Assembly: GCF_002940685.1 (NCBI RefSeq)
Contig: NZ_PNFP01000007.1
Span: 62,001 to 126,000 of the forward strand
Origin: Ensifer adhaerens
Lineage (GTDB): Bacteria > Pseudomonadota > Alphaproteobacteria > Rhizobiales > Rhizobiaceae
DNA length: 64,000 nt
Direction of reading: 5' to 3'
Shown: piece after piece, positions 1 to 64,000 of the stretch
Position numbering within the stretch: the stretch's first letter is position 1
How the letters are laid out: each line of letters begins with the position of its first letter
The notes under the pieces: model-generated
Databases searched by the model: none
Seen by the model: the letters and a program-made list of their open reading frames with translations, nothing else
Told to the model about the DNA's origin: nothing
Translations under genes and position numbers: made by a program

Positions 1-940
1 TGGCACGCGGAAGTCGTCGTGGTTCGGCGGCGGCGAGAGTTCGCATCACCGCGCCGTCGACAACGTCAGCTTCGACATCCGCCGCGGCGAATGCCTTGGC
101 CTTGTCGGTGAAAGCGGCTGCGGCAAGACGACCGTCAGCAAGATCCTGATGCGCGCGGTGACGCCCGACAGCGGTTCGGTGACCTTCGACAATGGCGAGG
201 GGCCGGTTGACGTGTTGAAGGTGCAGGGCGACGAGTTGCAGGCGATGCGCTCGAAGATCCAGATGGTGTTCCAGGACCCGGTCTCTTCGCTTTCGCCGCG
301 CATGACGGTCAAGAACATCCTGAGCGAGCCGCTGGAGATCCACGGTCGCGGTACGGCAAAGTCGCGTGTCGAGATGGTGCGCTCGCTGCTGCAGGCGGTC
401 GGGCTCGACCAGCGCTTCATCAACCGCTACCCGCACAGCTTTTCTGGCGGCCAGCGTCAGCGTATCGGCATTGCTCGCGCCTTGGCGCTGGTTCCGGAAC
501 TGTTGATCTGTGACGAGCCGGTCTCGGCACTCGACGTTTCCGTTCAGGCGCAGATCCTGAACCTTCTGAAGGACCTGCAGAAGGAGCTTGGGCTTACCTG
601 CCTGTTCATCTCGCACAACCTTGCCGTCGTCGACTACATGGCGGATCGCATTGCCGTCATGTGCGCGGGCCGCATTGTCGAGGTTGCGCCGCGCGAGGTG
701 CTGATGCGCAAGCCGGTACACCCCTATACCAAATCGCTGCTGGCGGCTGTACCTTACCCGGATCTGGACCGGCCGCTCGATTTCGACAGGTTGAAGGACA
801 GCGAAGGTTCCGACATGCGTCGTTGGGGCGCTCAGTTCCGCGAAGATGACGCCAGTGACGCGCTTACCCCTGCCGATCTCGGTGGCGATCATTTTGTGTT
901 GGCGCGTCGATCCGTGGATGCAAGGGAGTTGCGACCATGA
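1..940 (+). CDS. Peptide/oligosaccharide ABC transporter ATP-binding protein (5' end outside window)
   Basis: The reading frame is open from base 2, so the gene begins before the window; the first ATG at 149 is internal. It is the cytoplasmic ATPase of a family-5 (Opp/Dpp/Agp-like) importer. The frame shows Walker [10 protein letters not shown] near bases 107-133, the signature [16 protein letters not shown] near 437-484, Walker [13 protein letters not shown], the H-loop [10 protein letters not shown] and the C-terminal oligopeptide-transporter extension after [12 protein letters not shown]. Its stop overlaps the next gene's ATG by 4 bp (ATGA), so it is translationally coupled to the binding protein and two permeases that follow. 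It is probably the second half of a tandem ATPase or the second of two ATPases; the missing part is upstream. Confidence 0.93.
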
Positions 941-2838
941 TCACCCGTCGAACTGTACTGGCATTGCTTGCAACCGTGGCTCTTCCAAGCCGGCTCTTTG
1001 CCGCTGCCGGCGAGCCGGCATTCCTGGAAACACTGATTGCCGACGGCAAGCTGCCGCCGCTTGCCGAGCGGCTGCCCAAGACGCCCCGCGTCATCAATGT
1101 CGCGGCGATGGGACGCAAGCCCGGCAAGTATGGCGGCGTCGTGCAGATGCTGATCGGCAGCGCCAAGGATATCCGGCTGATGACCGTCTATGGTTATGCC
1201 CGGCTGGTTGGCTTTGATGAAACGCTGAAACTCGAGGCGGACATCCTTGAAAGCTACGAAACCGTCGAGGATCGCATTTTCACCTTCCATCTGCGGGAAG
1301 GGCACAAATGGTCCGACGGAACGCCGCTGACGACCGAGGACTTCCGCTATTGCTGGGAGGACGTTCTCAACAATGAAAAGCTGAGCCCGGCCGGCATGCC
1401 GACGGCGCTCGTCATGGATGGCGAGACCGGCAAGTTCGAGGTCATCGACGAGCGCACCGTGCGTTATTCCTGGTCGACCCCCAATCCGGACTTCCTGCAG
1501 AAGCTGGCGGGGCCGCAGCCGCTGGTCGTGGCGATGCCTTCGGCCTATCTCAAGCAGTTCCATGAGAAGTACCAGGAAGAGGACAAGCTGAAAGCCCTCA
1601 TGAAGGAGGAGAGGGTTAAAAAGTGGAGCCAATTGCATATGCGCATGGCCCGCTCCTATCGTCCGGAGAATCCGGACCTGCCGACGCTGGACCCCTGGCG
1701 CAACACCACGCCACTGCCTGCCGAACAGTTCGTCTTCGAACGCAATCCGTATTATCACCGCGTCGATGAGAACGGGCTGCAACTGCCCTATATCGACAAG
1801 TTCGTGCTGAGCGTCAGCTCGTCTGCACTGATACCGGCAAAGACCGGTACCGGCGAAAGCGACCTGCAGGCAACGGGCATCGATTTTGTCGACTACACGT
1901 TCCTCAAGGACTCCGAAAAGCGGTATCCGGTAAAGGTGCTGCTCTGGAAGAAGACGCAAGGGTCGCGGTTGGCGCTCTTGCCCAATCTCAACTGCTCCGA
2001 TCCGGTCTGGCGACCGCTGCTGCAGGATGTGCGCGTTCGTCGCGCGCTGTCGCTTGCCATCGATCGCACCGAAATCAACAAGGCGGTTTTCTACGGGCTG
2101 ACCAAGGAGAGCGCCGATACGGTGCTGCCCGACAGCCCGCTCTTCCGTCCGGAATACGCCAATGCATGGGTTGCCCATGATCCCACCCAGGCGAATGCCC
2201 TGCTCGACGAGGTCGGGCTGACCAAGCGCGGCAGCGACGGCATCCGGATACTGCCCGACGGGCGGGCGGCGCAGATCGTCGTCGAGACGGCTGGCGAGAG
2301 CACGCTCGAGACGGACGTGCTGCAGCTCATCACTGACTACTGGCAGAAGATCGGCATATCCCTGTTCATCCGCACCTCGCAGCGCGATACGTTCCGCAGT
2401 CGCGCCGTCGGTGGTGAAATCATCATGTCGATGTGGTTCGGGATCGACAATGGCGTGCCCACGGCAGACATGAACCCGGGGCAACTGGCTCCGACGGCCG
2501 ACGACCAACTGCAATGGCCGGTCTGGGGGCTCAACTATCTTTCGCACGGAGAGATGGGCCAGGCGCCGGATCTGCCGGCGGCCGTCGAGCTGACGGAGCT
2601 GCTGCAGCGCTGGCGGCATTCGGCCGAAGACGCCGAGCGTGCCGAAATATGGGGGCGGATGCTGTCGATCTATACCGATCAGGTGTTCTCGATCGGGATT
2701 GTCAACGCATCGCTGCAGCCGATCCTTGTTGCCAAGAAGCTGGTGAATGTGCCGGAGACGGCGCTCTACGGCTTCGATCCCACGGCCTATTTCGGCGTCT
2801 ATAAACCCGATACCTTCTGGATCGAGCAGGAAGGCTGA
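937..2838 (+). CDS. Family-5 ABC transporter substrate-binding protein, 633 aa
   Basis: Periplasmic solute receptor of the SBP_bac_5 type. The N-terminus has a twin-arginine-like export signal ([10 protein letters not shown], cleavage probably after LFAAA). Family-type segments include the binding-protein body around [24 protein letters not shown] split over about residues 110-145, and [19 protein letters not shown] near residue 370. At 633 aa it is longer than typical dipeptide binding proteins (about 530 aa), a size seen in rhizobial alpha-galactoside/oligosaccharide binding proteins, so the ligand could be an oligosaccharide rather than a peptide. That is inference. The start overlaps the ATPase stop by 4 bp, and the first permease begins 1 bp after its own stop. 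Confidence 0.9.
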
Positions 2839-2839
2839 C

Positions 2840-3838
2840 ATGCTGCGTTATATTCTCTGGCGTATCGCGGCAATGGTTCCGACCTTGCTCATCATTTCCG
2901 CTCTTGTGTTCACCATCATTGAGTTGCCACCCGGCGATTATTTCGAAAGTTACATTGCCGAGATCAAGGCCCAGGGCGAAGGCGTCGACATGGAGCAGAT
3001 CGAGGCGCTCCGGAAGGAGTACGGCTTCGACCAGCCGGCGCTGCTGCGCTACGTCCATTGGGTCGGCGGCATGCTGCAGGGCGATTTCGGCTACTCCTTC
3101 GAATACGAACTGCCCGTCAGTGATGTCGTCGGTGACCGCCTGTGGCTGACGATCCTCGTCTCCTTCGTGACGATTATCTTCACCTGGCTGATCGCCTTTC
3201 CGATCGGCATTTATTCGGCAACCCACCAGTATAGCTGGGGCGACTATGGCCTGTCGCTGATCGGGCTGATCGGCATTGCCATCCCGAACTTCATGTTGGC
3301 GCTGATCCTCATGTACTTCGCCAATATCTGGTTCGGGATTTCGATCGGCCATCTGATGGACCAGAAGTACCTGGCAGAGCCAATGAGTTGGGCCAAGGCA
3401 AAATCGATCCTCGAACACATCTGGATCCCGGTCATCATCGTCGGTGCGGCCGGCACCGCCGGCATGATCCGGCGCCTGCGCGCCAACCTGCTCGACGAAT
3501 TGCAGAAGCAGTATGTGGTGACGGCGCGCGCCAAGGGGCTGTCGCCGATGCGCACCCTGGTGAAATATCCGCTGCGCATGGCGCTGAACTTCTTCATCTC
3601 GGATATCGGGTCGATCCTGCCGGCGATCATTTCAGGCGCTGAAATCACCGCCATCGTGCTTTCGCTCGAAACGACCGGCCCGATGTTGATCAAGGCGCTG
3701 CAGAGCCAGGACATGTATCTTGCCGGGTCCTTCCTGATGTTCCTGGCCTTCCTCACCGTGATCGGCGTGCTGATTTCCGATATCGCGCTCGCCATTCTCG
3801 ATCCCCGAATTCGGCTGCAAGGCAGGAGCACCAAGTGA
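2840..3838 (+). CDS. ABC transporter permease (DppB/OppB type), 332 aa
   Basis: Inner-membrane permease subunit. I place the start at ATG 2840 because the product then begins MLRYILWRIAAMVPTLL, the standard first transmembrane segment of DppB-type permeases; upstream in-frame codons overlap the preceding gene. It has the usual large periplasmic loop after TM1 (about residues 30-95), and a cytoplasmic EAA-like coupling loop around LDELQKQYVVTARAKGLSP (about residues 218-236) for docking on the ATPase. The TGA stop overlaps the next gene's GTG start (GTGA). It works with the partner permease at 3835. Confidence 0.92.
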   Translation: MLRYILWRIAAMVPTLLIISALVFTIIELPPGDYFESYIAEIKAQGEGVDMEQIEALRKEYGFDQPALLRYVHWVGGMLQGDFGYSFEYELPVSDVVGDRLWLTILVSFVTIIFTWLIAFPIGIYSATHQYSWGDYGLSLIGLIGIAIPNFMLALILMYFANIWFGISIGHLMDQKYLAEPMSWAKAKSILEHIWIPVIIVGAAGTAGMIRRLRANLLDELQKQYVVTARAKGLSPMRTLVKYPLRMALNFFISDIGSILPAIISGAEITAIVLSLETTGPMLIKALQSQDMYLAGSFLMFLAFLTVIGVLISDIALAILDPRIRLQGRSTK

Positions 3839-5010
3839 CGTCATTTCTCCCGGCGCCCGGCGAGCCCCTGCCGCACTACGTATCGACAGCCCCGTTCGAT
3901 CCCTATTCCGTCGAGGCGATGACGGACGAGCAGGTCCGCGTCAATCAGGCGTCCCAGCTGCGTCTGATGTGGTGGAAGTTCCGCCGCCATCGGCTCGCGC
4001 TTGTGTCGGGCATCTTCCTTGCCGCGCTCTACCTGATGATCCTCATCTGCGAGTTCCTGGCGCCCTACAACCTGCACACCCGCAACATGGATTTCATCTA
4101 TGCGCCGCCGCAGGCGGTGCATTTCTTCCATGAGGGCAGTTTTGTCGGGCCGTTCGTCTACGGCCGAACGATGACGCTCGATATGGATACGCTGAAGCGC
4201 AACTATGCCGACGACGTCACGGATGTGCAGCGGCTTCGCTTCTTCTGCCGCGGCGACAGCTATCGCTTCTGGGGGCTGTTCGAAAGCAACGTGCACCTCG
4301 TCTGCCCGGCCAAGGACGGCCAGGCCTTCTTCCTCGGAACGGACCGCCTCGGCCGCGACGTGCTGTCGCGCATCATCTATGGCGCGCGCATTTCGCTGAC
4401 GATCGGTCTGCTCGGCATCACCGTCAGCTTCGTGCTCGGTATCGTCATCGGCGGCCTTGCCGGCTATCACGGCGGCGTCTTCGATCTGATCGTCCAGCGC
4501 GTCATCGAGGTGCTGCAGTCGATCCCGAGCATTCCGCTCTGGCTGTCGCTGGCGGCGATCATGCCGGCGACCTGGAGTCCGATCCTCATCTATCTGGCGA
4601 TCACCATCATCCTCGGTCTGCTCGATTGGACCGGTCTTGCGCGCGCCGTGCGCTCGAAGCTGCTGGCCTTGCGCGAGGAGGACTATGTGCTTGCGGCCCA
4701 GCTGATGGGCGCAAAGAGCAGCCGCATCATCGGCCGGCATCTCGTCCCCGGCTTCATGTCGCACCTGATTGCCACCGCGACCATCTCGATCCCGGGCATG
4801 ATCCTCGGCGAGACGGCGCTCAGCTTCCTCGGCCTCGGTCTCAGGCCGCCCATCACCAGCTGGGGTATTCTGCTGACGGAGGCAAAAAGCGTCAGCGTCA
4901 TTGCCTTCTATCCCTGGCTCCTATTTCCCACAATTCCGGTCATTCTTGTGATTTTGGCGTTCAACTTCTTGGGAGATGGGTTGCGTGACGCGGCCGATCC
5001 CTACAAATGA
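3835..5010 (+). CDS. ABC transporter permease (DppC/OppC type), 391 aa
   Basis: Second inner-membrane permease of the importer. It starts at GTG 3835, overlapping the previous stop by 4 bp. The N-terminal domain has one membrane segment (LALVSGIFLAALYLMILI, about residues 54-71). A soluble periplasmic insertion of roughly 90 residues follows, then the conserved FFLGTDRLGRDVLSRIIYGARIS motif, split near residues 162-184, and five further membrane segments. The coupling loop is ALREEDYVLAAQLMGAKSS. The long insertion and the large binding protein are shared with the oligosaccharide-type subset of this transporter family. It is the last gene of the operon; 70 bp separate it from the first glycosyltransferase. 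Confidence 0.92.
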   Translation: MTSFLPAPGEPLPHYVSTAPFDPYSVEAMTDEQVRVNQASQLRLMWWKFRRHRLALVSGIFLAALYLMILICEFLAPYNLHTRNMDFIYAPPQAVHFFHEGSFVGPFVYGRTMTLDMDTLKRNYADDVTDVQRLRFFCRGDSYRFWGLFESNVHLVCPAKDGQAFFLGTDRLGRDVLSRIIYGARISLTIGLLGITVSFVLGIVIGGLAGYHGGVFDLIVQRVIEVLQSIPSIPLWLSLAAIMPATWSPILIYLAITIILGLLDWTGLARAVRSKLLALREEDYVLAAQLMGAKSSRIIGRHLVPGFMSHLIATATISIPGMILGETALSFLGLGLRPPITSWGILLTEAKSVSVIAFYPWLLFPTIPVILVILAFNFLGDGLRDAADPYK

Positions 5011-5080
5011 AGCCCGGTTTGACGCAGCCGTACTGCCAGCGTGAAACGGTTCATCGTACCCTGAGCGAAAGGTTTCTTGC

Positions 5081-6298
5081 ATGATGCGGCGTTTCGAAGA
5101 TGCCCGGATCCTCATGTATAGCCATGACACGTTCGGGCTCGGACACCTGAGGCGTTGTCGCACGATCGCGCATTCGCTGGTGGAAGACTATCGGGGTCTG
5201 AACATCCTGATCATTTCCGGCGCGACGATCGCGGGCGCCTTCGACTACCGCGCGCGCGTGGATTTCGTGAAGATCCCGAGCGTCATCAAGCTGCACAATG
5301 GCGACTATACCTCGCTCGATCGCCACATCGAACTCGACGAGACCTTGAAGATGCGCCAGGCGATCATTCGCCATACGGCCGAGACGTTCAAACCCGACAT
5401 CTTCATCGTCGACAAGGAGCCGATGGGGCTGCGCGGCGAGGTCGAGGAGACGCTTACCTACCTGAAAGCGCACGGCACGACGCTGGTCCTCGGCCTGCGC
5501 GAAGTCATGGATGCGCCGCACCTTCTGGAGGCGGAGTGGAAGCGGCGCGACACCATGCGCAAGATCGAGCAGTATTACGACACGATCTGGGTCTATGGCC
5601 CGCCGGATTTCTACGACCCTCTGACCGAACTCGACGTGCCGCCGGCCGTGCGGGAACGGATGAACTTCGTCGGCTTCCTGCAGCGCAGCGTCCCGCGCGC
5701 GGAATTGCCGGGCCACAAGCCTGAGGGAGACTACATCCTCGTCACCACGGGCGGCGGCGGCGACGGAGCCGACCTCATCCACGACGTCATTCACGCCTAT
5801 CAGGAAGACCCTGAGCTTACCCACAAGGCACTGATCGTGCTCGGCCCCTACATGCCGGTCAAGAAGCGGGAGAAGCTGATCCGCAAGGGCAGCAAGATCC
5901 CCTATATCAAGGTGATCGAGTTCGACAACCGCATGGAGGAACTCATTGCCGGCGCGAAAGGCGTTGTCGCGATGGGCGGCTACAACACCTATTGCGAAAT
6001 TCTCTCCTTCGACAAGCCGGCGCTGATCGTGCCGCGCATCCAGCCGCGCGAGGAGCAGCTGATCCGCGCGCGCCGTGCCGCCGAGCTGGGCTTGGTCGAG
6101 ATGCTGCTGCCGAACGAAGCGGAGGATCCGCTGCGGCTGGCGGCGGCGCTCAAGGCGCTGCCCTATCGCGCGCCACCGTCGAAGAGCAGCGCCAACGGCC
6201 TGCGGCTGGAAGGTCTTGTGCATATCTCCGAAATCGTCAGCAGATGGCTGCAACGATCATCCGGCGACCATCTGAACATCGTGAAGAAATCGAGCTGA
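5081..6298 (+). CDS. GT-B glycosyltransferase-like protein (COG4671/GT28-like), 405 aa
   Basis: Predicted sugar transferase with two Rossmann domains. The N-terminal half starts ARILMYSHDTFGLGHLRR, the glycine/histidine-rich loop of MurG-like (GT28) enzymes. The C-terminal half has the glycine-rich VTTGGGGDGADL and the nucleotide-sugar-binding block GGYNTYCEILSFDKPALIVPR (about residues 304-325). An AAAGG-like ribosome site lies about 9 bp upstream. It is the first gene of a three-transferase operon; the next gene starts 4 bp after its stop. The gene at 7547 is a diverged member of the same family (GLGH/GIGH loop, GYNT block). Substrate is unknown; polysaccharide repeat-unit assembly is inferred from context. 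Confidence 0.8.
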   Translation: MMRRFEDARILMYSHDTFGLGHLRRCRTIAHSLVEDYRGLNILIISGATIAGAFDYRARVDFVKIPSVIKLHNGDYTSLDRHIELDETLKMRQAIIRHTAETFKPDIFIVDKEPMGLRGEVEETLTYLKAHGTTLVLGLREVMDAPHLLEAEWKRRDTMRKIEQYYDTIWVYGPPDFYDPLTELDVPPAVRERMNFVGFLQRSVPRAELPGHKPEGDYILVTTGGGGDGADLIHDVIHAYQEDPELTHKALIVLGPYMPVKKREKLIRKGSKIPYIKVIEFDNRMEELIAGAKGVVAMGGYNTYCEILSFDKPALIVPRIQPREEQLIRARRAAELGLVEMLLPNEAEDPLRLAAALKALPYRAPPSKSSANGLRLEGLVHISEIVSRWLQRSSGDHLNIVKKSS

Positions 6299-6302
6299 AG
6301 CA

Positions 6303-7547
6303 TTGCCGACAGACCGCAAGATTGCAGTCGTGCTGAAGGGCTACCCGCGTCTTTCGGAAACATTCATCGCCCAGGAACTGCTTGGCCTCGAGCGCGCCGG
6401 GATCGAACTCGTCCTGATCTCGCTGCGGCGTCCGACGGACGGCAAGCGCCATCCGGTCCATGACGAAATCCGCGCCGACGTCCATTACCTGCCGGAATAC
6501 CTGCACGAGGAACCGCTAAGGGTCTTGCACAGCCTTGTGCGCTGCCTGCCGAAACCTGGTTTCTGGCGCGCCCTCGGCCTGTTCCTCAAGGATCTGCCCC
6601 GCGATTTCAGCCGCAACCGTTTTCGCCGGCTCGGCCAGGCGCTGGTGCTCGCCGCCGAATGGCCGGGGGAGCCTCGCTGGCTGCACGCCCATTTCATCCA
6701 TACCCCCGCCTCGGTGACGGCCTATGCCAGCGTGATCGCCGGCACGCCCTGGACCTGTTCGGCCCATGCGAAGGACATCTGGACCTCGCCCGACTGGGAG
6801 CTTTCCGAAAAGCTCGGCCTTGCGCGCTGGACCGTGACCTGTACGCGCATGGGTTACGAACATCTCCGCAGCCTTGCGAGCGACAAGACGAGGGTTCACC
6901 TGAGCTATCATGGCCTCGACCTCGATCGCTTCCCGTGCTTCGACGGCACGCATTCAGACCGAACGGGTTCCGATCCGGCGGACCCCGCCCGCATCGTCAG
7001 TGTCGGCCGTGCGGTGGGCAAGAAGGGCTACGACGTGTTGCTGAGGGCGCTCGCCCGGCTTCCGGCCGACCTCCACTGGCAGTTCGAGCATATTGGTGCG
7101 GGCGAATTGACGGGGCAGTTGAAAACCCTGGCAAAAGAGCTCGGTATCGCGGACCGCGTCCTGTGGAAGGGCGCGCTCGACCAGACCGACGTGCTTGCGC
7201 ACTATCGGGCAAGCGACGTCTTCGCGCTCGCCTGCCGGATCACCGCGGACGGCGACCGGGACGGGTTGCCGAACGTGCTCGTCGAAGCGTCGAGCCAGCG
7301 GCTGGCCTGTGTCTCGACCGCCATATCCGGCGTGCCGGAACTTCTCGAAGATGGCGAAAACGGTCGCGTCGTTCCGTCCGAGGACCCTGAGGCGCTTGCG
7401 ATCGCGCTTGAGGAGCTGATCCGCAACCCAGGCCTTCGCCACCGGTTCGGCGACGCTGCGGAGCGCAAGGTCCGCGGGCAGTTCGACCACCATACCAGCA
7501 TCGAACAACTCGCCGGCCTCTTTGCCAGCGAATGGAGCGCCGCCTGA
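6303..7547 (+). CDS. Family GT4 glycosyltransferase, 414 aa
   Basis: Retaining GT-B sugar transferase in the cytoplasm. It begins at TTG 6303, 4 bp after the previous stop, with MPTDRKIAVVLKGYPRLSETFIAQEL, cut here at the SETF acceptor-loop motif typical of GT4 enzymes. The C-terminal domain has RIVSVGRAVGKKGYDVLLRA and the EX7E region around LPNVLVEASSQRLACVSTAISGVPELLEDGENG, quoted in parts near residues 324-357. The H in PWTCSAHAKDIW fits the conserved GT4 histidine. The TGA overlaps the ATG of the next gene (TGATG), indicating translational coupling. Donor and acceptor are not predictable. Confidence 0.87.
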   Translation: MPTDRKIAVVLKGYPRLSETFIAQELLGLERAGIELVLISLRRPTDGKRHPVHDEIRADVHYLPEYLHEEPLRVLHSLVRCLPKPGFWRALGLFLKDLPRDFSRNRFRRLGQALVLAAEWPGEPRWLHAHFIHTPASVTAYASVIAGTPWTCSAHAKDIWTSPDWELSEKLGLARWTVTCTRMGYEHLRSLASDKTRVHLSYHGLDLDRFPCFDGTHSDRTGSDPADPARIVSVGRAVGKKGYDVLLRALARLPADLHWQFEHIGAGELTGQLKTLAKELGIADRVLWKGALDQTDVLAHYRASDVFALACRITADGDRDGLPNVLVEASSQRLACVSTAISGVPELLEDGENGRVVPSEDPEALAIALEELIRNPGLRHRFGDAAERKVRGQFDHHTSIEQLAGLFASEWSAA

Positions 7548-8683
7548 TGCGTGCACGTCGCGTTTTCTTCTACGTACAGCACCTGCTCGGCATCGGCCAT
7601 CTCGCGCGCGCAAGCCGGATCGCGAGCGCATTGGCGGCCAAAGGCTATGACGTGACCGTCGTGACGGGCGGCAGCCCGGTGCCCGGGTTCCCGGCAAGCG
7701 ATGTGAAACACGTGGCCTTGCCGCCGGTGCTGGCTGGCGACAAGGGGTTTACCGGACTTGCCGATGGCGAGGGAAACCCGGTCAGCGAGGCTTTCAAGCA
7801 AAAGCGCCGGAATCTCCTGATCGAGGCATTCCTTGCCTGCAAACCTGACATCGTCATCTTCGAGGCTTTTCCCTTCGGTCGCCGCCAGATGCGTTTCGAA
7901 CTGATGCCCCTGCTGGAGGTGATCGAGAAGCAGGATCCGCGGCCTCTCGTCGCCGCGTCGCTGCGCGATATCCTGCAGGAGCGGACGAAGCCCGGGCGCG
8001 CCGAGGAAACCCTCGATGTGGTCAGGGCGCATTTCGACCTCGTGCTCGTGCATGGCGATCCTGCTTTTGCGCGGCTTGAGGAGACCTATCCCTATACAGC
8101 GGAGATCGAAGACAAGATCGTCTATACCGGTCTTGTGGCCGGCCATGCCCCTGAGCCTCCGGCTGAAAGGTTCGACGTTCTTGTTTCGGCCGGCGGCGGC
8201 GCGGTCGGCAAGGAGCTGATCGGCGCTGCGTTGCAGGCGGCCGGGCTGCTGGCGAGCGACCTTAAATGGTGCCTGATCACCGGGCCGAACCTGCCGCAGG
8301 ACGACTATGAGGGCTTTGCTGCCGCAGCGCCGGCAAACGTGCAGCTGTTCCGTTTTCGCAAGGATTTCGCGAGCCTGCTGTCGGGCGCACGGCTCTCTGT
8401 CTCCCAGGCCGGCTACAACACCGTCTGCGACATCTTCCGCGCCGGCTGTGCGTCGCTGCTCATCCCCTTCGTCGCAGGTGGCGAGACGGAACAGTCGACC
8501 CGCGCGGCAAGGCTTGAAAAGCTCGGCCTTGCCGGAGTTCTGCCCGAGGCGGAGGTGACGCCGGAGCGGCTGGCGCGCGATATCGAGGCGATGCTTGAGC
8601 GGCCGAAACCGGACATTCCGCCGCTCGATCTCGACGGTGCGATGAAGACGGCCGAAATCCTCGATCGCCACGCGTGCGCTTGA
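7547..8683 (+). CDS. GT-B glycosyltransferase-like protein, paralogous type to 5081, 378 aa
   Basis: I choose ATG 7547, which shares bases with the previous stop (TGATG), rather than the upstream ATG 7532. From there the protein reads MRARRVFFYVQHLLGIGHLARASR, whose GIGH loop matches the GLGH loop of the 5081 product. The C-terminal domain contains VLVSAGGGAVGKELI and SQAGYNTVCDIFRAGCASLL followed by an E-T-E-Q segment, as in MurG-like UDP-sugar transferases. It is the last gene of the three-transferase operon and is convergent with the methyltransferase at 8742. Function beyond sugar transfer is unknown. Confidence 0.8.
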   Translation: MRARRVFFYVQHLLGIGHLARASRIASALAAKGYDVTVVTGGSPVPGFPASDVKHVALPPVLAGDKGFTGLADGEGNPVSEAFKQKRRNLLIEAFLACKPDIVIFEAFPFGRRQMRFELMPLLEVIEKQDPRPLVAASLRDILQERTKPGRAEETLDVVRAHFDLVLVHGDPAFARLEETYPYTAEIEDKIVYTGLVAGHAPEPPAERFDVLVSAGGGAVGKELIGAALQAAGLLASDLKWCLITGPNLPQDDYEGFAAAAPANVQLFRFRKDFASLLSGARLSVSQAGYNTVCDIFRAGCASLLIPFVAGGETEQSTRAARLEKLGLAGVLPEAEVTPERLARDIEAMLERPKPDIPPLDLDGAMKTAEILDRHACA

Positions 8684-8720
8684 AACTGCGCCGCGAGCGG
8701 CGGGGAAGAGAGCCTCAAAT

Positions 8721-8745
8721 GGGCCCGATCAGGGGGCCCGATCAG
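8721..8745. repeat. Short tandem direct repeat between convergent genes
   Basis: The 12-mer GGGCCCGATCAG occurs at 8721-8732 and again at 8734-8745. Since GGGCCC is self-complementary, the two copies can also pair as a hairpin between the converging stops of the genes at 7547 and 8742. It may act as a weak bidirectional terminator; no T-run follows. Confidence 0.45.
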
Positions 8746-9416
8746 ATCGTGCCGATCAGCATGAAGCGGGTATATTTTTTGGTCGGCAGCGCCCCGGCGA
8801 ATTCGACGGTCGTCAACGCTGCCTGCTTGGCGAATTCGTCGACCGAGGCGACGCAGTTGATATGGGTCGGCTCGCTGAAATAATCGTTGGACTGCAGCAG
8901 CACCCGCGTTCCGGCCGGAATGCGATCGCGCCACGCCTTGAGGTCCGCGATATGCTCGCAGCTCGTGTTGATCACCAGGTCCGCCGCCAGCGCCGCGTAA
9001 TCGATCGCATACATGTCGGCGGTCACGGCACGGAATTTTTCCGGGAAGGCGGCGTTCAGCGTCCGCGCAACGGCTTCGACGTCCGCGTCGATGTCGAAGC
9101 TGTCGACGGCGGCCACGTCGAAGCGCCGGTCTTCCAAGAGCATGGCGCCGAGGATGCCGTACCAGCCGCCGAGGATGGCAATCCTGCCGTAGGAGGGGCC
9201 GGCCACCTCAAAGAGCGTATCGCGCGCCCAGACCTTGCAGGCGACCTGCTTGTGATTGAAGGCATTGGCGATATGGGCGTCGGGGTGCTTGGCAATCACC
9301 CGGCCGATCCCTTCGATCAGCGGACTGCGCGTGTAGGTGGCTATACCACGCGTCAGATCAAAGGCATGCTCGTACCAATCGCTGGTTTGGCAGGGGTGGT
9401 GGCTGGTGTGTTTCAT
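8742..9416 (-). CDS. Putative class I SAM-dependent methyltransferase, 224 aa
   Basis: I start it at ATG 9416 (MKHTSHHPCQTSDWYEHAFD), because the extension to 9620 reads like non-coding sequence. A glycine-rich strand-loop AILGGWYGILG (about residues 80-90) is followed by an acidic turn DVAAVDSFDIDAD. This is the motif I / motif II arrangement of Rossmann methyltransferases. Later NTSCEHIADLKAWRDRI resembles the catalytic-side loop. It lies alone on the minus strand between two plus-strand polysaccharide operons. The family assignment rests on weak motifs; a different Rossmann enzyme is possible. Confidence 0.62.
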   Translation of the reverse strand: MKHTSHHPCQTSDWYEHAFDLTRGIATYTRSPLIEGIGRVIAKHPDAHIANAFNHKQVACKVWARDTLFEVAGPSYGRIAILGGWYGILGAMLLEDRRFDVAAVDSFDIDADVEAVARTLNAAFPEKFRAVTADMYAIDYAALAADLVINTSCEHIADLKAWRDRIPAGTRVLLQSNDYFSEPTHINCVASVDEFAKQAALTTVEFAGALPTKKYTRFMLIGTI

Positions 9417-9719
9417 GCCGTCGTTGTAAGCTGCGCACCGAGCGAGTGCAATAACGGCGTGTGCTTTCGGGAGCGTCGACCTCTGCCGGTTGACGACAAG
9501 GCCGCCTGTTGGAAACCGCGTCCATTGCAGATTTCCCTCGCACCTGCATAATCGATCAACCGGATTCGGCGCCGGGCGGAATATGCAGGCGTGCCTCCAC
9601 GAGCGCGTGCCACAAGGCACCCATCCGGAGGCGTCGCCGAAGAGTGATGCGTGCTGGGGTCATATGGCACCCAGCCCGCCAGCAGCAGTCGTGTTCAATA
9701 GGGTCCTATCGCCAGTAAC
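9417..9719. other. Intergenic region between divergent genes
   Basis: This 303-bp stretch separates the minus-strand methyltransferase from the plus-strand pseudo-ABC gene and must hold both promoters. Several short overlapping frames exist in it, but none has a convincing ribosome site or family motif. I see no repeat or RNA gene in it. Confidence 0.5.
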
Positions 9720-12410
9720 ATGGAACCACGCCTTTCCCGCTATATCTGGACCCACACGCGCAAGGACCAGCTCTGGATCCTGGTTGTCGTCGCGCTGTCG
9801 ATGATCCCCTACTTCCTGTCCTTCGATCTGCCGAAGCAGATCGTCAACGGACCGATCCAGGGCGATGGCTTCGACAGTCCGGAGGCCACGCAGGCCTTCC
9901 TGGCGATATCCTTTGACCTGCCGTATGTCGGTACGATCAACCTCTTCGACGGATTCCAGCTCGGCCGCGAAGGCATGCTGCTTGCCCTCAGCCTGGTGTT
10001 CCTGGCCCTGGTGGTGGTCAACGGGCTCTTCAAGTTCTACATCAACACCTTCAAGGGCCGGCTCGGCGAACGGCTCCTGCGGCGCATCCGCTTCGAGCTC
10101 GTCGATCGGGTGCTGCGCTTTCCGCCCAGCCACTTCAAGCGTGTGAAGCCGGCCGAAATCGCGACGATGATCAAGGACGAGGTCGAGCCGCTCGGCGGCT
10201 TCACCGGCGACGCCTTCGTCTCGCCCGCCCTGCTCGGCGGCCAAGCCCTGACGGCGCTCGTGTTCATCATCCTGCAGAGCTTCTGGCTCGGGCTGATCGC
10301 AACGCTGATCGTCGCGGTTCAGGCGGTCATCATTCCGCGCATGCGCAAGCGGCTCCTCGTGCTTGGACGCGAGCGGCAGTTGACGGCGCGCGAGCTCTCC
10401 GGCCGCGTCAGCGAAATCGTCGACGGTATCGGCGCGATCCGCGGCCACGACACGTCGAACTACGAGCGCGCCGACATCGCGGCGCGGCTCGGCCGGATCT
10501 TCAAGATCCGCTACGACCTCTACCAGTGGAAATTCCTCGTCAAGTTCATCAACAACTTCCTGGCGCAGGTCACGCCGTTCCTGTTCTATGCGATCGGCGG
10601 CTATTTTGCCCTGCAGGGTCGCCTCGACATCGGTCAGCTCGTTGCCGTCATCGGCGCCTACAAGGACCTGCCGGGTCCGCTGAAGGAACTGATCGACTGG
10701 GACCAGGCCCGTCAGGACGTCCAGGTAAAATATGCGCAGGTGGTCGAGCAGTTCAGCGTCGACACGCTGCTGGATCCGAAGGTCCAGGCGGTCGCGACGA
10801 CCGCTGCCGTGCCGCTCGCCGGCCCGCTTGCCGCCGTCAACCTGACGGTGATCGACGACGGCGGCTCGACCCTGCTCGACCACGTGTCGCTGCAAGTGCA
10901 GCCGGGCGAGAAGGTGGCGCTGATGGGCGGCGGCGAAGTGCTCGCCGAGGCCTTCGGCCGGCTCGTCTGGCCGGCAAGCGGCAAGGTCGTCGTCGGGGGG
11001 CAGGACATTCTGGAAATGCCCGAGTCGGTGACCGGTCGGCGGATCGCCTACGCCTCGTCCGACGTCTACGTCTTCCAGGGCAGTCTCGGCGACAACATCC
11101 TCTACGGGCTGAAACACGCGCCGCTCACGAACCAGGTCTATGAGGGCGAACGCGCATCGCATCGCAAGTGGGAGGTGACGGAGGCAAGGCTCGCCGGCAA
11201 TCCGCATCTCGACGTTGAAAGCGACTGGATCGACTATCAATCCGCCGGCGCGAGCGGGCCGGACGATCTGCTGGTGCAGATCCGGCCGGTTCTCGACGCC
11301 GTGCTTCTGACCAACGACGTCATGGCGCTGGCGGTGCGTTCGACCATCGATCCGCACCGGCACGCGGAGTTTGCCGCTGGTATCGTCGAGATGCGCAGCG
11401 CGCTCCGGCAACGTCTCGAGAAGGAAAAGCTCAGCGATCTCGTCGTGTTCTTCGAGCCCGGGACCTACAATGTCGAGGCGACGATCGGTGAAAACATGCT
11501 CTTCGGCACCATCACCGACCAGGCGATGTGGGCGGATGCGCTCGAGCACCACCCGTTCTTCAAGTCGATCCTGCAACGGGTTGGCCTGCGCGATGCCTTC
11601 TACGAGATGGGCATCGAGATCGCCGAGAACGTCGTCGAACTGTTCCGCGACCTGCCTCCGGATCACCCGTTCTTCCAGCAGCTGACCTTCATGACCGCCG
11701 AGGAAATCCCGGTTTATGAAGCCATCCTCCAGAAGGTCCGCACGAAGGGCAAGGGCGAGGTGTCGGAAGACGATCAGATCAAGGTGATAAGACTGTGCTT
11801 CGATTATATCGAGCCACGGCACCGTTTCGGTCTTTTGACCGACGAGATCATGGCAAAGATCGTGGCCGCCCGGCGCGAGTTCGACGAAGGCTTGCCGGCC
11901 GATCTCGCCGGCATGATCGAGCATTACCGTCCGAACCGCTTCATCGCCTCCGGCAGCATCATTGACAACGTGCTCTTCGGGCGTATCGGTCACAAACACG
12001 CCGACGGCTCGGAGAAAATCCGTGCCATCGTTCGGGATCTCTTCGAGGCGGGTGGCCTCTACAACGAAGTGCTCGCCTTCGGCTTCGACTACAATGTCGG
12101 CGCCGGCGGCAAACGACTGACGGCCGCGCAGCGACAGAAGCTCGACCTTGTGCGCGCGCTGATCCGCAGTTGTGACTACTACATCTTCAATCAGCCGCTG
12201 CTGGCGCTCGACCAGCGCGTCCAGGAGCAGGTCGTCCGCAATGTCTTTGCTATGCTCGATCAGAGCGGGCGAGACCCGGCGATCGTCTGGGTCCTTGCCA
12301 ATCCGGCGCTGACGGACCTCTTCGACCGCGTCGCCCAATTCGAAAACGGTCGCCTGGTGAACGACGCCCATGTGGATGAACGACCTGACTATAAGGAAAT
12401 GGCATCTTGA
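9720..12410 (+). CDS. Degenerate ABC-exporter-like protein (transmembrane domain plus pseudo-ATPase), 896 aa
   Basis: The N-terminal 330 residues look like a type IV ABC exporter membrane domain, with hydrophobic spans near 19-38, 88-110, 175-215 and 280-300. The ATPase domain is eroded at every catalytic site. The P-loop position reads KVALMGGGEVLAEAFG (398-413) without GKS/T. The Q-loop position reads IAYASSDVYVF (442-452). The signature position reads VGAGGKRLTAAQRQ (793-806). Walker B reads YYIFNQPLLALD with N824-Q825 replacing Asp-Glu. The H-loop reads VLANPAL with Asn861 for His. A large insertion contains two extra copies of a D/E-N-x-L-F/Y-G segment. It cannot be a normal ATP-driven pump by known rules. 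The next gene is a cyclic-nucleotide-binding protein 86 bp downstream; the surrounding locus makes polysaccharide. A scaffold or regulator role is inferred. Confidence 0.85.
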   Translation: MEPRLSRYIWTHTRKDQLWILVVVALSMIPYFLSFDLPKQIVNGPIQGDGFDSPEATQAFLAISFDLPYVGTINLFDGFQLGREGMLLALSLVFLALVVVNGLFKFYINTFKGRLGERLLRRIRFELVDRVLRFPPSHFKRVKPAEIATMIKDEVEPLGGFTGDAFVSPALLGGQALTALVFIILQSFWLGLIATLIVAVQAVIIPRMRKRLLVLGRERQLTARELSGRVSEIVDGIGAIRGHDTSNYERADIAARLGRIFKIRYDLYQWKFLVKFINNFLAQVTPFLFYAIGGYFALQGRLDIGQLVAVIGAYKDLPGPLKELIDWDQARQDVQVKYAQVVEQFSVDTLLDPKVQAVATTAAVPLAGPLAAVNLTVIDDGGSTLLDHVSLQVQPGEKVALMGGGEVLAEAFGRLVWPASGKVVVGGQDILEMPESVTGRRIAYASSDVYVFQGSLGDNILYGLKHAPLTNQVYEGERASHRKWEVTEARLAGNPHLDVESDWIDYQSAGASGPDDLLVQIRPVLDAVLLTNDVMALAVRSTIDPHRHAEFAAGIVEMRSALRQRLEKEKLSDLVVFFEPGTYNVEATIGENMLFGTITDQAMWADALEHHPFFKSILQRVGLRDAFYEMGIEIAENVVELFRDLPPDHPFFQQLTFMTAEEIPVYEAILQKVRTKGKGEVSEDDQIKVIRLCFDYIEPRHRFGLLTDEIMAKIVAARREFDEGLPADLAGMIEHYRPNRFIASGSIIDNVLFGRIGHKHADGSEKIRAIVRDLFEAGGLYNEVLAFGFDYNVGAGGKRLTAAQRQKLDLVRALIRSCDYYIFNQPLLALDQRVQEQVVRNVFAMLDQSGRDPAIVWVLANPALTDLFDRVAQFENGRLVNDAHVDERPDYKEMAS

Positions 12411-12496
12411 TGTAATATTAATGTCAGGGCACGAGCATATGGTCCCGCCGATGCGGGAGGCAAGTTGCTCCCGACGGGAACTCGGAGACACGGATT

Positions 12497-12964
12497 GTGA
12501 TGTTGCTCAAAGATGAAGTCGAAATGCTGCGCCGAATAACCCTGTTCTCAGGATTGCCGCCGGCGAAGCTGAAACTTCTGGCCTTCACGTCCGACCGGGT
12601 CATGTACAGCGCCGGCGAAGCGCTGTTCTATCAGGGTGACATCGGCGATGCGGCCTATGTCATTCTTTCCGGCAAGGCGGAGGTGCTCATCAATACGGCG
12701 GGTGGGCCTTTCAAGATCGCAGAAGTCGAGCAGAACTCGATCGTCGGCGAAATTGCCATTCTCTGTAACACGCCACGCACCGCGACGGTGCGCACCAGCA
12801 CACCGCTCGAAGCCCTGCGCATCCGCAAAGACGATTTCCTCAAGCTTCTGGCCGATTTCCCCGAGATGGCAGTGGAAATCATGCGTGTTCTCGCCGACCG
12901 CCTTGCGCAGACGACGGCGGAGTTGAGCGAGGCCCGCGGTCCGCGGGAGCCTGTAGACGCCTGA
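12497..12964 (+). CDS. Cyclic nucleotide-binding domain protein (Crp-like effector domain, no HTH), 155 aa
   Basis: A stand-alone cNMP-binding beta barrel. The phosphate-binding cassette GEIAILCNTPRTATV (about residues 84-98) keeps the conserved Glu85 and Arg94, so nucleotide binding is plausible. The C-terminal 40 residues form only the barrel-capping helices, and no DNA-binding helix-turn-helix is present. I start at GTG 12497, which sits about 9 bp after GGAG; ATG 12500 is an equally possible start. It follows the pseudo-ABC gene on the same strand and probably shares its transcript. Such small CNB proteins often act as regulatory subunits; partnership with the pseudo-ABC protein is inferred from adjacency only. 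Confidence 0.82.
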   Translation: MMLLKDEVEMLRRITLFSGLPPAKLKLLAFTSDRVMYSAGEALFYQGDIGDAAYVILSGKAEVLINTAGGPFKIAEVEQNSIVGEIAILCNTPRTATVRTSTPLEALRIRKDDFLKLLADFPEMAVEIMRVLADRLAQTTAELSEARGPREPVDA

Positions 12965-13098
12965 GCCTCTCCTTGGCGCCGGCGCGATCTTTCCGGAAAA
13001 TGCGAGCCATGGCGCACGCGGGCAGTCATTCGCCTTGGGCATACGAGCCCTTCGCAAAATCGATTCCGCTTCGCCGGGATATGGGTTAGAGAAACGCC

Positions 13099-13860
13099 AT
13101 GCGTTCGATCACCTATTTCCACAAGACCGTCCAGTTTCCCGACAAGCCGGAAAAGAAGCGCTTTTTCGCGCGGTTGCAGAGCGGCGACTGGGAGCCTTGC
13201 ACGTTCCAGAACATCGAGCGCCTCGTCGACGGCAAGACGACCTTCATCGACATCGGCGGCTGGATCGGCGTGACGCCCTATTGGGCGGCCCAGATTGCCG
13301 ACAACGTCATCACTGTGGAGCCTGATCCCGTCTGCTTCGGCATTCTCAGGGAGATGCAGCCCGAGAACCGCGGCGAGGTGCAGGTCATCAACGCCGCGCT
13401 CTCGGAGGATGACGTTCTCGTGCTGCATTCGGTGGGTGGCGGTTTCGGCAGCTCCGAGACGTCGGCCCTGATCGCTGACGACGACGGGGAGGCGATCCGC
13501 GCCCGCACGGTGACGATCGCGGCACTCCAGGAGATGGCCCGGACCGAAAGGCTCTGTTTCAAGATCGATATCGAAGGTTACGAGTATCGTGCGCTGGACC
13601 AGTTCCGCATGATCGACCGGACGCGGACAGCCGGCGTGCTGCTGGCCGTGCATCCGCAGATCCTGTTTGCGTCGCTGGAGGGCTCAAGGCTTTCGCGTGT
13701 TCTTCGCACGATGACCGCCACCATCGGATTGATCCGCAGCCTGAAAGGCTTCCGCCTCGACAATCCCTCGGCGATCTGGACGGCGCTGCGCAAATCGATC
13801 GCGCGCGGGGAGTTCCGCGGCTTCGACCTGCTGTTCGTTGCGCGAGATCGCCACCGCTAG
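13099..13860 (+). CDS. FkbM family methyltransferase, 253 aa
   Basis: SAM-dependent O-methyltransferase of the FkbM type. Motif I is TFIDIGGWIGVTPYWAA (about residues 48-64). The acidic nucleoside-binding turn is ITVEPDPVCFGIL, and the family hallmark KIDIEGYEYRAL lies near residue 155. FkbM proteins are common in surface-glycan loci, where they methylate sugars; that role is inferred here. It is separated by 134 bp from the CNB gene upstream and followed by a 209-bp gap before the small membrane protein gene. Confidence 0.85.
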   Translation: MRSITYFHKTVQFPDKPEKKRFFARLQSGDWEPCTFQNIERLVDGKTTFIDIGGWIGVTPYWAAQIADNVITVEPDPVCFGILREMQPENRGEVQVINAALSEDDVLVLHSVGGGFGSSETSALIADDDGEAIRARTVTIAALQEMARTERLCFKIDIEGYEYRALDQFRMIDRTRTAGVLLAVHPQILFASLEGSRLSRVLRTMTATIGLIRSLKGFRLDNPSAIWTALRKSIARGEFRGFDLLFVARDRHR

Positions 13861-14069
13861 GGAGCCGTTGGCGGTTCAAGTCCTCCATCCCAGGGGATAC
13901 GAGACAGGCAATGCTCCGGGCATTCGCCTGGAGCCGGAACGATCGTCCGTCCGGTTAACCATGCTCCCGCGTAGAGTTAATTCTTCGTTTAAAGATGTTA
14001 CCTGCGGTGGTATAAGCTTGCTGCTGCTATTTCCTGGTTTTGGTTGGGAGCGTCGTGGAGGGCGGCCGC

Positions 14070-14273
14070 ATGTCATGGGTATTCGTTGCCGGTGTCGCCT
14101 ATGGCCTGACGGCATTTTTTCTCGTCGCGATGACCTATCTTGAAGGATTGCAGGCGCGCGCCCCCTGGACCATGTACCGGCTCGCCGGGCTTCTGGTCTG
14201 CGTTTTCTGGCCGGTCCTGTTTCTGTACCTGATGTTCAGGATGGCATCGAAAAGACGAATTCCGGAGCGCTGA
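14070..14273 (+). CDS. Small two-span membrane protein, 67 aa, unknown function
   Basis: I start it at ATG 14070 because GTGGAG lies about 9 bp upstream and the product begins directly with a hydrophobic span: MSWVFVAGVAYGLTAFFLVA. A second span follows (LAGLLVCVFWPVLFLYLMF), and the tail KRRIPER is basic, so both ends are probably cytoplasmic-side biased. No family is recognised. The gene sits between the FkbM methyltransferase and the amidotransferase gene and may mark the end of one transcript. It could be an accessory subunit of a membrane polysaccharide enzyme, but nothing shows this. Confidence 0.6.
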   Translation: MSWVFVAGVAYGLTAFFLVAMTYLEGLQARAPWTMYRLAGLLVCVFWPVLFLYLMFRMASKRRIPER

Positions 14274-14322
14274 CGGCAGGGGCCGGCGGCGCCTATCCCG
14301 AACGCGGCGCCCGAACCGCCGC

Positions 14323-14337
14323 ATTTACCATACAACC
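14323..14337 (+). promoter_or_regulatory. Shared promoter-region element upstream of the amidotransferase gene
   Basis: ATTTACCATACAACC lies 82 bp before the amidotransferase ATG. A 13-of-15 match, ATTCACCGTACAACC, lies at 23802-23816 before the chain-length gene, and a related GTTACGATACAA lies at 28910-28921 before a glycosyltransferase gene. The recurrence in three gene-start regions of one locus suggests a common regulator site or an unusual -10 region. The function is inferred. Confidence 0.4.
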
Positions 14338-14419
14338 AGAAAATGCCGGAGATTAACCCATGATTCGGCCATGCGGTTTATGGTCCGGCGGTGATCGAAC
14401 GGTGTGAAAGTATCTCGGC

Positions 14420-16357
14420 ATGTGCGGTTACGGTGGCTATTTCGGGGCGGTCCCGGAGGCGGAAATCCTTCTCAAGAGGATGGCCGCTGCGATCGCGCAT
14501 CGCGGCCCGGATGAAAACGGCATTCTCGCTGCACCGGAGGCGGGGCTCGCCCATGTGCGGCTGTCGATCGTCGGTCTTGGCGACGGACAGCAGCCGATGT
14601 CCGACGAAACGGGCGATCTTTCGATCGCCTTTAACGGCGAGATCTTCAACTATGTCGAGTTGCGCGAGGAGCTGCGCGCCAAGGGGCGCCGCTTCCGCAC
14701 GACGAGCGACACCGAGGTCATTCTGCACCTTTACGCTGTGATGGGCGAGGATTGCCTGTCCGTACTCAACGGCGACTTTTCCTTCGCGATCTGGGATCGA
14801 CGCCGCCAGCGCATGATGTTGGCGCGCGACCGCATGGGTGTACGCCCGCTGTTTTACACGACCCATGGCGGCACATTCTACTTCGCCTCCGAAATCAAGG
14901 CGCTGCTTCAGGTTCCCGGCATTTCCGCCGAACTCGACCCGGTTGCGCTCGACCAGATCTTTACCCTCTGGGCGCCGATCGCGCCGCGGACGGGCTTTCG
15001 CGACATTCACGAACTCGAACCGGCTCACTTGATGATCGTCGAGAAGGGCAGGACGTCGATCCGCCCCTATTGGCAGCTCGACTATCCTGACCACGACGCG
15101 CCGCCGCTGTTTGCAGATGAGCGTAGCGCGGCTGAGGAATTGCGCGCCCTCCTCACCGATGCAACCCGGATCCGCATGCGGGCCGACGTGCCCGTCGGCT
15201 CCTATCTCTCAGGCGGGCTCGACAGCTCCATCGTCTCGGCTCTGGCGGCGGGAATGACGCCCCAGGGGCTGCGCACGTTTTCCGTGACCTTCGATAGCGT
15301 CGAGCACGACGAGAGCGCCTTTCAGATGGAAATGGCGACAGCGCTCGGCACGCATCACAGTGCGGTTGCCTGTCGCGCCGGCGACATCGCGAAGGTCTTC
15401 CCGCAGGTCATCCGTTTCGCGGAACGGCCGATCATCCGCACCGCGCCGGCACCGCTTTACCAGCTCTCGGGCCTTGTCCGCGAACAGGGGTTGAAGGTGG
15501 TGCTGACGGGCGAGGGCGCCGACGAGGTCTTTGCCGGATACGATATCTTCAAGGAGGCGCGGGTACGCCGTTTCTGCGGTCGCCAGCCCGGCTCGCGGAT
15601 CCGCCCGCACTTGTTCCGCAAGCTCTATCCCTATCTGCCGGGCCTGCAGCAGCAATCGGCGGAATATCTCGCTGCCTTCTTCGGCGCCGGCGACGTGCCG
15701 CTCGACGATCCGTTGTTTTCGCATCGTCCGCGGTTCAAGAGCACGGCCGCGACCAAGATCTTCTTTTCTCCGGACCTGCGCGCCACGCTGAAGAATTACG
15801 ACGCGGCGGAAGATCTGGCGAGCCGGCTTCCGGCTGCCTTCGGTCGCTGGCATCCGCTGCACCAGGCGCAGTATCTCGAAAGCCGCTTCCTTCTGCCCGG
15901 ATACATTCTCTCCAGCCAGGGCGACCGCATGGCCATGGCGCATGGGATCGAGGGGCGTTTCCCGTTCCTCGACCATCGCCTCGTCGAGTTTGCGACGCGC
16001 CTGCCGCCGGAAATGAAACTGAAGGGACTTGTGGAGAAGCATATCCTGCGCGAGGCGACGAAGGATCTGCTACCTGCGACGATCGGTCAACGCACCAAGC
16101 AGCCCTACCGCGCACCCGACAGCCACTCCTTCACCGGCCCCGGTGAACTCGATTACGTTCGCGATGCGATGGGCGAGACGCGCATCGGCGACAGCGGCCT
16201 GTTCAATGCCAAGGCCGTGACCAAGCTCTATGAAAAATGCCAGTCGCAACCGGCGACCGGCTTCAGGGACAACGCCGCCTTCGTCGGTATCCTGTCGACG
16301 CAGCTCTGGCTGCAGACCTTTACCGGCACCAGCATCCGCGCCGCTGAAGCGGCCTGA
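14420..16357 (+). CDS. Asparagine synthase-family amidotransferase (glutamine-hydrolysing), 645 aa
   Basis: Class II glutamine amidotransferase fused to an ATP-dependent synthetase. MCGYGGYFG puts the catalytic nucleophile at Cys2 after Met removal, and FNGEIFNYVELREEL is the glutaminase-side motif. The synthetase domain has the PP-loop SGGLDSS at residues 264-270. Normal AsnB proteins are about 550 aa; this one is nearer to the 600-650 aa AsnB relatives found in polysaccharide loci that amidate acyl or sugar groups. It is followed 23 bp later by an acyl carrier protein gene, then an AMP ligase and a NAD synthetase-like gene. That context argues for a dedicated modification pathway rather than bulk asparagine synthesis. 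The symbol asnB/asnO would be by similarity only. Confidence 0.88.
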   Translation: MCGYGGYFGAVPEAEILLKRMAAAIAHRGPDENGILAAPEAGLAHVRLSIVGLGDGQQPMSDETGDLSIAFNGEIFNYVELREELRAKGRRFRTTSDTEVILHLYAVMGEDCLSVLNGDFSFAIWDRRRQRMMLARDRMGVRPLFYTTHGGTFYFASEIKALLQVPGISAELDPVALDQIFTLWAPIAPRTGFRDIHELEPAHLMIVEKGRTSIRPYWQLDYPDHDAPPLFADERSAAEELRALLTDATRIRMRADVPVGSYLSGGLDSSIVSALAAGMTPQGLRTFSVTFDSVEHDESAFQMEMATALGTHHSAVACRAGDIAKVFPQVIRFAERPIIRTAPAPLYQLSGLVREQGLKVVLTGEGADEVFAGYDIFKEARVRRFCGRQPGSRIRPHLFRKLYPYLPGLQQQSAEYLAAFFGAGDVPLDDPLFSHRPRFKSTAATKIFFSPDLRATLKNYDAAEDLASRLPAAFGRWHPLHQAQYLESRFLLPGYILSSQGDRMAMAHGIEGRFPFLDHRLVEFATRLPPEMKLKGLVEKHILREATKDLLPATIGQRTKQPYRAPDSHSFTGPGELDYVRDAMGETRIGDSGLFNAKAVTKLYEKCQSQPATGFRDNAAFVGILSTQLWLQTFTGTSIRAAEAA

Positions 16358-16380
16358 AACCCATTGGGAAAGGAAATGAA

Positions 16381-16647
16381 ATGACGGAAACGATCAAGGA
16401 TAAGGTCAGGGCCTTTGTCATCGAGAACTTCCTGTTTGGCGATTCCTCTTACGATCTCGCCGACGGTGCCTCGCTGATCGAGAACGATATCATCGATTCG
16501 ACCGGCGTTCTCGAACTCGTCGCCTTCATCGAGGACCAGTTCGGCATCGCCATGGCTGACGCCGACATCGTGCCCGCGAACCTCGATTCGCTCGCGCGCA
16601 TCTCGGCCTTCATCGAGGCAAAGGCCGGAGTGCCGGCCACGGCCTAA
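16381..16647 (+). CDS. Acyl carrier protein, 88 aa
   Basis: Small acidic four-helix carrier. The phosphopantetheine attachment Ser40 is in LIENDIIDSTGVLELVAFIE, the DS-x(4)-EL pattern of carrier proteins. AGGAAATGAA precedes the ATG as ribosome site. It is a specialised carrier, not the housekeeping AcpP: the attachment motif is DST rather than DSLD, and the gene lies between an amidotransferase and an AMP-forming ligase. The ligase probably loads an acyl or aminoacyl group onto it. That the carried group is then amidated or transferred to the polysaccharide is inference. Confidence 0.9.
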   Translation: MTETIKDKVRAFVIENFLFGDSSYDLADGASLIENDIIDSTGVLELVAFIEDQFGIAMADADIVPANLDSLARISAFIEAKAGVPATA

Positions 16648-16667
16648 CCAAGACCCGAGGGCGTCCC

Positions 16668-18215
16668 ATGCGGTTCGAGCAATTTCTCATCGGCAATGCG
16701 GCAAGGCATGCGGCCAAGACGGCGCTGGTCACCGATCGCAGGCGCCTCAGCTACGGCGAGTTCGACGACCTGTCGAACCGGCTGGCGGCCGCGCTGGCAA
16801 GGGCAGGCGTCAAGCGCAACGACCGCGTCCTCGTGTTCATGGACAATTGCTGGGAGGCGGCCGTCTCGATCTTTGCGATCCTGAAGGCGGGTGCGACCTT
16901 CAGCCCGATCAACGCCTCGACCAAGGCCGACAAGCTCGCCTATATCATCGACGACTGCGAGGCGGCCGCGATCCTGACTCAGGCCAAGCTGATGCCGGTG
17001 GTGACCGAGGCGCGCGGCCAGAGCGGCAAGGCGGATATCTTCGTCGCGTCGACCGCAGCACCCAATGGCCAGTCGCCCGCAGGCGCAGTGTCCTTCGAAG
17101 ACTGCCTGTCGGCCGAGGCGACGCCGGTGCCGCATGGCGGCATCGACGTCGATCTGGCGATGCTGATCTACACGTCCGGCTCGACCGGGCGCCCGAAGGG
17201 CGTGATGATGACCCACCGCAACATCGATGCGGCGTCGGAATCGATCACCACCTACCTGCGCAACGAGCACGACGATATCATCCTCAACGTGCTGCCGCTC
17301 GCCTTCGACTATGGTCTCTACCAGTTGCTGATGGCGATCCGGCTCGGTGCGACGCTGGTGCTCGAGAAGTCCTTCGCGTTTCCGCATGCGATTTTCGAGC
17401 GTATTCGCGAGGAGGGCGTCACCGGCTTCCCGCTGGTGCCGACGATGGCGGCGATGATCCTGCAGATGCGTGACCTGGAGCCCGGTTTCCTGCCGAGCCT
17501 GCGCTACCTTTCCAATACCGCTGCCGCCCTGCCGCCGCCGCACATCGCGCGCCTCCGCGAGCTCTTTCCCGGCGCACGGCTCTATTCGATGTACGGGCTG
17601 ACGGAATGCAAGCGCTGCACCTATCTGCCGCCGGAGGAGCTTGATCGCCGGCCGGGTTCCGTCGGCATCGCCATCCCCAATACGGAAGCCTTCGTCGTCG
17701 ACGACGAGGGTAGCCGCGTGCCGCCGGGCGTTGCCGGCGAACTCGTCATTCGCGGACCGCACGTGATGCAGGGCTACTGGCGCAACGACGCGGCGACCGA
17801 GCGCATGCTGCGGCCCGGCCCGAACCCGTGGGAAAAGGTGCTCTATACCGGCGACCTCTTCCAGACGGACGAGCAAGGTTTTCTCTATTTCGTCGGTCGC
17901 AAGGACGACATCATCAAGACCCGCGGCGAGAAGGTCGCGCCGAAGGAAGTCGAGACCGTGCTGCATGCCCACCCCGGCATTGCCGAGGCCGTCGTCATCG
18001 GCATGCCGGATCCGGTTCTCGGCCATGCGATTGCCGCGCTGGTGGTGCGCACGGATCCTGATTTGACCGACAAGGACATCATTCGCCACTGCACCCGCCA
18101 CCTCGAAGATTTCATGGTGCCGAAGATCATCGAATTCCGCACCGAACTGCCGAAAACGGATACGGGCAAGGTCAGCCGCCGCCTTGCCGCCGAGACGATG
18201 GAGCCAGCACAATGA
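16668..18215 (+). CDS. AMP-forming acyl/aryl ligase (class I adenylate-forming enzyme), 515 aa
   Basis: Activates a carboxylic acid as its adenylate and transfers it to a thiol. Core motifs are present in order: LIYTSGSTGRPKGVMMTHRN (A3/P-loop, about residues 166-185), SMYGLTECKR (A5), LYTGDLFQTDEQG (A7), GRKDDIIKTRGEKVAPKEVE (A8 hinge) and LPKTDTGKVSRR with the A10 catalytic lysine. The gene begins 20 bp after the carrier protein stop, and its own stop overlaps the next gene's ATG by 4 bp. The likely thiol acceptor is the adjacent carrier protein. The acid is unknown. Confidence 0.92.
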   Translation: MRFEQFLIGNAARHAAKTALVTDRRRLSYGEFDDLSNRLAAALARAGVKRNDRVLVFMDNCWEAAVSIFAILKAGATFSPINASTKADKLAYIIDDCEAAAILTQAKLMPVVTEARGQSGKADIFVASTAAPNGQSPAGAVSFEDCLSAEATPVPHGGIDVDLAMLIYTSGSTGRPKGVMMTHRNIDAASESITTYLRNEHDDIILNVLPLAFDYGLYQLLMAIRLGATLVLEKSFAFPHAIFERIREEGVTGFPLVPTMAAMILQMRDLEPGFLPSLRYLSNTAAALPPPHIARLRELFPGARLYSMYGLTECKRCTYLPPEELDRRPGSVGIAIPNTEAFVVDDEGSRVPPGVAGELVIRGPHVMQGYWRNDAATERMLRPGPNPWEKVLYTGDLFQTDEQGFLYFVGRKDDIIKTRGEKVAPKEVETVLHAHPGIAEAVVIGMPDPVLGHAIAALVVRTDPDLTDKDIIRHCTRHLEDFMVPKIIEFRTELPKTDTGKVSRRLAAETMEPAQ

Positions 18216-19222
18216 ACATCAGAACAACCGGGGGCGCCGGCCCGTTTTCGGCCGAAACCCTGACGATCGACCATGCGGTCGAGACCGATCGCATCGTTGC
18301 GGCGCTGCGCGAGCAGTTGCGCTCCATGAAGAAGCGCGGACTGGTGCTCGGGCTTTCCGGCGGCATCGACTCCAGCGTTTCCGTCGCGCTTGCGGTGCGC
18401 GCCGTCGGTGCCAAGAACGTCTTCTGCCTGTTCATGCCGGAAAACGATTCCGATCCGGAAAGCCTGCGCTTCGGCCGGCTGGTCGCCGAAACCTTCGGCG
18501 TCGAGGCGATCGTCGAGGATATCGGACCGGCGCTGAAAGCCATGGGGTGCTATGAGCGCCGCGACGCCTTCATCCGCGAACTGGTTCCGGACTATGGCGA
18601 CGGATGGGCGTCAAAAATCGTGATCGCCAACGCCCTGGAAGGTGAGGGCTACAACATATCTTCGCTGGTGGTGCAGAGCCCCGAGGGCGTGCAGTCGAAA
18701 CACCGTATGCCGCCGTCGGTCTATCTCGGCATCGTCGCCGCCACCAACATGAAGCAGCGCACCCGCAAGCAGGTCGAGTACTACCATGCCGACCGCTTGA
18801 ACTTCGCCGTGCTCGGCACGCCGAACCGGCTGGAATACGACCAGGGCTTCTTCGTCAAGAACGGCGACGGCGCTGCCGACGTCAAGCCGATCGCCCATCT
18901 CTACAAGTCACAGGTCTATGCGCTTGCCGCCCATCTCGGCGTTCCCGAGGAGGTTCGCCGTCGCCCGCCGACGACCGATACCTATTCGCTGGAGCAGACG
19001 CAGGAGGAGTTCTATTTCTCCCTGCCTTACGACCGCATGGACCTCTGCCTCTATGGCCTCAACCACGGGATCGAGATCGAGGCCGTCGCCAAGGCGGCCG
19101 GCTTGACCGTGGTCCAGGTCGAAAGGGTCTGGGCGGACATCGCGGCCAAGCGCAAGGCGACGCGTTACCTGCATCTCGGACCGCAACTGGTGCGGCCGGT
19201 GGAGGAGATTGCCGGATACTGA
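18212..19222 (+). CDS. nadE: NAD(+) synthetase-like ATP pyrophosphatase, 336 aa
   Basis: Ammonia-dependent NAD synthetase family: ATP-dependent amidation of a carboxyl group via an adenylate. The PP-loop SGGIDSS is at residues 49-55. Family segments LGTPNRLEYDQGFF and HLYKSQVYALAAHLGVP are present. At 336 aa it is longer than bacterial NH3-dependent NadE (about 275 aa) because of an insertion around residues 130-185, and it lacks the nitrilase domain of glutamine-dependent forms. Being the last gene of the amidotransferase/carrier/ligase operon, it may have a specialised amidation role rather than, or besides, NAD synthesis. The symbol reflects family only. Confidence 0.8.
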   Translation: MNIRTTGGAGPFSAETLTIDHAVETDRIVAALREQLRSMKKRGLVLGLSGGIDSSVSVALAVRAVGAKNVFCLFMPENDSDPESLRFGRLVAETFGVEAIVEDIGPALKAMGCYERRDAFIRELVPDYGDGWASKIVIANALEGEGYNISSLVVQSPEGVQSKHRMPPSVYLGIVAATNMKQRTRKQVEYYHADRLNFAVLGTPNRLEYDQGFFVKNGDGAADVKPIAHLYKSQVYALAAHLGVPEEVRRRPPTTDTYSLEQTQEEFYFSLPYDRMDLCLYGLNHGIEIEAVAKAAGLTVVQVERVWADIAAKRKATRYLHLGPQLVRPVEEIAGY

Positions 19223-19226
19223 GGCT

Positions 19227-19244
19227 TGGCCGGATCGCCGGCCA
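19227..19244. terminator. Bidirectional terminator hairpin
   Basis: TGGCCGG-ATCG-CCGGCCA, perfect 7-bp arms (19227-19233 and 19238-19244), lies between the stop of the NadE-like gene (plus) and the stop of the double-GNAT gene (minus). It is GC-rich without a clear T-run; its position between convergent stops supports the call. Confidence 0.6.
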
Positions 19245-19247
19245 TCG

Positions 19248-20360
19248 TCAATCGAAGCTGCCGCCGATCAACCGGCTCCAATGCTCGCCGGCAATGCCGT
19301 TGAAGAAGCCCTGTCCGTCGCGGCAGGCTTCGACGATGGTCTGGTCGCGCGAATGCACGACGGTCGAGGCGACATGCACGAAGGCGATGCGCCGGCCGAG
19401 CATGGCCTCCATCAGCGCCGGCTGCGTGCGTCCGCGCAAGCCCGCAAGACCGCGCCTCGACGCCGCGTCGATCAGGCAGTCGATGACCGGTCCTGCCTGC
19501 CCCGGGCGCGCCAGGATCTGCAGCACTCGGCCGACTTCAGACGCCCTGGCGTAGTAGGCGAAGGCGCCGACCACGGCGCCGGTGCGGGCTGTCACCAGTG
19601 CGTAGACGAGTTCGCCTTGCTCCGGCTTCTGCTCGGCATCGGCAAGGATGTGATTGAGTTGGCCGTTGCTCCACTCGGGCCGAAGGGAAAACTGCGCAGT
19701 GAACTGATCGACGACCGCGGCAAAGCCGCTGCGGTCGGTTTCGGCCGACGTGAAGCCCGCCGGTGCAGCGCCCGCCTCTGGCAGGGCGGACCAGCGCTGT
19801 TCGCCCTGGCCCATGCGCTTGCGATAGAACGTGTCGAGCGCGCGCGCGAAGGGCGCGGCGAGCCGGGCGGGCTTGATGCGGTTCGAGGCGACGCTCAGGC
19901 TGAAGGTCGCGGGACGGATGACGCGCACCCAGTCGAGGCTGTACTGCGGCAGAACCACGCCGCGAAGCCGCGTCCACATCTGCACCGAAACTTCGCTTGC
20001 CGTCTCGCTAAACGACAGATCCTGCGCACCGGAAAGGAATGCCTTCATGAGGCGCGCGCCGGCCAGGGGATCGCTCTCGCGGTCTTCCGCCATCAGCGAC
20101 CCGCAGATCGCCGCGCGCAAGTGTCGGCCGTTCAGTGTCATGGGCAGCGCATTGACGCCGACGAAGCCGGTAATCCGGCCCTCGTCGTTCACATGCACCA
20201 GAGGTCTGATTTCCGGATCACAGCCTGGCCCTTCGAGATAGAGCTGCCGCATGTAGTCGGCGAGCGCGGGCGAAGCGGCCCGCTCGTCGCGGAACACCCG
20301 CTGGAACATTCCGGCGACGGCTGGAACGTCCGCGTTTTCTAGCGAACGGATTTCGCTCAT
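19248..20360 (-). CDS. Double GNAT-domain acyltransferase-like protein, 370 aa (paralogue of 22614)
   Basis: The N-terminus, MSEIRSLENADVPAVAGMF, has the start of a GNAT fold, with a beta-strand core LVHVNDEGRITGFVGVNALPMTLNG near residues 51-75, quoted in part. A second GNAT-like half follows after about residue 200 (GELVYALVTARTGAVVGAFAYYAR). Length, order and the closing segment GEHWSRLIGGSFD match the product at 22614 (SESWSRLLTDF), so the two are paralogues. The start overlaps the stop of the upstream minus-strand methyltransferase by 4 bp. The acyl donor and acceptor are unknown; modification of polysaccharide precursors is inferred from locus. Confidence 0.72.
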   Translation of the reverse strand: MSEIRSLENADVPAVAGMFQRVFRDERAASPALADYMRQLYLEGPGCDPEIRPLVHVNDEGRITGFVGVNALPMTLNGRHLRAAICGSLMAEDRESDPLAGARLMKAFLSGAQDLSFSETASEVSVQMWTRLRGVVLPQYSLDWVRVIRPATFSLSVASNRIKPARLAAPFARALDTFYRKRMGQGEQRWSALPEAGAAPAGFTSAETDRSGFAAVVDQFTAQFSLRPEWSNGQLNHILADAEQKPEQGELVYALVTARTGAVVGAFAYYARASEVGRVLQILARPGQAGPVIDCLIDAASRRGLAGLRGRTQPALMEAMLGRRIAFVHVASTVVHSRDQTIVEACRDGQGFFNGIAGEHWSRLIGGSFD

Positions 20361-21097
20361 CGAGACTGCTCTGCGGTGCCGGTCGCTGCCGGGCCGTCGA
20401 TTTTCTGGACGATGGCGACGCGCGGCTTGCCGTCCCGGTCGGTCGCGAAGGTGACAGGCGCGTAGGCTTTCGCCCGTGAGAGGAGGGCAGCCGCCTGCCG
20501 CTCCTGGCCCTCGCCGAACTCGAACAACAGCCAGCCTCCCGGCTTCAGGAAGGCAAGGGCGTCGCGGATCAGGCGCTGATGGATGGAAATGCCATAGGGG
20601 CCGCCGTCGAAGGCTTCCCGCGGCTCGTTGTCGAGCAGATGCGCCCTGTCTCCCTCCAGCCGGCCGGTCGAGATATAGGGCGGATTGCAGACCACCATGT
20701 CGACCCTGCCTTGGAGCGCGTCGCCTTCAAGCGCCGCGAAAAGATCGCCCTGCCGGATCGAAACGCGCGACCCGAGACCGAGCCGGTCGACATTGCGGCG
20801 GGCAAGCGCCACGGTGCTGTCCGTCAGGTCCGCGCCCCAGACGCTTGCCGACGGGATCTCGCTGGCGATACCGAGTGCAAGATTGCCGGAACCGCAGCAC
20901 ATGTCGATGATGGCGACGTCCGAGAGGCCCCCTTCAAGGAGCGATACGGCCCTTCTCCCAAGAAGCTCGGTTTCTTCCCGCGGAACCAGGACGTCGGGCG
21001 CAAGTTCCAGTTCGACACCCATGAACCGGTGCAGTGTTGCGGCCCGGTCTTCGGTCGGTCGGTCGGTCGGATTGCTGTCGTTTTGCGCCACGGCCAC
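20357..21097 (-). CDS. PrmC/HemK-like N5-glutamine methyltransferase family protein, 246 aa
   Basis: SAM-dependent methyltransferase. It shows the HemK-type lead LVPREETELLGRRA (about residues 37-50), motif I IIDMCCGSGNLALG (63-76) and catalytic NPPY at 138-141. These motifs methylate glutamine or adenine amide/amino nitrogens. It lacks the N-terminal helical domain of full PrmC (about 280-290 aa), so it is probably not the housekeeping release-factor enzyme. It is co-transcribed with the double-GNAT gene (4-bp overlap) and divergent from the flippase. An amide nitrogen made by the neighbouring amidotransferase would be a fitting substrate, but this is speculative. Confidence 0.78.
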   Translation of the reverse strand: MAVAQNDSNPTDRPTEDRAATLHRFMGVELELAPDVLVPREETELLGRRAVSLLEGGLSDVAIIDMCCGSGNLALGIASEIPSASVWGADLTDSTVALARRNVDRLGLGSRVSIRQGDLFAALEGDALQGRVDMVVCNPPYISTGRLEGDRAHLLDNEPREAFDGGPYGISIHQRLIRDALAFLKPGGWLLFEFGEGQERQAAALLSRAKAYAPVTFATDRDGKPRVAIVQKIDGPAATGTAEQSR

Positions 21098-21304
21098 TCC
21101 TCATGTCGCTGGAAAACTCTGTAGACGTGCGGGGCGCAGACTAGTGTAATTGAGTAAACGGAAGCTGAAATACAATTGCCGCGAGCACGTTAACCGCACA
21201 ATCATTTCTGCCTGTTACCGTGCCCGTGATCAGAGGCGGGTGCTCGCTGTCATTGAATGCTGTTTCGCGCAACAATGACGGGTTGAGGTCAAGGGCAGAT
21301 CGAA

Positions 21305-22624
21305 ATGGCTTCGGAAGGTGTGAAGGAACGCGCGCACAGACCGTTCCTCTCGATGATCTTATCCTATGCTGCATCGGGCGGCAGCCTCGTCATTGGCTCG
21401 GCCGCGCAGCTCCTGACCTTTGCTATCCTCGCGCGCTTTCTCGGCGTGCACGAATTCAGCGTCTTCGTCGCAATCACCGCCGTTGCCAACATCGCGGTTC
21501 ACCTATGTGGCCTCGGCGCGATGGAGTGCCTGGTGCGCCGCGTCGCGCGCGACCGCGGCATGTACCCGCAGATGCTCGGCCACAACATCATCCTGACGGC
21601 GGCAAGCGGTGTGCTGCTGGTGGTGCTTGGCGCGGCGGTGTTGCCGTTCTTCTTCACGCTCTCGCCCGATCCGGTGACCAACATCGCGGTGATCACCTTG
21701 ATGCTCGTGACCAACGTCATCTTCGTGCGGGTCATCGTGCTGGCCGAGCAGATCTTTCTTGCCCATTCCAACTTTGCCTCGGCCAACAAGGTGGTCGTCG
21801 GTTTCGCCCTGGCGCGCACCATTGCCGCAGCGCTTGCCTGCATCGCCTTCGGGGTCGCGACGGTCGCCTCCTGGGCCGTTTGGCAGTTCATTTGCCACGT
21901 GATCGTGGCGCTTGGCTGCTGGTGGGCGGTCAAGGGGCTCGGGCGTCCACGCTACGGCATCGTGCGCGAAGAACTGCCGCTGGGGCTCTATTTCAGCATC
22001 CCGTTCATCCTGCGCGCCGTGCGGCAGAACGCCGACCTTCTGGTCCTGAGCCTGGTGGCGAGCGCCGAGGTGATGTCCAGCTACAGCGTCGCCCGGCGCA
22101 TGCTGGAGAGCAGCTACCTGTCGGTCGAGGCCCTGAACCGGCTGATCTATCCCGGCTCGGCAAAGGCGACGGCGGCCGGCCTGCACCATGCTTTCGAGCG
22201 CGTGCGCAAGGTGCTGTTTGCCGCCACCTCGATCAGTATCGCCGCGGCCGTCGCCGTCTTCGTGCTGGCGCCGGTCCTGCCCTATCTCTTCGGCAGGGAC
22301 TACGTCTCCCTCGTTTCCTTCGTCCGCATCCTGTGCTGGGTCGTGGTGCCGATTGCCATGTGGTCGGTGGCGATGGAGGCGCTTGGCGCTTCCGGCCACC
22401 ATCCGGCGCGCGCCTCTGTAATGGGGCTTGGCAGCGTGCTCGGCGCCGCGCTCACCGCCTGGGCCACCTGGTACGCACCGCCGGCCGGCACCTTCATCTC
22501 CTTCTACGTCATCGAGATCGCGATGGTGATCGTCTCCTGGGCCGTCTTCCTGCGCTTCGTGCGGCGCGATCGGGAACAGGCCAGCGCCGCGCCCTTGTCG
22601 ACGGGGGTAGCGCATGGAGGCTGA
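21305..22624 (+). CDS. Polysaccharide flippase (Wzx / PST family), 439 aa
   Basis: Integral membrane exporter of lipid-linked repeat units across the inner membrane. It is hydrophobic throughout, with about 12 spans. The first is FLSMILSYAASGGSLVIGSA, with FLGVHEFSVFVAITAVANIA following, the usual Wzx/MATE-like start. A conserved mid-protein segment ELPLGLYFSIPFILRAV begins the second bundle. The gene opens the main right-hand transcription unit of the locus. The next gene starts 11 bp before its stop. It depends on glycosyltransferases made elsewhere in the cluster. Confidence 0.85.
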   Translation: MASEGVKERAHRPFLSMILSYAASGGSLVIGSAAQLLTFAILARFLGVHEFSVFVAITAVANIAVHLCGLGAMECLVRRVARDRGMYPQMLGHNIILTAASGVLLVVLGAAVLPFFFTLSPDPVTNIAVITLMLVTNVIFVRVIVLAEQIFLAHSNFASANKVVVGFALARTIAAALACIAFGVATVASWAVWQFICHVIVALGCWWAVKGLGRPRYGIVREELPLGLYFSIPFILRAVRQNADLLVLSLVASAEVMSSYSVARRMLESSYLSVEALNRLIYPGSAKATAAGLHHAFERVRKVLFAATSISIAAAVAVFVLAPVLPYLFGRDYVSLVSFVRILCWVVVPIAMWSVAMEALGASGHHPARASVMGLGSVLGAALTAWATWYAPPAGTFISFYVIEIAMVIVSWAVFLRFVRRDREQASAAPLSTGVAHGG

Positions 22625-23762
22625 ACTCGGGAAAATCCAGGCCGCAAGGTCGCAGGGGCGGGAACTATCCCGGACGGGCAACGTCCGCGCCATGGAGCCC
22701 CGGGACATCCCCGCCGTCAGCGGCATGTTCACCCGGATCTTTCGCAAGCGCGAGCAGGAGGCGAGCCAGGAACTCCGGCAATATGTGGAGACCATCTTCT
22801 TCGGGAGCCCGCTTTACGCTCCGGAGAACGGTAGCATCGTCTATGACGACGGGACCGGCGGCATCGGCAGCGCCATCCTGGCGATCCCCATGGAGTTCTC
22901 GGTCAACGGCCGCCGGACGGTGGCGAAACTTCTCTGCGCCTTCATGTCCGAAGGCAAGGCCGGCGCGGTCGGCGCGGCCTGCCTGGCGCGCGCGATGCGG
23001 GCGACGCGGCAGGACATGTGCTTCTCCGACAACTCGTCCCCGGTAAGCGCCGATCATTGGGTCGCGGGCGGCGGCGTCGTGCTTCCGATCCAGAGTCTCG
23101 ACTGGCGCCGCTCCTTCCGGCCATTCAAGGCCTGGGGGCTGACGGTGGGGCGGCGCGTGCGCCCGCTCCGCTCCTCTTTCCTTTCCAAGCCGCTCGCCCT
23201 TGCCGACCGGTTTCTGCGTCACCGTCGCCCCCGCACCAAACCCGACGCCGCGGCCGGCTGCACGACGCACGCCATCGAGCCCGCTGCCTTCCTGGACCTT
23301 GCCGAACCGATGCTGCAGCGATTTGCGGTCAGGCCGGTCTGGTCGCGCAGCGAGTTCGACTGGCTGGTCGCGGTTGCGCGGCTGAACACGCCGCTTGGCG
23401 ATCTTCTCTGCCGGGAAGTACGTGACGAAAGCGGACGCGTCATCGGCGCCTATCTCTATTTCGGCAAGGCCGGTGAGAGGGCGACGGTGCTCAACGTCGT
23501 CTGCGAGGCCGGCCGCGAGTTCGACGTCACCGCACAGATGTTCCATGCGCTCGACGCCGAGGGCTATGCGCTTGCCATCGGCAGTTCGCAACCCTTCCTC
23601 ATGAATGCGATTTCGCGCCAGAGGTGGCTTTCGTTCCACCATCGCGGCTACTTCTGCATGGTGACACGGCATGCGGATCTGAAAGACGCCGCCCAGCGCA
23701 ACGATATCTATGTCGGCGGCCTGGCATCGGAGAGCTGGAGCCGGTTGCTCACCGACTTCTGA
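22614..23762 (+). CDS. Double GNAT-domain acyltransferase-like protein, 382 aa (paralogue of 19248)
   Basis: Same architecture as the minus-strand protein at 19248. NVRAMEPRDIPAVSGMFTRIF aligns with SLENADVPAVAGMFQRVF, PMEFSVNGRRTVAKLLCAFM with PMTLNGRHLRAAICGSLM, and the terminal SESWSRLL with GEHWSRLI. A second GNAT-like half (LLCREVRDESGRVIGAYLYF) lies after residue 250. It overlaps the flippase gene by 11 bp, so it is probably co-translated with it. Two diverged copies facing away from each other across the PrmC-like and flippase genes suggest two related acyl transfer steps. Activity is inferred from fold only. Confidence 0.72.
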   Translation: MEAELGKIQAARSQGRELSRTGNVRAMEPRDIPAVSGMFTRIFRKREQEASQELRQYVETIFFGSPLYAPENGSIVYDDGTGGIGSAILAIPMEFSVNGRRTVAKLLCAFMSEGKAGAVGAACLARAMRATRQDMCFSDNSSPVSADHWVAGGGVVLPIQSLDWRRSFRPFKAWGLTVGRRVRPLRSSFLSKPLALADRFLRHRRPRTKPDAAAGCTTHAIEPAAFLDLAEPMLQRFAVRPVWSRSEFDWLVAVARLNTPLGDLLCREVRDESGRVIGAYLYFGKAGERATVLNVVCEAGREFDVTAQMFHALDAEGYALAIGSSQPFLMNAISRQRWLSFHHRGYFCMVTRHADLKDAAQRNDIYVGGLASESWSRLLTDF

Positions 23763-23770
23763 CGCCATGG

Positions 23771-23796
23771 GTTAAACGGCAATCCTGCCGTTTAAC
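23771..23796. repeat. Perfect inverted repeat in the promoter region of the chain-length gene
   Basis: Arms of 11 bp, GTTAAACGGCA (23771-23781) and TGCCGTTTAAC (23786-23796), are separated by ATCC. It starts 8 bp after the double-GNAT stop and lies 94 bp before the chain-length gene start. It could terminate the upstream transcript, but no T-run follows, so a dimeric regulator site is also possible. Confidence 0.6.
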
Positions 23797-23801
23797 GGAA
23801 T

Positions 23802-23816
23802 ATTCACCGTACAACC
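23802..23816 (+). promoter_or_regulatory. Shared promoter-region element upstream of the chain-length gene
   Basis: ATTCACCGTACAACC matches the element at 14323-14337 in 13 of 15 positions and is related to 28910-28921. It directly follows the inverted repeat at 23771-23796 and lies about 70 bp before the coding start. Confidence 0.4.
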
Positions 23817-23889
23817 CTAATTCTGCGATAGAAGGCGGCTCGCGGGGTCACGATCTTCGCGTCTTGATGGGCGTGCGTGAGGGATGCTT

Positions 23890-25530
23890 ATGTATAGGCC
23901 GGACGAGGCCGGAAAACAGGGAGCCAGCCAACTGGCGCGCGAGCAGCGCGCGCCGGTCGAACGAGGCTCGTTGCTCGATCTGCTTTCGTCAGACCTCCAG
24001 GAGGCGAAGCCGGCCGCAGAAGGATCCGCAGCGGGCGGATCGGCCGAGGTTCAGCGTCAATCCAGGGATATTCCAAATGCGGCGACGCGTCGGGCGGACG
24101 TGGCTCGGCCAGTGGCCGCCGCGACCGACGGGCGTCGCGACAGCTACTTTCCCGGCTTGAGCGGCCTCAGCAGAATCGGCATCGACGATATCATCGGCTG
24201 GTTGCGCGATGGGCTCCTCTGGATCGTCCTCGCCCTCGTCCTGTGTGTGGGCGCCGCGCTCGCCTATGCGATGACGGCGACACCCCGCTATACGGTCTAT
24301 ACCGATATCGTCGTCGATCCCTCCAACCTCAATGTCGTCAGCGACGACGTCTTCACCACCAATCCGCAGCGCGATGCGCAGTTGCTGGAGGTGGAAAGCA
24401 AGCTGCGCATCCTGACGTCGCGCAACGTGCTGTCGCGGGTGATCACGCAACTGCGCCTCACCGAGGATGCGGAATTCGTGAAGCCCTCCGCCTTCAGCTC
24501 GCTGAAGAACCTCTTCTCGTCGAAGGCGGAGCAGCAGGCCGGAAACGAGCTCGCCGCCATGCGGGCGCTATCCGAGCGGGTGGAGGCCCGTCGCGAAGAA
24601 CGGTCCTTCGTGGTGGTGATGAAGGTCTGGAGCGAAGAGGCGGCGAAGGCGGTGACGCTGTCGGATGCCATCGTTGCGGCCTTCGAACAGGAGCTGTTTC
24701 AGTCCGCCGCCGAGAGCGCCGGTCGCGTCGCGCAGAGCCTCAACGCGCGGCTCGACGAGTTGCGCCACAACGTCACCGAGGCGGAGCGCGCGGTCGAGGA
24801 TTTCCGCCGCAAGAACGGCCTGCAATCGACCAATGACGGACAGCTCGTCAGCAATCAGCTTTCGAATGAACTCAACACCCAGGTTCTCGACGCCCAGCAG
24901 CGCTTCATCCAGGCCGACACACGCTACCGACAGATGAACGACGCGATTGCGCAAGGGCGGACGGCCAGCGCCTCGGAATTCGAATCCGTCAACATGACGA
25001 ACCTGCGCGAGCAGTACAACGTGCTGCAGCAGCAGATCGCCTCCATGCAGCGTACCTATGGCGAGCGCCACCCGCGTCTCGTCAGCGCGCGCTCGGAGCG
25101 CGCCAACCTGGAAGCGGCCATGGCCGACGAGGCTCGCCGTATCCTCGACCGCGCCAAGGCGGACATGGACCGCGAGCAGCAGGCATTCGCTGCCTTGCGC
25201 GCCAAGGCGAGCGACGAGAAGTCGAACGTGTTTTCGGACAATGAGGCCCAGGTGCAACTGCGCGACCTCGAAAGGGATGCCCGCGCCAAGGCCGCCATCT
25301 ACGAAACGCATCTCGCGCGCGCCCAGCAGATCACCGAACGCCAGCAGATCGACACGACCAACGTGCGCGTGATCTCGCGTGCCTTGCCGCCGAATGCGCG
25401 CAGCTGGCCGCCGCGTACCGTGGTTCTGGTCGCCGGTGCGGGCGTCCTGGGGCTCATTCTCGGCATATCCCTCGCGCTAGCCCTCGGTCTGTGGAGGTAC
25501 ATCCGTCGTCCGCAGCCCCTGGCCCCGTGA
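23890..25530 (+). CDS. Wzz/GumC-type polysaccharide chain-length protein without kinase domain, 546 aa
   Basis: Inner-membrane co-polymerase. A roughly 100-residue cytoplasmic, low-complexity N-terminus leads to TM1 (ILWIVLALVLCVGAALAYAM, in part, about residues 112-132). The Wzz domain follows (ATPRYTVYTDIVVDPSNL), then a long periplasmic coiled coil (about 255-480) and TM2 near 515-535 (VLVAGAGVLGLILGISLALAL). The protein ends 10 residues after TM2 with no Walker motifs or tyrosine tail, so it lacks the BY-kinase of ExoP/Wzc and no separate kinase gene is in the window. I prefer ATG 23890, 6 bp after GAGGG; ATG 23884 is in frame. It probably sets polymer length with the polymerase encoded 13 bp downstream. 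Confidence 0.87.
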   Translation: MYRPDEAGKQGASQLAREQRAPVERGSLLDLLSSDLQEAKPAAEGSAAGGSAEVQRQSRDIPNAATRRADVARPVAAATDGRRDSYFPGLSGLSRIGIDDIIGWLRDGLLWIVLALVLCVGAALAYAMTATPRYTVYTDIVVDPSNLNVVSDDVFTTNPQRDAQLLEVESKLRILTSRNVLSRVITQLRLTEDAEFVKPSAFSSLKNLFSSKAEQQAGNELAAMRALSERVEARREERSFVVVMKVWSEEAAKAVTLSDAIVAAFEQELFQSAAESAGRVAQSLNARLDELRHNVTEAERAVEDFRRKNGLQSTNDGQLVSNQLSNELNTQVLDAQQRFIQADTRYRQMNDAIAQGRTASASEFESVNMTNLREQYNVLQQQIASMQRTYGERHPRLVSARSERANLEAAMADEARRILDRAKADMDREQQAFAALRAKASDEKSNVFSDNEAQVQLRDLERDARAKAAIYETHLARAQQITERQQIDTTNVRVISRALPPNARSWPPRTVVLVAGAGVLGLILGISLALALGLWRYIRRPQPLAP

Positions 25531-25543
25531 GAGGGCGGCCATC

Positions 25544-26875
25544 GTGCCCGATGTCTACGGCAGCCCGGCCAGTTCTGCAGAAACCTTGAGGGTCCGCATA
25601 GGAACCTTCCTGTTCCTGGCCATTTCCATCTACTACTGGGTCCCCTTCCATTCCTTCGTCGACCTGACCAGGGAAAGCCTGCTGGAGCCCGGCGGCGACA
25701 ATTCCAACCGGCTGAACCAGATCGTTGCGCTGTTCCTCTTTGCAGTCGCCTCCTGCTACGGTGTGCTGCATCCGATGCGACGCGGGCTGATGCAGCCGCG
25801 GGCGCTGCTGGCTGTCCTGCTTCTGTGGGCGCTCTTTGTCTGCCTGGTCTCGGCTCATCCGGCCAACGGTATCAAGGCGATCATCCTGACGACGATGGTC
25901 GCGGTCAACGCCAGCGTCTATCTTCTGCTGCCGGCAAACGAGCGCCATTTCGCCAAGATGCTGGCGATCTCGACGCTCGTCATGCTCGCGGTGGCCTATT
26001 ACGGCGTTCTGTTCAAGCCGCTCTTGTCCATTCACCAGGCCAACGAAGTGCTGGAGCCGATGCATGCGGGGCTGTGGCGTGGCCATTTCCGTCACAAGAA
26101 CGACGCTGCCGTCGGCATGGTCCTCGCCTCGTTCATCGGTCTCTTCGTCCTCCACCGGTGGTCGAAGCTTGCCGGTCTGGCGATCGTGGGCCTAGCCTTC
26201 TTCTTCCTCATCCACACGGGAGGAAAGACTTCGACGGCAATGCTGCCGGGCATCCTGCTGTTGGCATGGCTCTTTGAGCGCGTGCGCCTGCTGCGCATCC
26301 CGATCGCTATCGGCGGCGTGGCTCTCTTCAACCTGTTTGCAGTCGGTTCCGCCGTCATCCGGCCGCTCGGCGAATTCGTTTCGTCGCTCGGCATCGACGC
26401 GACGTTTACGAACCGCGCCGATGTCTGGCGCTTCGCCTTCACGGTGATCGCAGACCAGCCATTTATCGGGCGCGGCCTCAAGGCGTTCTGGCAGACCGAG
26501 GAAGTGGTCTTCAGCGGCGGCAGTGTCGAGACCTGGGCCGTTCGCGCGGCGCATGCCCACAATTCCTATCTCGAGACGCTTCTGGTGATCGGCATCCCTG
26601 GACTGCTGCTCACGCTTACTTGGCTGATGGCGCTGCCTCTCTACCATATCTCGCGCATCCCGCCGGCCCGGGAGCACAGCGACCTCACGCGGCTTTTCCT
26701 GCGGATCTGGCTCTACGCGATCTACAGCGCCAGCCTCGAGGCCTTCTTCTTCGATGGTCCGAATGTGCTGTGGTTCTCTCTGCTTTTTGCGATCTGCGGC
26801 TTGCGCCTGCAGTCTTCGGCAGTACTTGCAACCGAGCCACGCCCGCTCGGACAAAGGATGGTGGCGCATGCCTAG
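25544..26875 (+). CDS. O-antigen ligase / Wzy-type polymerase family membrane protein, 443 aa
   Basis: Polytopic membrane protein with about 11-12 spans, starting at GTG 25544. The Wzy_C/WaaL-type region is visible: GLWRGHFRHKNDAAVGMVLA before a span, then a large periplasmic loop with RADVWRFAFTVIADQPFIGRG and HAHNSYLETLLVIGIPGLLL, each a hallmark of this superfamily. Because it sits with a Wzx flippase and a Wzz-type protein, a polymerase joining repeat units is the better reading than an O-antigen ligase. The stop overlaps the next gene by 8 bp. Confidence 0.85.
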   Translation: MPDVYGSPASSAETLRVRIGTFLFLAISIYYWVPFHSFVDLTRESLLEPGGDNSNRLNQIVALFLFAVASCYGVLHPMRRGLMQPRALLAVLLLWALFVCLVSAHPANGIKAIILTTMVAVNASVYLLLPANERHFAKMLAISTLVMLAVAYYGVLFKPLLSIHQANEVLEPMHAGLWRGHFRHKNDAAVGMVLASFIGLFVLHRWSKLAGLAIVGLAFFFLIHTGGKTSTAMLPGILLLAWLFERVRLLRIPIAIGGVALFNLFAVGSAVIRPLGEFVSSLGIDATFTNRADVWRFAFTVIADQPFIGRGLKAFWQTEEVVFSGGSVETWAVRAAHAHNSYLETLLVIGIPGLLLTLTWLMALPLYHISRIPPAREHSDLTRLFLRIWLYAIYSASLEAFFFDGPNVLWFSLLFAICGLRLQSSAVLATEPRPLGQRMVAHA

Positions 26876-27638
26876 CATTTCTCAGGCTCTGACGCGGGTC
26901 GACGGCCTTGTCGACCGTATCGCCAACCGGCTGATCTGGCGGTTCGCCGCGAAACCCCGCGACGTCAGGACCGACGCGCCGCTTGTCTCCTTCACCTTCG
27001 ACGACGTCCCGGACACAGCGCTTCACAACGGCGCCTCGATTCTCGAACGTCATGGCGTGCGGGGTACGTTCTACATCGCCGGCGGGCTTTCGGGGCGCGT
27101 CGAACCGGATCGCACCCTGATCTCGCCGGAGGGCTGCGCCGATCTCGCCGACCGGGGGCACGAGGTCGGCTGCCACACCTATTCCCATAGCAAGATCAGG
27201 CGCTTGGGCGGGGGCGGGCTTGCCCGAGACCTTGACCGCAACGCCGCCTATCTCAAGCAAAGCGGCGTCGGGCCGGCGGCAACGAACTTCGCCTTTCCCT
27301 ATAACGCCGCCTGGCCGTCGGCTCGCCGGGAACTGGGGCGGCGCTACCGCACCTGCCGCGCCGCAGGCGAAAGCGTCAACCGCACGGCCGTCGATCCGCT
27401 GATGCTGAAGGCCGTCGAAATCCGGCAGCCGGAGACGGACGCCCGGTCGCTCACGGGCTGGATCGACGATGTCGTTGATCGGCCAGGCTGGCTCGTCTTC
27501 TTCACCCACGACATCGCCGCCCGCCCCACGCCCTACGGATGCACGCCCGAGACGTTCGAACACCTGGTTCGCTATGCGGTTGATAAGGGCTGTGTCGTGT
27601 TGCCCGTCGAGCAGGCGCTTGACCGGCTCGGCTGGTAG
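26868..27638 (+). CDS. Polysaccharide deacetylase family (CE4) protein, 256 aa
   Basis: NodB-homology enzyme that removes N- or O-acetyl groups. I start it at ATG 26868, overlapping the polymerase stop by 8 bp; the upstream extension is antisense-like filler. The metal triad is readable: TFDD (Asp46 metal, Asp45 base) and HTYSH (His103, His107). The C-terminal motif is LVFFTHDI. No signal peptide is evident, so it may act in the cytoplasm or be exported by an unseen route. The gene is 10 bp ahead of a GT4 glycosyltransferase in the same operon. Deacetylation of a polysaccharide precursor is inferred. Confidence 0.86.
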   Translation: MPSISQALTRVDGLVDRIANRLIWRFAAKPRDVRTDAPLVSFTFDDVPDTALHNGASILERHGVRGTFYIAGGLSGRVEPDRTLISPEGCADLADRGHEVGCHTYSHSKIRRLGGGGLARDLDRNAAYLKQSGVGPAATNFAFPYNAAWPSARRELGRRYRTCRAAGESVNRTAVDPLMLKAVEIRQPETDARSLTGWIDDVVDRPGWLVFFTHDIAARPTPYGCTPETFEHLVRYAVDKGCVVLPVEQALDRLGW

Positions 27639-27647
27639 GAGGGTGGA

Positions 27648-28892
27648 ATGTCGGGACGCGGGAACGGCGACAACAGGCTGCTCGCCATCAACAATTACTT
27701 CTATCGTCGCGGTGGTGCTGAGGCGGTCTTTTTCGACCACATGAAGATGTTTTCGGACATCGGCTGGGACGTGGTGCCCTTCGCCATGCAGCACGAGGAC
27801 AACGAGACCTCGCCATGGTCCGACTATTTCGTCTCCGAGATCGAGTACGGCCGGCGCACCAATCTTTTACGCAAGGTCGTGCAGGCGGCGAGCGTCATCT
27901 ACTCGCGCGAAGCGCAGAAGAACGTCAGCCGGTTGATCGAACGCGCCAGGCCCTCCGTCGCCCATGCGCACAACGTCTACCATCACCTGTCGCCGGCGAT
28001 CTTCTCGACGCTGAAGGCTGCCGGCATCCCCGTCGTCATGACCGCCCACGACCTGAAGCTTGCCTGTCCTTCCTACAAGATGCTGCGTGACGGCGCCGTC
28101 TGCGAGGACTGTCGCGGCGGACATATCTACAACGTCTTGCGCCACCGCTGCATCAAGGGGGAGACGACGCTGAGCGCCGTCGTGCTCGCCGAAACCGTGG
28201 TCCATCGCGGGCTCGGCCTCTACCGTGACAAGGTGGACCGCATCGTCGTGCCGAGCAGGTTCTACGTCGAGAAACTGGTCGAGTGGGGCTGGCCCCGCGA
28301 ACAGATGGTCCATATCCCGAACTTCGTCGACGTCGACGACTACGCGGCCGACTGGGCCGAGGGAGACTACTTCGTCTTTGCCGGGCGCCTCGCTCCGGAA
28401 AAGGGGCTGGCGACGCTGATCCGGGCCGTAGCCGCGTCGGGGCAACGACTGGTGATCGCCGGAACGGGGCCCGAGGAAACGATGCTGCGGCGGCTCGTCG
28501 GGCAGACCGGCGCCGACGTGCAGTTTGCCGGTTATCTCTCAGGCCAGGCCCTGCACACTCTGATTGGACAGTCGCGGGCGCTGGTCCTGCCGTCCGAATG
28601 GTATGAGAACGCGCCGATCAGCATACTCGAAGCCTATGCGCTCGGCCGGCCGGTGATCGGGGCAAAGATCGGCGGCATTCCTGAGATGATCCGTGAGGGC
28701 GAGACGGGCATGACGGCGCTTTCGGGCGATGCCGACGATCTGGCCCGCGCTCTCTCGGCAATGGCGGCCCTGCCGGCTGCGGCACGCGCCGCGATGGGCG
28801 CTTCCGGCCGGCGCTGGATCGCCAGCGAATTCTCCGCCTCCGCCTATCGGCAACGGACAATCGACGTCTATGCCAGGCTTGGCGCCATCTGA
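27648..28892 (+). CDS. Family GT4 glycosyltransferase, 414 aa
   Basis: Cytoplasmic sugar transferase. The acceptor-side loop INNYFYRRGGAEAVFFDH (about residues 11-28) is the classic GGAE start of GT4 enzymes. HAHNVYHHLSPAIF and MTAHDLKLACPSYKML give the conserved histidines. The donor domain has YFVFAGRLAPEKGLATLIRA and the EX7E block PSEWYENAPISILEAYALGR (about residues 312-331). A cysteine cluster (AVCEDCRGGHIYNVLRHRC) lies in the middle, as in several rhizobial homologues. Start ATG 27648 follows AGGAGG by about 4 bp. Last gene of this transcription unit before a 152-bp gap. Confidence 0.9.
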   Translation: MSGRGNGDNRLLAINNYFYRRGGAEAVFFDHMKMFSDIGWDVVPFAMQHEDNETSPWSDYFVSEIEYGRRTNLLRKVVQAASVIYSREAQKNVSRLIERARPSVAHAHNVYHHLSPAIFSTLKAAGIPVVMTAHDLKLACPSYKMLRDGAVCEDCRGGHIYNVLRHRCIKGETTLSAVVLAETVVHRGLGLYRDKVDRIVVPSRFYVEKLVEWGWPREQMVHIPNFVDVDDYAADWAEGDYFVFAGRLAPEKGLATLIRAVAASGQRLVIAGTGPEETMLRRLVGQTGADVQFAGYLSGQALHTLIGQSRALVLPSEWYENAPISILEAYALGRPVIGAKIGGIPEMIREGETGMTALSGDADDLARALSAMAALPAAARAAMGASGRRWIASEFSASAYRQRTIDVYARLGAI

Positions 28893-28909
28893 TAACGACC
28901 GCCATTAAC

Positions 28910-28921
28910 GTTACGATACAA
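28910..28921 (+). promoter_or_regulatory. Third copy of the shared promoter-region element
   Basis: GTTACGATACAA lies 123 bp before the start of the glycosyltransferase gene at 29045, just after a TTAACGTTA palindrome, in an AT-richer gap. It matches the 14324-14335 copy (TTTACCATACAA) in 10 of 12 positions. Confidence 0.35.
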
Positions 28922-29044
28922 TTTGTAGTAACCTGGGCTCGCTCTATGGTTTTGCGTCATTTATATAAGAGGTGAATGAAATATCTTGGCGATCTGTAAG
29001 TATATCGCCCCTGTAAACGGAACGGGCAACCTTCGAGGCGACAC

Positions 29045-30337
29045 ATGAGCAGAAATTCTGATGTTTCGCAAAGTCACCGGCAGCAACCGACTGTCGTTGC
29101 GCAGGAGATGGCGCAGGCCGGGCTGTCGGACGGAGCAGGCGGGCTGCCTCGGCGTGCCTCCGCGCCCGCTGGCCGGCAGCAGGGCCTTCCCGTTCAGAGT
29201 GGCGCGCTGGCCGCACGCGGCGAACGCAGGCGCGTGATGATGCTGGGCCTGCGCGGTATCCCCAATGTTCAGGGCGGCGTCGAGAAACACGTCGAAATGC
29301 TGGCGGGCAAACTCCTTGGCTACGGCTGGGACGTCGAGGTCGTCGGGCGCCGGCGCTATCTTGAGAAACGCGACGGCTACGCCTGGAATGGCGTGGAGGT
29401 CTTGCCCGTCTGGGCGCCGCGCCGCATGGCGCTGGAAGCCATCGTGCACACTTTCCTCGGTGTCTGGCTCGCCGCCTGGCGGCGCCCGGATGTCCTGCAC
29501 ATTCACGCTATTGGTCCGGCGCTGATGACGCCGCTCGCGCGCCTGCTGGGCCTGAAGGTCGTCGTGACCCATCACGGCTACGACTACGACAGGCAGAAGT
29601 GGGGCGGTTTTGCCAGGCGGACGCTGAAGCTCGGCGAGTTCCTGGGCATGCGGTTTTCCAGCGGGCGCGTAGCGATCTCGAAGGACATCGCCGAGACGAT
29701 GCGCGCCCGGCACCATGTCTCCATGACCCTGGTCCCGAATGGCGTCCAGGTCACCCCGCCGACCGGCGACGCCGGCGCTCTTGCAGAGTTTGGCCTGGAG
29801 CCGCGACGTTACATCCTGCTCGCCGCCCGGCTGGTTCCGGAAAAACGGCAACTCGATCTCATCCGCGCCTTCGCCAAATGCGGCTTGGCCGATACGAAGC
29901 TCGTGCTTGCCGGCGGCGCGGAGTTCGAAACGCCCTATGTCAAGGAAGTGAGGGCGCTCGCGAGCGAGGTGCCGGGCGTCGTGCTCACGGGCTTCCAAAC
30001 GGGGGACAGGCTGGCGGAACTCTTCGCCAATGCCGCCCTTTTCGTGTTGCCGTCCAGTCACGAAGGCATGCCGATCGCACTGCTCGAGGCGATGGCCTAT
30101 GGGCTGCCGGTCCTGGCGAGCGATATCGTCGCCAATCAGGAGCTGGAACTGACGCCCGACGAGTATTTCCCATTGGGCGACATCGATGCCCTGGCGTCCG
30201 GTATCGTGGATAAGCTCGCAGCCCCGCTGAGCGACGAGGAGGTGCGCGAGCGTGCGGCGCACGCGGAAGCAGCCTACAGTTGGACAAATGTGGCGCAACG
30301 GACCGCGGCGGTGTATAGCGCGTTGCTGGCGAAATAG
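29045..30337 (+). CDS. Family GT4 glycosyltransferase with DUF1972-type N-terminus, 430 aa
   Basis: Sugar transferase of the rhamnosyltransferase-like DUF1972 group: MMLGLRGIPNVQGGVEKHVE is its diagnostic opening and starts near residue 65. The first 60 residues are an extra Gln/Gly/Ala-rich low-complexity extension, unusual for the family; a downstream start at one of the Met codons around 29237-29240 would remove it, but ribosome spacing there is poor. The donor domain has YILLAARLVPEKRQLDLIRA and PSSHEGMPIALLEAMAYGLP. It has its own promoter region carrying the shared element. Gene-specific sugar is unknown. Confidence 0.87.
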   Translation: MSRNSDVSQSHRQQPTVVAQEMAQAGLSDGAGGLPRRASAPAGRQQGLPVQSGALAARGERRRVMMLGLRGIPNVQGGVEKHVEMLAGKLLGYGWDVEVVGRRRYLEKRDGYAWNGVEVLPVWAPRRMALEAIVHTFLGVWLAAWRRPDVLHIHAIGPALMTPLARLLGLKVVVTHHGYDYDRQKWGGFARRTLKLGEFLGMRFSSGRVAISKDIAETMRARHHVSMTLVPNGVQVTPPTGDAGALAEFGLEPRRYILLAARLVPEKRQLDLIRAFAKCGLADTKLVLAGGAEFETPYVKEVRALASEVPGVVLTGFQTGDRLAELFANAALFVLPSSHEGMPIALLEAMAYGLPVLASDIVANQELELTPDEYFPLGDIDALASGIVDKLAAPLSDEEVRERAAHAEAAYSWTNVAQRTAAVYSALLAK

Positions 30338-30501
30338 CCGGACCTTCGGGTCTGCCCTGTCGCCTGCCGGAGTTCCCTCGTGCGTCCTCGCACACCGCTC
30401 TGCTCAAGAATGCGACCGCGCCTTCGCAACTCGATGAATGCGCCGTCGCCGATGGTTCGATGATTGCCGTGCCTCGCACGTTTCCTGGAAGACAAGCTGA
30501 A

Positions 30502-30864
30502 ATGAATCTCAAACGCGCCGCCGGCCTTTTCGCATGGGTCCTTCTTGCCGTGATCGCCTATTCGACGATGTCCCCGCTCGATCTGAGGCCGCGTATCGGG
30601 CATCTGGTCCATCTTGAACGGTTCGGGGCCTTCGGCCTGCTCGGCCTGCTGTTTGCGATCGCCTATCCGCGGCGGCTGGGGCTCGTGCTGGCTCTGGTCT
30701 TTGCGACCGCCATCGGCTTCGAACTGTTGCAGATGGTTTCGGCCGATCGGCACGCGCGCGTGACGGACGTGGCGGTCAAGCTTCTTGGCGGCGCCTGCGG
30801 CGTCTTTGGCGGCTGGTTCCTCCATCGCTTTCGGTTGCCGTTGCTGCGGCTGCTCGGGCGGTAA
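30502..30864 (+). CDS. VanZ-like membrane protein, 120 aa
   Basis: Small four-span membrane protein of the VanZ-like family. I start at ATG 30502 (MNLKRAAGLFAWVLLAVIAY), about 11 bp after TGGAAG, rather than 30460. The family pattern is visible as MSPLDLRP, then H-x3-HLERFGAFGLLGLLF, and IGFELLQMVSADRHARVTDV where the ELLQ...R...D segment is the conserved core. VanZ-like proteins occur in glycan and exosortase-associated polysaccharide loci, with no established enzymatic activity. It is followed 51 bp later by a GT2 gene. Confidence 0.8.
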   Translation: MNLKRAAGLFAWVLLAVIAYSTMSPLDLRPRIGHLVHLERFGAFGLLGLLFAIAYPRRLGLVLALVFATAIGFELLQMVSADRHARVTDVAVKLLGGACGVFGGWFLHRFRLPLLRLLGR

Positions 30865-30915
30865 ACCAAAACGCAAAATATCGCCGGTAAGATCGGCGGC
30901 AACCGGAGCGGGTCT

Positions 30916-31944
30916 ATGTGCGCTCCGTCGGGACTGGGGGATCGCGTGGCAGTATCCGTCATCATCAAGACGCTGAACGAAGAGAAGCGCATTGCCGCGA
31001 CCATCGAAAGCGCGCTGAAGGCGCTCGAAACCGTCGGCGGTGAGGTGATCGTCGCCGACAGCGGGTCGAAGGACAGGACGGTGGAGATCGCCTCGCGCTA
31101 TCCGGTCGCCATCGCCCAGATCAGCCCGCCGGCGCTTCCGAGCTGTGGCATCGGGCCCCAGCTCGGTTTCCAGTATTCACGCCATGCGCATATCTGCCTG
31201 CTCGACGGCGACATGCTGCTGGACGACGATTTTCTCGAAGCGGCCGAGGCGTTCCTTGCCGCCGACCCCCAGGTCGCGGGCGTCACCGGCCATGTGCAGG
31301 AGATGCTGACCTCCAATCTCGAATTTTCCCGGAGGGTCACGCGCAATGCGCCGGAAAACCGCATCGGCGCGATCGACCGCATGAATGGCGGCGGCCTCTA
31401 TCGCCGCTCGGCGATCGAGGCGGTCGGCTATCTCTCCGACCGCAATCTCCACGGCTATGAGGAGTTCGACCTCGGTATCCGGCTCAGAAGCGCCGGCTTC
31501 AAGCTGCATCGCCTCGACGGGCGCTTCGTCCAACATTTTGGCCATACGGACAATTCCTACCGCCTGCTCGTCCGCCGTTGGAAGAGCAAGTATCTGTTCG
31601 GCATCGGCGAGCTGCTGCGCGCATCGATCGGCCAGCCCTATTTCTTGCAGCTCGTCAGGGAGCTGCCGGAGCTCAAGCTTTGGGCGCTCGTCTATCTCTG
31701 GTGGGCGGCGTCGCTCGCGATCCTGCTGTTCGTGCCGGGCAAGCTCTTCGCGCTCGGTATTGTCCTTGCCATCCTCGCCGGCGTCGTCGGGCTGATGAGC
31801 CTGCGCAAGGGCGGCTTCAGCATGGGGCTCTATACGGTCGTTGCCTGGTTCTTCCATGCGGCAGCTCTGCCGGTCGGCTTCTTCCGGGCGCGCCGAAAGC
31901 CGGACGCGCCGATCGAAAGCAGGCTGCTCGGAGCCCCGGCGTGA
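30916..31944 (+). CDS. Family GT2 glycosyltransferase, membrane-associated, 342 aa
   Basis: GT-A fold inverting sugar transferase. VSVIIKTLNEEKRIAATIES opens the nucleotide-binding domain, VIVADSGSKDRT gives the first acidic site, and CLLDGDMLLDDDFLE the DxD-type metal site. The C-terminus has two or three membrane spans (LWALVYLWWAASLAILLFV onward). Start ATG 30916 has GGAG 7 bp upstream; a later GTG at 30946 is less likely. The TGA overlaps the ATG of the glycoside hydrolase gene (TGATG). Probably adds a sugar to the lipid-linked precursor at the membrane. Confidence 0.88.
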   Translation: MCAPSGLGDRVAVSVIIKTLNEEKRIAATIESALKALETVGGEVIVADSGSKDRTVEIASRYPVAIAQISPPALPSCGIGPQLGFQYSRHAHICLLDGDMLLDDDFLEAAEAFLAADPQVAGVTGHVQEMLTSNLEFSRRVTRNAPENRIGAIDRMNGGGLYRRSAIEAVGYLSDRNLHGYEEFDLGIRLRSAGFKLHRLDGRFVQHFGHTDNSYRLLVRRWKSKYLFGIGELLRASIGQPYFLQLVRELPELKLWALVYLWWAASLAILLFVPGKLFALGIVLAILAGVVGLMSLRKGGFSMGLYTVVAWFFHAAALPVGFFRARRKPDAPIESRLLGAPA

Positions 31945-34109
31945 TGCGGTGGCCGCTGCTGGCAGCCGCAGCAGCTGTCGCTGCTGTCTGCTCGCAAGCG
32001 CAGGCATCCGACGAGTGGTTACCCGTGCGGGAGGTCTCGCTCGAACTTGGGGCAGGCAGCCCCCTCGACTTTTCTTCCTTCCTGCCGAACGGCACGATCG
32101 ATGCGGAGCACCGTCTGGTTGCAGGTGCCGGCGGACGGCTTGCCTTCGCGAAGTCGCCTGAAAAGCCGGAACGGATGCTTTGCGCGTCGCTTGCCTGGAG
32201 CCCCGCCTCCGGCGGATTTCCGGATCACGACACGGCCGACCGCTATGCCCGGCAACTGGCGATGCGCGGTTACAATCTCGCCCGGCTGCATTTCGTCGAT
32301 GGCAGCCTGATGTTCGGCCGCGACCGGGACTTCGACTTCGACCCCGAGACGCTCGACCGCATCCACTACCTGCTGGCGGCGCTGAAGAAGAACGGCATCT
32401 ACTGGATGGTGGATGGCCTGTCGTCGCTGCGTGGCGTCTATGGCGGTTTCGACGATCGTTGGGATGATGGCGGGAACCTCAAGCTCGAGCTGTTCGTCGA
32501 CGAGCGGGCCTTCGATCACTGGAAGCGCATGCAGGAGACGATCCTCGGGCGCGTGAACCCCTATACGGGCGTGGCGCCGGTCCGCGACGATGCGCTGGCG
32601 GTCGTCATCCTCGCCAACGAGAACGGGATGGAGTTCGACACCGTCGTGCACGACCGGCCGGGAAAGGCGCCCTACGATCCCCAGCTCGCCAAGCCGTTCA
32701 ACGCTTGGCTCGCCAAACGCTATGGATCGACCAGGGCGCTCGCCAAGGCGTGGCCCGACCTGCGCTCCGACGAGACGATCGAGGCGAGATCCGTAGCACT
32801 TCCGGCCGATCGCTATGTCCGCAGTCCGCGGCTGCGCGACCTGCAGGCCTTCTTCACCGAGACGGAGCAAGCCACAACCGCGCGCATGAGTGCGGTGCTG
32901 CGCGGGCTCGGCTACCGTGGCCTGATCAGCAACTACAACAACTGGCCGACGGTGCAGGCCTCGCTCAGCCGCCGCGGCCTTCAAGCCGTAACGATGAACA
33001 CCTATCACGACTGGGTCAGCGGCTACGCGCCCGGAAGCAAAACCACGCAGGTCAGCTCGATCGCCGACGGGGTGAACTACATCCGGATGATCGCGGCGAC
33101 GCGCTGGCTCGGCCGGCCGTTCCTCGTCAGCGAATACGACCACCTCTTCTGGAACCGTTACCGCTACGAGGTGGGGCTGGCGATGCCGGCCTACGCGGCG
33201 CTGCAGGGCTGGGATGCCCTTTGCCGCCATGGCCATGGCCCGATCGTTCTTGCCTATGGCGAGCCGTTTCCGCACAAGAAGGCGATGCTGCCTTATGCCA
33301 TTGCGCTCGACCCGGTCGCGCGCGCCGGCGAGACGTTGTCGGCGTTGCTCTACCGCCGCGGCGACGTGGCGACCTCAGCCGTCACCGTCCCGTTTGCAGT
33401 GCGTGGCGAGGAGGATCTTTCCGACGACATGCAGGCGCAGGAACCGGAGCGGTTGACCGACCTCGCGCTGGTTGGGCGGATTGGCCTCGAAGACGCCGGT
33501 CGGCTTGGCGACGGGCCAGCGGTGACGCAGCCGCGCCGGCAAGACAGCGAAGGGGTGCTTGAGGGACTGCGCCAAATCGGTGCCCTAGCTGATGGTAACC
33601 GCACGAGCATCGATGCCGGAATCTACCAGAGCAGCACCGGCGAGATCCTGTTGAATCGCTTCACGGGACAATTGCGCGTCGCGACCGATGCAACGGAAGC
33701 CGCCGCCTTCTCGTCGTTGCGGGAGCCGATCGATCTCGGTGTGCTCAGCATCGAGGGGGCAGACGGCAACGCGCTGGTTGCGCTGTCGGCGCTCGATCCG
33801 GACGCCTCGCTCGCCACAAGCCGGCGCTTCCTGCTGATCTTTGCAACCGATGCCCAAAACACCGGCATGGCGTTTCGCGATACTGAGGAGAAGGTGATCG
33901 AGGATTTTGGGCGGCTGCCGGTGCGGCTGCGTGAAGGTTATGTCGATCTGGCGCTGGCGCGGACCGCAAAGAGCTGGAAGGTTTCGCCCGTGGGCCTCGA
34001 CGGCAAGGTGCATCCGGCCGTCGCGGAAGGCACGGGCGACGTCGCCTTCCGGCTCTCCAATGGTGCTCCCTCCGGCCCGACGACCTATTTCCTCCTCGAA
34101 CTGCGATAG
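31944..34109 (+). CDS. Secreted glycoside hydrolase, clan GH-A (cellulase-like), 721 aa
   Basis: I start it at ATG 31944, coupled to the GT2 stop. The product begins with a signal peptide (MRWPLLAAAAAVAAVCSQAQA, cleavage after AQA). A TIM barrel follows: YNLARLHFVDGSL near residue 110, LANENGME with probable acid/base Glu226, and LVSEYDHLFWNRY with probable nucleophile Glu397. The spacing and motifs fit GH5/GH-A enzymes but do not name a family. A C-terminal beta-rich region of about 200 residues may bind carbohydrate. Endoglycanases encoded in polysaccharide loci trim or release the polymer in the periplasm; that role is inferred. It is the last gene of the locus. Confidence 0.82.
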   Translation: MRWPLLAAAAAVAAVCSQAQASDEWLPVREVSLELGAGSPLDFSSFLPNGTIDAEHRLVAGAGGRLAFAKSPEKPERMLCASLAWSPASGGFPDHDTADRYARQLAMRGYNLARLHFVDGSLMFGRDRDFDFDPETLDRIHYLLAALKKNGIYWMVDGLSSLRGVYGGFDDRWDDGGNLKLELFVDERAFDHWKRMQETILGRVNPYTGVAPVRDDALAVVILANENGMEFDTVVHDRPGKAPYDPQLAKPFNAWLAKRYGSTRALAKAWPDLRSDETIEARSVALPADRYVRSPRLRDLQAFFTETEQATTARMSAVLRGLGYRGLISNYNNWPTVQASLSRRGLQAVTMNTYHDWVSGYAPGSKTTQVSSIADGVNYIRMIAATRWLGRPFLVSEYDHLFWNRYRYEVGLAMPAYAALQGWDALCRHGHGPIVLAYGEPFPHKKAMLPYAIALDPVARAGETLSALLYRRGDVATSAVTVPFAVRGEEDLSDDMQAQEPERLTDLALVGRIGLEDAGRLGDGPAVTQPRRQDSEGVLEGLRQIGALADGNRTSIDAGIYQSSTGEILLNRFTGQLRVATDATEAAAFSSLREPIDLGVLSIEGADGNALVALSALDPDASLATSRRFLLIFATDAQNTGMAFRDTEEKVIEDFGRLPVRLREGYVDLALARTAKSWKVSPVGLDGKVHPAVAEGTGDVAFRLSNGAPSGPTTYFLLELR

Positions 34110-34191
34110 TGCCCGCGCGGCACGTTGGCGGATCAATGAATGGCCACGATGTCGGCCTATGCTCCGCCGCTTTCACGCAAAGGAGGATGAG

Positions 34192-34611
34192 ATGAGAATA
34201 TCGGAAGCCATGCATCCCGGCGCTCGCTGGATCTCTCCCGAAACCGATCTCAAGACGATCGCGCGCATCATGCGTGACGAGGACATCGGCGCCCTGCCGG
34301 TCGGCGAAAACGACCGCCTGATCGGCATGGTCACGGATCGCGACATTGCGCTTCGCGCCTTCGCCAACGGGCGCGACCCGGCGTCGATGACAGCGCGGGA
34401 CGTGATGACGAGGGATATCGTCTACTGCCGGACCGACGAGTCGATCGAGCATGCTGTCCACCTGATGGAGGCCAAGCAGGTTCGCAGGTTGCCGGTGATT
34501 AACGCGGAGAAGCGCATGGTCGGCATGTTGTCGCTCGGCGACGTGTCGCATGCGGGTAGCCGCGAGCTCTCCGGCGAACTCGCGAAGGCCGTTACGGCCC
34601 ATCATGTCTGA
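34192..34611 (+). CDS. CBS-domain pair protein, 139 aa
   Basis: Two tandem CBS motifs form one Bateman module that usually senses adenine nucleotides. The first is around MRDEDIGALPVGENDRLIGM (residues 27-46) and the second ends RLPVINAEKRMVGMLSLGDV. AGGAGG at 34181-34186 sits 5 bp before the ATG, an ideal ribosome site, and the upstream in-frame extension is a shadow. No other domain is attached, so it likely regulates another protein. It is separate from the polysaccharide locus and convergent with the OmpW gene. Confidence 0.9.
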   Translation: MRISEAMHPGARWISPETDLKTIARIMRDEDIGALPVGENDRLIGMVTDRDIALRAFANGRDPASMTARDVMTRDIVYCRTDESIEHAVHLMEAKQVRRLPVINAEKRMVGMLSLGDVSHAGSRELSGELAKAVTAHHV

Positions 34612-34626
34612 GGACGGGTCTTACAG

Positions 34627-34655
34627 TTTGCGGCGCCGTGCAACGGCGCCGCAAA
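34627..34655. terminator. Strong bidirectional terminator hairpin
   Basis: Perfect 13-bp arms TTTGCGGCGCCGT (34627-34639) and ACGGCGCCGCAAA (34643-34655) with a GCA loop. The flanking A/T runs give a U-tract on either strand, and it sits between the convergent CBS and OmpW stops. Confidence 0.85.
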
Positions 34656-34674
34656 CCGTTTCGTTTGAAGGCGA

Positions 34675-35382
34675 TCAGAACCGGTAGCTGATACCGGTGC
34701 CGATCAGCCAAGGGTCGAGCTTGACCTTGCCGCTGACGGCGCCGGCACCGGGCAAGGTGGCGTTGACCTCCGGCTCCAGGAACAGCTTCTTGACGTCGAA
34801 GTTCAGGCCCCAGTGATCGTCGAGCTTGATGTCGACGCCCGCCTGCAACGCCACGCCGAAGGTGTTCTTCAGGTCGAAGCTCGAAAAGTCGCCACGCGGC
34901 TTTTCGTTATAGAACATCGTGTAGTTCACGCCGGCGCCGACATAGGGCTTGATCTCGTCGGTCACGTTGAAATGGTACTGCAGCGTGAGCGTCGGCGGCA
35001 GCAGCCAGGCCTTGCCGATTTCGCCGAGGCCGGCGATGGAGCCGCTGCCGCGCGCCGTGTGCGGCGTCGTGCCGAGGATCAGTTCGGCGGCGATGTTGTC
35101 GGTGAAGAAGTAGGTGATGTCGAGTTCCGGCACGACGGAATTGCTGACGCCGACCTTTTCGCCGTCGAGCGCCGTGCCGTTGAGATAGAGCGTGCCCTTG
35201 TCGTCGGGCAGGACGGCGAGTGCACGGCCGCGGATCATCCACGGACCCGGCTCGCTGGCAAGGGGCATTTCCGGTGCCGCGACCGCGCCCGGCTCGGAGA
35301 GATCTGCCGCCGTCGCGATCGCGAGCGGCGCCGCAAGTGCGGCGAAGAAGACGGCAGATGGCAGAATGGCGCGAGTAGGCAT
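34675..35382 (-). CDS. OmpW-family outer membrane protein, 235 aa
   Basis: Eight-stranded beta-barrel porin-like protein. The start at 35382 gives MPTRAILPSAVFFAALAAPL, a signal peptide cleaved near TATA. Family features: PWMIRGRALAVLPDD at the first strand, PELDITYFFTDNIAAELILG, then LPPTLTLQYHF and YVGAGVNYTMFY, and the terminal phenylalanine of KLDPWLIGTGISYRF needed for outer membrane assembly. OmpW proteins pass small hydrophobic or cationic compounds. Monocistronic, ending at the shared hairpin at 34627. Confidence 0.9.
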   Translation of the reverse strand: MPTRAILPSAVFFAALAAPLAIATAADLSEPGAVAAPEMPLASEPGPWMIRGRALAVLPDDKGTLYLNGTALDGEKVGVSNSVVPELDITYFFTDNIAAELILGTTPHTARGSGSIAGLGEIGKAWLLPPTLTLQYHFNVTDEIKPYVGAGVNYTMFYNEKPRGDFSSFDLKNTFGVALQAGVDIKLDDHWGLNFDVKKLFLEPEVNATLPGAGAVSGKVKLDPWLIGTGISYRF

Positions 35383-35576
35383 GATTTCCGGACCCCCAGA
35401 AGAAGTTGAACATCGCCGGTCAGGGCGTTCGGCGGCAGGGATTCTGCGGCCGGCGGCACTATGCTCAAGATGGGCGTCTCGGAAGTTGTCCTGGATCAAT
35501 GCGCGTGTGAATCAGCAAGCCGTTGGGGACAAAGGCGGATTCGTCCGGGAACGGTGATATTCGCGCGAGCCCCTTG

Positions 35577-36320
35577 TCAGGCGGGCATGCGCGGAATGCT
35601 GGCAAGAAGACGCTGGGTATAGGGATGCTTGGGCGCGGCCAAAATGTCGCGGGTCTTGCCGCTTTCGACCACGTTGCCGCGCTCCAGGATGACCATCTCC
35701 TCGCAAAGGGCGGCGACGACGCCGAGATCGTGGGAGACGAAAACCAGCGTCAGCCTCTCGGCGAGCGTCCTGAACAGCTCGACGATGCGGATGCGGGTGG
35801 AAAGATCGAGCGCGCTGACCGCCTCGTCCGCAAGCACGATCTGGGGCCGCGCGACGATGGCCCGCGCAATCGCGATCCGCTGGCGCTGGCCGCCGGAAAA
35901 CTCGTGCGGATAACGCCGCAGCGCATCGACAGGAAGTCCGACCGCGTCGAGCGCTTCGGCGACCGCCTGCGTCCGGTCACCCGGGACCCGCAACGACCGC
36001 AGCGGTTCGCCGATGATGTCGATGACCCGCTGGCGCGGGTCGAGAGACGAATAGGGGTCCTGGAAAACCGGCTGCACCGCGCGGCGATAGCGCTGCATGA
36101 AGGAGCTATCGCGGGTATCGAGGATCTCTTTGCCGAAGCGAATGCTTCCGCTCGTCGGGCGAATGAGCCCGAGCATCAGTCGCAGCAGCGTCGTCTTACC
36201 CGATCCGGATTCGCCGACAAGGCCGACGCTCACCCCCGGCCGCACGGAAAGCGAGACGTCGTTGAGGGTGGTCTGCTGGCGAGAGTAGCCGAAGCTGACA
36301 TTTTGAAGATCGAGCATCAT
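35577..36320 (-). CDS. Peptide ABC transporter ATP-binding protein (DppF type), 247 aa
   Basis: Cytoplasmic ATPase of the minus-strand importer. Walker A GESGSGKTTLLRLM, signature [15 protein letters not shown], Walker B IVLADEAVSALDLST and H-loop LVFVSHDLGVV are intact. It is shorter than usual DppF proteins (about 310-330 aa): it ends right after HPYTQRLLASIP, the start of the oligopeptide C-terminal extension. Start overlaps the preceding ATPase stop by 4 bp (ATGA). Last gene of the five-gene operon. Confidence 0.92.
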   Translation of the reverse strand: MMLDLQNVSFGYSRQQTTLNDVSLSVRPGVSVGLVGESGSGKTTLLRLMLGLIRPTSGSIRFGKEILDTRDSSFMQRYRRAVQPVFQDPYSSLDPRQRVIDIIGEPLRSLRVPGDRTQAVAEALDAVGLPVDALRRYPHEFSGGQRQRIAIARAIVARPQIVLADEAVSALDLSTRIRIVELFRTLAERLTLVFVSHDLGVVAALCEEMVILERGNVVESGKTRDILAAPKHPYTQRLLASIPRMPA

Positions 36321-37129
36321 GATCCGGTTGTCCCGAGTGCTTCGTCGAACAGGCGGGCGGCCCCGACCAGGGTTTTGGTGTAATCGTGGTGCGGCTTGCC
36401 GAACACCGAGCCGACCGGACCCTCCTCGATGGCAATGCCGTTCTTCAGCACGATCACGCGCTCGACCACCTGGGCGACGACGGGCAGGTCATGGCTGATG
36501 AAGAGCAGCGCCATGCCGGTCTCGCGCACCAGCCGGTCGAGGAGCTTCAGGATTTCCGCCTGGGTGGTGACGTCGAGCGCCGTCGTCGGCTCATCGGCGA
36601 TCAGGAGCTTCGGGCGGCAAGCGAGCGCCATGGCAATCGCCACGCGCTGGCGCTGGCCGCCAGACACTTCATGCGGATAGGAGTTGATGATGCGGTCGGG
36701 CTGCGGCAGTGCCACCTTGTCGATGAGGTCGCGGACTTCGCGGTTCACGGCCTCCTTCGATGCCTTGCCGCCGTCGCGCTCCATCCGGCGGCGAACGGGC
36801 TCAGCGATCTGCCGGCCGATCTTCATCAGCGGGTCGAGCGCGGTCAGCGGTTCCTGGAAGACGACGGCTGCGGCCACGCCGCGCAGTCGGTTCATCACCT
36901 TGTCGGTGGCGCCGACGACCTGCCGTCCGTCGAGTTCGATCGAACCGGTTGCGCTGATCGATGGCGGTAGCAGGCCGGTCGCCGCCATCGCCGTCATCGA
37001 CTTGCCGGACCCGGATTCGCCGATCAGGCCGATGCGCTCGCCGGGGCGGATTGCGAAGGAAAGGTCGGAGACCAGCGGCTTGTCGCCGGCGCGGATGGTG
37101 AGGCCGCGAATGTCGAGCAGCGCTGTCAT
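36317..37129 (-). CDS. Peptide ABC transporter ATP-binding protein (DppD type), 270 aa
   Basis: First ATPase of the minus-strand importer. Walker [15 protein letters not shown]-loop [13 protein letters not shown], signature [15 protein letters not shown], Walker [16 protein letters not shown] and H-loop [11 protein letters not shown] are complete, so it should hydrolyse ATP together with the 35577 product. The C-terminal extension [14 protein letters not shown] is short. Overlaps permease stop and next ATPase start by 4 bp each, typical of tightly coupled translation in this operon. Confidence 0.92.
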
Positions 37130-37977
37130 CGCGATCTCCCGCGTGTCGGATCGGCGATATCGCGCAGGCCGTCGGCCAGAAGGTTCATGCCGATGACGAG
37201 GGCGACGAGGGCGATGCCCGGCGCGATCGCGCCGATCGGCGCCGTATAGACCGTGCCCTGTGCTTCCTGCAGCAGTCGTCCCCAGGAGGCGTTTGGCGGC
37301 GGCGCGCCGAGACCGAGATAGGAGAGCGACGCCTCGGCGATGACCGCCAGGCCGAACTGCAGGGCGAAGTTGACGGAGAGCGTCGGCCAGATGTTGGGCA
37401 GCACATGGCGGAAGACGACGCCGGCCCAGGATGTTCCCGACGTGCGAGATGCGACGATGTAGTCCTGCCTCAAGACGCGCTTGGCGAGGATGCGGGTCAG
37501 CCGCGCGACGATGGCGGAGATGGCAAGCCCAAGCGCGAGGATTGCCGTCCAGAGGCTGGCACTGTCGCTTGCCGCCACCACCAGCATGGCGAGTAGCAGC
37601 GTCGGGAAGGCGATCAGGATATCGAGGGTCGCGGCCATGACGTCGTCGGCAAGCCGCGTCGCGAAGGCGGCGACAACACCGAGGCTGACACCGATGGCAG
37701 CGCCGATCGCCACCGCGCCGGTGCCGACGAGGAGCGCGGTACGCGCGCCGATCATCAGTTGGGTGAGCAAGTCGCGCCCCAACCGGTCGGTACCGAGCCA
37801 GTGCAGCAGCGACGGCGCCTCCAGCCGGCCGCCCGAGGCGTTCAACGGATCATAGGGTGTCCAGAAAAGCGTCAGCAGCGCCACGGCGAGATTGATGCCG
37901 ACCAGCAGCAGGCCGACGGTCAGGGCCAGGGAATGACGGCGCTTCTGCGTGGAAACGGATGTCTCGACCGGGCTCAT
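37126..37977 (-). CDS. Peptide ABC transporter permease (DppC type), 283 aa
   Basis: Inner-membrane permease. The N-terminal span is LALTVGLLLVGINLAVALLT, followed by the family motif HWLGTDRLGRDLLTQLMIGA (about residues 59-78) and five spans. The EAA-type coupling loop is around VLRQDYIVASRTSGTSWAG. The end PTRGRSR is basic and cytoplasmic. Overlaps both neighbours by 4 bp. Works with the DppB-type permease encoded just upstream. Confidence 0.93.
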   Translation of the reverse strand: MSPVETSVSTQKRRHSLALTVGLLLVGINLAVALLTLFWTPYDPLNASGGRLEAPSLLHWLGTDRLGRDLLTQLMIGARTALLVGTGAVAIGAAIGVSLGVVAAFATRLADDVMAATLDILIAFPTLLLAMLVVAASDSASLWTAILALGLAISAIVARLTRILAKRVLRQDYIVASRTSGTSWAGVVFRHVLPNIWPTLSVNFALQFGLAVIAEASLSYLGLGAPPPNASWGRLLQEAQGTVYTAPIGAIAPGIALVALVIGMNLLADGLRDIADPTRGRSR

Positions 37978-38939
37978 GCATTGCCTCCGACGGCGCGTTC
38001 GCGCAGACGCGGGTCGATGAGGCGCTGGGTGAGGTCGGCGGTAAAACCGATCATCAGGACCAGCAGCGTCGAGATGAACAGCACGCCCTGAACATTGGGG
38101 TAGTCCCGCTGCTCGATCGCAAGCAGCAGCATCGAGCCGAGCCCCGGAAGGGCGAAGACGCGTTCAACGACGACCGCGCCGAGCAATGTGGTTGCGAGCT
38201 CGATGCCGAGGATGGAGACGATCGGCACGGCGCCGTTGCGAATGCCATGACGGATGAGCGCTTCCGGGAAGCTGGCGCCGAGGGCGCGTGCGGTGCGCAG
38301 GTAGTCGCTGCCGAGAACGTCCTGCGTTGCCGAGCGCACGTAGCGCAGCAGCGACGCGCCCATCACGAGGCCGATCGTCATGACGGGCAGGGCGAGTGCA
38401 TAGAGCGCCTGCCCCTCATTCTGCCAGCCGCGGCGGGGAAAGCCACCCGAAGGAAACAGCCGGAAGGTGACGGCAAAGACGGTGACGAGCAGGATGCCGA
38501 CCCAGAAGACCGGGATGGCGATACCGAGCTGCGACACGGTCGAGATCAGCCCGCCATACCAGCGGTCGGCCTTGACGGCTGAGAGGATACCGAGCGGAAC
38601 GGCGATCAGGATGGCGAGCACGAAACCCATCAGCGCCAACGGCACGGTGACCGTCAGCCGCGCGGCAATCTCCTCGATCACCGGCTTGCCGCTGACGAAG
38701 GATGTGCCGAGATCGAAGCGGGCGAGGCTGCCGGCAAAGCGCAGAAACTGTTGCCAGAGCGGCAGGTTCGAGCCGACCTGTTCGCGCGCCTTCTCGATCT
38801 GCACGGCATCGGCGCCGACGGAGAGAAGGGCATTGGCGGGGTCGCCGGGCAAAAGGCGCAACAGCACGAACAGCACGACCGCCGCGATCAAGAGCGACAG
38901 GAGCAGAATGGCAAAGCGGCGGACGAGATAGGTGAGAAT
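37974..38939 (-). CDS. Peptide ABC transporter permease (DppB type), about 321 aa, probable ATT start
   Basis: The first standard start codon (TTG 38891) would begin inside the first membrane span. Reading upstream in frame gives LTYLVRRFAILLLSLLIAAVV, the normal DppB N-terminus. It opens with ATT at 38939, with AAGGA about 8 bp before it, and no ATG, GTG or TTG in that frame nearby. I therefore propose the rare ATT start; a sequence error is the alternative. The body is standard: RLLPGDPANALL, the coupling loop VLGSDYLRTARALGASFPE, and six spans. Overlaps the DppC-type gene by 4 bp. Confidence 0.8.
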   Translation of the reverse strand: MLTYLVRRFAILLLSLLIAAVVLFVLLRLLPGDPANALLSVGADAVQIEKAREQVGSNLPLWQQFLRFAGSLARFDLGTSFVSGKPVIEEIAARLTVTVPLALMGFVLAILIAVPLGILSAVKADRWYGGLISTVSQLGIAIPVFWVGILLVTVFAVTFRLFPSGGFPRRGWQNEGQALYALALPVMTIGLVMGASLLRYVRSATQDVLGSDYLRTARALGASFPEALIRHGIRNGAVPIVSILGIELATTLLGAVVVERVFALPGLGSMLLLAIEQRDYPNVQGVLFISTLLVLMIGFTADLTQRLIDPRLRERAVGGNA

Positions 38940-39083
38940 GGCTGCATTCCTTTCTTCTCACGGGGGCCGTGATCAGAGAGCTGGCTTTTGCACCAAAAAG
39001 AAGGGAGAGGCTAGAGCGTCTCTCGTCTTTGGGGTTGCCTGTGGAAGGCCTGAGGTGCTCGGACGAATTGGCGCAAACGCAAT

Positions 39084-39110
39084 CAGCCCCCGGAACGGAT
39101 CCAGGGGCTG
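39084..39110 (-). terminator. Intercistronic hairpin after the binding-protein gene
   Basis: CAGCCCC (39084-39090) pairs with GGGGCTG (39104-39110), extended by GG/CC across one mismatch. It is in the 215-bp gap between the binding-protein stop and the permease start. No T-run follows on the minus strand; partial termination or 3' mRNA protection, giving more binding protein than permease, is the usual reason for such a site. Confidence 0.5.
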
Positions 39111-39154
39111 TATTCGTGCATCCGGCGCGGACGCGTACCGGACGGCGATGCCGC

Positions 39155-40693
39155 TTACTGCTCGCTCTTCTTGATGCCGAAGGCGAAGAATTGCGAGTTC
39201 AGGCCGTTCACCGGATAGCCTGCTACAGCCGAGCTCGAGACGACGATCTGCGGATAGAGGTAGAGCCAGTTGCTGGCGGCATCCTCGGCAATGATCGTAT
39301 TGGCTTCCTTGAGCTTGGCGGTCTGCTCGTCGGTGTTGGCCGCGGCTTCCGAAGCCTTGATCAGATCGACAACCCCAGGGTTGTTGTAGCCCCAGTAGAA
39401 GTCCGGGTTGCCGTAGAAGACGATGTCGCGGTGGTTGACGTGCTCCTGCAGCGTCGCCTGGAAGTCATGCGCCTTGTAGACCTTGGTGTACCACTCGTTG
39501 GCGGTGATCACGTTGATCTCGACCTTGATGTTCACCTTGGCGAGTTCGCTCTGGATGAACTGCGCGACGATCGGATGCGGATCGTAGTTCGGTGTGTCGA
39601 GCTTGAAGCTGAAGCCGTCGGCAAAGCCCGCTTCCTTCAGAAGTGCCTTGGCGCTTTCGACGTCATAGGCGTCGACGGCGGTGAGATCCACATACCAGGG
39701 ATCGGTCGGCGGAACGAAGGAGCCGATCAATGTGCCGTATTCACCCCAGATCGACGTCAGCAGTTTCTTGTCGTCGATGGCCCGTGCGATTGCCTTTCTG
39801 ACCTTGACGTTGTCGAAGGGGGCGACGCGATCGTTGAAGGCGAGCAGTTCCTTGGTGGTCGACTGGCCCGCGGTGACGGTGAAGTCGGGATTGTCCTTGA
39901 ACTGGGCGATCGAGTCCGGGCTCTGGACGCTGGTGATGATGTCAACGGCGCCGGTCAGGAGCGCGTTGTTGAGCGCAGTCGCGTCGGTGAAGTACTGGAA
40001 GACGACTTCGCCATTGGTCGGCGCTGTGCCCCAGTATTTGTCGTTGCGGGTCAGCGCCAGCGATGAGCCTCGGCGCCATTCGTCGAGGCGATAGGGACCG
40101 GTGCCGTCTTCGCTGGCATTCAGGTCCTTCGCTGCGTCGTTGACGATCCAGACGTAGCTCAGATTGTAGGGCAGCGAGATCGAGCGTGCCGACAGCTTGA
40201 CGACGACCGTCTGGTCGTCAGGTGTTTCGATCGCGCCGATCGTCGCGAGGCTCTTTTTGCGCGAGCTCTTGGATTGCTCTGAAGTCACACGCTCGATGCT
40301 GTACTTGACGTCGGCTGCCGTCAACGGGTCGCCGGAGTGGAAGGTAACGCCGGGACGAAGCTTGAAGGTGTAGGTGAGGCCGTCGTCGCTGACGCTCTGC
40401 TCGGCAACGAGACCCGGCTGAACATCGCCGGCATCGGTCAGGGTAAAGAGCGCCTCATAGACATTGCCGTTGAAGGCTTCGTTGATGCCCTGGCCGGCGC
40501 CGGCGGTGTTGTCGAGGTTCTGCGGCTCATAAAGCGAGCCGATGGTGATCGAGGCGTTGGGATCGAACTTCGCGTCGTCGGCGAAAGCGGCCGTGCTCGA
40601 CGAGAGCGCGAGCGCCAGGGTGGCGGCTCCCAAGGCTCCAACCCGCAGACCCTGTCCCGAGATCTTGCCAAAGCCGATGATAGTACCAGTCAT
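39155..40693 (-). CDS. Family-5 ABC transporter substrate-binding protein, 512 aa
   Basis: Periplasmic solute receptor, first gene of the minus-strand importer. I start at ATG 40693, with AGGAG about 9 bp upstream, rather than 40774. A signal peptide with long n-region follows (LRVGALGAATLALALSSS, cleavage near AFA-DD). SBP_bac_5 landmarks are ITIGSLYEPQNLDN, TFKLRPGVTFHSGDPLTAAD and VRKAIARAIDDKKLL. Ligand class is peptide-like by family; nothing identifies it further. A 215-bp gap with a hairpin separates it from the permease genes. Confidence 0.92.
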   Translation of the reverse strand: MTGTIIGFGKISGQGLRVGALGAATLALALSSSTAAFADDAKFDPNASITIGSLYEPQNLDNTAGAGQGINEAFNGNVYEALFTLTDAGDVQPGLVAEQSVSDDGLTYTFKLRPGVTFHSGDPLTAADVKYSIERVTSEQSKSSRKKSLATIGAIETPDDQTVVVKLSARSISLPYNLSYVWIVNDAAKDLNASEDGTGPYRLDEWRRGSSLALTRNDKYWGTAPTNGEVVFQYFTDATALNNALLTGAVDIITSVQSPDSIAQFKDNPDFTVTAGQSTTKELLAFNDRVAPFDNVKVRKAIARAIDDKKLLTSIWGEYGTLIGSFVPPTDPWYVDLTAVDAYDVESAKALLKEAGFADGFSFKLDTPNYDPHPIVAQFIQSELAKVNIKVEINVITANEWYTKVYKAHDFQATLQEHVNHRDIVFYGNPDFYWGYNNPGVVDLIKASEAAANTDEQTAKLKEANTIIAEDAASNWLYLYPQIVVSSSAVAGYPVNGLNSQFFAFGIKKSEQ

Positions 40694-41148
40694 GTCCCAA
40701 ACTCCTGCATTATGCCTGTCGCGCGGATCGCGCGGCCATCCGAATGTACGCTGCGGATGATTGCGACGCATCATACTTATTCCCTAGTAATTTAGTGGGA
40801 AAATTGGTTCCTTTTGTCCGGCGAAGTTGAAAATTGTACCCCGGCAATGGCGCTGCTGGCGAAGGCGATTTCGGTTTTGCCGAAATACCGCTCGCGGAGA
40901 TATATCAGGAAGAGCAGGGCAATCCTTTCGGCTTGGGCAGGAACTGAGAGGCCGCCTTTGCCAATTGCCGTCCATCGAGCCAGGTCGTGAAAATCCTGCC
41001 GCACGAGGGCTCGGCGGATTGTCTTCCACAATTGACTTCCCTCGAAAATTGCAAAATGCAACGAGTCGACAAAAGGATTCGACAGTCAGAGGATTCTGAT
41101 ATATCGGCTGATTAATCGTTTAATCATGCGATAACGGAAACCACGGAC
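40694..41148. other. Divergent intergenic region with regulator site
   Basis: These 455 bp lie between the divergent binding-protein gene and the LacI-type gene and are clearly more AT-rich than their surroundings. Promoters for both directions must be here, and a LacI-type operator is at 41109-41126. Two overlapping minus-strand frames of 81 and 89 codons exist (40784-41061) but show no family motif or convincing ribosome site, so I do not call them. Confidence 0.55.
41109..41126. promoter_or_regulatory. Probable LacI-family operator
   Basis: TGATTAATCGTTTAATCA is a near-perfect 18-bp palindrome, one mismatch per half, with a central CG, the form expected for LacI/PurR-family operators. It ends 22 bp before the LacI-type start codon, so autoregulation and control of the downstream transport/salvage operon are likely. 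Confidence 0.65.
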
Positions 41149-42228
41149 TTGGCGCGTTCCGGACCAAAACTGACGAGGATTGCCAGAACGCTCGGCGTCT
41201 CCGCGGCGACGGTTTCGAACGCGCTCTCGGGCAAGGGGCGCGTCTCCGCCGAGATGGTGGAAAAGATCCGGGCAACCGCCACCGAGCTCGGCTATGTGCC
41301 GAGCCAGGCGGGCAGGGCGCTTCGCACCGGCCGTACCGGCGTTCTCGGCCTCGTCCTTCCCGACATTGCCAATCCGCTCTTCCCGCAGATCGCTCAGGCA
41401 ATCGAGCTTGCGGCCTCCTCCTCCGGTTATGGCGTGCTGATCGCGGACTCGCGTGGTGACGTCTCGACCCAGACGAAGGCGATCGAACGCCTGATCGATC
41501 GCGACGTCGACGGCCTGGTGATTGTGCCGAGGCGCGGCACCCGTATCGCCGATGTCGGCTGTCCGGTCGCGGTCATCGACACGCCCTCGACGCCGGGCAA
41601 CACGGTCGCAGCCGACCATTGGGGCGGCGGCCGGCAGATCGCCGAGCATCTGAAGGCGCTCGGGCACTGCCGCGTGCTGATCATCGGCAACAACCCCGCC
41701 TCGAATGTGCAGAACGACCGCGCCGGTGGTATCCGCTCGGTTTTCGGCGAGGGTTACCACACCGACACGCTCTGGATCGAGCCGCTGGAAAAACTGGCCG
41801 GCAAGGGCTGTCCGCTCGGTCTCGCCGACAAGGTGGCGGAGGGCTACACCGCCTTTGCCTGCATCTCCGATCTCCATGCGCTGCGCGCACTGACCGAATT
41901 GCAGCGCGCTGGCATCAACGTGCCGGAACGGGCGAGCGTCACCGGTTTCGACGACCTGATCTGGTCGCCGGTCATCACCCCGGCGCTAACGACGGCGCGC
42001 ATGGACATGACCGAGATTGCCGCGATCGCCGTCGCAGCGCTCGTCAAGGCGATCAGCGAGCGCGACCCGTCCGATCCCGCGATCGGCGCACCGGTTACCG
42101 CCGAGACATCGAAGGTGCCGATGCATCTGGTCATCCGGCAATCCGCGGCCGCACCGCCCGCGTTTCAACCCGTTCATACCACCGCCACCGCAGCCACATC
42201 CGTCACCGAAGGAGGACACCAGCCATGA
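41149..42228 (+). CDS. LacI-family transcriptional regulator, 359 aa
   Basis: DNA-binding repressor/activator with the LacI HTH LTRIARTLGVSAATVSNALS (residues 8-27) followed by the hinge region GYVPSQAGRALRTGRTG and a periplasmic-binding-protein-like effector domain. It begins at TTG 41149, the only start that keeps the HTH at the N-terminus. The operator 22 bp upstream suggests autoregulation. Its stop overlaps the binding-protein ATG by 4 bp, so the regulator is part of the operon it presumably controls. The effector is likely a purine or nucleoside given the nucleoside hydrolase and adenine deaminase downstream. Confidence 0.92.
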   Translation: MARSGPKLTRIARTLGVSAATVSNALSGKGRVSAEMVEKIRATATELGYVPSQAGRALRTGRTGVLGLVLPDIANPLFPQIAQAIELAASSSGYGVLIADSRGDVSTQTKAIERLIDRDVDGLVIVPRRGTRIADVGCPVAVIDTPSTPGNTVAADHWGGGRQIAEHLKALGHCRVLIIGNNPASNVQNDRAGGIRSVFGEGYHTDTLWIEPLEKLAGKGCPLGLADKVAEGYTAFACISDLHALRALTELQRAGINVPERASVTGFDDLIWSPVITPALTTARMDMTEIAAIAVAALVKAISERDPSDPAIGAPVTAETSKVPMHLVIRQSAAAPPAFQPVHTTATAATSVTEGGHQP

Positions 42229-43247
42229 AGAAGTTCCTGCTTGCCTCGAGCGCGCTCTTGCTCGTCGCCGCCCCCGCCGCGTCTGCCCAGGAAAAGACGC
42301 TTACCATTTCCGTCTACGGCTTTGCCCAGGACGCCTTCAAGGAACTGGTCTACACGCCGTTCGAACAGAAGTGCGGTTGCAAGCTGGTCGTTGAGACGGG
42401 CAACAGCGTCGAGCGCCTGGCAAAGATGGAAGCCAACAAGGCAAGCCCCGTCGTCGACATGGCCGTCGTCTCGATGGCCGATGCACTTTCGGCCACCCGC
42501 GCCGATCTGATCGAGAAGATCGACACCTCGAAGCTCCAGAACTTCAACAAGCTCTATGACCTCGCCAAGGACCCGAACGGCGACGGCATGAGCGTCGGCT
42601 ACACCTTCTATGCGACTTCGATCGTCTATCGCTCGGACAAGATGGAGGTGAATTCCTGGGCCGATCTCCTGAGCGACAAGAACGCCAGCCACGTCGCCTT
42701 CCCGAACGTCACCACCAACCAGGGCCCACCGGCGCTCTACATGGTCGGCGAAGCGATCGGCAAGAACACGCCGGATCTGAAAGAGGCGATTGCTGCCGTC
42801 GGCGCCAAGAAGGACGACATCGTCACCTTCTACGTCAAGTCCTCGCAGCTCGTGCAGCTGATGCAGCAGGAAGAAATCTGGGCCGCGCCGATCGGCCGCT
42901 TCTCCTGGGAGGGCTTCACCAAGCTCGGCCTGCCGATCAAGTGGGCAACGCCGAAGGAAGGCCAGACCGGCGGCATGAACGTGATGGTTCTGACCAAGGG
43001 CGGCAAGAACCAGGACCTGGCGCTTGAGTTCATGGACTTCTGGCTCTCGACCGAAATCCAGACGGCACTGGCCGAAAAGCTGGTCGACAGCCCGGCCAAC
43101 AAGGACGTCAAGGTTTCGCCGGAGATCGCCGAGAACCTGACCTACGGCGAAGAGACCGTGAAGAACCTGAAGCTGATCCCGTCCGCCGTCGCCCTCGACA
43201 ACCGCGAAGCGTGGCTGTCGGAGTGGAACGCGCAGGTCGGCCAGTAA
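42225..43247 (+). CDS. ABC transporter substrate-binding protein (PotD/Fbp-like), 340 aa
   Basis: Periplasmic receptor with signal peptide MKKFLLASSALLLVAAPAAS (cleavage near SAQ) and ATG 42225, placed 8 bp after GGAGG. The fold type is the spermidine/putrescine-iron group (TLTISVYGFAQDAFKELVY, then FYATSIVYRSDKMEVNSWADL). Unusual is a close cysteine pair in FEQKCGCKLVV. The ligand is inferred to be a nucleoside or purine from the enzymes in the same operon, not from the protein itself. Overlaps the LacI-type stop by 4 bp. Confidence 0.88.
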   Translation: MKKFLLASSALLLVAAPAASAQEKTLTISVYGFAQDAFKELVYTPFEQKCGCKLVVETGNSVERLAKMEANKASPVVDMAVVSMADALSATRADLIEKIDTSKLQNFNKLYDLAKDPNGDGMSVGYTFYATSIVYRSDKMEVNSWADLLSDKNASHVAFPNVTTNQGPPALYMVGEAIGKNTPDLKEAIAAVGAKKDDIVTFYVKSSQLVQLMQQEEIWAAPIGRFSWEGFTKLGLPIKWATPKEGQTGGMNVMVLTKGGKNQDLALEFMDFWLSTEIQTALAEKLVDSPANKDVKVSPEIAENLTYGEETVKNLKLIPSAVALDNREAWLSEWNAQVGQ

Positions 43248-43264
43248 GCCTGACCAACTGATAG

Positions 43265-43295
43265 CTCCGCCGGCGTGTCCTGATCGCCGGTGGAG
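43265..43295 (+). terminator. Intercistronic hairpin between binding protein and permease genes
   Basis: CTCCGCCGGCG (43265-43275) pairs with CGCCGGTGGAG (43285-43295) with one G-T pair. Located in the 105-bp gap after the binding-protein gene; likely stabilises its mRNA or causes partial termination. Confidence 0.55.
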
Positions 43296-43352
43296 ACCCG
43301 ATGCGACGGGCGCGATGACGTGGCGCCCAGGAATGCCTGGAAAGGAAGAAGG

Positions 43353-44180
43353 ATGTTCCAGAACCGCGCCGAAGCCCTGGCGCTCGCTCTGCCCGCAGCG
43401 GTCTTTGCGGCGATCGTCTTTCTTGCGCCGGTGGTGATCCTGCTGGCGGAGGGCTTTCGCAGCGCCGATAGCTGGTCGCTTTCGGCCTATACGACCTTCT
43501 TTTCCGATCCGCTGAACCGCACCGTCTTCCTGCGTACCTTCCGGCTCGGCCTGATGGTCACCGCCGTTTCGGCGGTCATCGGCTATGCCGCGGCCTTCGC
43601 CATCGTCAATCTTACGCCGCGCAACAAGGGGCAGATGATCGGCCTTGTCGTGCTGCCGCTGATGATTTCGTCAGTTGCCCGTACCTACGCCTGGATCGTC
43701 ATCCTCGGCCGCACCGGCATCGTCAACCAGGCGCTGCAGCTCGTCGGTCTTTCGGACGAGCCGATCCGCTTCCTCTTTACCGAGACCGCCGTGTTCATCG
43801 GTCTTCTTCAGCTCTTCCTGCCGCTGATGATCCTGTCCCTGATCAGCGCGCTCGAGAACATGCCGAAGGATGCAATCCCCGCTGCCCGCGTTCTCGGCGC
43901 CAACTGGTTCCAGGTGTTTTTCAAGGTGATCCTGCCGCTCACCAAGGAAGGCCTCGTGATCGGCGGAACGCTGGTCTTCACCGGCTCGCTGACCGCCTAT
44001 ATCACACCGGCCATCCTCGGCGGCTCCAAGGTGCTGATGCTTGAAACGTTGCTCTACCAGCGCGTCACCGTCGCCAACGACTTCGTTGCAGCGAGCGTCA
44101 TCGCCTTCATTCTGATCGTCATGAGCTTTGCCGCCAATCTTCTTTTGAAACGGCTTGCCACCGCGAGGAACAAGCGATGA
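43353..44180 (+). CDS. ABC transporter permease (PotB-like), 275 aa
   Basis: Inner-membrane subunit of the inferred purine importer. Start at ATG 43353 after AAGGAAGAAGG; the upstream in-frame METRCDG start is poorly supported. Six spans begin with LALPAAVFAAIVFLAPVVIL. The coupling loop reads ALENMPKDAIPAARVLGANW, the E-A-A-x(3)-G pattern near residue 190. Stop overlaps the second permease by 4 bp. Confidence 0.92.
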   Translation: MFQNRAEALALALPAAVFAAIVFLAPVVILLAEGFRSADSWSLSAYTTFFSDPLNRTVFLRTFRLGLMVTAVSAVIGYAAAFAIVNLTPRNKGQMIGLVVLPLMISSVARTYAWIVILGRTGIVNQALQLVGLSDEPIRFLFTETAVFIGLLQLFLPLMILSLISALENMPKDAIPAARVLGANWFQVFFKVILPLTKEGLVIGGTLVFTGSLTAYITPAILGGSKVLMLETLLYQRVTVANDFVAASVIAFILIVMSFAANLLLKRLATARNKR

Positions 44181-44956
44181 CCCCGCGCGTCTTTACCCCT
44201 CTTGTCCTCTTCCTGGTGATCGGCTTCCTGATCGGACCGTTCTTCATCATCGTCGCCGCCTCGCTTTCCGGCGGCGAGACGCTGGCCTTCCCGCCGCAGG
44301 GCTTCTCGCTCAAGTGGGTCGCCAAGGTCTTCACGGTCGAGAGTTTCCAGGAAAGTTTCGCGATCTCGATGTTGCTCGCGATCGGCGGCACGGCGGCGGC
44401 TCTCGTGCTCGGGGTTCCCGCCTCTTACGCCCTGTCGCGCTACAAGCTGCCTTTCGGCGAAACCATCCGCACGATCGTGTCGCTGCCGATCATCGTGCCC
44501 GGCATCATCGTCGGCCTGGCGCTGTTGCGTTACATCGTCGTGCCCTTTGGCCTCAACATCACGCTGACACTGTTCCTCGCCCACACGGCGCTGGTTCTGC
44601 CCTATGCGGTACGGGTCGTCTCGGCGAGCCTCAACAATCTGCGCTCCGACATCGAGGAGGCGGCTGTGCTGCTCGGTTCCTCACGCGCCGGCGCCTTCTT
44701 CCGCGTGGTGATGCCGAACATCCGCAGCGGCATCCTCGCCGCCTTCATTCTCGGCTTCGTGACGAGCTTCAACCAGGTGCCGGTGTCGCTCTTCCTCTCC
44801 GGCCCCGGTGTGCGCACGCTGCCGATCGACATGCTCTCCTACATGGAGATCACCTACGATCCGTCGGTCGCGGCGCTTTCGGCCCTGCTCGCCTTCATGT
44901 CCATCGGCATCGTCTTCCTTGCCGAACGCTTCCTGGGATTCTCTCGCTATGTCTGA
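44177..44956 (+). CDS. ABC transporter permease (PotC-like), 259 aa
   Basis: Partner permease with six spans, beginning MTPRVFTPLVLFLVIGFLIG. The coupling loop LRSDIEEAAVLLGSSRAGAF is the standard EAA motif near residue 160. Its last codons overlap the ATP-binding gene by 8 bp (ATGTCTGA). PotB/PotC-type pairs usually import polyamines or similar small cationic solutes, but this operon encodes purine enzymes. Confidence 0.92.
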   Translation: MTPRVFTPLVLFLVIGFLIGPFFIIVAASLSGGETLAFPPQGFSLKWVAKVFTVESFQESFAISMLLAIGGTAAALVLGVPASYALSRYKLPFGETIRTIVSLPIIVPGIIVGLALLRYIVVPFGLNITLTLFLAHTALVLPYAVRVVSASLNNLRSDIEEAAVLLGSSRAGAFFRVVMPNIRSGILAAFILGFVTSFNQVPVSLFLSGPGVRTLPIDMLSYMEITYDPSVAALSALLAFMSIGIVFLAERFLGFSRYV

Positions 44957-45977
44957 CGCCTCCTTCCTCAGCCTTGAAAAACTGACGCTTGCCTATGGCG
45001 ACACCGTTGCGGTGAAGGACCTCGACCTTTCGATCCGCAAGGGCGAACTGGTGGCGTTCCTGGGGCCCTCCGGCTGCGGCAAGACCACGACGATGCGCTC
45101 TATCGCGGGGCTTCTGTCGCCGGCCTCCGGCGCAATCAAGCTCGATGGCGCCGACATCACCCGCGTGTCCGCCAACAAGCGTTCGGTCGGTCTCGTCTTC
45201 CAGTCCTATGCGCTGTTCCCGCACCTGACCGTGTTCGAAAACGTCGCCTTCGGCCTGCGGCTGAAGAAGCTGCCGGCCAACGAGATCGAGAGCAAGGTGA
45301 CGGCGGGGCTGAAGTCGGTCGGGCTTTCGAAGTTCTCCGCCCGCAAGCCGGGCGAACTCTCCGGCGGCCAGCAGCAGCGCGTGGCGCTGGCGCGCTCGAT
45401 GGTGATGGAGCCCAAGGTGTTGTTGCTCGACGAGCCGCTGTCGAACCTCGACGCGCGCCTGCGCCTTGAAATGCGCACCGAACTGCAGCGGGTGCAGAAG
45501 GAAACCGGCGTGACGATGATCTTCGTCACCCACGACCAGGGCGAAGCGCTGTCGCTGGCCGACCGCATCGTCGTCATGCTCAACGGCGCGATCGAGCAGA
45601 TCGGCACGCCCGAGGATATCTACAACCGCCCGATCTCGCGCTTCGTTGCCGACTTCGTCGGTTTCGAAAACATCTTTGCCGTCGAGGGCGGCAAGCTCAA
45701 GGCCGGCAACGGCCCGATCGATCTTTCCGGATCCCTGCCGCCTGACACGGCAGGGCTTGCGTGGCGTCCGCGCATGGTGACCCTTGGTTCAGGTCCTTTC
45801 CAGGGCACTGTGCGCGGAGCCTCTTTCTCCGGCAGCACGCGCGAATACCTGCTCGATACGCCGCTCGGCGCCATCAAGGCGGAAGAGGATGCAGCACTTG
45901 CAGCCCGTGAGACGGGATCTGCGATTGCCTTCGGCCTGCCGGTCGAGAAGGCCGCGCGCCTCAAGAAGTTCGGGTAA
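44949..45977 (+). CDS. ABC transporter ATP-binding protein (PotA/UgpC-like), 342 aa
   Basis: ATPase of the purine-operon importer. I start at ATG 44949, overlapping the permease stop; an upstream in-frame start lies inside that permease gene. Walker A GPSGCGKTTTMRSI, signature LSGGQQQRVALARSM, Walker B VLLLDEPLSNLDARL and H-loop FVTHDQGEALS are intact. A C-terminal TOBE-like regulatory domain covers about residues 235-342 (GLAWRPRMVTLGSGPFQGTV). Eight bases separate its stop from the nucleoside hydrolase start. Confidence 0.95.
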   Translation: MSDASFLSLEKLTLAYGDTVAVKDLDLSIRKGELVAFLGPSGCGKTTTMRSIAGLLSPASGAIKLDGADITRVSANKRSVGLVFQSYALFPHLTVFENVAFGLRLKKLPANEIESKVTAGLKSVGLSKFSARKPGELSGGQQQRVALARSMVMEPKVLLLDEPLSNLDARLRLEMRTELQRVQKETGVTMIFVTHDQGEALSLADRIVVMLNGAIEQIGTPEDIYNRPISRFVADFVGFENIFAVEGGKLKAGNGPIDLSGSLPPDTAGLAWRPRMVTLGSGPFQGTVRGASFSGSTREYLLDTPLGAIKAEEDAALAARETGSAIAFGLPVEKAARLKKFG

Positions 45978-45984
45978 GCTGAAG

Positions 45985-46905
45985 ATGGGTGTCTGGATCG
46001 ATACGGACATGGGCTTCGACGACATCGCCGCCGTGCTTGTCGTCCTTCATGCCGGTGAAGACATCGACGGCGTTTCGCTGGTTTTCGGCAATACGCCGCT
46101 TGACCAGGTAAAGCGCAATGCTGCCAGTGCGACGCTCGCCTTCGGCTGGGTTTTCGCCATCCACGAGGGTCGCGCTCTGCCGGTGCTCGGCAAGCTTGAG
46201 ACCGCCGAACGCATCCTCGGCGAAGCCGGCATGCCGACGGCCGGATTGACCCTGCCTCAGGCCGACGCCTTGCCGGCAAGCGACGCGTTCGCCGCCCTTT
46301 GCGCCTGGCTGGAGGGGGAGGGGCCGAAGCGTATCCTGGCGCTCGGGCCGCTCACCAATATTGCAGCCCTTTGCCTTGCCCGCCCGGACCTGGCCGTGCG
46401 CATCACCGATCTCACCTGGATGGGTGGCGGCGTCACCAGCGGCAACCACACGGCTTCCGCCGAATTCAACGCCTTTGCCGATCCGGAAGCGCTCGCGATC
46501 GTGATTGCGCACGGCCTGCCGCTGCGCATGGTCGATCTCGATCTCTGCCGCAAGGTCTTTGCCTATCCCGACGACGTCGCGCCGATCCGCTCGGCCGGCG
46601 GCGCCAATGCCGATCTCATCGCCGATCTGCTCGCCGGCTACATCTCGATCGGCACCAGCCGCGGGCGGCCGGGCATGGCGATCTATGACCCCTCAGCTGC
46701 CGTCGCCTTCGTCAATCCGGGCGCGATCTCCTTCCGAAGCGCGCGCATCGAAGTCGAACTCGGCGGCACGCTCGCCCGCGGCCGCACGGTCGTCGAAACG
46801 CGCGAAAGCCATGCGGTCTTCAACGCCGAATATGCCGTCGATGCCCACGTCGAGACCACGCGGGCGCAGATCCTCGGCGCACTGATGAAAGAAGCGCAGA
46901 AGTGA
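45985..46905 (+). CDS. Nucleoside hydrolase (IUNH family), 306 aa
   Basis: Hydrolyses the N-glycosidic bond of ribonucleosides to base plus ribose. ATG 45985 gives the calcium-binding N-terminus VWIDTDMGFDD (DxDxGxDD, Asp6-Asp13). LALGPLTNIAALCLARPDL and the closing ligand segment ASAEFNAFADPEAL with the Asn/Asp pair are characteristic. The terminal gene overlap (GTGA) couples it to adenine deaminase, so imported adenosine or similar nucleosides could be cleaved to adenine and then deaminated. Base specificity cannot be read from sequence. Confidence 0.92.
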   Translation: MGVWIDTDMGFDDIAAVLVVLHAGEDIDGVSLVFGNTPLDQVKRNAASATLAFGWVFAIHEGRALPVLGKLETAERILGEAGMPTAGLTLPQADALPASDAFAALCAWLEGEGPKRILALGPLTNIAALCLARPDLAVRITDLTWMGGGVTSGNHTASAEFNAFADPEALAIVIAHGLPLRMVDLDLCRKVFAYPDDVAPIRSAGGANADLIADLLAGYISIGTSRGRPGMAIYDPSAAVAFVNPGAISFRSARIEVELGGTLARGRTVVETRESHAVFNAEYAVDAHVETTRAQILGALMKEAQK

Positions 46906-48689
46906 GTGCCGTGCAGCAACCCCGGGACCTGATGGTCGCGACACTCCGCAGCCGTGCGGTGGCCGCTGCGCGCGGTGCAGAACCGTTCGACGTCCTGATA
47001 TCGGGCGGCACGCTCGTCGACGTGGTCACCGGCGAGCTCCGGCCGGCCGATATCGGCCTCGTCGGGCCGTTGATCGCCAGTGTCCACGAACCGGGAGCAC
47101 GCAGCGACGCGACAACCGTGATCGATGCGACGGGCGCCTTCGTTTCGCCGGGTCTGATCGACACCCACATGCACGTCGAAAGCTCGATGGTGACGCCCGC
47201 GACCTATGCCAATGCGGTGCTGCCGCGTGGTGTGACGACCGTCGTCTGGGACCCGCACGAGTTCGGCAATGTCAACGGCGTTTCCGGCGTGCGCTGGGCC
47301 GCGGACGCCATCGCCGGTCTGCCGCTGCGCACGGTCCTGCTGGCACCTTCCAGCGTGCCGTCTGCACCGGGCCTGGAACAGGCCGGTGCCGATTTCGACG
47401 CCGATGTGATTGCCGACATTCTGCGTTGGCCGGAAATCGGCGGCGTCGCCGAAATGATGAACATGCGCGGCGTCATCGATGGCGAGCCGCGGATCAGCGG
47501 CATCGTTCAGGCGGGGCTCGCCGCCGGCAAGCCGGTTAACGGCCATGCGCGCAGCCTTGCCGGCCCCGATCTCCAGGCCTTCGTGACCGCCGGTGTCAGC
47601 TCCGACCATGAACTTGTGTCCGGAGACGATCTGCTGGCAAAGCTGAGGGCGGGACTGTCGATCGAACTGCGCGGCTCCCACGATCACCTGCTGCCGGACT
47701 TCGTCAAGACTCTCAACGGTTTGGGACATCTTCCTCAGACGGTGACGCTCTGCACCGACGACGTCTTCCCCGACGACCTCGCCCATGCCGGCGGTCTCGA
47801 CGACGTCGTTCGCCGGCTGGTCCGTTACGGCCTGCCCGCCGAATGGGCGCTTCGCGCGGCCACGCTGAACGGTGCCGTCCGACTGGGCCGGCACGATCTC
47901 GGGCTGGTTGCGCCGGGACGGCGGGCGGACATCGTGCTCTTCGAGGACCTGGCCGACTTCCGTGCGCGCACGGTCGTCGTCGACGGCAAGGCGATTGCAA
48001 GCGCCGGGCGGATGATCGTGCCGCTGAGTGGTCTTGCCGCCGAGACCCTGCATGGCACGATGAAGATCGCGCCGCTGTCCGCGAACGATTTCCGCATTCC
48101 CGCAGACGGCACGAAGGTCCGCGTCGCGACCATCGACCGCCCGCGTTTCACCCAGTGGGGCGAAGCCATTGTCGCGGTCGAGGGTGGCTTCGTCGTTCCG
48201 CCCGAGGATACGACGCTGATCGCCGTCGCGCACCGTCATGGGCGCGCCGACAGCCGGCCGCGTGTCGGTCTGTTGTCGAGCTGGGGCACCTGGCGCGGCG
48301 CATTCGCGACCACGGTCTCGCATGACAGCCACAACCTGACGGTCTTCGGTGGCAATGCCGAGGATATGGCGCTTGCGGCCAATGCGGTGATCGCTGCCGG
48401 TGGCGGTATGGCCGTTGCGTCCGGCGGCAAGGTCGATGCGATCCTGCCTCTGCCGCTCGCGGGGCTGGTCTCCGGGGAGCCGCTGGAAGAGGTGGCGGAT
48501 AGCTTTGCAGCACTCCGCGAAGCGGTCGGCCGCATCGTCGACTGGCAGCCGCCCTATCTGGTCTTCAAAGCCTGCTTCGGCGCGACGCTCGCCTGCAATG
48601 CCGGACCGCACCAGACCGATCGCGGCATCGCCGACGTGGCGACGGGCAAGGTCATGGAAAGCCCGATCCTTGAGGTGCTTGAAGCATGA
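46902..48689 (+). CDS. ade: Adenine deaminase, 595 aa
   Basis: Amidohydrolase-superfamily enzyme converting adenine to hypoxanthine and ammonia. It starts at GTG 46902, overlapping the nucleoside hydrolase stop. The metal-site motif is GLIDTHMHVESSMVTPATYA (about residues 84-103). GVTTVVWDPHEFGNV and CTDDVFPDDLAHAGGLDDVV match the bacterial Ade family. The C-terminal domain SHDSHNLTVFGGNAEDMALA is also family-typical. Length (595 aa) is normal. Together with the importer and hydrolase it makes a purine scavenging pathway. Followed by a GC hairpin at 48699. Confidence 0.94.
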   Translation: MSAVQQPRDLMVATLRSRAVAAARGAEPFDVLISGGTLVDVVTGELRPADIGLVGPLIASVHEPGARSDATTVIDATGAFVSPGLIDTHMHVESSMVTPATYANAVLPRGVTTVVWDPHEFGNVNGVSGVRWAADAIAGLPLRTVLLAPSSVPSAPGLEQAGADFDADVIADILRWPEIGGVAEMMNMRGVIDGEPRISGIVQAGLAAGKPVNGHARSLAGPDLQAFVTAGVSSDHELVSGDDLLAKLRAGLSIELRGSHDHLLPDFVKTLNGLGHLPQTVTLCTDDVFPDDLAHAGGLDDVVRRLVRYGLPAEWALRAATLNGAVRLGRHDLGLVAPGRRADIVLFEDLADFRARTVVVDGKAIASAGRMIVPLSGLAAETLHGTMKIAPLSANDFRIPADGTKVRVATIDRPRFTQWGEAIVAVEGGFVVPPEDTTLIAVAHRHGRADSRPRVGLLSSWGTWRGAFATTVSHDSHNLTVFGGNAEDMALAANAVIAAGGGMAVASGGKVDAILPLPLAGLVSGEPLEEVADSFAALREAVGRIVDWQPPYLVFKACFGATLACNAGPHQTDRGIADVATGKVMESPILEVLEA

Positions 48690-48698
48690 CCTGCGCAG

Positions 48699-48717
48699 GC
48701 CGCCCACGCCGGGCGGC
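48699..48717. terminator. Terminator hairpin after the purine operon
   Basis: GCCGCCC-ACGCC-GGGCGGC, perfect 7-bp arms, begins 10 bp after the adenine deaminase stop and is followed by TTGTG. It also lies downstream of the convergent M20 gene. Confidence 0.65.
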
Positions 48718-48825
48718 TTGTGAAGTCCGCCGTCGTTTCCGTAAGGCGGATCGCCTCGCTCTTTAAGCAGACGCTCTAAATCCTTGAGATCGCTTGTTTT
48801 CGCCGGAGCCTTCGCGAGGCACGCG

Positions 48826-50001
48826 TTACTCCGCGCGTGCCAGTTCCTGCTCCACCAACGTCGACCAGAAGGCGACGCCCGGACCGATCGCCGCGTCGTT
48901 GAAGTCGTAAGCGGTGTTGTGGTGCAGCGCGCCGTCGACGGCCGGACCGTTACCGAGCCAGACGTAGCACCCGGGCGCTTCCAGCCCGAAGAAGGCGAAG
49001 TCGTCGCCGGCAGTGGAGGGTGGAAAGGTCGTGCGGGTCTTGTCGCCGAAGACGGCGCGTGCGGCCTTCAGCGCCCGGGCACTGGCGTCGGCCTCGTTGA
49101 CGACGGGCGGGATGCGGCGCTCGAATTCATAGTCGACGGAAATGCCGTACATCTCGGCCGTGCCGCGTGCGAGGCGACCAATTTCCGTTTCGAGCTGGTC
49201 GCGGACTTCAGGTGTATAGGCGCGCGCGGTGCCGCCGATCTCGACGGTATCAGGGATGACGTTGAGCGCCTTCGGGTCCCCGGCGCGCACCGAGCAGGCG
49301 CTGACGACGGCCGGCTGCAGCGGGTCGACGACGCGGCCGACGATCGATTGCAGCGAGGCGAGGAAGGTGCCTGCGGCCGTCACCGGATCCCGGCCGAGAT
49401 GCGGCTTGGCGCCATGGGTGCCGATGCCGCGAAAAGTGAGCCGCCAGCTGTCGGATGAGGCAAGCTGCGGGCCGGCAACGACGGCCATCTCGTCCGGATC
49501 GAGGCCCGGCATGTTGTGCAGGCCGTAGACGGCGTCGCAGGGGAAGAGTTTGAAGAGACCGTCCTCGACCATGCGCTTTGCACCGCCGCGTCCCTCTTCG
49601 GCCGGCTGGAAGATGAAATGCACGGTTCCGGAGAAATTGCGGGTCTTCGCCAGATGGCGGGCGGCGCCGAGCAGCAATGTCGTGTGGCCGTCATGGCCAC
49701 AGGCATGCATCTTGCCTGCCTCGCGGGACTTGTAGGGTCGGTCGGCGACCTCTGGCATGGCGAGCGCATCCATGTCGGCGCGAAGGCCGATCGAGCGTGT
49801 GCCGTTGCCCACCTGCAGGGTCCCGACGACACCGGTTTTTCCCAAACCCCTGTGAACCTTTAGGCCCGCATCTTCAAGCCATTTGGCAACGAGGTCGCTG
49901 GTGCGCACTTCCTCGAAACCGAGCTCCGGATGGGCATGCAGATCGCGACGGAAGTCGGTGAGGAAGGTGAGGTCGTCGGCTATTCCGTCTGGCAGGCGCA
50001 T
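48826..50001 (-). CDS. M20 family amidohydrolase (hippurate hydrolase-like), 391 aa
   Basis: Zinc-dependent hydrolase of N-acyl amino acids or related amides. I start at ATG 50001 (MRLPDGIADDLTFLTDFRRD), because the extension to 50160 lacks family similarity. Metal-site motifs are ADMDALAM, HACGHDGHTTLLLGA (about residues 101-115) and PAEEGRGGA, with the dimerisation domain near residues 185-300. Divergent from the phosphoribosyltransferase gene and convergent with adenine deaminase. Substrate is unknown; no signal peptide. Confidence 0.9.
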   Translation of the reverse strand: MRLPDGIADDLTFLTDFRRDLHAHPELGFEEVRTSDLVAKWLEDAGLKVHRGLGKTGVVGTLQVGNGTRSIGLRADMDALAMPEVADRPYKSREAGKMHACGHDGHTTLLLGAARHLAKTRNFSGTVHFIFQPAEEGRGGAKRMVEDGLFKLFPCDAVYGLHNMPGLDPDEMAVVAGPQLASSDSWRLTFRGIGTHGAKPHLGRDPVTAAGTFLASLQSIVGRVVDPLQPAVVSACSVRAGDPKALNVIPDTVEIGGTARAYTPEVRDQLETEIGRLARGTAEMYGISVDYEFERRIPPVVNEADASARALKAARAVFGDKTRTTFPPSTAGDDFAFFGLEAPGCYVWLGNGPAVDGALHHNTAYDFNDAAIGPGVAFWSTLVEQELARAE

Positions 50002-50194
50002 TGGCAGGCATTCCCATGTTTCATCCGGCGAAGGGGCTTGTGAATTCCGCGCGCTTTGCGCGGCCCACGGTGCCCTTTCGGTTTGATCGAAGTCGCAAAC
50101 GGTATAGACGAAAACGGCCGGAACCAGAACAGCAAGCCGGCCTTTTTGATCGCCTTTCATTTCGGGCGAAAGCGTGCAGACGAGGACCGGACCG

Positions 50195-50875
50195 ATGCAG
50201 CCCCACGACTTCTGGCAGGAAATCTATCCGCCCAAAAGCTTCGACATTCAGGCGGGTTATCGGGATTTCTTCCCGGCGACACTCAATGACGGACGCCAGA
50301 TCCTGTTGCCGATCCGTCCGCTGGCCGACGGAAGACACGCGCTCGCCTCGCTGATCGTCAATCAGGCGAGCTTTGCCGTCGAGGATGCGCTGGCAACCGA
50401 GCTCGCGGCGAAGCTCGCGGCCTATGAGCCCGACGTTGTCGCCGGCCTGCCGACGCTGGGCCTCACGCTTGCGTCCGCCGTCGCCCGCAAGCTTGGTCAC
50501 AGCCGCTACGTTCCGCTCGGGACATCCAGAAAATTCTGGTACGTCGACGACCTCTCCGTGCCACTCTCCTCGATCACCACGCCCGACCAGAAGAAGCGGC
50601 TCTATGTCGATCCGCGCATGCTGCCGCTGCTTGAGGGCAAACGGGTGGCTTTGATCGACGACGTCATTTCCAGCGGCACGTCGATCCTCGCCGGGCTGAC
50701 GCTGATGGAAGCCTGCGGCATCGAGCCGGTCGCGATCGGCGCCGCCATGCTGCAGACCGAGCGCTGGCGTCAGCCGCTTGCTGACCTCGCGCCCCATTGG
50801 CCCGAGCGCGTGGTCGGGGTTTTCCAGACGCCGTCGCTTGCCCGCAACGAGGACGGCAGCTGGCGAAGGGCGTAA
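50195..50875 (+). CDS. Phosphoribosyltransferase family protein, 226 aa
   Basis: PRTase fold with the PRPP-binding motif RVALIDDVISSGTSILAG (about residues 152-169) and DVVAGLPTLGLTLASAVA as the pyrophosphate loop. ATG 50195 follows GAGGA by about 9 bp; ATG 50174 is an alternative. The middle hood region FWYVDDLSVPLSSITTPDQK differs from textbook Apt/Gpt enzymes, so the base is uncertain. Its closeness to the purine operon suggests salvage of the hypoxanthine or adenine produced there, but it has its own promoter and is divergent from the M20 gene. Confidence 0.8.
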   Translation: MQPHDFWQEIYPPKSFDIQAGYRDFFPATLNDGRQILLPIRPLADGRHALASLIVNQASFAVEDALATELAAKLAAYEPDVVAGLPTLGLTLASAVARKLGHSRYVPLGTSRKFWYVDDLSVPLSSITTPDQKKRLYVDPRMLPLLEGKRVALIDDVISSGTSILAGLTLMEACGIEPVAIGAAMLQTERWRQPLADLAPHWPERVVGVFQTPSLARNEDGSWRRA

Positions 50876-51002
50876 TCGCATGGCGGCTGTGAGCCTGCGG
50901 CCGGCGCGGATTTGTACCCTTCCGCGAAGGAATGCCTTTGCCGCCTGAGGCAGGCGCGTTAGCCTCGTTCCCGGCGTTTCGGCCGCGTCTGCGAGGGAAT
51001 TC

Positions 51003-51398
51003 ATGCGCTTCATCAATCCGATCCCTTTCGTCAGCGACATCAAGCGATCGCGGACCTTCTACGAGAGGACGCTCGGTCTGACGATCCGCGAGGACTTCGG
51101 CAATTTCGTGCTTTTCGAGGGCGGCTTTGCCATCCATGAGGGACGCTCGCTCGAACGGACCATCTGGCGGCAAGAACTGTCTTCAGCCGAGCCCTATGGG
51201 CGGCGAAACGTGCTTCTCTACTTTGAAGATGACGATGTCGACGCGGCCTTCGCACGCATTGCACCGCTTGTTGAGCTGATCCATCCGGTCGAGCGCCAGG
51301 AATGGGGCCAGCGCGTCTTTCGTTTTTATGATCCGGACGGACATGCCGTCGAGGTCGGAGAACCGCAGGATCTGGGGGCCGCGAGCACGGCAGTCTAG
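51003..51398 (+). CDS. VOC/glyoxalase superfamily protein, 131 aa
   Basis: Single-subunit vicinal oxygen chelate fold. FINPIPFVSDIKRSRTFYER opens the first beta-alpha-beta-beta-beta module and RFYDPDGHAVEVGEP closes the second with the usual metal-side Glu. Members bind metal and act as lyases, dioxygenases or resistance proteins; nothing here shows which. GAGGG precedes the ATG. Monocistronic, ending at the palindromic hairpin at 51428. Confidence 0.85.
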   Translation: MRFINPIPFVSDIKRSRTFYERTLGLTIREDFGNFVLFEGGFAIHEGRSLERTIWRQELSSAEPYGRRNVLLYFEDDDVDAAFARIAPLVELIHPVERQEWGQRVFRFYDPDGHAVEVGEPQDLGAASTAV

Positions 51399-51427
51399 CG
51401 CGTCCCGATAGGCCGGGCCTCATCGGC

Positions 51428-51463
51428 GTTCGGGCATCGCCGCGATCGCGGCGATGCCCGAAC
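51428..51463. terminator. Perfect 36-bp palindrome, bidirectional terminator
   Basis: The two 18-base halves (51428-51445 and 51446-51463) are exact reverse complements with no spacer. GTTCGGGCATCGCCGCGA is the left half. It lies between the convergent stops of the VOC gene and the copper-cluster DUF411 gene and is followed by TGTTTC, so it should fold into a strong hairpin in either RNA. Confidence 0.75.
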
Positions 51464-51511
51464 TGTTTCATGGAAGACAGTCCCGGAGACTACCGATCGG
51501 TAGGGAACTGC

Positions 51512-51976
51512 CTAGTTCGCCGGTCGAACCTGATAATAGACCGTCGACTTCGCCCCGGCCGCCTTGGCGATCGTGTAGACGTCGTAGGAGGCCTTCGGAT
51601 CGTTGCCCATGCCGAGCGAGCCCGAGGGCATGCCGGGAACCGCGATACCGGCAACATCTGGCCTTTCAGCCAGCAGCTTCTTCACCGCTTCGAGCGGCAC
51701 ATGCCCTTCGATGACATAACCGTCGATCACAGCGGTATGGCAGCCTTCCATGTCGGCGGGAACCGCAAAGCGCGTCTTGATTACCGACATGTCCGCCTCG
51801 TCGTGCACCTCGACCTTGTAGCCGGCCGCTTCCATGGCGTCCGCCCATTGTTCGCAGCAGCCGCATTGCGGATCCTTGTAGACGGCCATCGTGCCGGTTG
51901 CCGCGACGGCGCCTGTTGCCAAGAGGGTGATGCCCGCAATCGTGCCTGCAACGAAATGCCTGCGTAACACGTTCAT
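51512..51976 (-). CDS. DUF411 metal-binding family protein, exported, 154 aa
   Basis: Last gene of the copper block. A signal sequence (LRRHFVAGTIAGITLLATGA) leads to a thioredoxin-like domain with the DUF411 cysteine cluster YKDPQCGCCEQW (about residues 33-44). A further Cys-His in ADMEGCHTAVIDGYVIEGH is conserved. DUF411 proteins are repeatedly linked to copper resistance and are thought to bind copper in the periplasm; activity is not established. Separated by 82 bp from the CusF-like gene. Confidence 0.88.
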   Translation of the reverse strand: MNVLRRHFVAGTIAGITLLATGAVAATGTMAVYKDPQCGCCEQWADAMEAAGYKVEVHDEADMSVIKTRFAVPADMEGCHTAVIDGYVIEGHVPLEAVKKLLAERPDVAGIAVPGMPSGSLGMGNDPKASYDVYTIAKAAGAKSTVYYQVRPAN

Positions 51977-52058
51977 CGAACACTCCTTTCCGTTTCTTCC
52001 TGATTAAGGATTGTGACGCCCGGGCCGCCAGATGTCGACCCGGGCGGTTTGCCGCAGC

Positions 52059-52352
52059 TTACTTGACTTCGGTCACCGTCAGCTTGCCGTTGACCCGATC
52101 GGCGACGAATTCGATCGATGCACCTTCCTTGAGCTTGGCAAGCACCGCGTCGTCACTGACGCGGAACACCATGGTCATGGCTGGCATGTCCAGGTTCTTC
52201 AGGTCCTCGTGGTCGATCGTCACCTTCTTGGCCTTGGTGTCCAGCTTCTTGACGACGCCCTTGGTGAACTCCGCGGCCTGCGCGGGAAGGGCAACTGTCG
52301 TGACGGAAAAGGCGAGCGCGAGCGCTGCGAAGAGTTTACCTGCAGTCTTCAT
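52059..52352 (-). CDS. CusF-like periplasmic copper-binding protein, 97 aa
   Basis: Small exported metallochaperone: signal peptide MKTAGKLFAALALAFSVTTV with cleavage after AQA. The CusF core reads TIDHEDLKNLDMPAMTMVFRV, cut here at His48, Met56, Met59 and Met61. It aligns without gaps to the CusF H-x(7)-W-P-x-M-T-M motif, but the copper-capping Trp is replaced by Met56. In E. coli CusF passes Cu(I)/Ag(I) to the CusCBA pump; no CusA/CusB gene is present here. It lies 27 bp downstream of the cupredoxin gene. Confidence 0.9.
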   Translation of the reverse strand: MKTAGKLFAALALAFSVTTVALPAQAAEFTKGVVKKLDTKAKKVTIDHEDLKNLDMPAMTMVFRVSDDAVLAKLKEGASIEFVADRVNGKLTVTEVK

Positions 52353-52379
52353 GGGTTCATCCTTTGCTGTGATCGGGGG

Positions 52380-52865
52380 TTACTTTTTCACGACGTCGAG
52401 CGGACCATGCATGCCGGCGTCGTAGTGGCCCGGCACCAGGCAGGCGAATTCGAAGGTGCCGTCATTGGTGAAGGTCCAGTAGATGTCGCCGGACTTGCCG
52501 GGCTCAAGCCGGATCGCGTTCGGGTCGTCGTGCTCCATGTCCGGGAACTTCTCCATGGTGATCTTGTGTTCCTGGATCGTCGCCTTGTCGTCGAGCACGA
52601 ATTCATGCGCGAGTTCGCCGGCGTTCTTGATGGCAAAATGGACCGTCTGGCCCTGGCGAACCTTGATGGTCGAGGGCGTGAAGATCATCTTGCCGTCGTC
52701 GGTTTCCTTCATGGTGACGCGGATCGTCTGGGTCGCCTTGGCCTTGTCGCCGGCTTCGCCGATCGACACCTTGCCATGGCCGCCTTCGTGGGTGCCGGAC
52801 GCGAGCGCCTGGGAGGAAAGGGCGGAGGCGACAACGAGCGCCAGAGCGAGTGCTGATTTCTTCAT
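52380..52865 (-). CDS. Periplasmic cupredoxin (plastocyanin/azurin-like), 161 aa
   Basis: Blue-copper fold protein. ATG 52865 with AGGA about 8 bp upstream gives a signal peptide ending SQALAS; ATG 52898 is in frame but less likely. The type 1 copper ligands are readable: His in GELAHEFVLDD, and Cys, His and Met in FACLVPGHYDAGMHG near residues 140-154. A His/Gly-rich N-terminus (GTHEGGHG) may add copper sites. Probably binds or shuttles copper for the neighbouring multicopper oxidase; 51 bp lies between them. Confidence 0.9.
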   Translation of the reverse strand: MKKSALALALVVASALSSQALASGTHEGGHGKVSIGEAGDKAKATQTIRVTMKETDDGKMIFTPSTIKVRQGQTVHFAIKNAGELAHEFVLDDKATIQEHKITMEKFPDMEHDDPNAIRLEPGKSGDIYWTFTNDGTFEFACLVPGHYDAGMHGPLDVVKK

Positions 52866-52915
52866 CGTATGGTTCCTGATGGATTTGAAAGAGGTCATTG
52901 CAGTCGGCCGTCCTT

Positions 52916-54253
52916 TCACGGTTTCTTCGTGATCACGGTCTTGGCATCCGTGGCCCGCGTCGGTTCCGGCAATGCACCGGTCCATTCCCAGGCCTGTGTT
53001 CCCGGCGGGTTTTCGTACCAGCCGGGGTCGCTGTAATCGCCGGCGGAGATGCCTTCGCGCACCTTCACCACCGAGAACATGCCGCCCATCTCCAGCGCGC
53101 CGTGCGGACCCCAGCCGGTCATCATCGGGATCGTGTTGTCGGGGAGCGGCATTTCCATTTCGCCCATGTCGGCCATGCCGGCCGTCCCCATGGGCATGTA
53201 GTCGGGCTTGACCTTGCGGATCTTTGCCGCGACTGATTTCTTGTCGGCGCCGATGAAGGTCGGGATGTCGTGTCCCATCGCGTTCATCGTGTGGTGCGAC
53301 TTGTGGCAATGGATCGCCCAGTCGCCCTCGTACTTGGCGTCGAACTCGTAGGCGCGCATCGCGCCAACGGGAATATCGATCGACACTTCCGGCCAGCGCG
53401 CCTCCGGCCGCACCCAGCCGCCATCGGTGCAGGTCACTTCAAAGTCGTAGCCGTGCATGTGGATCGGATGGTTGGTCATGGTGAGGTTGCCGACCCGCAC
53501 GCGCACCCGGTCGTTCTTGGACACGACCAGCGGGTCGATGTCCGGGAAGATCCGGCTGTTCCAGCACCACATGTTGAAGTCGGTCATTTCCATGATGCGC
53601 GGCACATAGGTGCCGGGATCGATGTCGTAGGCATTGAGCAGGAAGACGAAATCGCGGTCGACGCGCATGAAGCTCGGGTCCTTCGGATGCACCACGAAGA
53701 ATCCCATCATGCCCATGGCCATCTGCACCATCTCGTCGGCATGCGGGTGGTACATGAAGGTGCCCGCCTTCACGAGGTCGAACTCGTAGACATAGGTCTT
53801 GCCGGCCGGGATATGCGGCTGCGACAGGCCGCCGACGCCATCCATGCCCGAGGGCAGGATCATGCCGTGCCAATGGATGGTGGTGTGTTCCGGCAGCTTG
53901 TTGGTGACGAAGATCCGCACGCGGTCGCCCTCTACCGCCTCGATCGTCGGTCCCGGCGACTGACCGTTGTAGCCCCAGAGATAGGCGGTCATGCCATCGG
54001 CCATTTCGCGTTCGACCGGCTCGGCGACGAGGTGGAACTCCTTGACGCCGTTGTTCATGCGATGCGGCAGCGTCCAGCCGTTCAAGGTGACGACCGGGTT
54101 GTAGTCGGGTCCACTCGTCGGCACGAGCGGCTTCTGGGTCGCGGCATTGTCCATGCTTGCCGCTTCGGGCAGGCCTGAGTTTGAGGTTTGCGCCCAGGCG
54201 GCGGTCGACACGAGAGCAGCACCAGCGCCGAGGAAGTTTCTTCTGTTGAACAT
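52916..54253 (-). CDS. Multicopper oxidase, Tat-exported, 445 aa
   Basis: Periplasmic oxidase, probably oxidising Cu(I) to the less toxic Cu(II). The twin-arginine signal MFNRRNFLGAGAAL is present. All four copper motifs are visible: HWHG (127-130), HPH (169-171), HPIHMHG (262-268) and HCHKSHHTMNAM (315-326) with type 1 Cys316 and Met326. A methionine-rich C-terminal stretch (MPMGTAGMADMGEMEM) after the last motif resembles the copper-binding inserts of CueO/CopA oxidases. Part of the minus-strand copper operon, 13 bp after the TolC-like gene. Confidence 0.92.
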   Translation of the reverse strand: MFNRRNFLGAGAALVSTAAWAQTSNSGLPEAASMDNAATQKPLVPTSGPDYNPVVTLNGWTLPHRMNNGVKEFHLVAEPVEREMADGMTAYLWGYNGQSPGPTIEAVEGDRVRIFVTNKLPEHTTIHWHGMILPSGMDGVGGLSQPHIPAGKTYVYEFDLVKAGTFMYHPHADEMVQMAMGMMGFFVVHPKDPSFMRVDRDFVFLLNAYDIDPGTYVPRIMEMTDFNMWCWNSRIFPDIDPLVVSKNDRVRVRVGNLTMTNHPIHMHGYDFEVTCTDGGWVRPEARWPEVSIDIPVGAMRAYEFDAKYEGDWAIHCHKSHHTMNAMGHDIPTFIGADKKSVAAKIRKVKPDYMPMGTAGMADMGEMEMPLPDNTIPMMTGWGPHGALEMGGMFSVVKVREGISAGDYSDPGWYENPPGTQAWEWTGALPEPTRATDAKTVITKKP

Positions 54254-54266
54254 GATCCGATCCTTC

Positions 54267-55724
54267 TTAATGTCCGGCGCCGCCGGATTCCGCTGCTGCG
54301 GGTGCAGCCGCGCCTCCAGCCGATCCGCCTGATCCGCCGCCGTGGATGGCCGTCATCAGGTCGGCATCGGCCAGCCAGAAATCGCGCTTCGCGTTGACGG
54401 AGAGCACGGTCGAATTGACCTTGGCCCTGACGTCGGCGAGCAGCTCGAAGGTGCTGGTGATCATGCCGTTGTAGCTGAGCGTCGCTTCCTCCTCGATCTT
54501 GGTGCGCAGCGGCACGACATTGTTGCGGTAGTGCCGGGCGATGTCGTAGCGCGAACGATAGGCTTCATACGCAGACCGGGCTTCCGAGCGGATGTTGACC
54601 GCCTTTTCCGCCAAAAGGTTTGCCGAGCGCATATGGGCAAGCTCGGCCTTGCGCATGCGTGCGCTGCCGCTGTCGAAGATCGGGATGACGAATTCGAGCT
54701 CGAACTGGCCGGTGGTTTCGACTTTGGTGCCGTGGTCCTCCTTCTCCCGTTCAGATTCCGCACCGGCGACGAGCTCCAGGTCGGTCACGTAGCGGGTCGC
54801 CTCGGTGAGCTTATAGGACTTGGCGACGGCTTCGAGATCGAGGCGGGCGATCTGCAGATCGACACGGCGCTTCAGCGCTTCCGCCTCGATGCTGTCCTTG
54901 CGGGCAAGCGTCTTCGGCAGGTTGGGCAGGCGGTTCGGTACCTGGTACTCGACATCGCTACCCCAGAGGCCCATCAGCCGCGTCAGGTTTTCCTTGGCAA
55001 GGCGGGCTGAAAGCCGGGCCTCGGCGGCCTGGCCGGCGAGTTCGGCGTTAAAGACGTGTTCGCGCGCCTGGTTGCCCTTGCCCATGGCGCCGGTCTCGCC
55101 GAGTTTTGCGGCAAGCTCGGAGGAGGCGTCAGCCGCCGCCTGGGCCTGGTTCAGCTGCCCGACGGTTTCCCACGCGGCGACCGCTTCGATCCAGGCGCGG
55201 CGGGTGTCAGTGGCCAGCTGCAACGTGCTGAGGGCGGCATTGAGCTGCGCCTGGCGGTAGCGCGCATCGGCGACCGCGATGGTCTTGTCGCGGGTGAGAA
55301 GCGCCAGGATGTTGGTGGTGACGAGACCCTCGATCGCCTTGTAGGCGCGCAGTTCCGGCGTGCCGATCCCGGTGGTGCCGATCGAGACGGTGGGGTTGAG
55401 GAACAGTGTCGCCTGCCAGGCGTCCGCCGAAGCGTCGCCGAGATCGGCATAGGCGGCCTGCAGGCCCTTGTTGTTAAGAAGGGCGATCTGGACGGCCGTA
55501 TCGGCGTCGATCGTCTTGCGCTTCAGCAGCGCCTTCACCTCGGCATTGACCCTGTCTGCCTGTTCGCGGTTCTGGATCCAGACGCTCTTCTTGGTCGCGG
55601 CCGTCGAGACCTTGGCATCCACGGTGGTGAAGCCCGCGTCCTTGGCCGAGTATTCGGTCACGCAGCCGGCGAGCACGAGGGGCAGACCGATGGCGGCCGC
55701 GAGGTTGAGTTTGCGAAGTCTCAT
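54267..55724 (-). CDS. TolC-family outer membrane efflux lipoprotein, 485 aa
   Basis: Outer membrane channel component. I start at ATG 55724 with GGGAG upstream; it gives a lipoprotein signal (AAIGLPLVLAGC, lipobox LAGC). Two repeats rich in coiled-coil helices follow, for example AALLTRDKTIAVADARYRQA in the first, in part, and MRKAELAHMRSANLLAEKA in the second, as in CusC/NodT proteins. The Gly/Ala-rich tail GGGSGGSAGG is unusual. No RND pump or membrane-fusion protein is encoded nearby, so its partner must be elsewhere or a different one. Overlaps the small lipoprotein gene by 4 bp. Confidence 0.88.
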   Translation of the reverse strand: MRLRKLNLAAAIGLPLVLAGCVTEYSAKDAGFTTVDAKVSTAATKKSVWIQNREQADRVNAEVKALLKRKTIDADTAVQIALLNNKGLQAAYADLGDASADAWQATLFLNPTVSIGTTGIGTPELRAYKAIEGLVTTNILALLTRDKTIAVADARYRQAQLNAALSTLQLATDTRRAWIEAVAAWETVGQLNQAQAAADASSELAAKLGETGAMGKGNQAREHVFNAELAGQAAEARLSARLAKENLTRLMGLWGSDVEYQVPNRLPNLPKTLARKDSIEAEALKRRVDLQIARLDLEAVAKSYKLTEATRYVTDLELVAGAESEREKEDHGTKVETTGQFELEFVIPIFDSGSARMRKAELAHMRSANLLAEKAVNIRSEARSAYEAYRSRYDIARHYRNNVVPLRTKIEEEATLSYNGMITSTFELLADVRAKVNSTVLSVNAKRDFWLADADLMTAIHGGGSGGSAGGAAAPAAAESGGAGH

Positions 55725-55951
55725 GACGCGTCTCCCTTGGCGGTCGACTGTGCGTCGTTGAGCGGTTTCCAGGCCTTGGGGCCGGTCGGTTCGCGGTGGG
55801 TGTAGCCCGAAATGGGGCTGCGATACTGCGTGCTTCGAATGCCGCTGGTGCTGTCGGCGGGATCGCCAAGGCTTGAGACCTCGGCAGGCAATGTGGCAGC
55901 GCATCCGCCCAGGATGATGGGCAGGAGCGCCATGGAAAACAAACGTTTCAT
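55721..55951 (-). CDS. Small lipoprotein, 76 aa, copper cluster
   Basis: ATG 55951 gives MKRLFSMALLPIILGGC, a clear lipoprotein signal (LGGC, Cys17). The mature 60 residues (AATLPAEVSSLGDPADSTSG, then YRSPISGYTHREPTGPKAWK) are polar, with no cysteine or methionine clusters and no recognised domain. Translationally coupled (4-bp overlap) to the TolC-like gene, so it probably helps that outer membrane component. Function unknown. Confidence 0.75.
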   Translation of the reverse strand: MKRLFSMALLPIILGGCAATLPAEVSSLGDPADSTSGIRSTQYRSPISGYTHREPTGPKAWKPLNDAQSTAKGDAS

Positions 55952-56142
55952 GGTCAAACCTGAAATGTGAATGGCAGAGGTCGGCGATCGACCGGATGAA
56001 ACCGGGCGGGCCTTGTCGCGGACCGCGCTAGAGGCGGGGCGGGCGTCCCATCGGACACGCACAAGCCACGGCAGCGCTTTGCACCGCTGCAAATCCTTCG
56101 GTCGGATAGGACCAAGGGGAACGTGCAGCAGCGGTCACGAAT

Positions 56143-56541
56143 TCACGAAATCAGGCTCTTGGGGGGGCGATGAAGGCCGTCGCGTTCACCGGGGGTGAGC
56201 TGCGGGTGCGGGCCGAAATTGCGGATGGAGCGCAGGAAAGCGGGGTGGCTGCCATCGGCATCGGCAAGGACTGCAACGGCGGCACAGAAGGTCTTGCAGC
56301 AATCCTTCTTCTCGGCCTTGCCGCTTTGCTCCACCGGCTTCACCTTGCCCTTGTTGAGGCTCGGGCAATGCTCGCTCGCAGCTTGCGTTGGATCGGTGGA
56401 TGCCTCGATCTGCATCGCGCCGTGGGCGGCCGCGTGCATCATGCCGGAGGCGGTAGAAAAAGGCAGCACGGCCAGCGACAAAGCGATCGCCAGCTTCAGC
56501 ACCATCAGCAAACGCAGATATGTGGTTCGCACCTTCTCCAT
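56143..56541 (-). CDS. Small Cys/His-containing exported or membrane protein, 132 aa, unknown
   Basis: ATG 56541 opens MEKVRTTYLRLLMVLKLAIA followed by LSLAVLPFSTASGMMHAAAH, a signal or anchor. The mature part has HxxxH (HAAAHG), a Cys in SEHCPSLNKG and CCKTFCAA, a set suited to metal binding. It lies between the HmrR and small lipoprotein genes, same strand, 95 bp after HmrR. No family name is certain; copper binding is inferred from residues and context. Confidence 0.65.
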   Translation of the reverse strand: MEKVRTTYLRLLMVLKLAIALSLAVLPFSTASGMMHAAAHGAMQIEASTDPTQAASEHCPSLNKGKVKPVEQSGKAEKKDCCKTFCAAVAVLADADGSHPAFLRSIRNFGPHPQLTPGERDGLHRPPKSLIS

Positions 56542-56635
56542 GATCGATCCGTAGAAACGCCTGTGATTCCTGTCAATGCTGCTTGCGCACGGCGCCGTCA
56601 CGAATGCGTGAGGCTCCGGGGATGCGCCGTTGTGG

Positions 56636-57106
56636 TCACGCATGCCGCCGGTTGCGAACCGGATCGATGCCGGCGGTGCCGAAGCGGGCGGGCTCCATGG
56701 CCTTCGTCGGCGCCTTTGCGGCGTCGGCGAGATCCTCGAGAATGGGACAATCCGGGCGCCCGTCGCCGTGGCAATGGGCGGCGAGGTGTTTCAGTGTCTG
56801 GCTCATCGCTTTCAGCTCCTCGGCCTTGCGTTCGAGGATCTCGACATGTTCGAGCGCGATCTTCTTGACCTCGCCGCTGGCACGCGAGCGGTCGCGCCAA
56901 AGCGCGAGCAGGTCGGCCATTTGCTCGACGGTGAAGCCGAGATCGCGCGAGCGGCGGATGAAGCGCAAAGTGTGGACGTCGTTGTCGCCATAGTTGCGAT
57001 AGCCGGCTTCGCTGCGGTCGGCCTGTGGGATGAGGCCGATCGTCTCGTAATAGCGGATCATTTTCGTCGAGACGCCGGAGGCGCGTGAGGCTTCGCCGAT
57101 GTTCAT
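56636..57106 (-). CDS. hmrR: MerR-family copper-responsive regulator (HmrR/CueR type), 156 aa
   Basis: Cytoplasmic Cu(I) sensor that activates by bending promoters with long spacers. The N-terminal HTH is MNIGEASRASGVSTKMIRYY. The metal site Cys112 and Cys120 is in CHGDGRPDCPIL, the CueR/HmrR signature. The tail of 30 residues beyond it is longer than E. coli CueR. It lies 100 bp downstream of the P-type ATPase gene whose promoter (59756-59786) has the matching operator. In rhizobia HmrR controls actP. Confidence 0.94.
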   Translation of the reverse strand: MNIGEASRASGVSTKMIRYYETIGLIPQADRSEAGYRNYGDNDVHTLRFIRRSRDLGFTVEQMADLLALWRDRSRASGEVKKIALEHVEILERKAEELKAMSQTLKHLAAHCHGDGRPDCPILEDLADAAKAPTKAMEPARFGTAGIDPVRNRRHA

Positions 57107-57205
57107 GATGTCATCCTTGTTGCCGTCTTGCGGCCATTCGCTAACGAGTATAAGGGCTCTCCCCGGCTTCCGCCATGCCGGCGAGAGCCGGGGAGCATGT
57201 CGAAC

Positions 57206-59725
57206 CTAGGCCGCCCGTGCCGCGGCGACCGGGCGAAAGGCCCGAAGCCGCAAGGCGTTGCCCAGCACGAAGACGCTCGACAGTGCCATGGCGCCGGCCG
57301 CGAAGATCGGCGACAGCAGGAGGCCATAGACCGGGTAGAGCGCGCCGGCGGCAACCGGGATCAGCACGGCGTTATAGGCGAAGGCCCAGAACAGGTTCTC
57401 CTTGATGTTGCGGATCGTCGCCTTGGACAGCGCGATCGCATTCGGCACGCCGAGCAGATCGCCGGACATCAGCACCACATCGGCGCTCTCGATGGCGACG
57501 TCTGTGCCCGTGCCGATCGCAAGGCCGACATCGGCTTCGGCGAGCGCCGGCGCATCGTTGATGCCGTCGCCGACGAAGGCAACCGCGCGTCCGCCTTCCT
57601 TCAGCTTCTTCAAGGCCGCGACCTTGCCGTCCGGCAGGACTTCGGCGATGACCTCGTCGATGCCGAGCTTGGCGGCGATCGCCTCCGCGGTGCGGCGGTT
57701 GTCGCCGGTGATCATCGCGACCTTCAGGCCGAGTTCGTGCAGCATGCGGATCGCCTGCGGCGTCGTCTCCTTGATCGGGTCGGCAACGGCAATGATCGCG
57801 GCGAGCTTGCCGTCGATCGCCGCATAGAGCGGGCTCTTGCCTTCCGAGCCAAGACGCGTCGCCTGCTCGGCGAAAGCCGACACGTCGAGCTTCAACTGCG
57901 CCATCAGCCGGTCTGCGCCAACATGGACGGTCTGGCCCGAGACATCGGCGCTGGCGCCGAAGCCGGGGATCGCTTCAAACCTGGCCGGTTCGGCGATCGT
58001 GAGCCCCTTTGCCTTCGCCGCCTCGACGATCGCTTCGGCAATCGGATGTTCGGAGCGGGTTTCGACGGCGGCGACCAGCGTGAGAACGGCGTCACGATCG
58101 AAGCCGTCGACGGTCTCGAGGTCGGTCAGTTCCGGCCGGCCCTTGGTCAGGGTGCCGGTCTTGTCGACGGCGATGACCGCGGCGTTGCGCAGCGTCTGCA
58201 GCGCCTCGCCCTTGCGGAAGAGCACGCCCATTTCGGCAGCACGGCCGGTGCCGACCATGATCGAGGTCGGGGTGGCAAGGCCCATGGCGCAAGGGCAGGC
58301 GATGATCAGGACGGCGACGCCGTTGACGAGCGCGAAGGTGAGCGCCGGATCCGGGCCGAAGACCAGCCAGATGCCGAAGGTCAGAAGCGCGATGGCGATG
58401 ACGGCCGGCACGAACCAGGCGGTGACGCGGTCGACCAGCGACTGGATCGGCAGCTTGGCGCCCTGGGCCTGCTCGACCATCTTGATGATTTGCGCCAGCA
58501 CCGTGTCGGCGCCGACCTTGGTGGCGCGGAAGGTGAAGGAGCCGGTCTTGTTGATCGTGCCGCCGACAACCTCGCTGCCGGCCACCTTTTCGACCGGAAC
58601 CGGCTCGCCGGTGATCATCGATTCGTCGACATAGGAGTTGCCGTCGAGGACGCTGCCGTCGACCGGCACCCGGTCGCCGGGGCGCACGACGACGGTGTCG
58701 CCTGCGTTGACCTCGGAAAGCGGGACCTCGATCGTCTCGCCGTTGCGGATGACGCGGGCGGTCTTTGCCTGCAGTCCCATCAGGTGCTTGATCGCCTCGG
58801 AGGTCCGGCCCTTGGCGCGCGCCTCGAGGAACCGACCGAGCAGGATCAGCGTGACGATGACGGCTGCTGCCTCGTAGTAGACGTTGGCGGTGCCGTCAGG
58901 CAGAAGGTCGGGCGCAAAGGTTGCGACGACCGAATAGATCCAGGCGGCGGACGTTCCGATCGCGACCAGAGAGTTCATGTCCGGCGCGAGCCGGAAGAGG
59001 GCGGGCACACCCTTCTGGTAGAAACGCAGGCCCGGTCCGAAGAGCACCAGCGTCGTCAGCGCGAACTGCAGATACCAGCTTTCCTGCATGCCGATATTAT
59101 TCATGACGAATTCGTGCACGCCTGGGATGAAGTGCGAGCCCATTTCGAGCACGAAGATGGGCAACGTCAGGACGCCGGCAACGACCAAGGAGCGCGCGAG
59201 CCTTCGGGTCTCCTGTTCGCGCTTTTCGCCTTCGCGGTCGACACTTTCGTCGCCGGTGATGCGCTTGGCGGCGTAGCCGGCAACGCGGACCGCCTCTTCG
59301 AGCGCCGCCGCCGTGGCGATGCCCTTCGTCACGCGGACGGAGGCGCGCTCGGTCGCGAGATTGACATTGGCTTCGCTGACGCCCGGCACCGTCTTCAGCG
59401 CCTTTTCGATGCGCGCGACGCAGGACGCGCAGGTCATGCCTTCGATGGTGAGTTCGATCGTGTCCTCGACCGCACCGTATCCGGCGTTTTCGATTGCCTT
59501 GACGATATCGGCCGACTTGGTGCGGGCATCGAAGCGGACGTCGGCGCGTTCCGTTGCGAGGTTGACCGAGGCTTCGGTGACACCAGGCACGGCGCGGATC
59601 GCCTTTTCGACGCGCGACACACAGGATGCACAGGTCATGCCCTCGACGGGTATGCTGGCGCTCAATGCCGCGGCGGCGGACATTGGTTCGAGATTGTTCG
59701 TTCTAATGGGGGTCACAGATCCCAC
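57206..59725 (-). CDS. actP: Copper-translocating P1B-type ATPase, 839 aa
   Basis: Inner-membrane Cu(I) exporter. Two N-terminal heavy-metal domains carry CASC at residues 32-35 and 99-102. The transmembrane metal site is CPC at 477-479. The phosphorylation site Asp521 is in DKTGTLTKG, with TGE (ITGEPVPVE), the SEHP histidine motif and GDGINDAP all intact. Eight membrane spans fit the CopA type. The gene heads the copper block, with HmrR downstream; its promoter contains a 19-bp-spacer MerR-type operator. ActP is the name used for the rhizobial homologue. Confidence 0.95.
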
Positions 59726-60047
59726 GATCGTGCTCCTTTCTCTGTCTTTTGTCGCAAGATGAGGCTTCCAACGATGGGAAGGTCAAGGGCGAAAAGGAGA
59801 TTTCTGCACGCCTTCTTCAGAGCGGCTGGGAGAGGTCTGTCACCGCAGCGATAATCGCCCACGATGCACGATGGAAGCCGCCTTGACGCAAGCTTGGCCG
59901 CGAGGCTTGGCGCGATTGTCGACGCGCGGTTCGAATGGCTCCCGGCTTGCCGGCGATCGCAAGGGTGCGATCGCGCCTTCCGTGCCTCTTGCGGGTGAAC
60001 AGCATCGGATCCATCCTGTAGAAGTTGCGCCCCATAGGGAGGTTAGG
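59726..60047. other. Divergent intergenic region, actP side promoter
   Basis: 322 bp between actP (minus) and the small monooxygenase-like gene (plus). The actP promoter and operator lie at 59756-59786. The rest shows no repeat or coding frame that I can support; AGGGAGG at 60036-60042 belongs to the next gene. Confidence 0.6.
59756..59786 (-). promoter_or_regulatory. CueR/HmrR-type promoter and operator of actP
   Basis: On the minus strand TTGACC (-35, 59786-59781) and CATCTT (-10, 59761-59756) are separated by 19 bp, the long spacer required for MerR-type activation. The spacer holds the dyad ACCTTCCCATCGTTGGAAGC, starting in the -35, which closely matches known CueR/HmrR operators. Copper-bound HmrR should switch on actP from here. 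Confidence 0.85.
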
Positions 60048-60347
60048 ATGACGGCTTACAATTGTGTCCGTTTCCGCGTGAGACCCGGTCAAGAGGAACG
60101 GTTTGAGCAACTTTTTCGCAGCGCTCTTCGCGACTTTGATGGCTTGCGGAAGATGGCGCTCAGCAAGGCAGCCGATGGATCGTATTTCTCAATTGCCGAA
60201 TGGGAGAGCCTTGAGGCGATCGTCGCGGCGCGGCCCATGATGAAGGCGAACCTCGACACGTTCCGCGATACGCTCCTGGAACTCAGCCAGGATCTCGGGG
60301 TCACGGACCCGATTTCCGGCGAGGCGATCTTCGAAATGACGCGTTAG
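60048..60347 (+). CDS. ABM (antibiotic biosynthesis monooxygenase)-like domain protein, 99 aa
   Basis: Small ferredoxin-like fold protein. ATG 60048 has AGGGAGG about 6 bp upstream. YNCVRFRVRPGQEERFEQLF and SYFSIAEWESLEAIVAARP match the ABM/YgiN pattern of strand, helix and W-containing strand. Such proteins are often dimeric and degrade haem or oxidise small aromatics; nothing identifies a substrate here. It stands alone with its own promoter. Confidence 0.75.
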   Translation: MTAYNCVRFRVRPGQEERFEQLFRSALRDFDGLRKMALSKAADGSYFSIAEWESLEAIVAARPMMKANLDTFRDTLLELSQDLGVTDPISGEAIFEMTR

Positions 60348-60623
60348 GGCAATGTTGCTGCGCAAGGCGTGACGGCAACAGCTCCGTCGGTTGGGTGACG
60401 GGGAGCTCGGCCTTGGCTGCCTAAGGTCGCGGACCTGATGACAGTGATGTCGTCGACTTGCGAACGCGTGGGGCGGTATCAGAACCGGCACGACATCTGG
60501 CGCCGGATTTTGGATGGATTGAGACCAGAACACTGCGAGGAAGGCGCGATGACGGGTTGAGGTCACCGTGGGCAATGGCTATGTCGTGCCGCACACGTTT
60601 CACGAACCATAAGGCCAATCGGG

Positions 60624-61547
60624 ATGATCCCAGACTTTCTCGTTACCCATTCCGGTGGCTTCCACGCCGACGAGTTGCTTTCCAGCGTCATTCTCACACG
60701 GCTTTTCCCTGAGGCTCGCATCGTTCGCAGCCGGGCGCCGGAGTGGCTGAAACCGGGTGCGGACCGCATCATCTACGATGTCGGCGGCCAGTACGATGCG
60801 GCAGCCGGACTGTTCGACCACCATCAGCGCGGGGCGCCGGTGCGCGAGGATGGCCAGCCCTACAGCTCGTTCGGATTGATCTGGAAGCATTACGGCCGCG
60901 CCTATCTGGCAGCGTTCGGCGTTCCCGAAGCCCATGTCGAGGTGGTCCATGCGGCCTTCGATGCGCGCTTCGTGCTGCCGGTCGATCTGGTCGACAACGG
61001 CGCGCTCGACCCCTCCGTGGCCGGGCCTCTGGCGGGGCTGACGCTGTCGGCGCTGCTGGAAACCTTGAAGCCCGTCTTCGACGAATCCGGTCAGGAGGCT
61101 GAGGATCGCGGCTTCCATCAGGCCCTTTCGATCGCGCGCGCCTTCGTCGAGGCCGGCGTGGCGCAACGCGCCGCAAAGCTTCGCGCCGAGGCGCTCGTGC
61201 TTGAGCAGATCGCCCGTGCCGGTGACGGCCGCGTGCTCGAATTGCCAAGGGGCATGCCTTTCCGTCCGGCGATCGTGAAAGCTGGCGCCGATCACCTGTT
61301 GTTCGTCGTCCATCCGCGCGAGAACGACTGGTGTCTGACGGGCATTCGCAAGGCCGACGAAGGGTTCGAACTGCGCGCGGACCTGCCGGCCGCCTGGGCC
61401 GGACTGACGAACGGCGCGTTGGAAGCGGCGTGCGGGGTGCCTGGCGCACGCTTTTGCCACAATGGCCGCTTCATTGCGGCGGCCGCGACGCGCGAGGCAG
61501 CACTCGCCATGGCCGAACTCGCGGTCAAGGAAGTCGCGGCGAGCTGA
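60624..61547 (+). CDS. MYG1-family metal-dependent hydrolase-like protein, 307 aa
   Basis: Start ATG 60624 opens FLVTHSGGFHADELLSSVIL, with the H-x(4)-HADE metal site (His9, His14, Asp16) of the MYG1/UPF0160 family, distantly related to DHH phosphoesterases. A second metal motif is GLFDHHQRGA (about residues 63-72), and the C-terminal half has the family's FCHNGRFIAAA. Eukaryotic MYG1 is an RNA exonuclease; the bacterial role is not settled. Monocistronic and convergent with the AraC-type regulator. Confidence 0.87.
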   Translation: MIPDFLVTHSGGFHADELLSSVILTRLFPEARIVRSRAPEWLKPGADRIIYDVGGQYDAAAGLFDHHQRGAPVREDGQPYSSFGLIWKHYGRAYLAAFGVPEAHVEVVHAAFDARFVLPVDLVDNGALDPSVAGPLAGLTLSALLETLKPVFDESGQEAEDRGFHQALSIARAFVEAGVAQRAAKLRAEALVLEQIARAGDGRVLELPRGMPFRPAIVKAGADHLLFVVHPRENDWCLTGIRKADEGFELRADLPAAWAGLTNGALEAACGVPGARFCHNGRFIAAAATREAALAMAELAVKEVAAS

Positions 61548-61576
61548 GGGAAACTCAGGAGCCTACGGCGGCGGGG

Positions 61577-62572
61577 TCACGACGAAAGCGTGGCCCTGAA
61601 CTTGCTCGGCGACTGACCGTAGGTCTTGGCGAAAATCCGCGAGAAGTGGCCGGCGTTCTCGAAGCCGACTTCGAGCGCAATGTCGATCAGCGGTGCCTTC
61701 GTCTGCGTGAGCAGATGCTTGGCGCGTTCCAGCCGAAACTTCCGGTAGACGAGCGCCGGCGACATCTTCGCCTTGTCCATGAACAGACGTTCGAGTTGCC
61801 GCCGGGACAGGCCGACGGAGGCCGCCAGCTCGGGGATCGACAACGTGTTGTCCGTGTGCTGCTCCATGATGATGAGGGCGGCATTGAGCCGCGGGTCATT
61901 GCTCTCGATCGCCAGCGGTTTTCGCGGCTGGACATGAAGATGCGTGCGTGCCTTGTCGATCTGCAGCACCTCCAGCGCATTGCGCTCCGCTTCCTTGCTG
62001 ATGTGCAGGCGCACGATATGCGCTGCCATGTCGGCCGCACTGCTGCCGCCCGCACATGATCCGCGGGTGCGATCGAGATTGAAGAGCCGGTCCGAACGAA
62101 CCTTGAGATCGGGGAAGCGTTCGCGGAAGGCCTGGTAGTGAAGCCAGCTCACGCAAACCGTGTGCCCGGTCATCAGGCCGGCTTCGGCGAGCACGAAGGT
62201 GCCCGTGCACAGCCCGATCAGCGGCACCTTGCGCTCGGCTGCCTTCTTGAGGAAGCGGATCGTGTCGTCGTCGATCGGGTTCCGGTTGTTGAGCAGGCCG
62301 CCGACAACGACGACGTAGTTGAAGGCGGCGGGATCGACGAGGTCCGATGTCGGCGCCACCTGCACCCCGCAACTGGAGGCGATGAGATGCCGCGTGTTGC
62401 CCAGCACCTGCCAGTCGGCGCGAATGCGGCCGGATTTGTCGAGCTCGTCGCTCGCAAGCCGAAGCGTGTCGATGAAGAGAGCGAACGCCGAAAGGGTGAA
62501 GGACCGCGCCAGAACGAAGCCGATCTTGAGACGGTCGGCCTGTGCCTCGTTGGTTTTGATGGTCGTCGTCAT
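61577..62572 (-). CDS. GlxA-type AraC-family transcriptional regulator, 331 aa
   Basis: Regulator with a DJ-1/PfpI-like sensor domain (LKIGFVLARSFTLSAFALFI start, PLIGLCTGTFVLAEAGLM nucleophile-elbow region) joined to an AraC HTH domain (LSIPELAASVGLSRRQLERL and IDIALEVGFENAGHFSRIFA). I start at ATG 62572 rather than 62635. This subtype often controls choline/betaine or amino acid catabolism, but no such operon is in view. No neighbours on its transcript. Confidence 0.9.
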   Translation of the reverse strand: MTTTIKTNEAQADRLKIGFVLARSFTLSAFALFIDTLRLASDELDKSGRIRADWQVLGNTRHLIASSCGVQVAPTSDLVDPAAFNYVVVVGGLLNNRNPIDDDTIRFLKKAAERKVPLIGLCTGTFVLAEAGLMTGHTVCVSWLHYQAFRERFPDLKVRSDRLFNLDRTRGSCAGGSSAADMAAHIVRLHISKEAERNALEVLQIDKARTHLHVQPRKPLAIESNDPRLNAALIIMEQHTDNTLSIPELAASVGLSRRQLERLFMDKAKMSPALVYRKFRLERAKHLLTQTKAPLIDIALEVGFENAGHFSRIFAKTYGQSPSKFRATLSS

Positions 62573-62786
62573 TTGCCGTTCATGCTCCAACCGCCAAAAC
62601 CCCCGTTCGTTGTCGAGCGTGCAGGGCTCGGACATTTCCGGACGGGTGGTGGCTGGCGGCCGAGACGTGCCTTTCGATGCTCATGGGATCAGGGTTTGTA
62701 TTCTTCCAGCGCTCCCATGGAGTGGCGCGGGAAGTCGACACCTGGACGAAGGCGTCTTCATCCTCATCATAACGAAGAGGCTGGCC

Positions 62787-62909
62787 TCAGATTGCTCTCG
62801 TCACGACCTGCGCCGCTACGGTTACGAACATAGCCGCCAGCGTCAGCGCTGCACCGAACCGTGCAACCTTCATCCGGCGTTCGCGTGAACCGCTCCAATC
62901 ATACCCCAT
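62787..62909 (-). CDS. Very small protein with one hydrophobic segment, 40 aa
   Basis: On the minus strand ATG 62909 follows GGGAGTGGAAAG. The frame reads MGYDWSGSRERRMKVARFGA, then ALTLAAMFVTVAAQVVTRAI and TGA at 62787-62789. It has a basic N-terminal part and a single hydrophobic span, the shape of small membrane peptides. It lies in an otherwise empty 597-bp gap between the AraC-type gene and the 63170 gene. No family is recognised; the call rests on ribosome site plus composition. Confidence 0.5.
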   Translation of the reverse strand: MGYDWSGSRERRMKVARFGAALTLAAMFVTVAAQVVTRAI

Positions 62910-63169
62910 CTTTCCACTCCCTCGCGACCGGGCCAGAACGCGAACCGCAAGCCTTTCAGGTCACGGCTCCGAGTTGCCGCTCATGCTGCAGCGATGCCGC
63001 CGACCGTGTCAAGCTTGCCGCGGCGACGGCGTTTTGCAGCGCAGAGTCCTGTGCCGCTATGTGAAGGAAATCGGGTGCGAGGGCGCAAACCCCCTAGTTG
63101 TGCGGGGAGCCTCTTTCTGCCGTTGTGATAGTTTTCCCTCTTGGTATGATTTTTAAAGGGAGGGCGAAG

Positions 63170-63367
63170 ATGGCCGGCACATTCTCCACCGCTGACATGG
63201 ATGCGATCAAACAGCAGCACGAGGAATGGTGTCGTGCGAACGAGACCGATCCCAACAGTCCCGCAGGAATAGAGAAGGCCATGCAGATGCTGGCGAACTA
63301 TGGCGGCAGTGCCAGCCGGCAACCGCCGGTGCAACCGGAGGCGGGGCGTGCCAAGGCGCGCGCCTGA
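63170..63367 (+). CDS. Hypothetical protein, 65 aa
   Basis: ATG 63170 follows AAGGGAGG by about 6 bp, a strong ribosome site; the in-frame extension back to 63098 has none. MAGTFSTADMDAIKQQHEEW leads to a probable helix (IEKAMQMLANYGG) and a disordered Pro/Ala/Arg tail. Single Cys in WCRANETDP. No domain is recognised, and it is not in an operon. A small rhizobial protein of unknown role. Confidence 0.6.
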   Translation: MAGTFSTADMDAIKQQHEEWCRANETDPNSPAGIEKAMQMLANYGGSASRQPPVQPEAGRAKARA

Positions 63368-63545
63368 TCGCTGCGTAACCCAAATTCCCCGGCGGTCCGC
63401 GTCCCGTCTTCGATAGCGTCGGAGGAGGGCGCCGGGCGGTGGTCGGCCGCGCTCTGCAAGGGGGCTCGGCGAGATTTTCCGCGCTCGCGATCAGGCGCCG
63501 CTTCCAATCGGTTGGGGATCGTACGTCAAATGCTCAGGCGTTCGC

Positions 63546-64000
63546 TCAGAGATTTTCCTTGAGGAGGACCTCAATGCGAATCTTGTCCTGTGCCGCGTGC
63601 GGTTCGCGCAAATCGGTCCGCGCGCGCATGATGCGTATGGCGCTGCGCACGGCGTGGCCAGGGTCCTGGGCAATGACGGCGTCAATGTTCCCATCGCGCA
63701 GACCACGTTCGCTGAAGGGGGTGCGTTCGTGGACGACGACCGTGATCTTTTGCAGATCGGTGAAGGATGCCGCGCCCTCAAGCGGAATCCTGGCCTCGGA
63801 ACTGAGCACGTAGATTGCTGCAACCTCCTGATTGTTTTCCAGAACGCGCTGGAGGATCTGGCTTGCCCTGCGGGCATCGCCATGCGTCTCGATCGAGGGA
63901 AGGCACTGCAGGTGGGAGAACTGTGAATTGACGACGTCGTCGAAGCCAAGGCGGCGTTCGATGCTGTCCAAAGACTGCATCGTCTCGGCCACGATCAGCA
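63546..64000 (-). CDS. LacI-family transcriptional regulator, C-terminal part (runs off window)
   Basis: The minus-strand frame is open to base 64000, so the N-terminus with the HTH is outside. The visible 151 residues are the second half of a LacI-type effector domain: ETHGDARRASQILQRVLENN, AAIYVLSSEARIPLEG, VVVHERTPFSERGLRDGNID, and DPGHAVRSAIRIMRAR. The tail RIEVLLKENL is common to rhizobial sugar-responsive LacI proteins. GTG 63992 is not its true start. Target genes are not in view. Confidence 0.8.
   Translation of the reverse strand, partial: LIVAETMQSLDSIERRLGFDDVVNSQFSHLQCLPSIETHGDARRASQILQRVLENNQEVAAIYVLSSEARIPLEGAASFTDLQKITVVVHERTPFSERGLRDGNIDAVIAQDPGHAVRSAIRIMRARTDLREPHAAQDKIRIEVLLKENL

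Follow-up and report, generated by a model that had tools for sequence, protein, structure and literature searches.

A linked amidotransferase, carrier protein, ligase and NadE-like module in Ensifer adhaerens that may load, amidate and transfer an aspartate-like unit

We analysed a window of 64,000 nucleotides from Ensifer adhaerens, in which a core operon on the plus strand encodes an AsnB-like amidotransferase, an acyl carrier protein, an AMP ligase and a NadE-like enzyme; the first three genes lie 23 and 20 bp apart, and the last two overlap by 4 bp (Table 1). These are the four tightly spaced genes reported by the initial annotation of this DNA, and each corresponds to an open reading frame of the position and length listed. 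Genes for a glycosyltransferase, Wzx, Wzz, Wzy and a deacetylase surround the module. Directly downstream of the operon lie minus-strand tandem-GNAT and PrmC-like genes, which that annotation did not mention.

Table 1. Genes of the module and of its polymer-locus surroundings in the window.
Feature	Position	Strand	Remarks
asnB-like glutamine-dependent amidotransferase, 645 aa	14420..16357	+	glutaminase and synthetase domains, active-site residues conserved
Acyl carrier protein, 88 aa	16381..16647	+	phosphopantetheine site Ser40 (Asp39-Ser40)
Stand-alone adenylating ligase, 515 aa	16668..18215	+	VinN-type pocket Asp214, Tyr215, Thr284, Lys315, Arg316
NadE-like (PRK00876/NF002048) putative ammonia-dependent amide synthase, 336 aa	18212..19222	+	without glutaminase domain
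Fifth gene: tandem-GNAT acyltransferase, N-myristoyltransferase/Eis fold, 370 aa	19248..20360	-	predicted structure, Foldseek
Sixth, optional gene: PrmC/HemK-like amide N-methyltransferase paralogue, NPPY motif	20357..21097	-	4-bp overlap with GNAT gene
Wzx-like flippase (polymer-locus context)	21305..22624	+	
Second tandem GNAT (context)	22614..23762	+	32% paralogue of the 19248-20360 protein
Wzz-like chain-length protein (context)	23884..25530	+	
Wzy/O-antigen-ligase-like protein (context)	25544..26875	+	
Polysaccharide deacetylase (context)	26754..27638	+	HfsH-like below cut-off

The amidotransferase matches the Asn_synthase family (E 3.1e-96) and the glutaminase domain (E 2.1e-46), scores above the cut-off of the asparagine synthase model TIGR01536 (505 bits, cut-off 267.1) and is the only complete Asn_synthase match in its genome. 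Cys2, Arg47, Asp97 and the SG.(L/I)DS motif are conserved in all 141 aligned rows, window included, an alignment drawn from 141 AsnB proteins plus that of the window, so that at least one was dropped by length. Assignment to the amidotransferases of the NAGGN pathway was considered and rejected, the score against TIGR03104 (379.2 bits) being below the cut-off of 570.1. The NadE-like protein matches NAD_synthase (E 2.2e-48) and fits the PRK00876/NF002048 ‘NAD(+) synthase’ subfamily (531.8 bits against NF002048, cut-off 313). Its catalytic residues are intact, with the PP-loop SGG and the Asp/Ser positions present in 150 of 150 rows, and its middle segment is 53 residues longer than that of PH NadE (PDB 2e18). 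Against the NAD synthase label, however, the gene adjoins asnB, acp and the ligase gene in all 12 loci examined across the phylum, and the genome of the window encodes a separate, housekeeping-type NadE (252.7 bits) at C34, in a frame of 578 aa. The earlier proposal of two amide-forming enzymes in one module is borne out, and neither has the look of a housekeeping enzyme, given this separate NadE and given that, of 247 family genomes, only 51 have the NadE-like gene above its cut-off and 50 the module-type AsnB.

The carrier protein scores 16.2 bits against Pfam PP-binding, under the cut-off of 20.8, and its Ser40 is kept in all 110 aligned rows, window included (from 148 collected carrier proteins and that of the window, the rest being removed by a length filter). 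The ligase matches AMP-binding (E 6.4e-99). We rejected its assignment as a fatty-acyl ligase, with 397.3 bits against PRK06187 falling below the cut-off of 476 and a Sinorhizobium meliloti counterpart that, according to PMC7232532, does not replace FadD. Residues 205-350 instead match VinN at 103 bits, with the next PDB entry at 43 bits, and the pocket alignment pairs D214 with D230, Y215 with F231, T284 with S299, K315 with K330 and R316 with R331, all five in agreement. The window ligase has every element of a VinN-type pocket, namely the Asp, a bulky next residue, Ser/Thr and the Lys-Arg loop, for which residue roles are described in PMC11253843. The likeness to VinN and VinL, whose loading chemistry is treated in PMC11284099, extends to the TECKR loop and to the pairing of a stand-alone ligase with a stand-alone carrier protein. 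VinN was absent among the 50 matches listed by a global fold search with the ligase model.

Across a length-filtered alignment of 146 of 147 module ligases, all five pocket residues are found in 88, as well as in the window, compared to 0 of 30 TIGR03098-matched rows (26 of them above cut-off; five not aligned in the loop, probably through a wrong reading frame). Whereas Arg316 and Tyr215 are present in all 146, the amino-binding Asp is missing from 57, which constitute a second ligase class next to the 89 loci of the Asp class. Thus, not every copy can take aspartate in the manner of VinN, and any claim about aspartate is limited to the ligase class of the window. The same 57 ligases led us to discard a plain amino-acid adenylation domain, as first read from the A4-motif Asp.

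The species-level genome collection contains no fewer than 582 sites that encode a relative of the NadE-like protein and, where examined, this relative comes with the amidotransferase, ligase and carrier protein. The loci that we compared, which include the best 80 of these at least 582, are not independent, as the sets overlap and one genome may count twice. Of 149 tabulated loci (L092 was dropped for the low score of its NadE-like gene), 140 hold the core four inside a stretch of 7 kb, in several orders, and the median spacings are 20 bp (135 loci), 21 bp (136 loci) and -4 bp (137 loci); such clustering goes far beyond chance. The four were also kept in each of the 12 loci retrieved from across the phylum. 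Within the family, all 50 genomes with the module-type AsnB are among the 51 with the NadE-like gene; two genomes (G047 and G140) have the operon without asnB and an AsnB of 72-73% on another contig. Pairwise distances of AsnB, NadE-like and GNAT proteins correlate at 0.87-0.89 over 108 loci, a value that ignores the kinship of species. In 30 phage records, NadE-type matches were weak and none covered more than 80% of the query.

The real unit is larger than four genes, as it includes the tandem GNAT and a class-linked PrmC-like gene. Among 51 carrier genomes, 47 have a GNAT match of at least 200 bits, compared to 0 of 196 others; four of the 51 have no match at E 1e-30, and 34 of 149 loci lack the gene at a distance of up to 7 kb. 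Since a single-sequence search of the PDB returned no relative and a profile search only weak ones (best E 0.14, N-myristoyltransferase), we assigned its fold from a structure model (pLDDT 93.5), for which Foldseek gave a best E value of 6.8e-14 and matches to N-myristoyltransferase (TM 0.51) and Eis2 (TM 0.58). By description, it resembles Caulobacter HfsK of the holdfast, which has two tandem GNAT domains and is thought to modify polysaccharide (PMC5362036), but whereas HfsK is reported there as nearest FemX, the GNAT of the window is nearest N-myristoyltransferase and Eis. The NPPY motif is present in 53 of 53 PrmC-like rows, window included, and the PrmC-like protein scores 176.3 bits against TIGR03534, below the cut-off of 199.1, compared to 253.8 for the housekeeping copy elsewhere in the genome. 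Of 89 Asp-class loci, 52 have a PrmC-like gene within 7 kb, compared to 0 of 57 other loci. A statistically independent link between class and gene was not upheld, as independent events are few: the tree shows 4 and 7 changes, and its starred branches give 2 independent pairs, with a sign test p of 0.5-1.

The gene set itself is already known in one rhizobium, S. meliloti, and has been in print since 2009, when Ramos-Vega reportedly described the operon asnB-SMb20651-SMb20650-nadE1. On pSymB of S. meliloti 1021 (L107), we found the same four genes in the same order, with identities of 84, 89, 88 and 86% for asnB, acp, ligase and nadE-like, respectively; the record itself is unannotated, and the locus is apparently the orthologue that bears the SMb20650 and SMb20651 tags. 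In E. coli, the SMb20650 ligase loads the holo-SMb20651 carrier with an unspecified acyl group, according to PMC7232532, which also describes the ligase as inactive in vivo towards long-chain fatty acids. This activity of the presumed orthologue backs the earlier view of one biosynthetic module with an acid-activating pair of ligase and carrier.

Starting from what is directly observed, that is the genes, their order and co-occurrence, the conserved active sites and the pocket residues, we infer a substrate, an order of steps, a product and an acceptor. That activation, amidation and transfer belong to one linked module is very probable. Our best overall explanation, which stays tentative at somewhat under an even chance, is a self-contained biosynthetic and transfer module in which an aspartate-like unit would be loaded, amidated and transferred. 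The ligase would adenylate an acid with a second free carboxylate and load it onto the carrier protein, and a substrate with such a second carboxylate is probable. The most likely candidate would be aspartate or 3-methylaspartate, recognized as a beta-amino acid and activated at the beta-carboxyl; for the ligase class of the window in particular, an aspartate-type substrate is an evenly balanced proposition. The alpha-carboxylate left free on the carrier-bound acid may then be converted to a carboxamide by the glutamine-fed AsnB, the ammonia-fed NadE-like enzyme or both, with ammonia for the NadE-like enzyme perhaps released by AsnB. Amidation would thereby stand in for the VinO-type decarboxylation of the related vicenistatin pathway: the module has two putative amide-forming enzymes in its place, and no PLP decarboxylase was found among the ORFs scanned around the module. 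Formation of the amide on the carrier-bound unit is possible, and we regard it with some reserve. In the ligase class of the window, the PrmC-like enzyme may N-methylate the amide, and the tandem GNAT would take the completed acyl unit off the carrier and attach it to an amine. In the window, an amino sugar of the polysaccharide is a plausible acceptor, with another acceptor elsewhere; aspartyl and N-acetyl-aspartyl groups are known on amino sugars of bacterial glycans, as reported in PMC10609480. A polysaccharide acceptor is nevertheless somewhat doubtful. The ‘amidated acyl or amino-acyl’ substituent that the initial annotation had proposed is thereby narrowed to an aspartate-like group, as suggested by the ligase pocket.

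In its broadest form, the proposal describes a widespread carrier pathway, in which a beta-aspartyl or 3-methyl-beta-aspartyl carrier would be amidated at the alpha-carboxylate, N-methylated in one class by a PrmC paralogue and discharged by an NMT-like tandem GNAT onto amines of glycans or other acceptors, as an amidation counterpart of the VinN-VinL-VinO route, with the second ligase class having turned to a diacid that carries no amino group; taken as a whole, we consider this rather unlikely. If true, it would mean that the database names asparagine synthase, NAD synthase and fatty-acyl ligase mislead for members of the module, that the operon, an orphan in the literature since 2009, acquires a testable substrate hypothesis, and that tethered amidation is a new way of tailoring small molecules or surface glycans.

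The module had also been likened to the tailoring sets of exosortase A loci, and it could be a diverged relative of their amidotransferase, ligase and carrier genes that decorates only the polymer of this locus. The enzymes are indeed related to the TIGR03098 ligase and TIGR03108 amidotransferase of XrtA/PEP-CTERM EPS loci: among NCBIfam models, TIGR03098 ranks first for the ligase and TIGR03108 second for AsnB, and the pocket Asp and Arg positions are common to both ligase groups in the rows that align (25 of 30 TIGR03098-matched rows). The polymer genes around the window's module fit such a role, and in one genome (G520) the module sits within an XrtA-like EPS locus (TIGR03007, 279.8 vs 278.85; TIGR03006, 390.6 vs 276.2). 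Unlike XrtA loci, however, the module falls below both cut-offs (ligase 464.2 bits vs 592.35; AsnB 437.5 vs 816.9), and its ligase has Lys at the loop residue that is Phe in XrtA ligases. In a tree of 86 module rows and 14 XrtA rows picked for length and a TEAFRS loop, the two groups are split by a branch with an SH-aLRT of 100, with a long-branch warning for L124-L126. The earlier remark that no exosortase is visible extends to the entire genome of the window, in which PF09721 is without a match; it is found in 3 of 63 carrier genomes, in none of them adjoining the module. The two matches of that genome to the XrtA-associated PLP decarboxylase TIGR03099 are below cut-off (best 211.8 vs 478.45 bits) and on another contig. 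A search for PEP-CTERM proteins with PF07589 gave no match there, but none in any control genome either, and so weighs neither way. Some copies of the module have no listed glycan genes nearby, and Shinella zoogloeoides XJ20, which according to PMC9012009 lacks the PEP-CTERM cluster, has the module. An exosortase A-type set is thus improbable.

A role in primary metabolism, in which an asparagine synthetase and an additional, ammonia-dependent NAD synthetase share an operon with a fatty-acyl ligase and carrier pair, would agree with the above-cut-off scores of both enzymes, the intact catalytic residues of the NadE-like protein and the status of AsnB as the only complete copy of the genome. 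We consider it very unlikely, as the two genes occur in roughly a fifth of family genomes, nearly always together, next to a separate NadE, and the ligase has a VinN-like pocket and an S. meliloti counterpart reported as inactive on long-chain fatty acids. The product might also be a small secreted or intracellular molecule akin to NAGGN, for example an N-acyl amidated amino acid serving as osmolyte or signal, with the polymer genes as mere neighbours. Stand-alone five-gene units, an acyltransferase as part of the unit and the sub-threshold match of AsnB to the NAGGN model all point this way, but clustering of 850 proteins from 51 loci and the window revealed no transporter as a constant neighbour, and the module stays beside wzx, wzz and wzy genes in the genus and near relatives, which makes this reading improbable as well. 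The loaded and amidated aspartate-like unit remains the explanation that we prefer, with its acceptor allowed to vary. The initial view that the module serves the polymer is borne out only in part: the window's copy is situated in a polysaccharide locus, but in three of six annotated plasmid records (Nitratireductor, Rhizobium ACO-34A and Shinella HZN7) the gene tables, which are incomplete, list no glycan gene around the module, which argues against the polymer as a general acceptor. Neighbourhoods in S. meliloti also differ from that of the window, as the GNAT, PrmC-like and wzx genes that adjoin the operon in the window lie roughly 10 kb from it in strain 1021, and strain RCAM1115 has minCDE near the module.

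The four genes that the initial annotation had joined into one activating and amidating module form a real and conserved orphan operon, part of which is already in print. Open reading frames confirm their coordinates and tight spacing, and the core idea of activation plus amidation stands. What is new is a fifth and a sixth gene, a strict co-occurrence across genomes and a VinN-type ligase pocket with two ligase classes.

Module genes and neighbouring features in the window
Feature	Position	Strand	Basis
896-aa protein	9720–12410		ABC membrane domain, split ATPase matches
asnB	14420–16357	+	ORF, at the annotated position
acp	16381–16647	+	ORF; 23-bp gap after asnB
AMP ligase	16668–18215	+	ORF; 20-bp gap after acp
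nadE-like	18212–19222	+	ORF; 4-bp overlap with ligase
Predicted tandem-GNAT acyltransferase, 370 aa	19248–20360	-	Structure model and fold search
HemK/PrmC-type methyltransferase	20357–21097	-	176.3 bits (cut-off 199.1)
GNAT paralogue	22614–23762		32%; within polymer locus
Polysaccharide deacetylase	26754–27638		Holdfast HfsH is the nearest family (182.8 bits; below its cut-off of 400)
843-aa protein	31578–34109		No match other than cellulase below threshold (E 0.011)

Residues 205–350 of the ligase score 103 bits to the vicenistatin ligase VinN, against 43 for the next PDB entry. Within this stretch (56 of 139 positions identical), D214, Y215, T284, K315 and R316 align with VinN D230, F231, S299, K330 and R331, described as the set that recognises the beta-amino acid and 3-methylaspartate (PMC11253843). 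All five are kept in the window and in 88 of 146 module ligases, compared with none of 30 rows matched to the exosortase A (XrtA)-associated ligase model TIGR03098, five of which are unaligned there. Arg316 and Tyr215 are invariant (146/146) and the Asp position covaries with Lys, the remaining ligases having Thr, Gly, Asn, Ala or Ser there and mostly lacking the Lys. We read this as two substrate classes, in both of which Arg would hold a second carboxylate and in one of which an amino group would also be bound. A fold search with the ligase did not single out VinN. Whereas in the vicenistatin route VinL receives the unit activated by VinN and VinO next decarboxylates it (PMC11284099), the module provides two amide-forming enzymes, and no XrtA-type decarboxylase was found near it.

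The suggested parallel with XrtA loci did not hold up in profile comparison and a search for exosortases. The ligase has TIGR03098 as its top model at 464.2 bits (cut-off 592.35); AsnB reaches 437.5 bits with the amidotransferase model TIGR03108 (cut-off 816.9) and 505 with asparagine synthase TIGR01536. No exosortase was matched in the window's 7.5-Mb genome, and among 63 carrier genomes three encode one, never beside the module; in G065, whose assembly is fragmented, exosortases and module lie on different contigs. In a distant genome (G520, contig C13) the module lies within an EPS locus of XrtA-like type, where both TIGR03007 and TIGR03006 are matched over cut-off, and despite this the genome has no exosortase match. 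Shinella zoogloeoides XJ20 carries the module and is said to be without the PEP-CTERM cluster (PMC9012009).

On sequence, ordinary asparagine and NAD synthesis is a possible but less probable role of AsnB and the NadE-like enzyme. The module asnB is the genome's sole complete Asn_synthase match, and the NadE-like protein scores 531.8 bits to the PRK00876 'NAD(+) synthase' subfamily (NF002048; cut-off 313); a separate NadE (578-aa frame) lies elsewhere in the genome, and the NadE-like middle segment aligns as 53 residues longer than in P. horikoshii-type NadE (PDB 2e18; 70 versus 17). Alignments show conserved AsnB glutaminase and synthetase residues, NadE-like PP-loop and carrier serine; the carrier's top NCBIfam model is an ornithine-lipid carrier (54 bits, 130 needed). 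PRK00876 is also matched over cut-off in Methanosarcina acetivorans, a control genome, so the NadE-like family extends to archaea.

The operon was followed in 149 loci. Of these, 80 were the best of at least 582 in a genome collection, 50 came from a search of the family and 12 from a phylum-wide sample; the other seven were S. meliloti 1021 and six further plasmid records. All four core genes fall inside 7 kb in 140, tightly spaced, in the orders asnB-acp-lig-nadE, nadE-asnB-lig-acp and asnB-lig-acp-nadE; homologues of the GNAT and PrmC-like genes lie within 7 kb in 115 and 52. The NadE-like protein exceeds its cut-off in 51 of 247 family genomes, which include all 50 with module-type AsnB (at least 793 bits; next separate matches 443 and 418) and all 47 with the GNAT (at least 200 bits; next genome 168). 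This co-occurrence makes the fifth gene part of the unit, even several kilobases away. Distances of module proteins are correlated, in a comparison without species-tree control. One genome, G059, has an apparently decaying second copy on contig C2 (asnB match in two pieces, a stop within the nadE-like match) and an intact-looking copy on another contig. One genome-collection assembly entered as Bacillus subtilis SK6B4 has rhizobial-type neighbours around a NadE-like protein that shares 72% identity with that of the window, and is probably misnamed or contaminated.

The fifth gene product has only sub-threshold GNAT and N-myristoyltransferase profile matches. Its AlphaFold model (pLDDT 93.5) resembles N-myristoyltransferases (E 6.8e-14, TM 0.51) and Eis2 (TM 0.58), and the predicted fold is that of a tandem-GNAT N-acyltransferase. 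PrmC methylates the amide nitrogen of a glutamine; the NPPY motif is present in all 53 aligned rows of the sixth gene product, and a housekeeping PrmC (253.8 bits) is found elsewhere in the genome. That a putative amide methyltransferase stands beside two enzymes that form amides is no more than suggestive. Its gene accompanies 52 of 89 loci whose ligase keeps Asp214 versus 0 of 57 others, a link founded on few independent events.

On S. meliloti 1021 pSymB the same four genes are 84, 89, 88 and 86% identical to the window's, and we infer that this is the SMb20650/SMb20651 locus. SMb20650 and the carrier-protein gene smb20651 are reported to be cotranscribed; in E. coli SMb20650 acylates holo-SMb20651, and it does not substitute for FadD (PMC7232532); SMb20651 function is called in need of further study (PMC5686131). 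In the openly licensed PMC literature we found no paper proposing an aspartate-like substrate or treating the gene set as a system.

The suggested polymer role is possible in the window but not general. Here glycosyltransferases and an ABC protein lie upstream, and Wzx, Wzz, Wzy, the deacetylase and another glycosyltransferase downstream; known amino sugars with aspartyl and N-acetyl-aspartyl substituents (PMC10609480) make this reading chemically reasonable. Three of six annotated plasmid records, whose gene tables are incomplete, list no glycan genes around the module, so a polymer would be at most one acceptor. The HfsH-like deacetylase hints at an adhesin-like polymer. The 896-aa protein adjoins a cyclic-nucleotide-binding protein, an unusual arrangement, and homologues of the 843-aa protein that closes the locus adjoin the module in two other loci (L078, L081). 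The nearest named relatives of the NadE-like protein are on Ensifer adhaerens megaplasmids (96–97%), and two distinct plasmid records have minCDE near the module (S. meliloti RCAM1115, 21556–23479; Rhizobium ACO-34A, 6098–7941).
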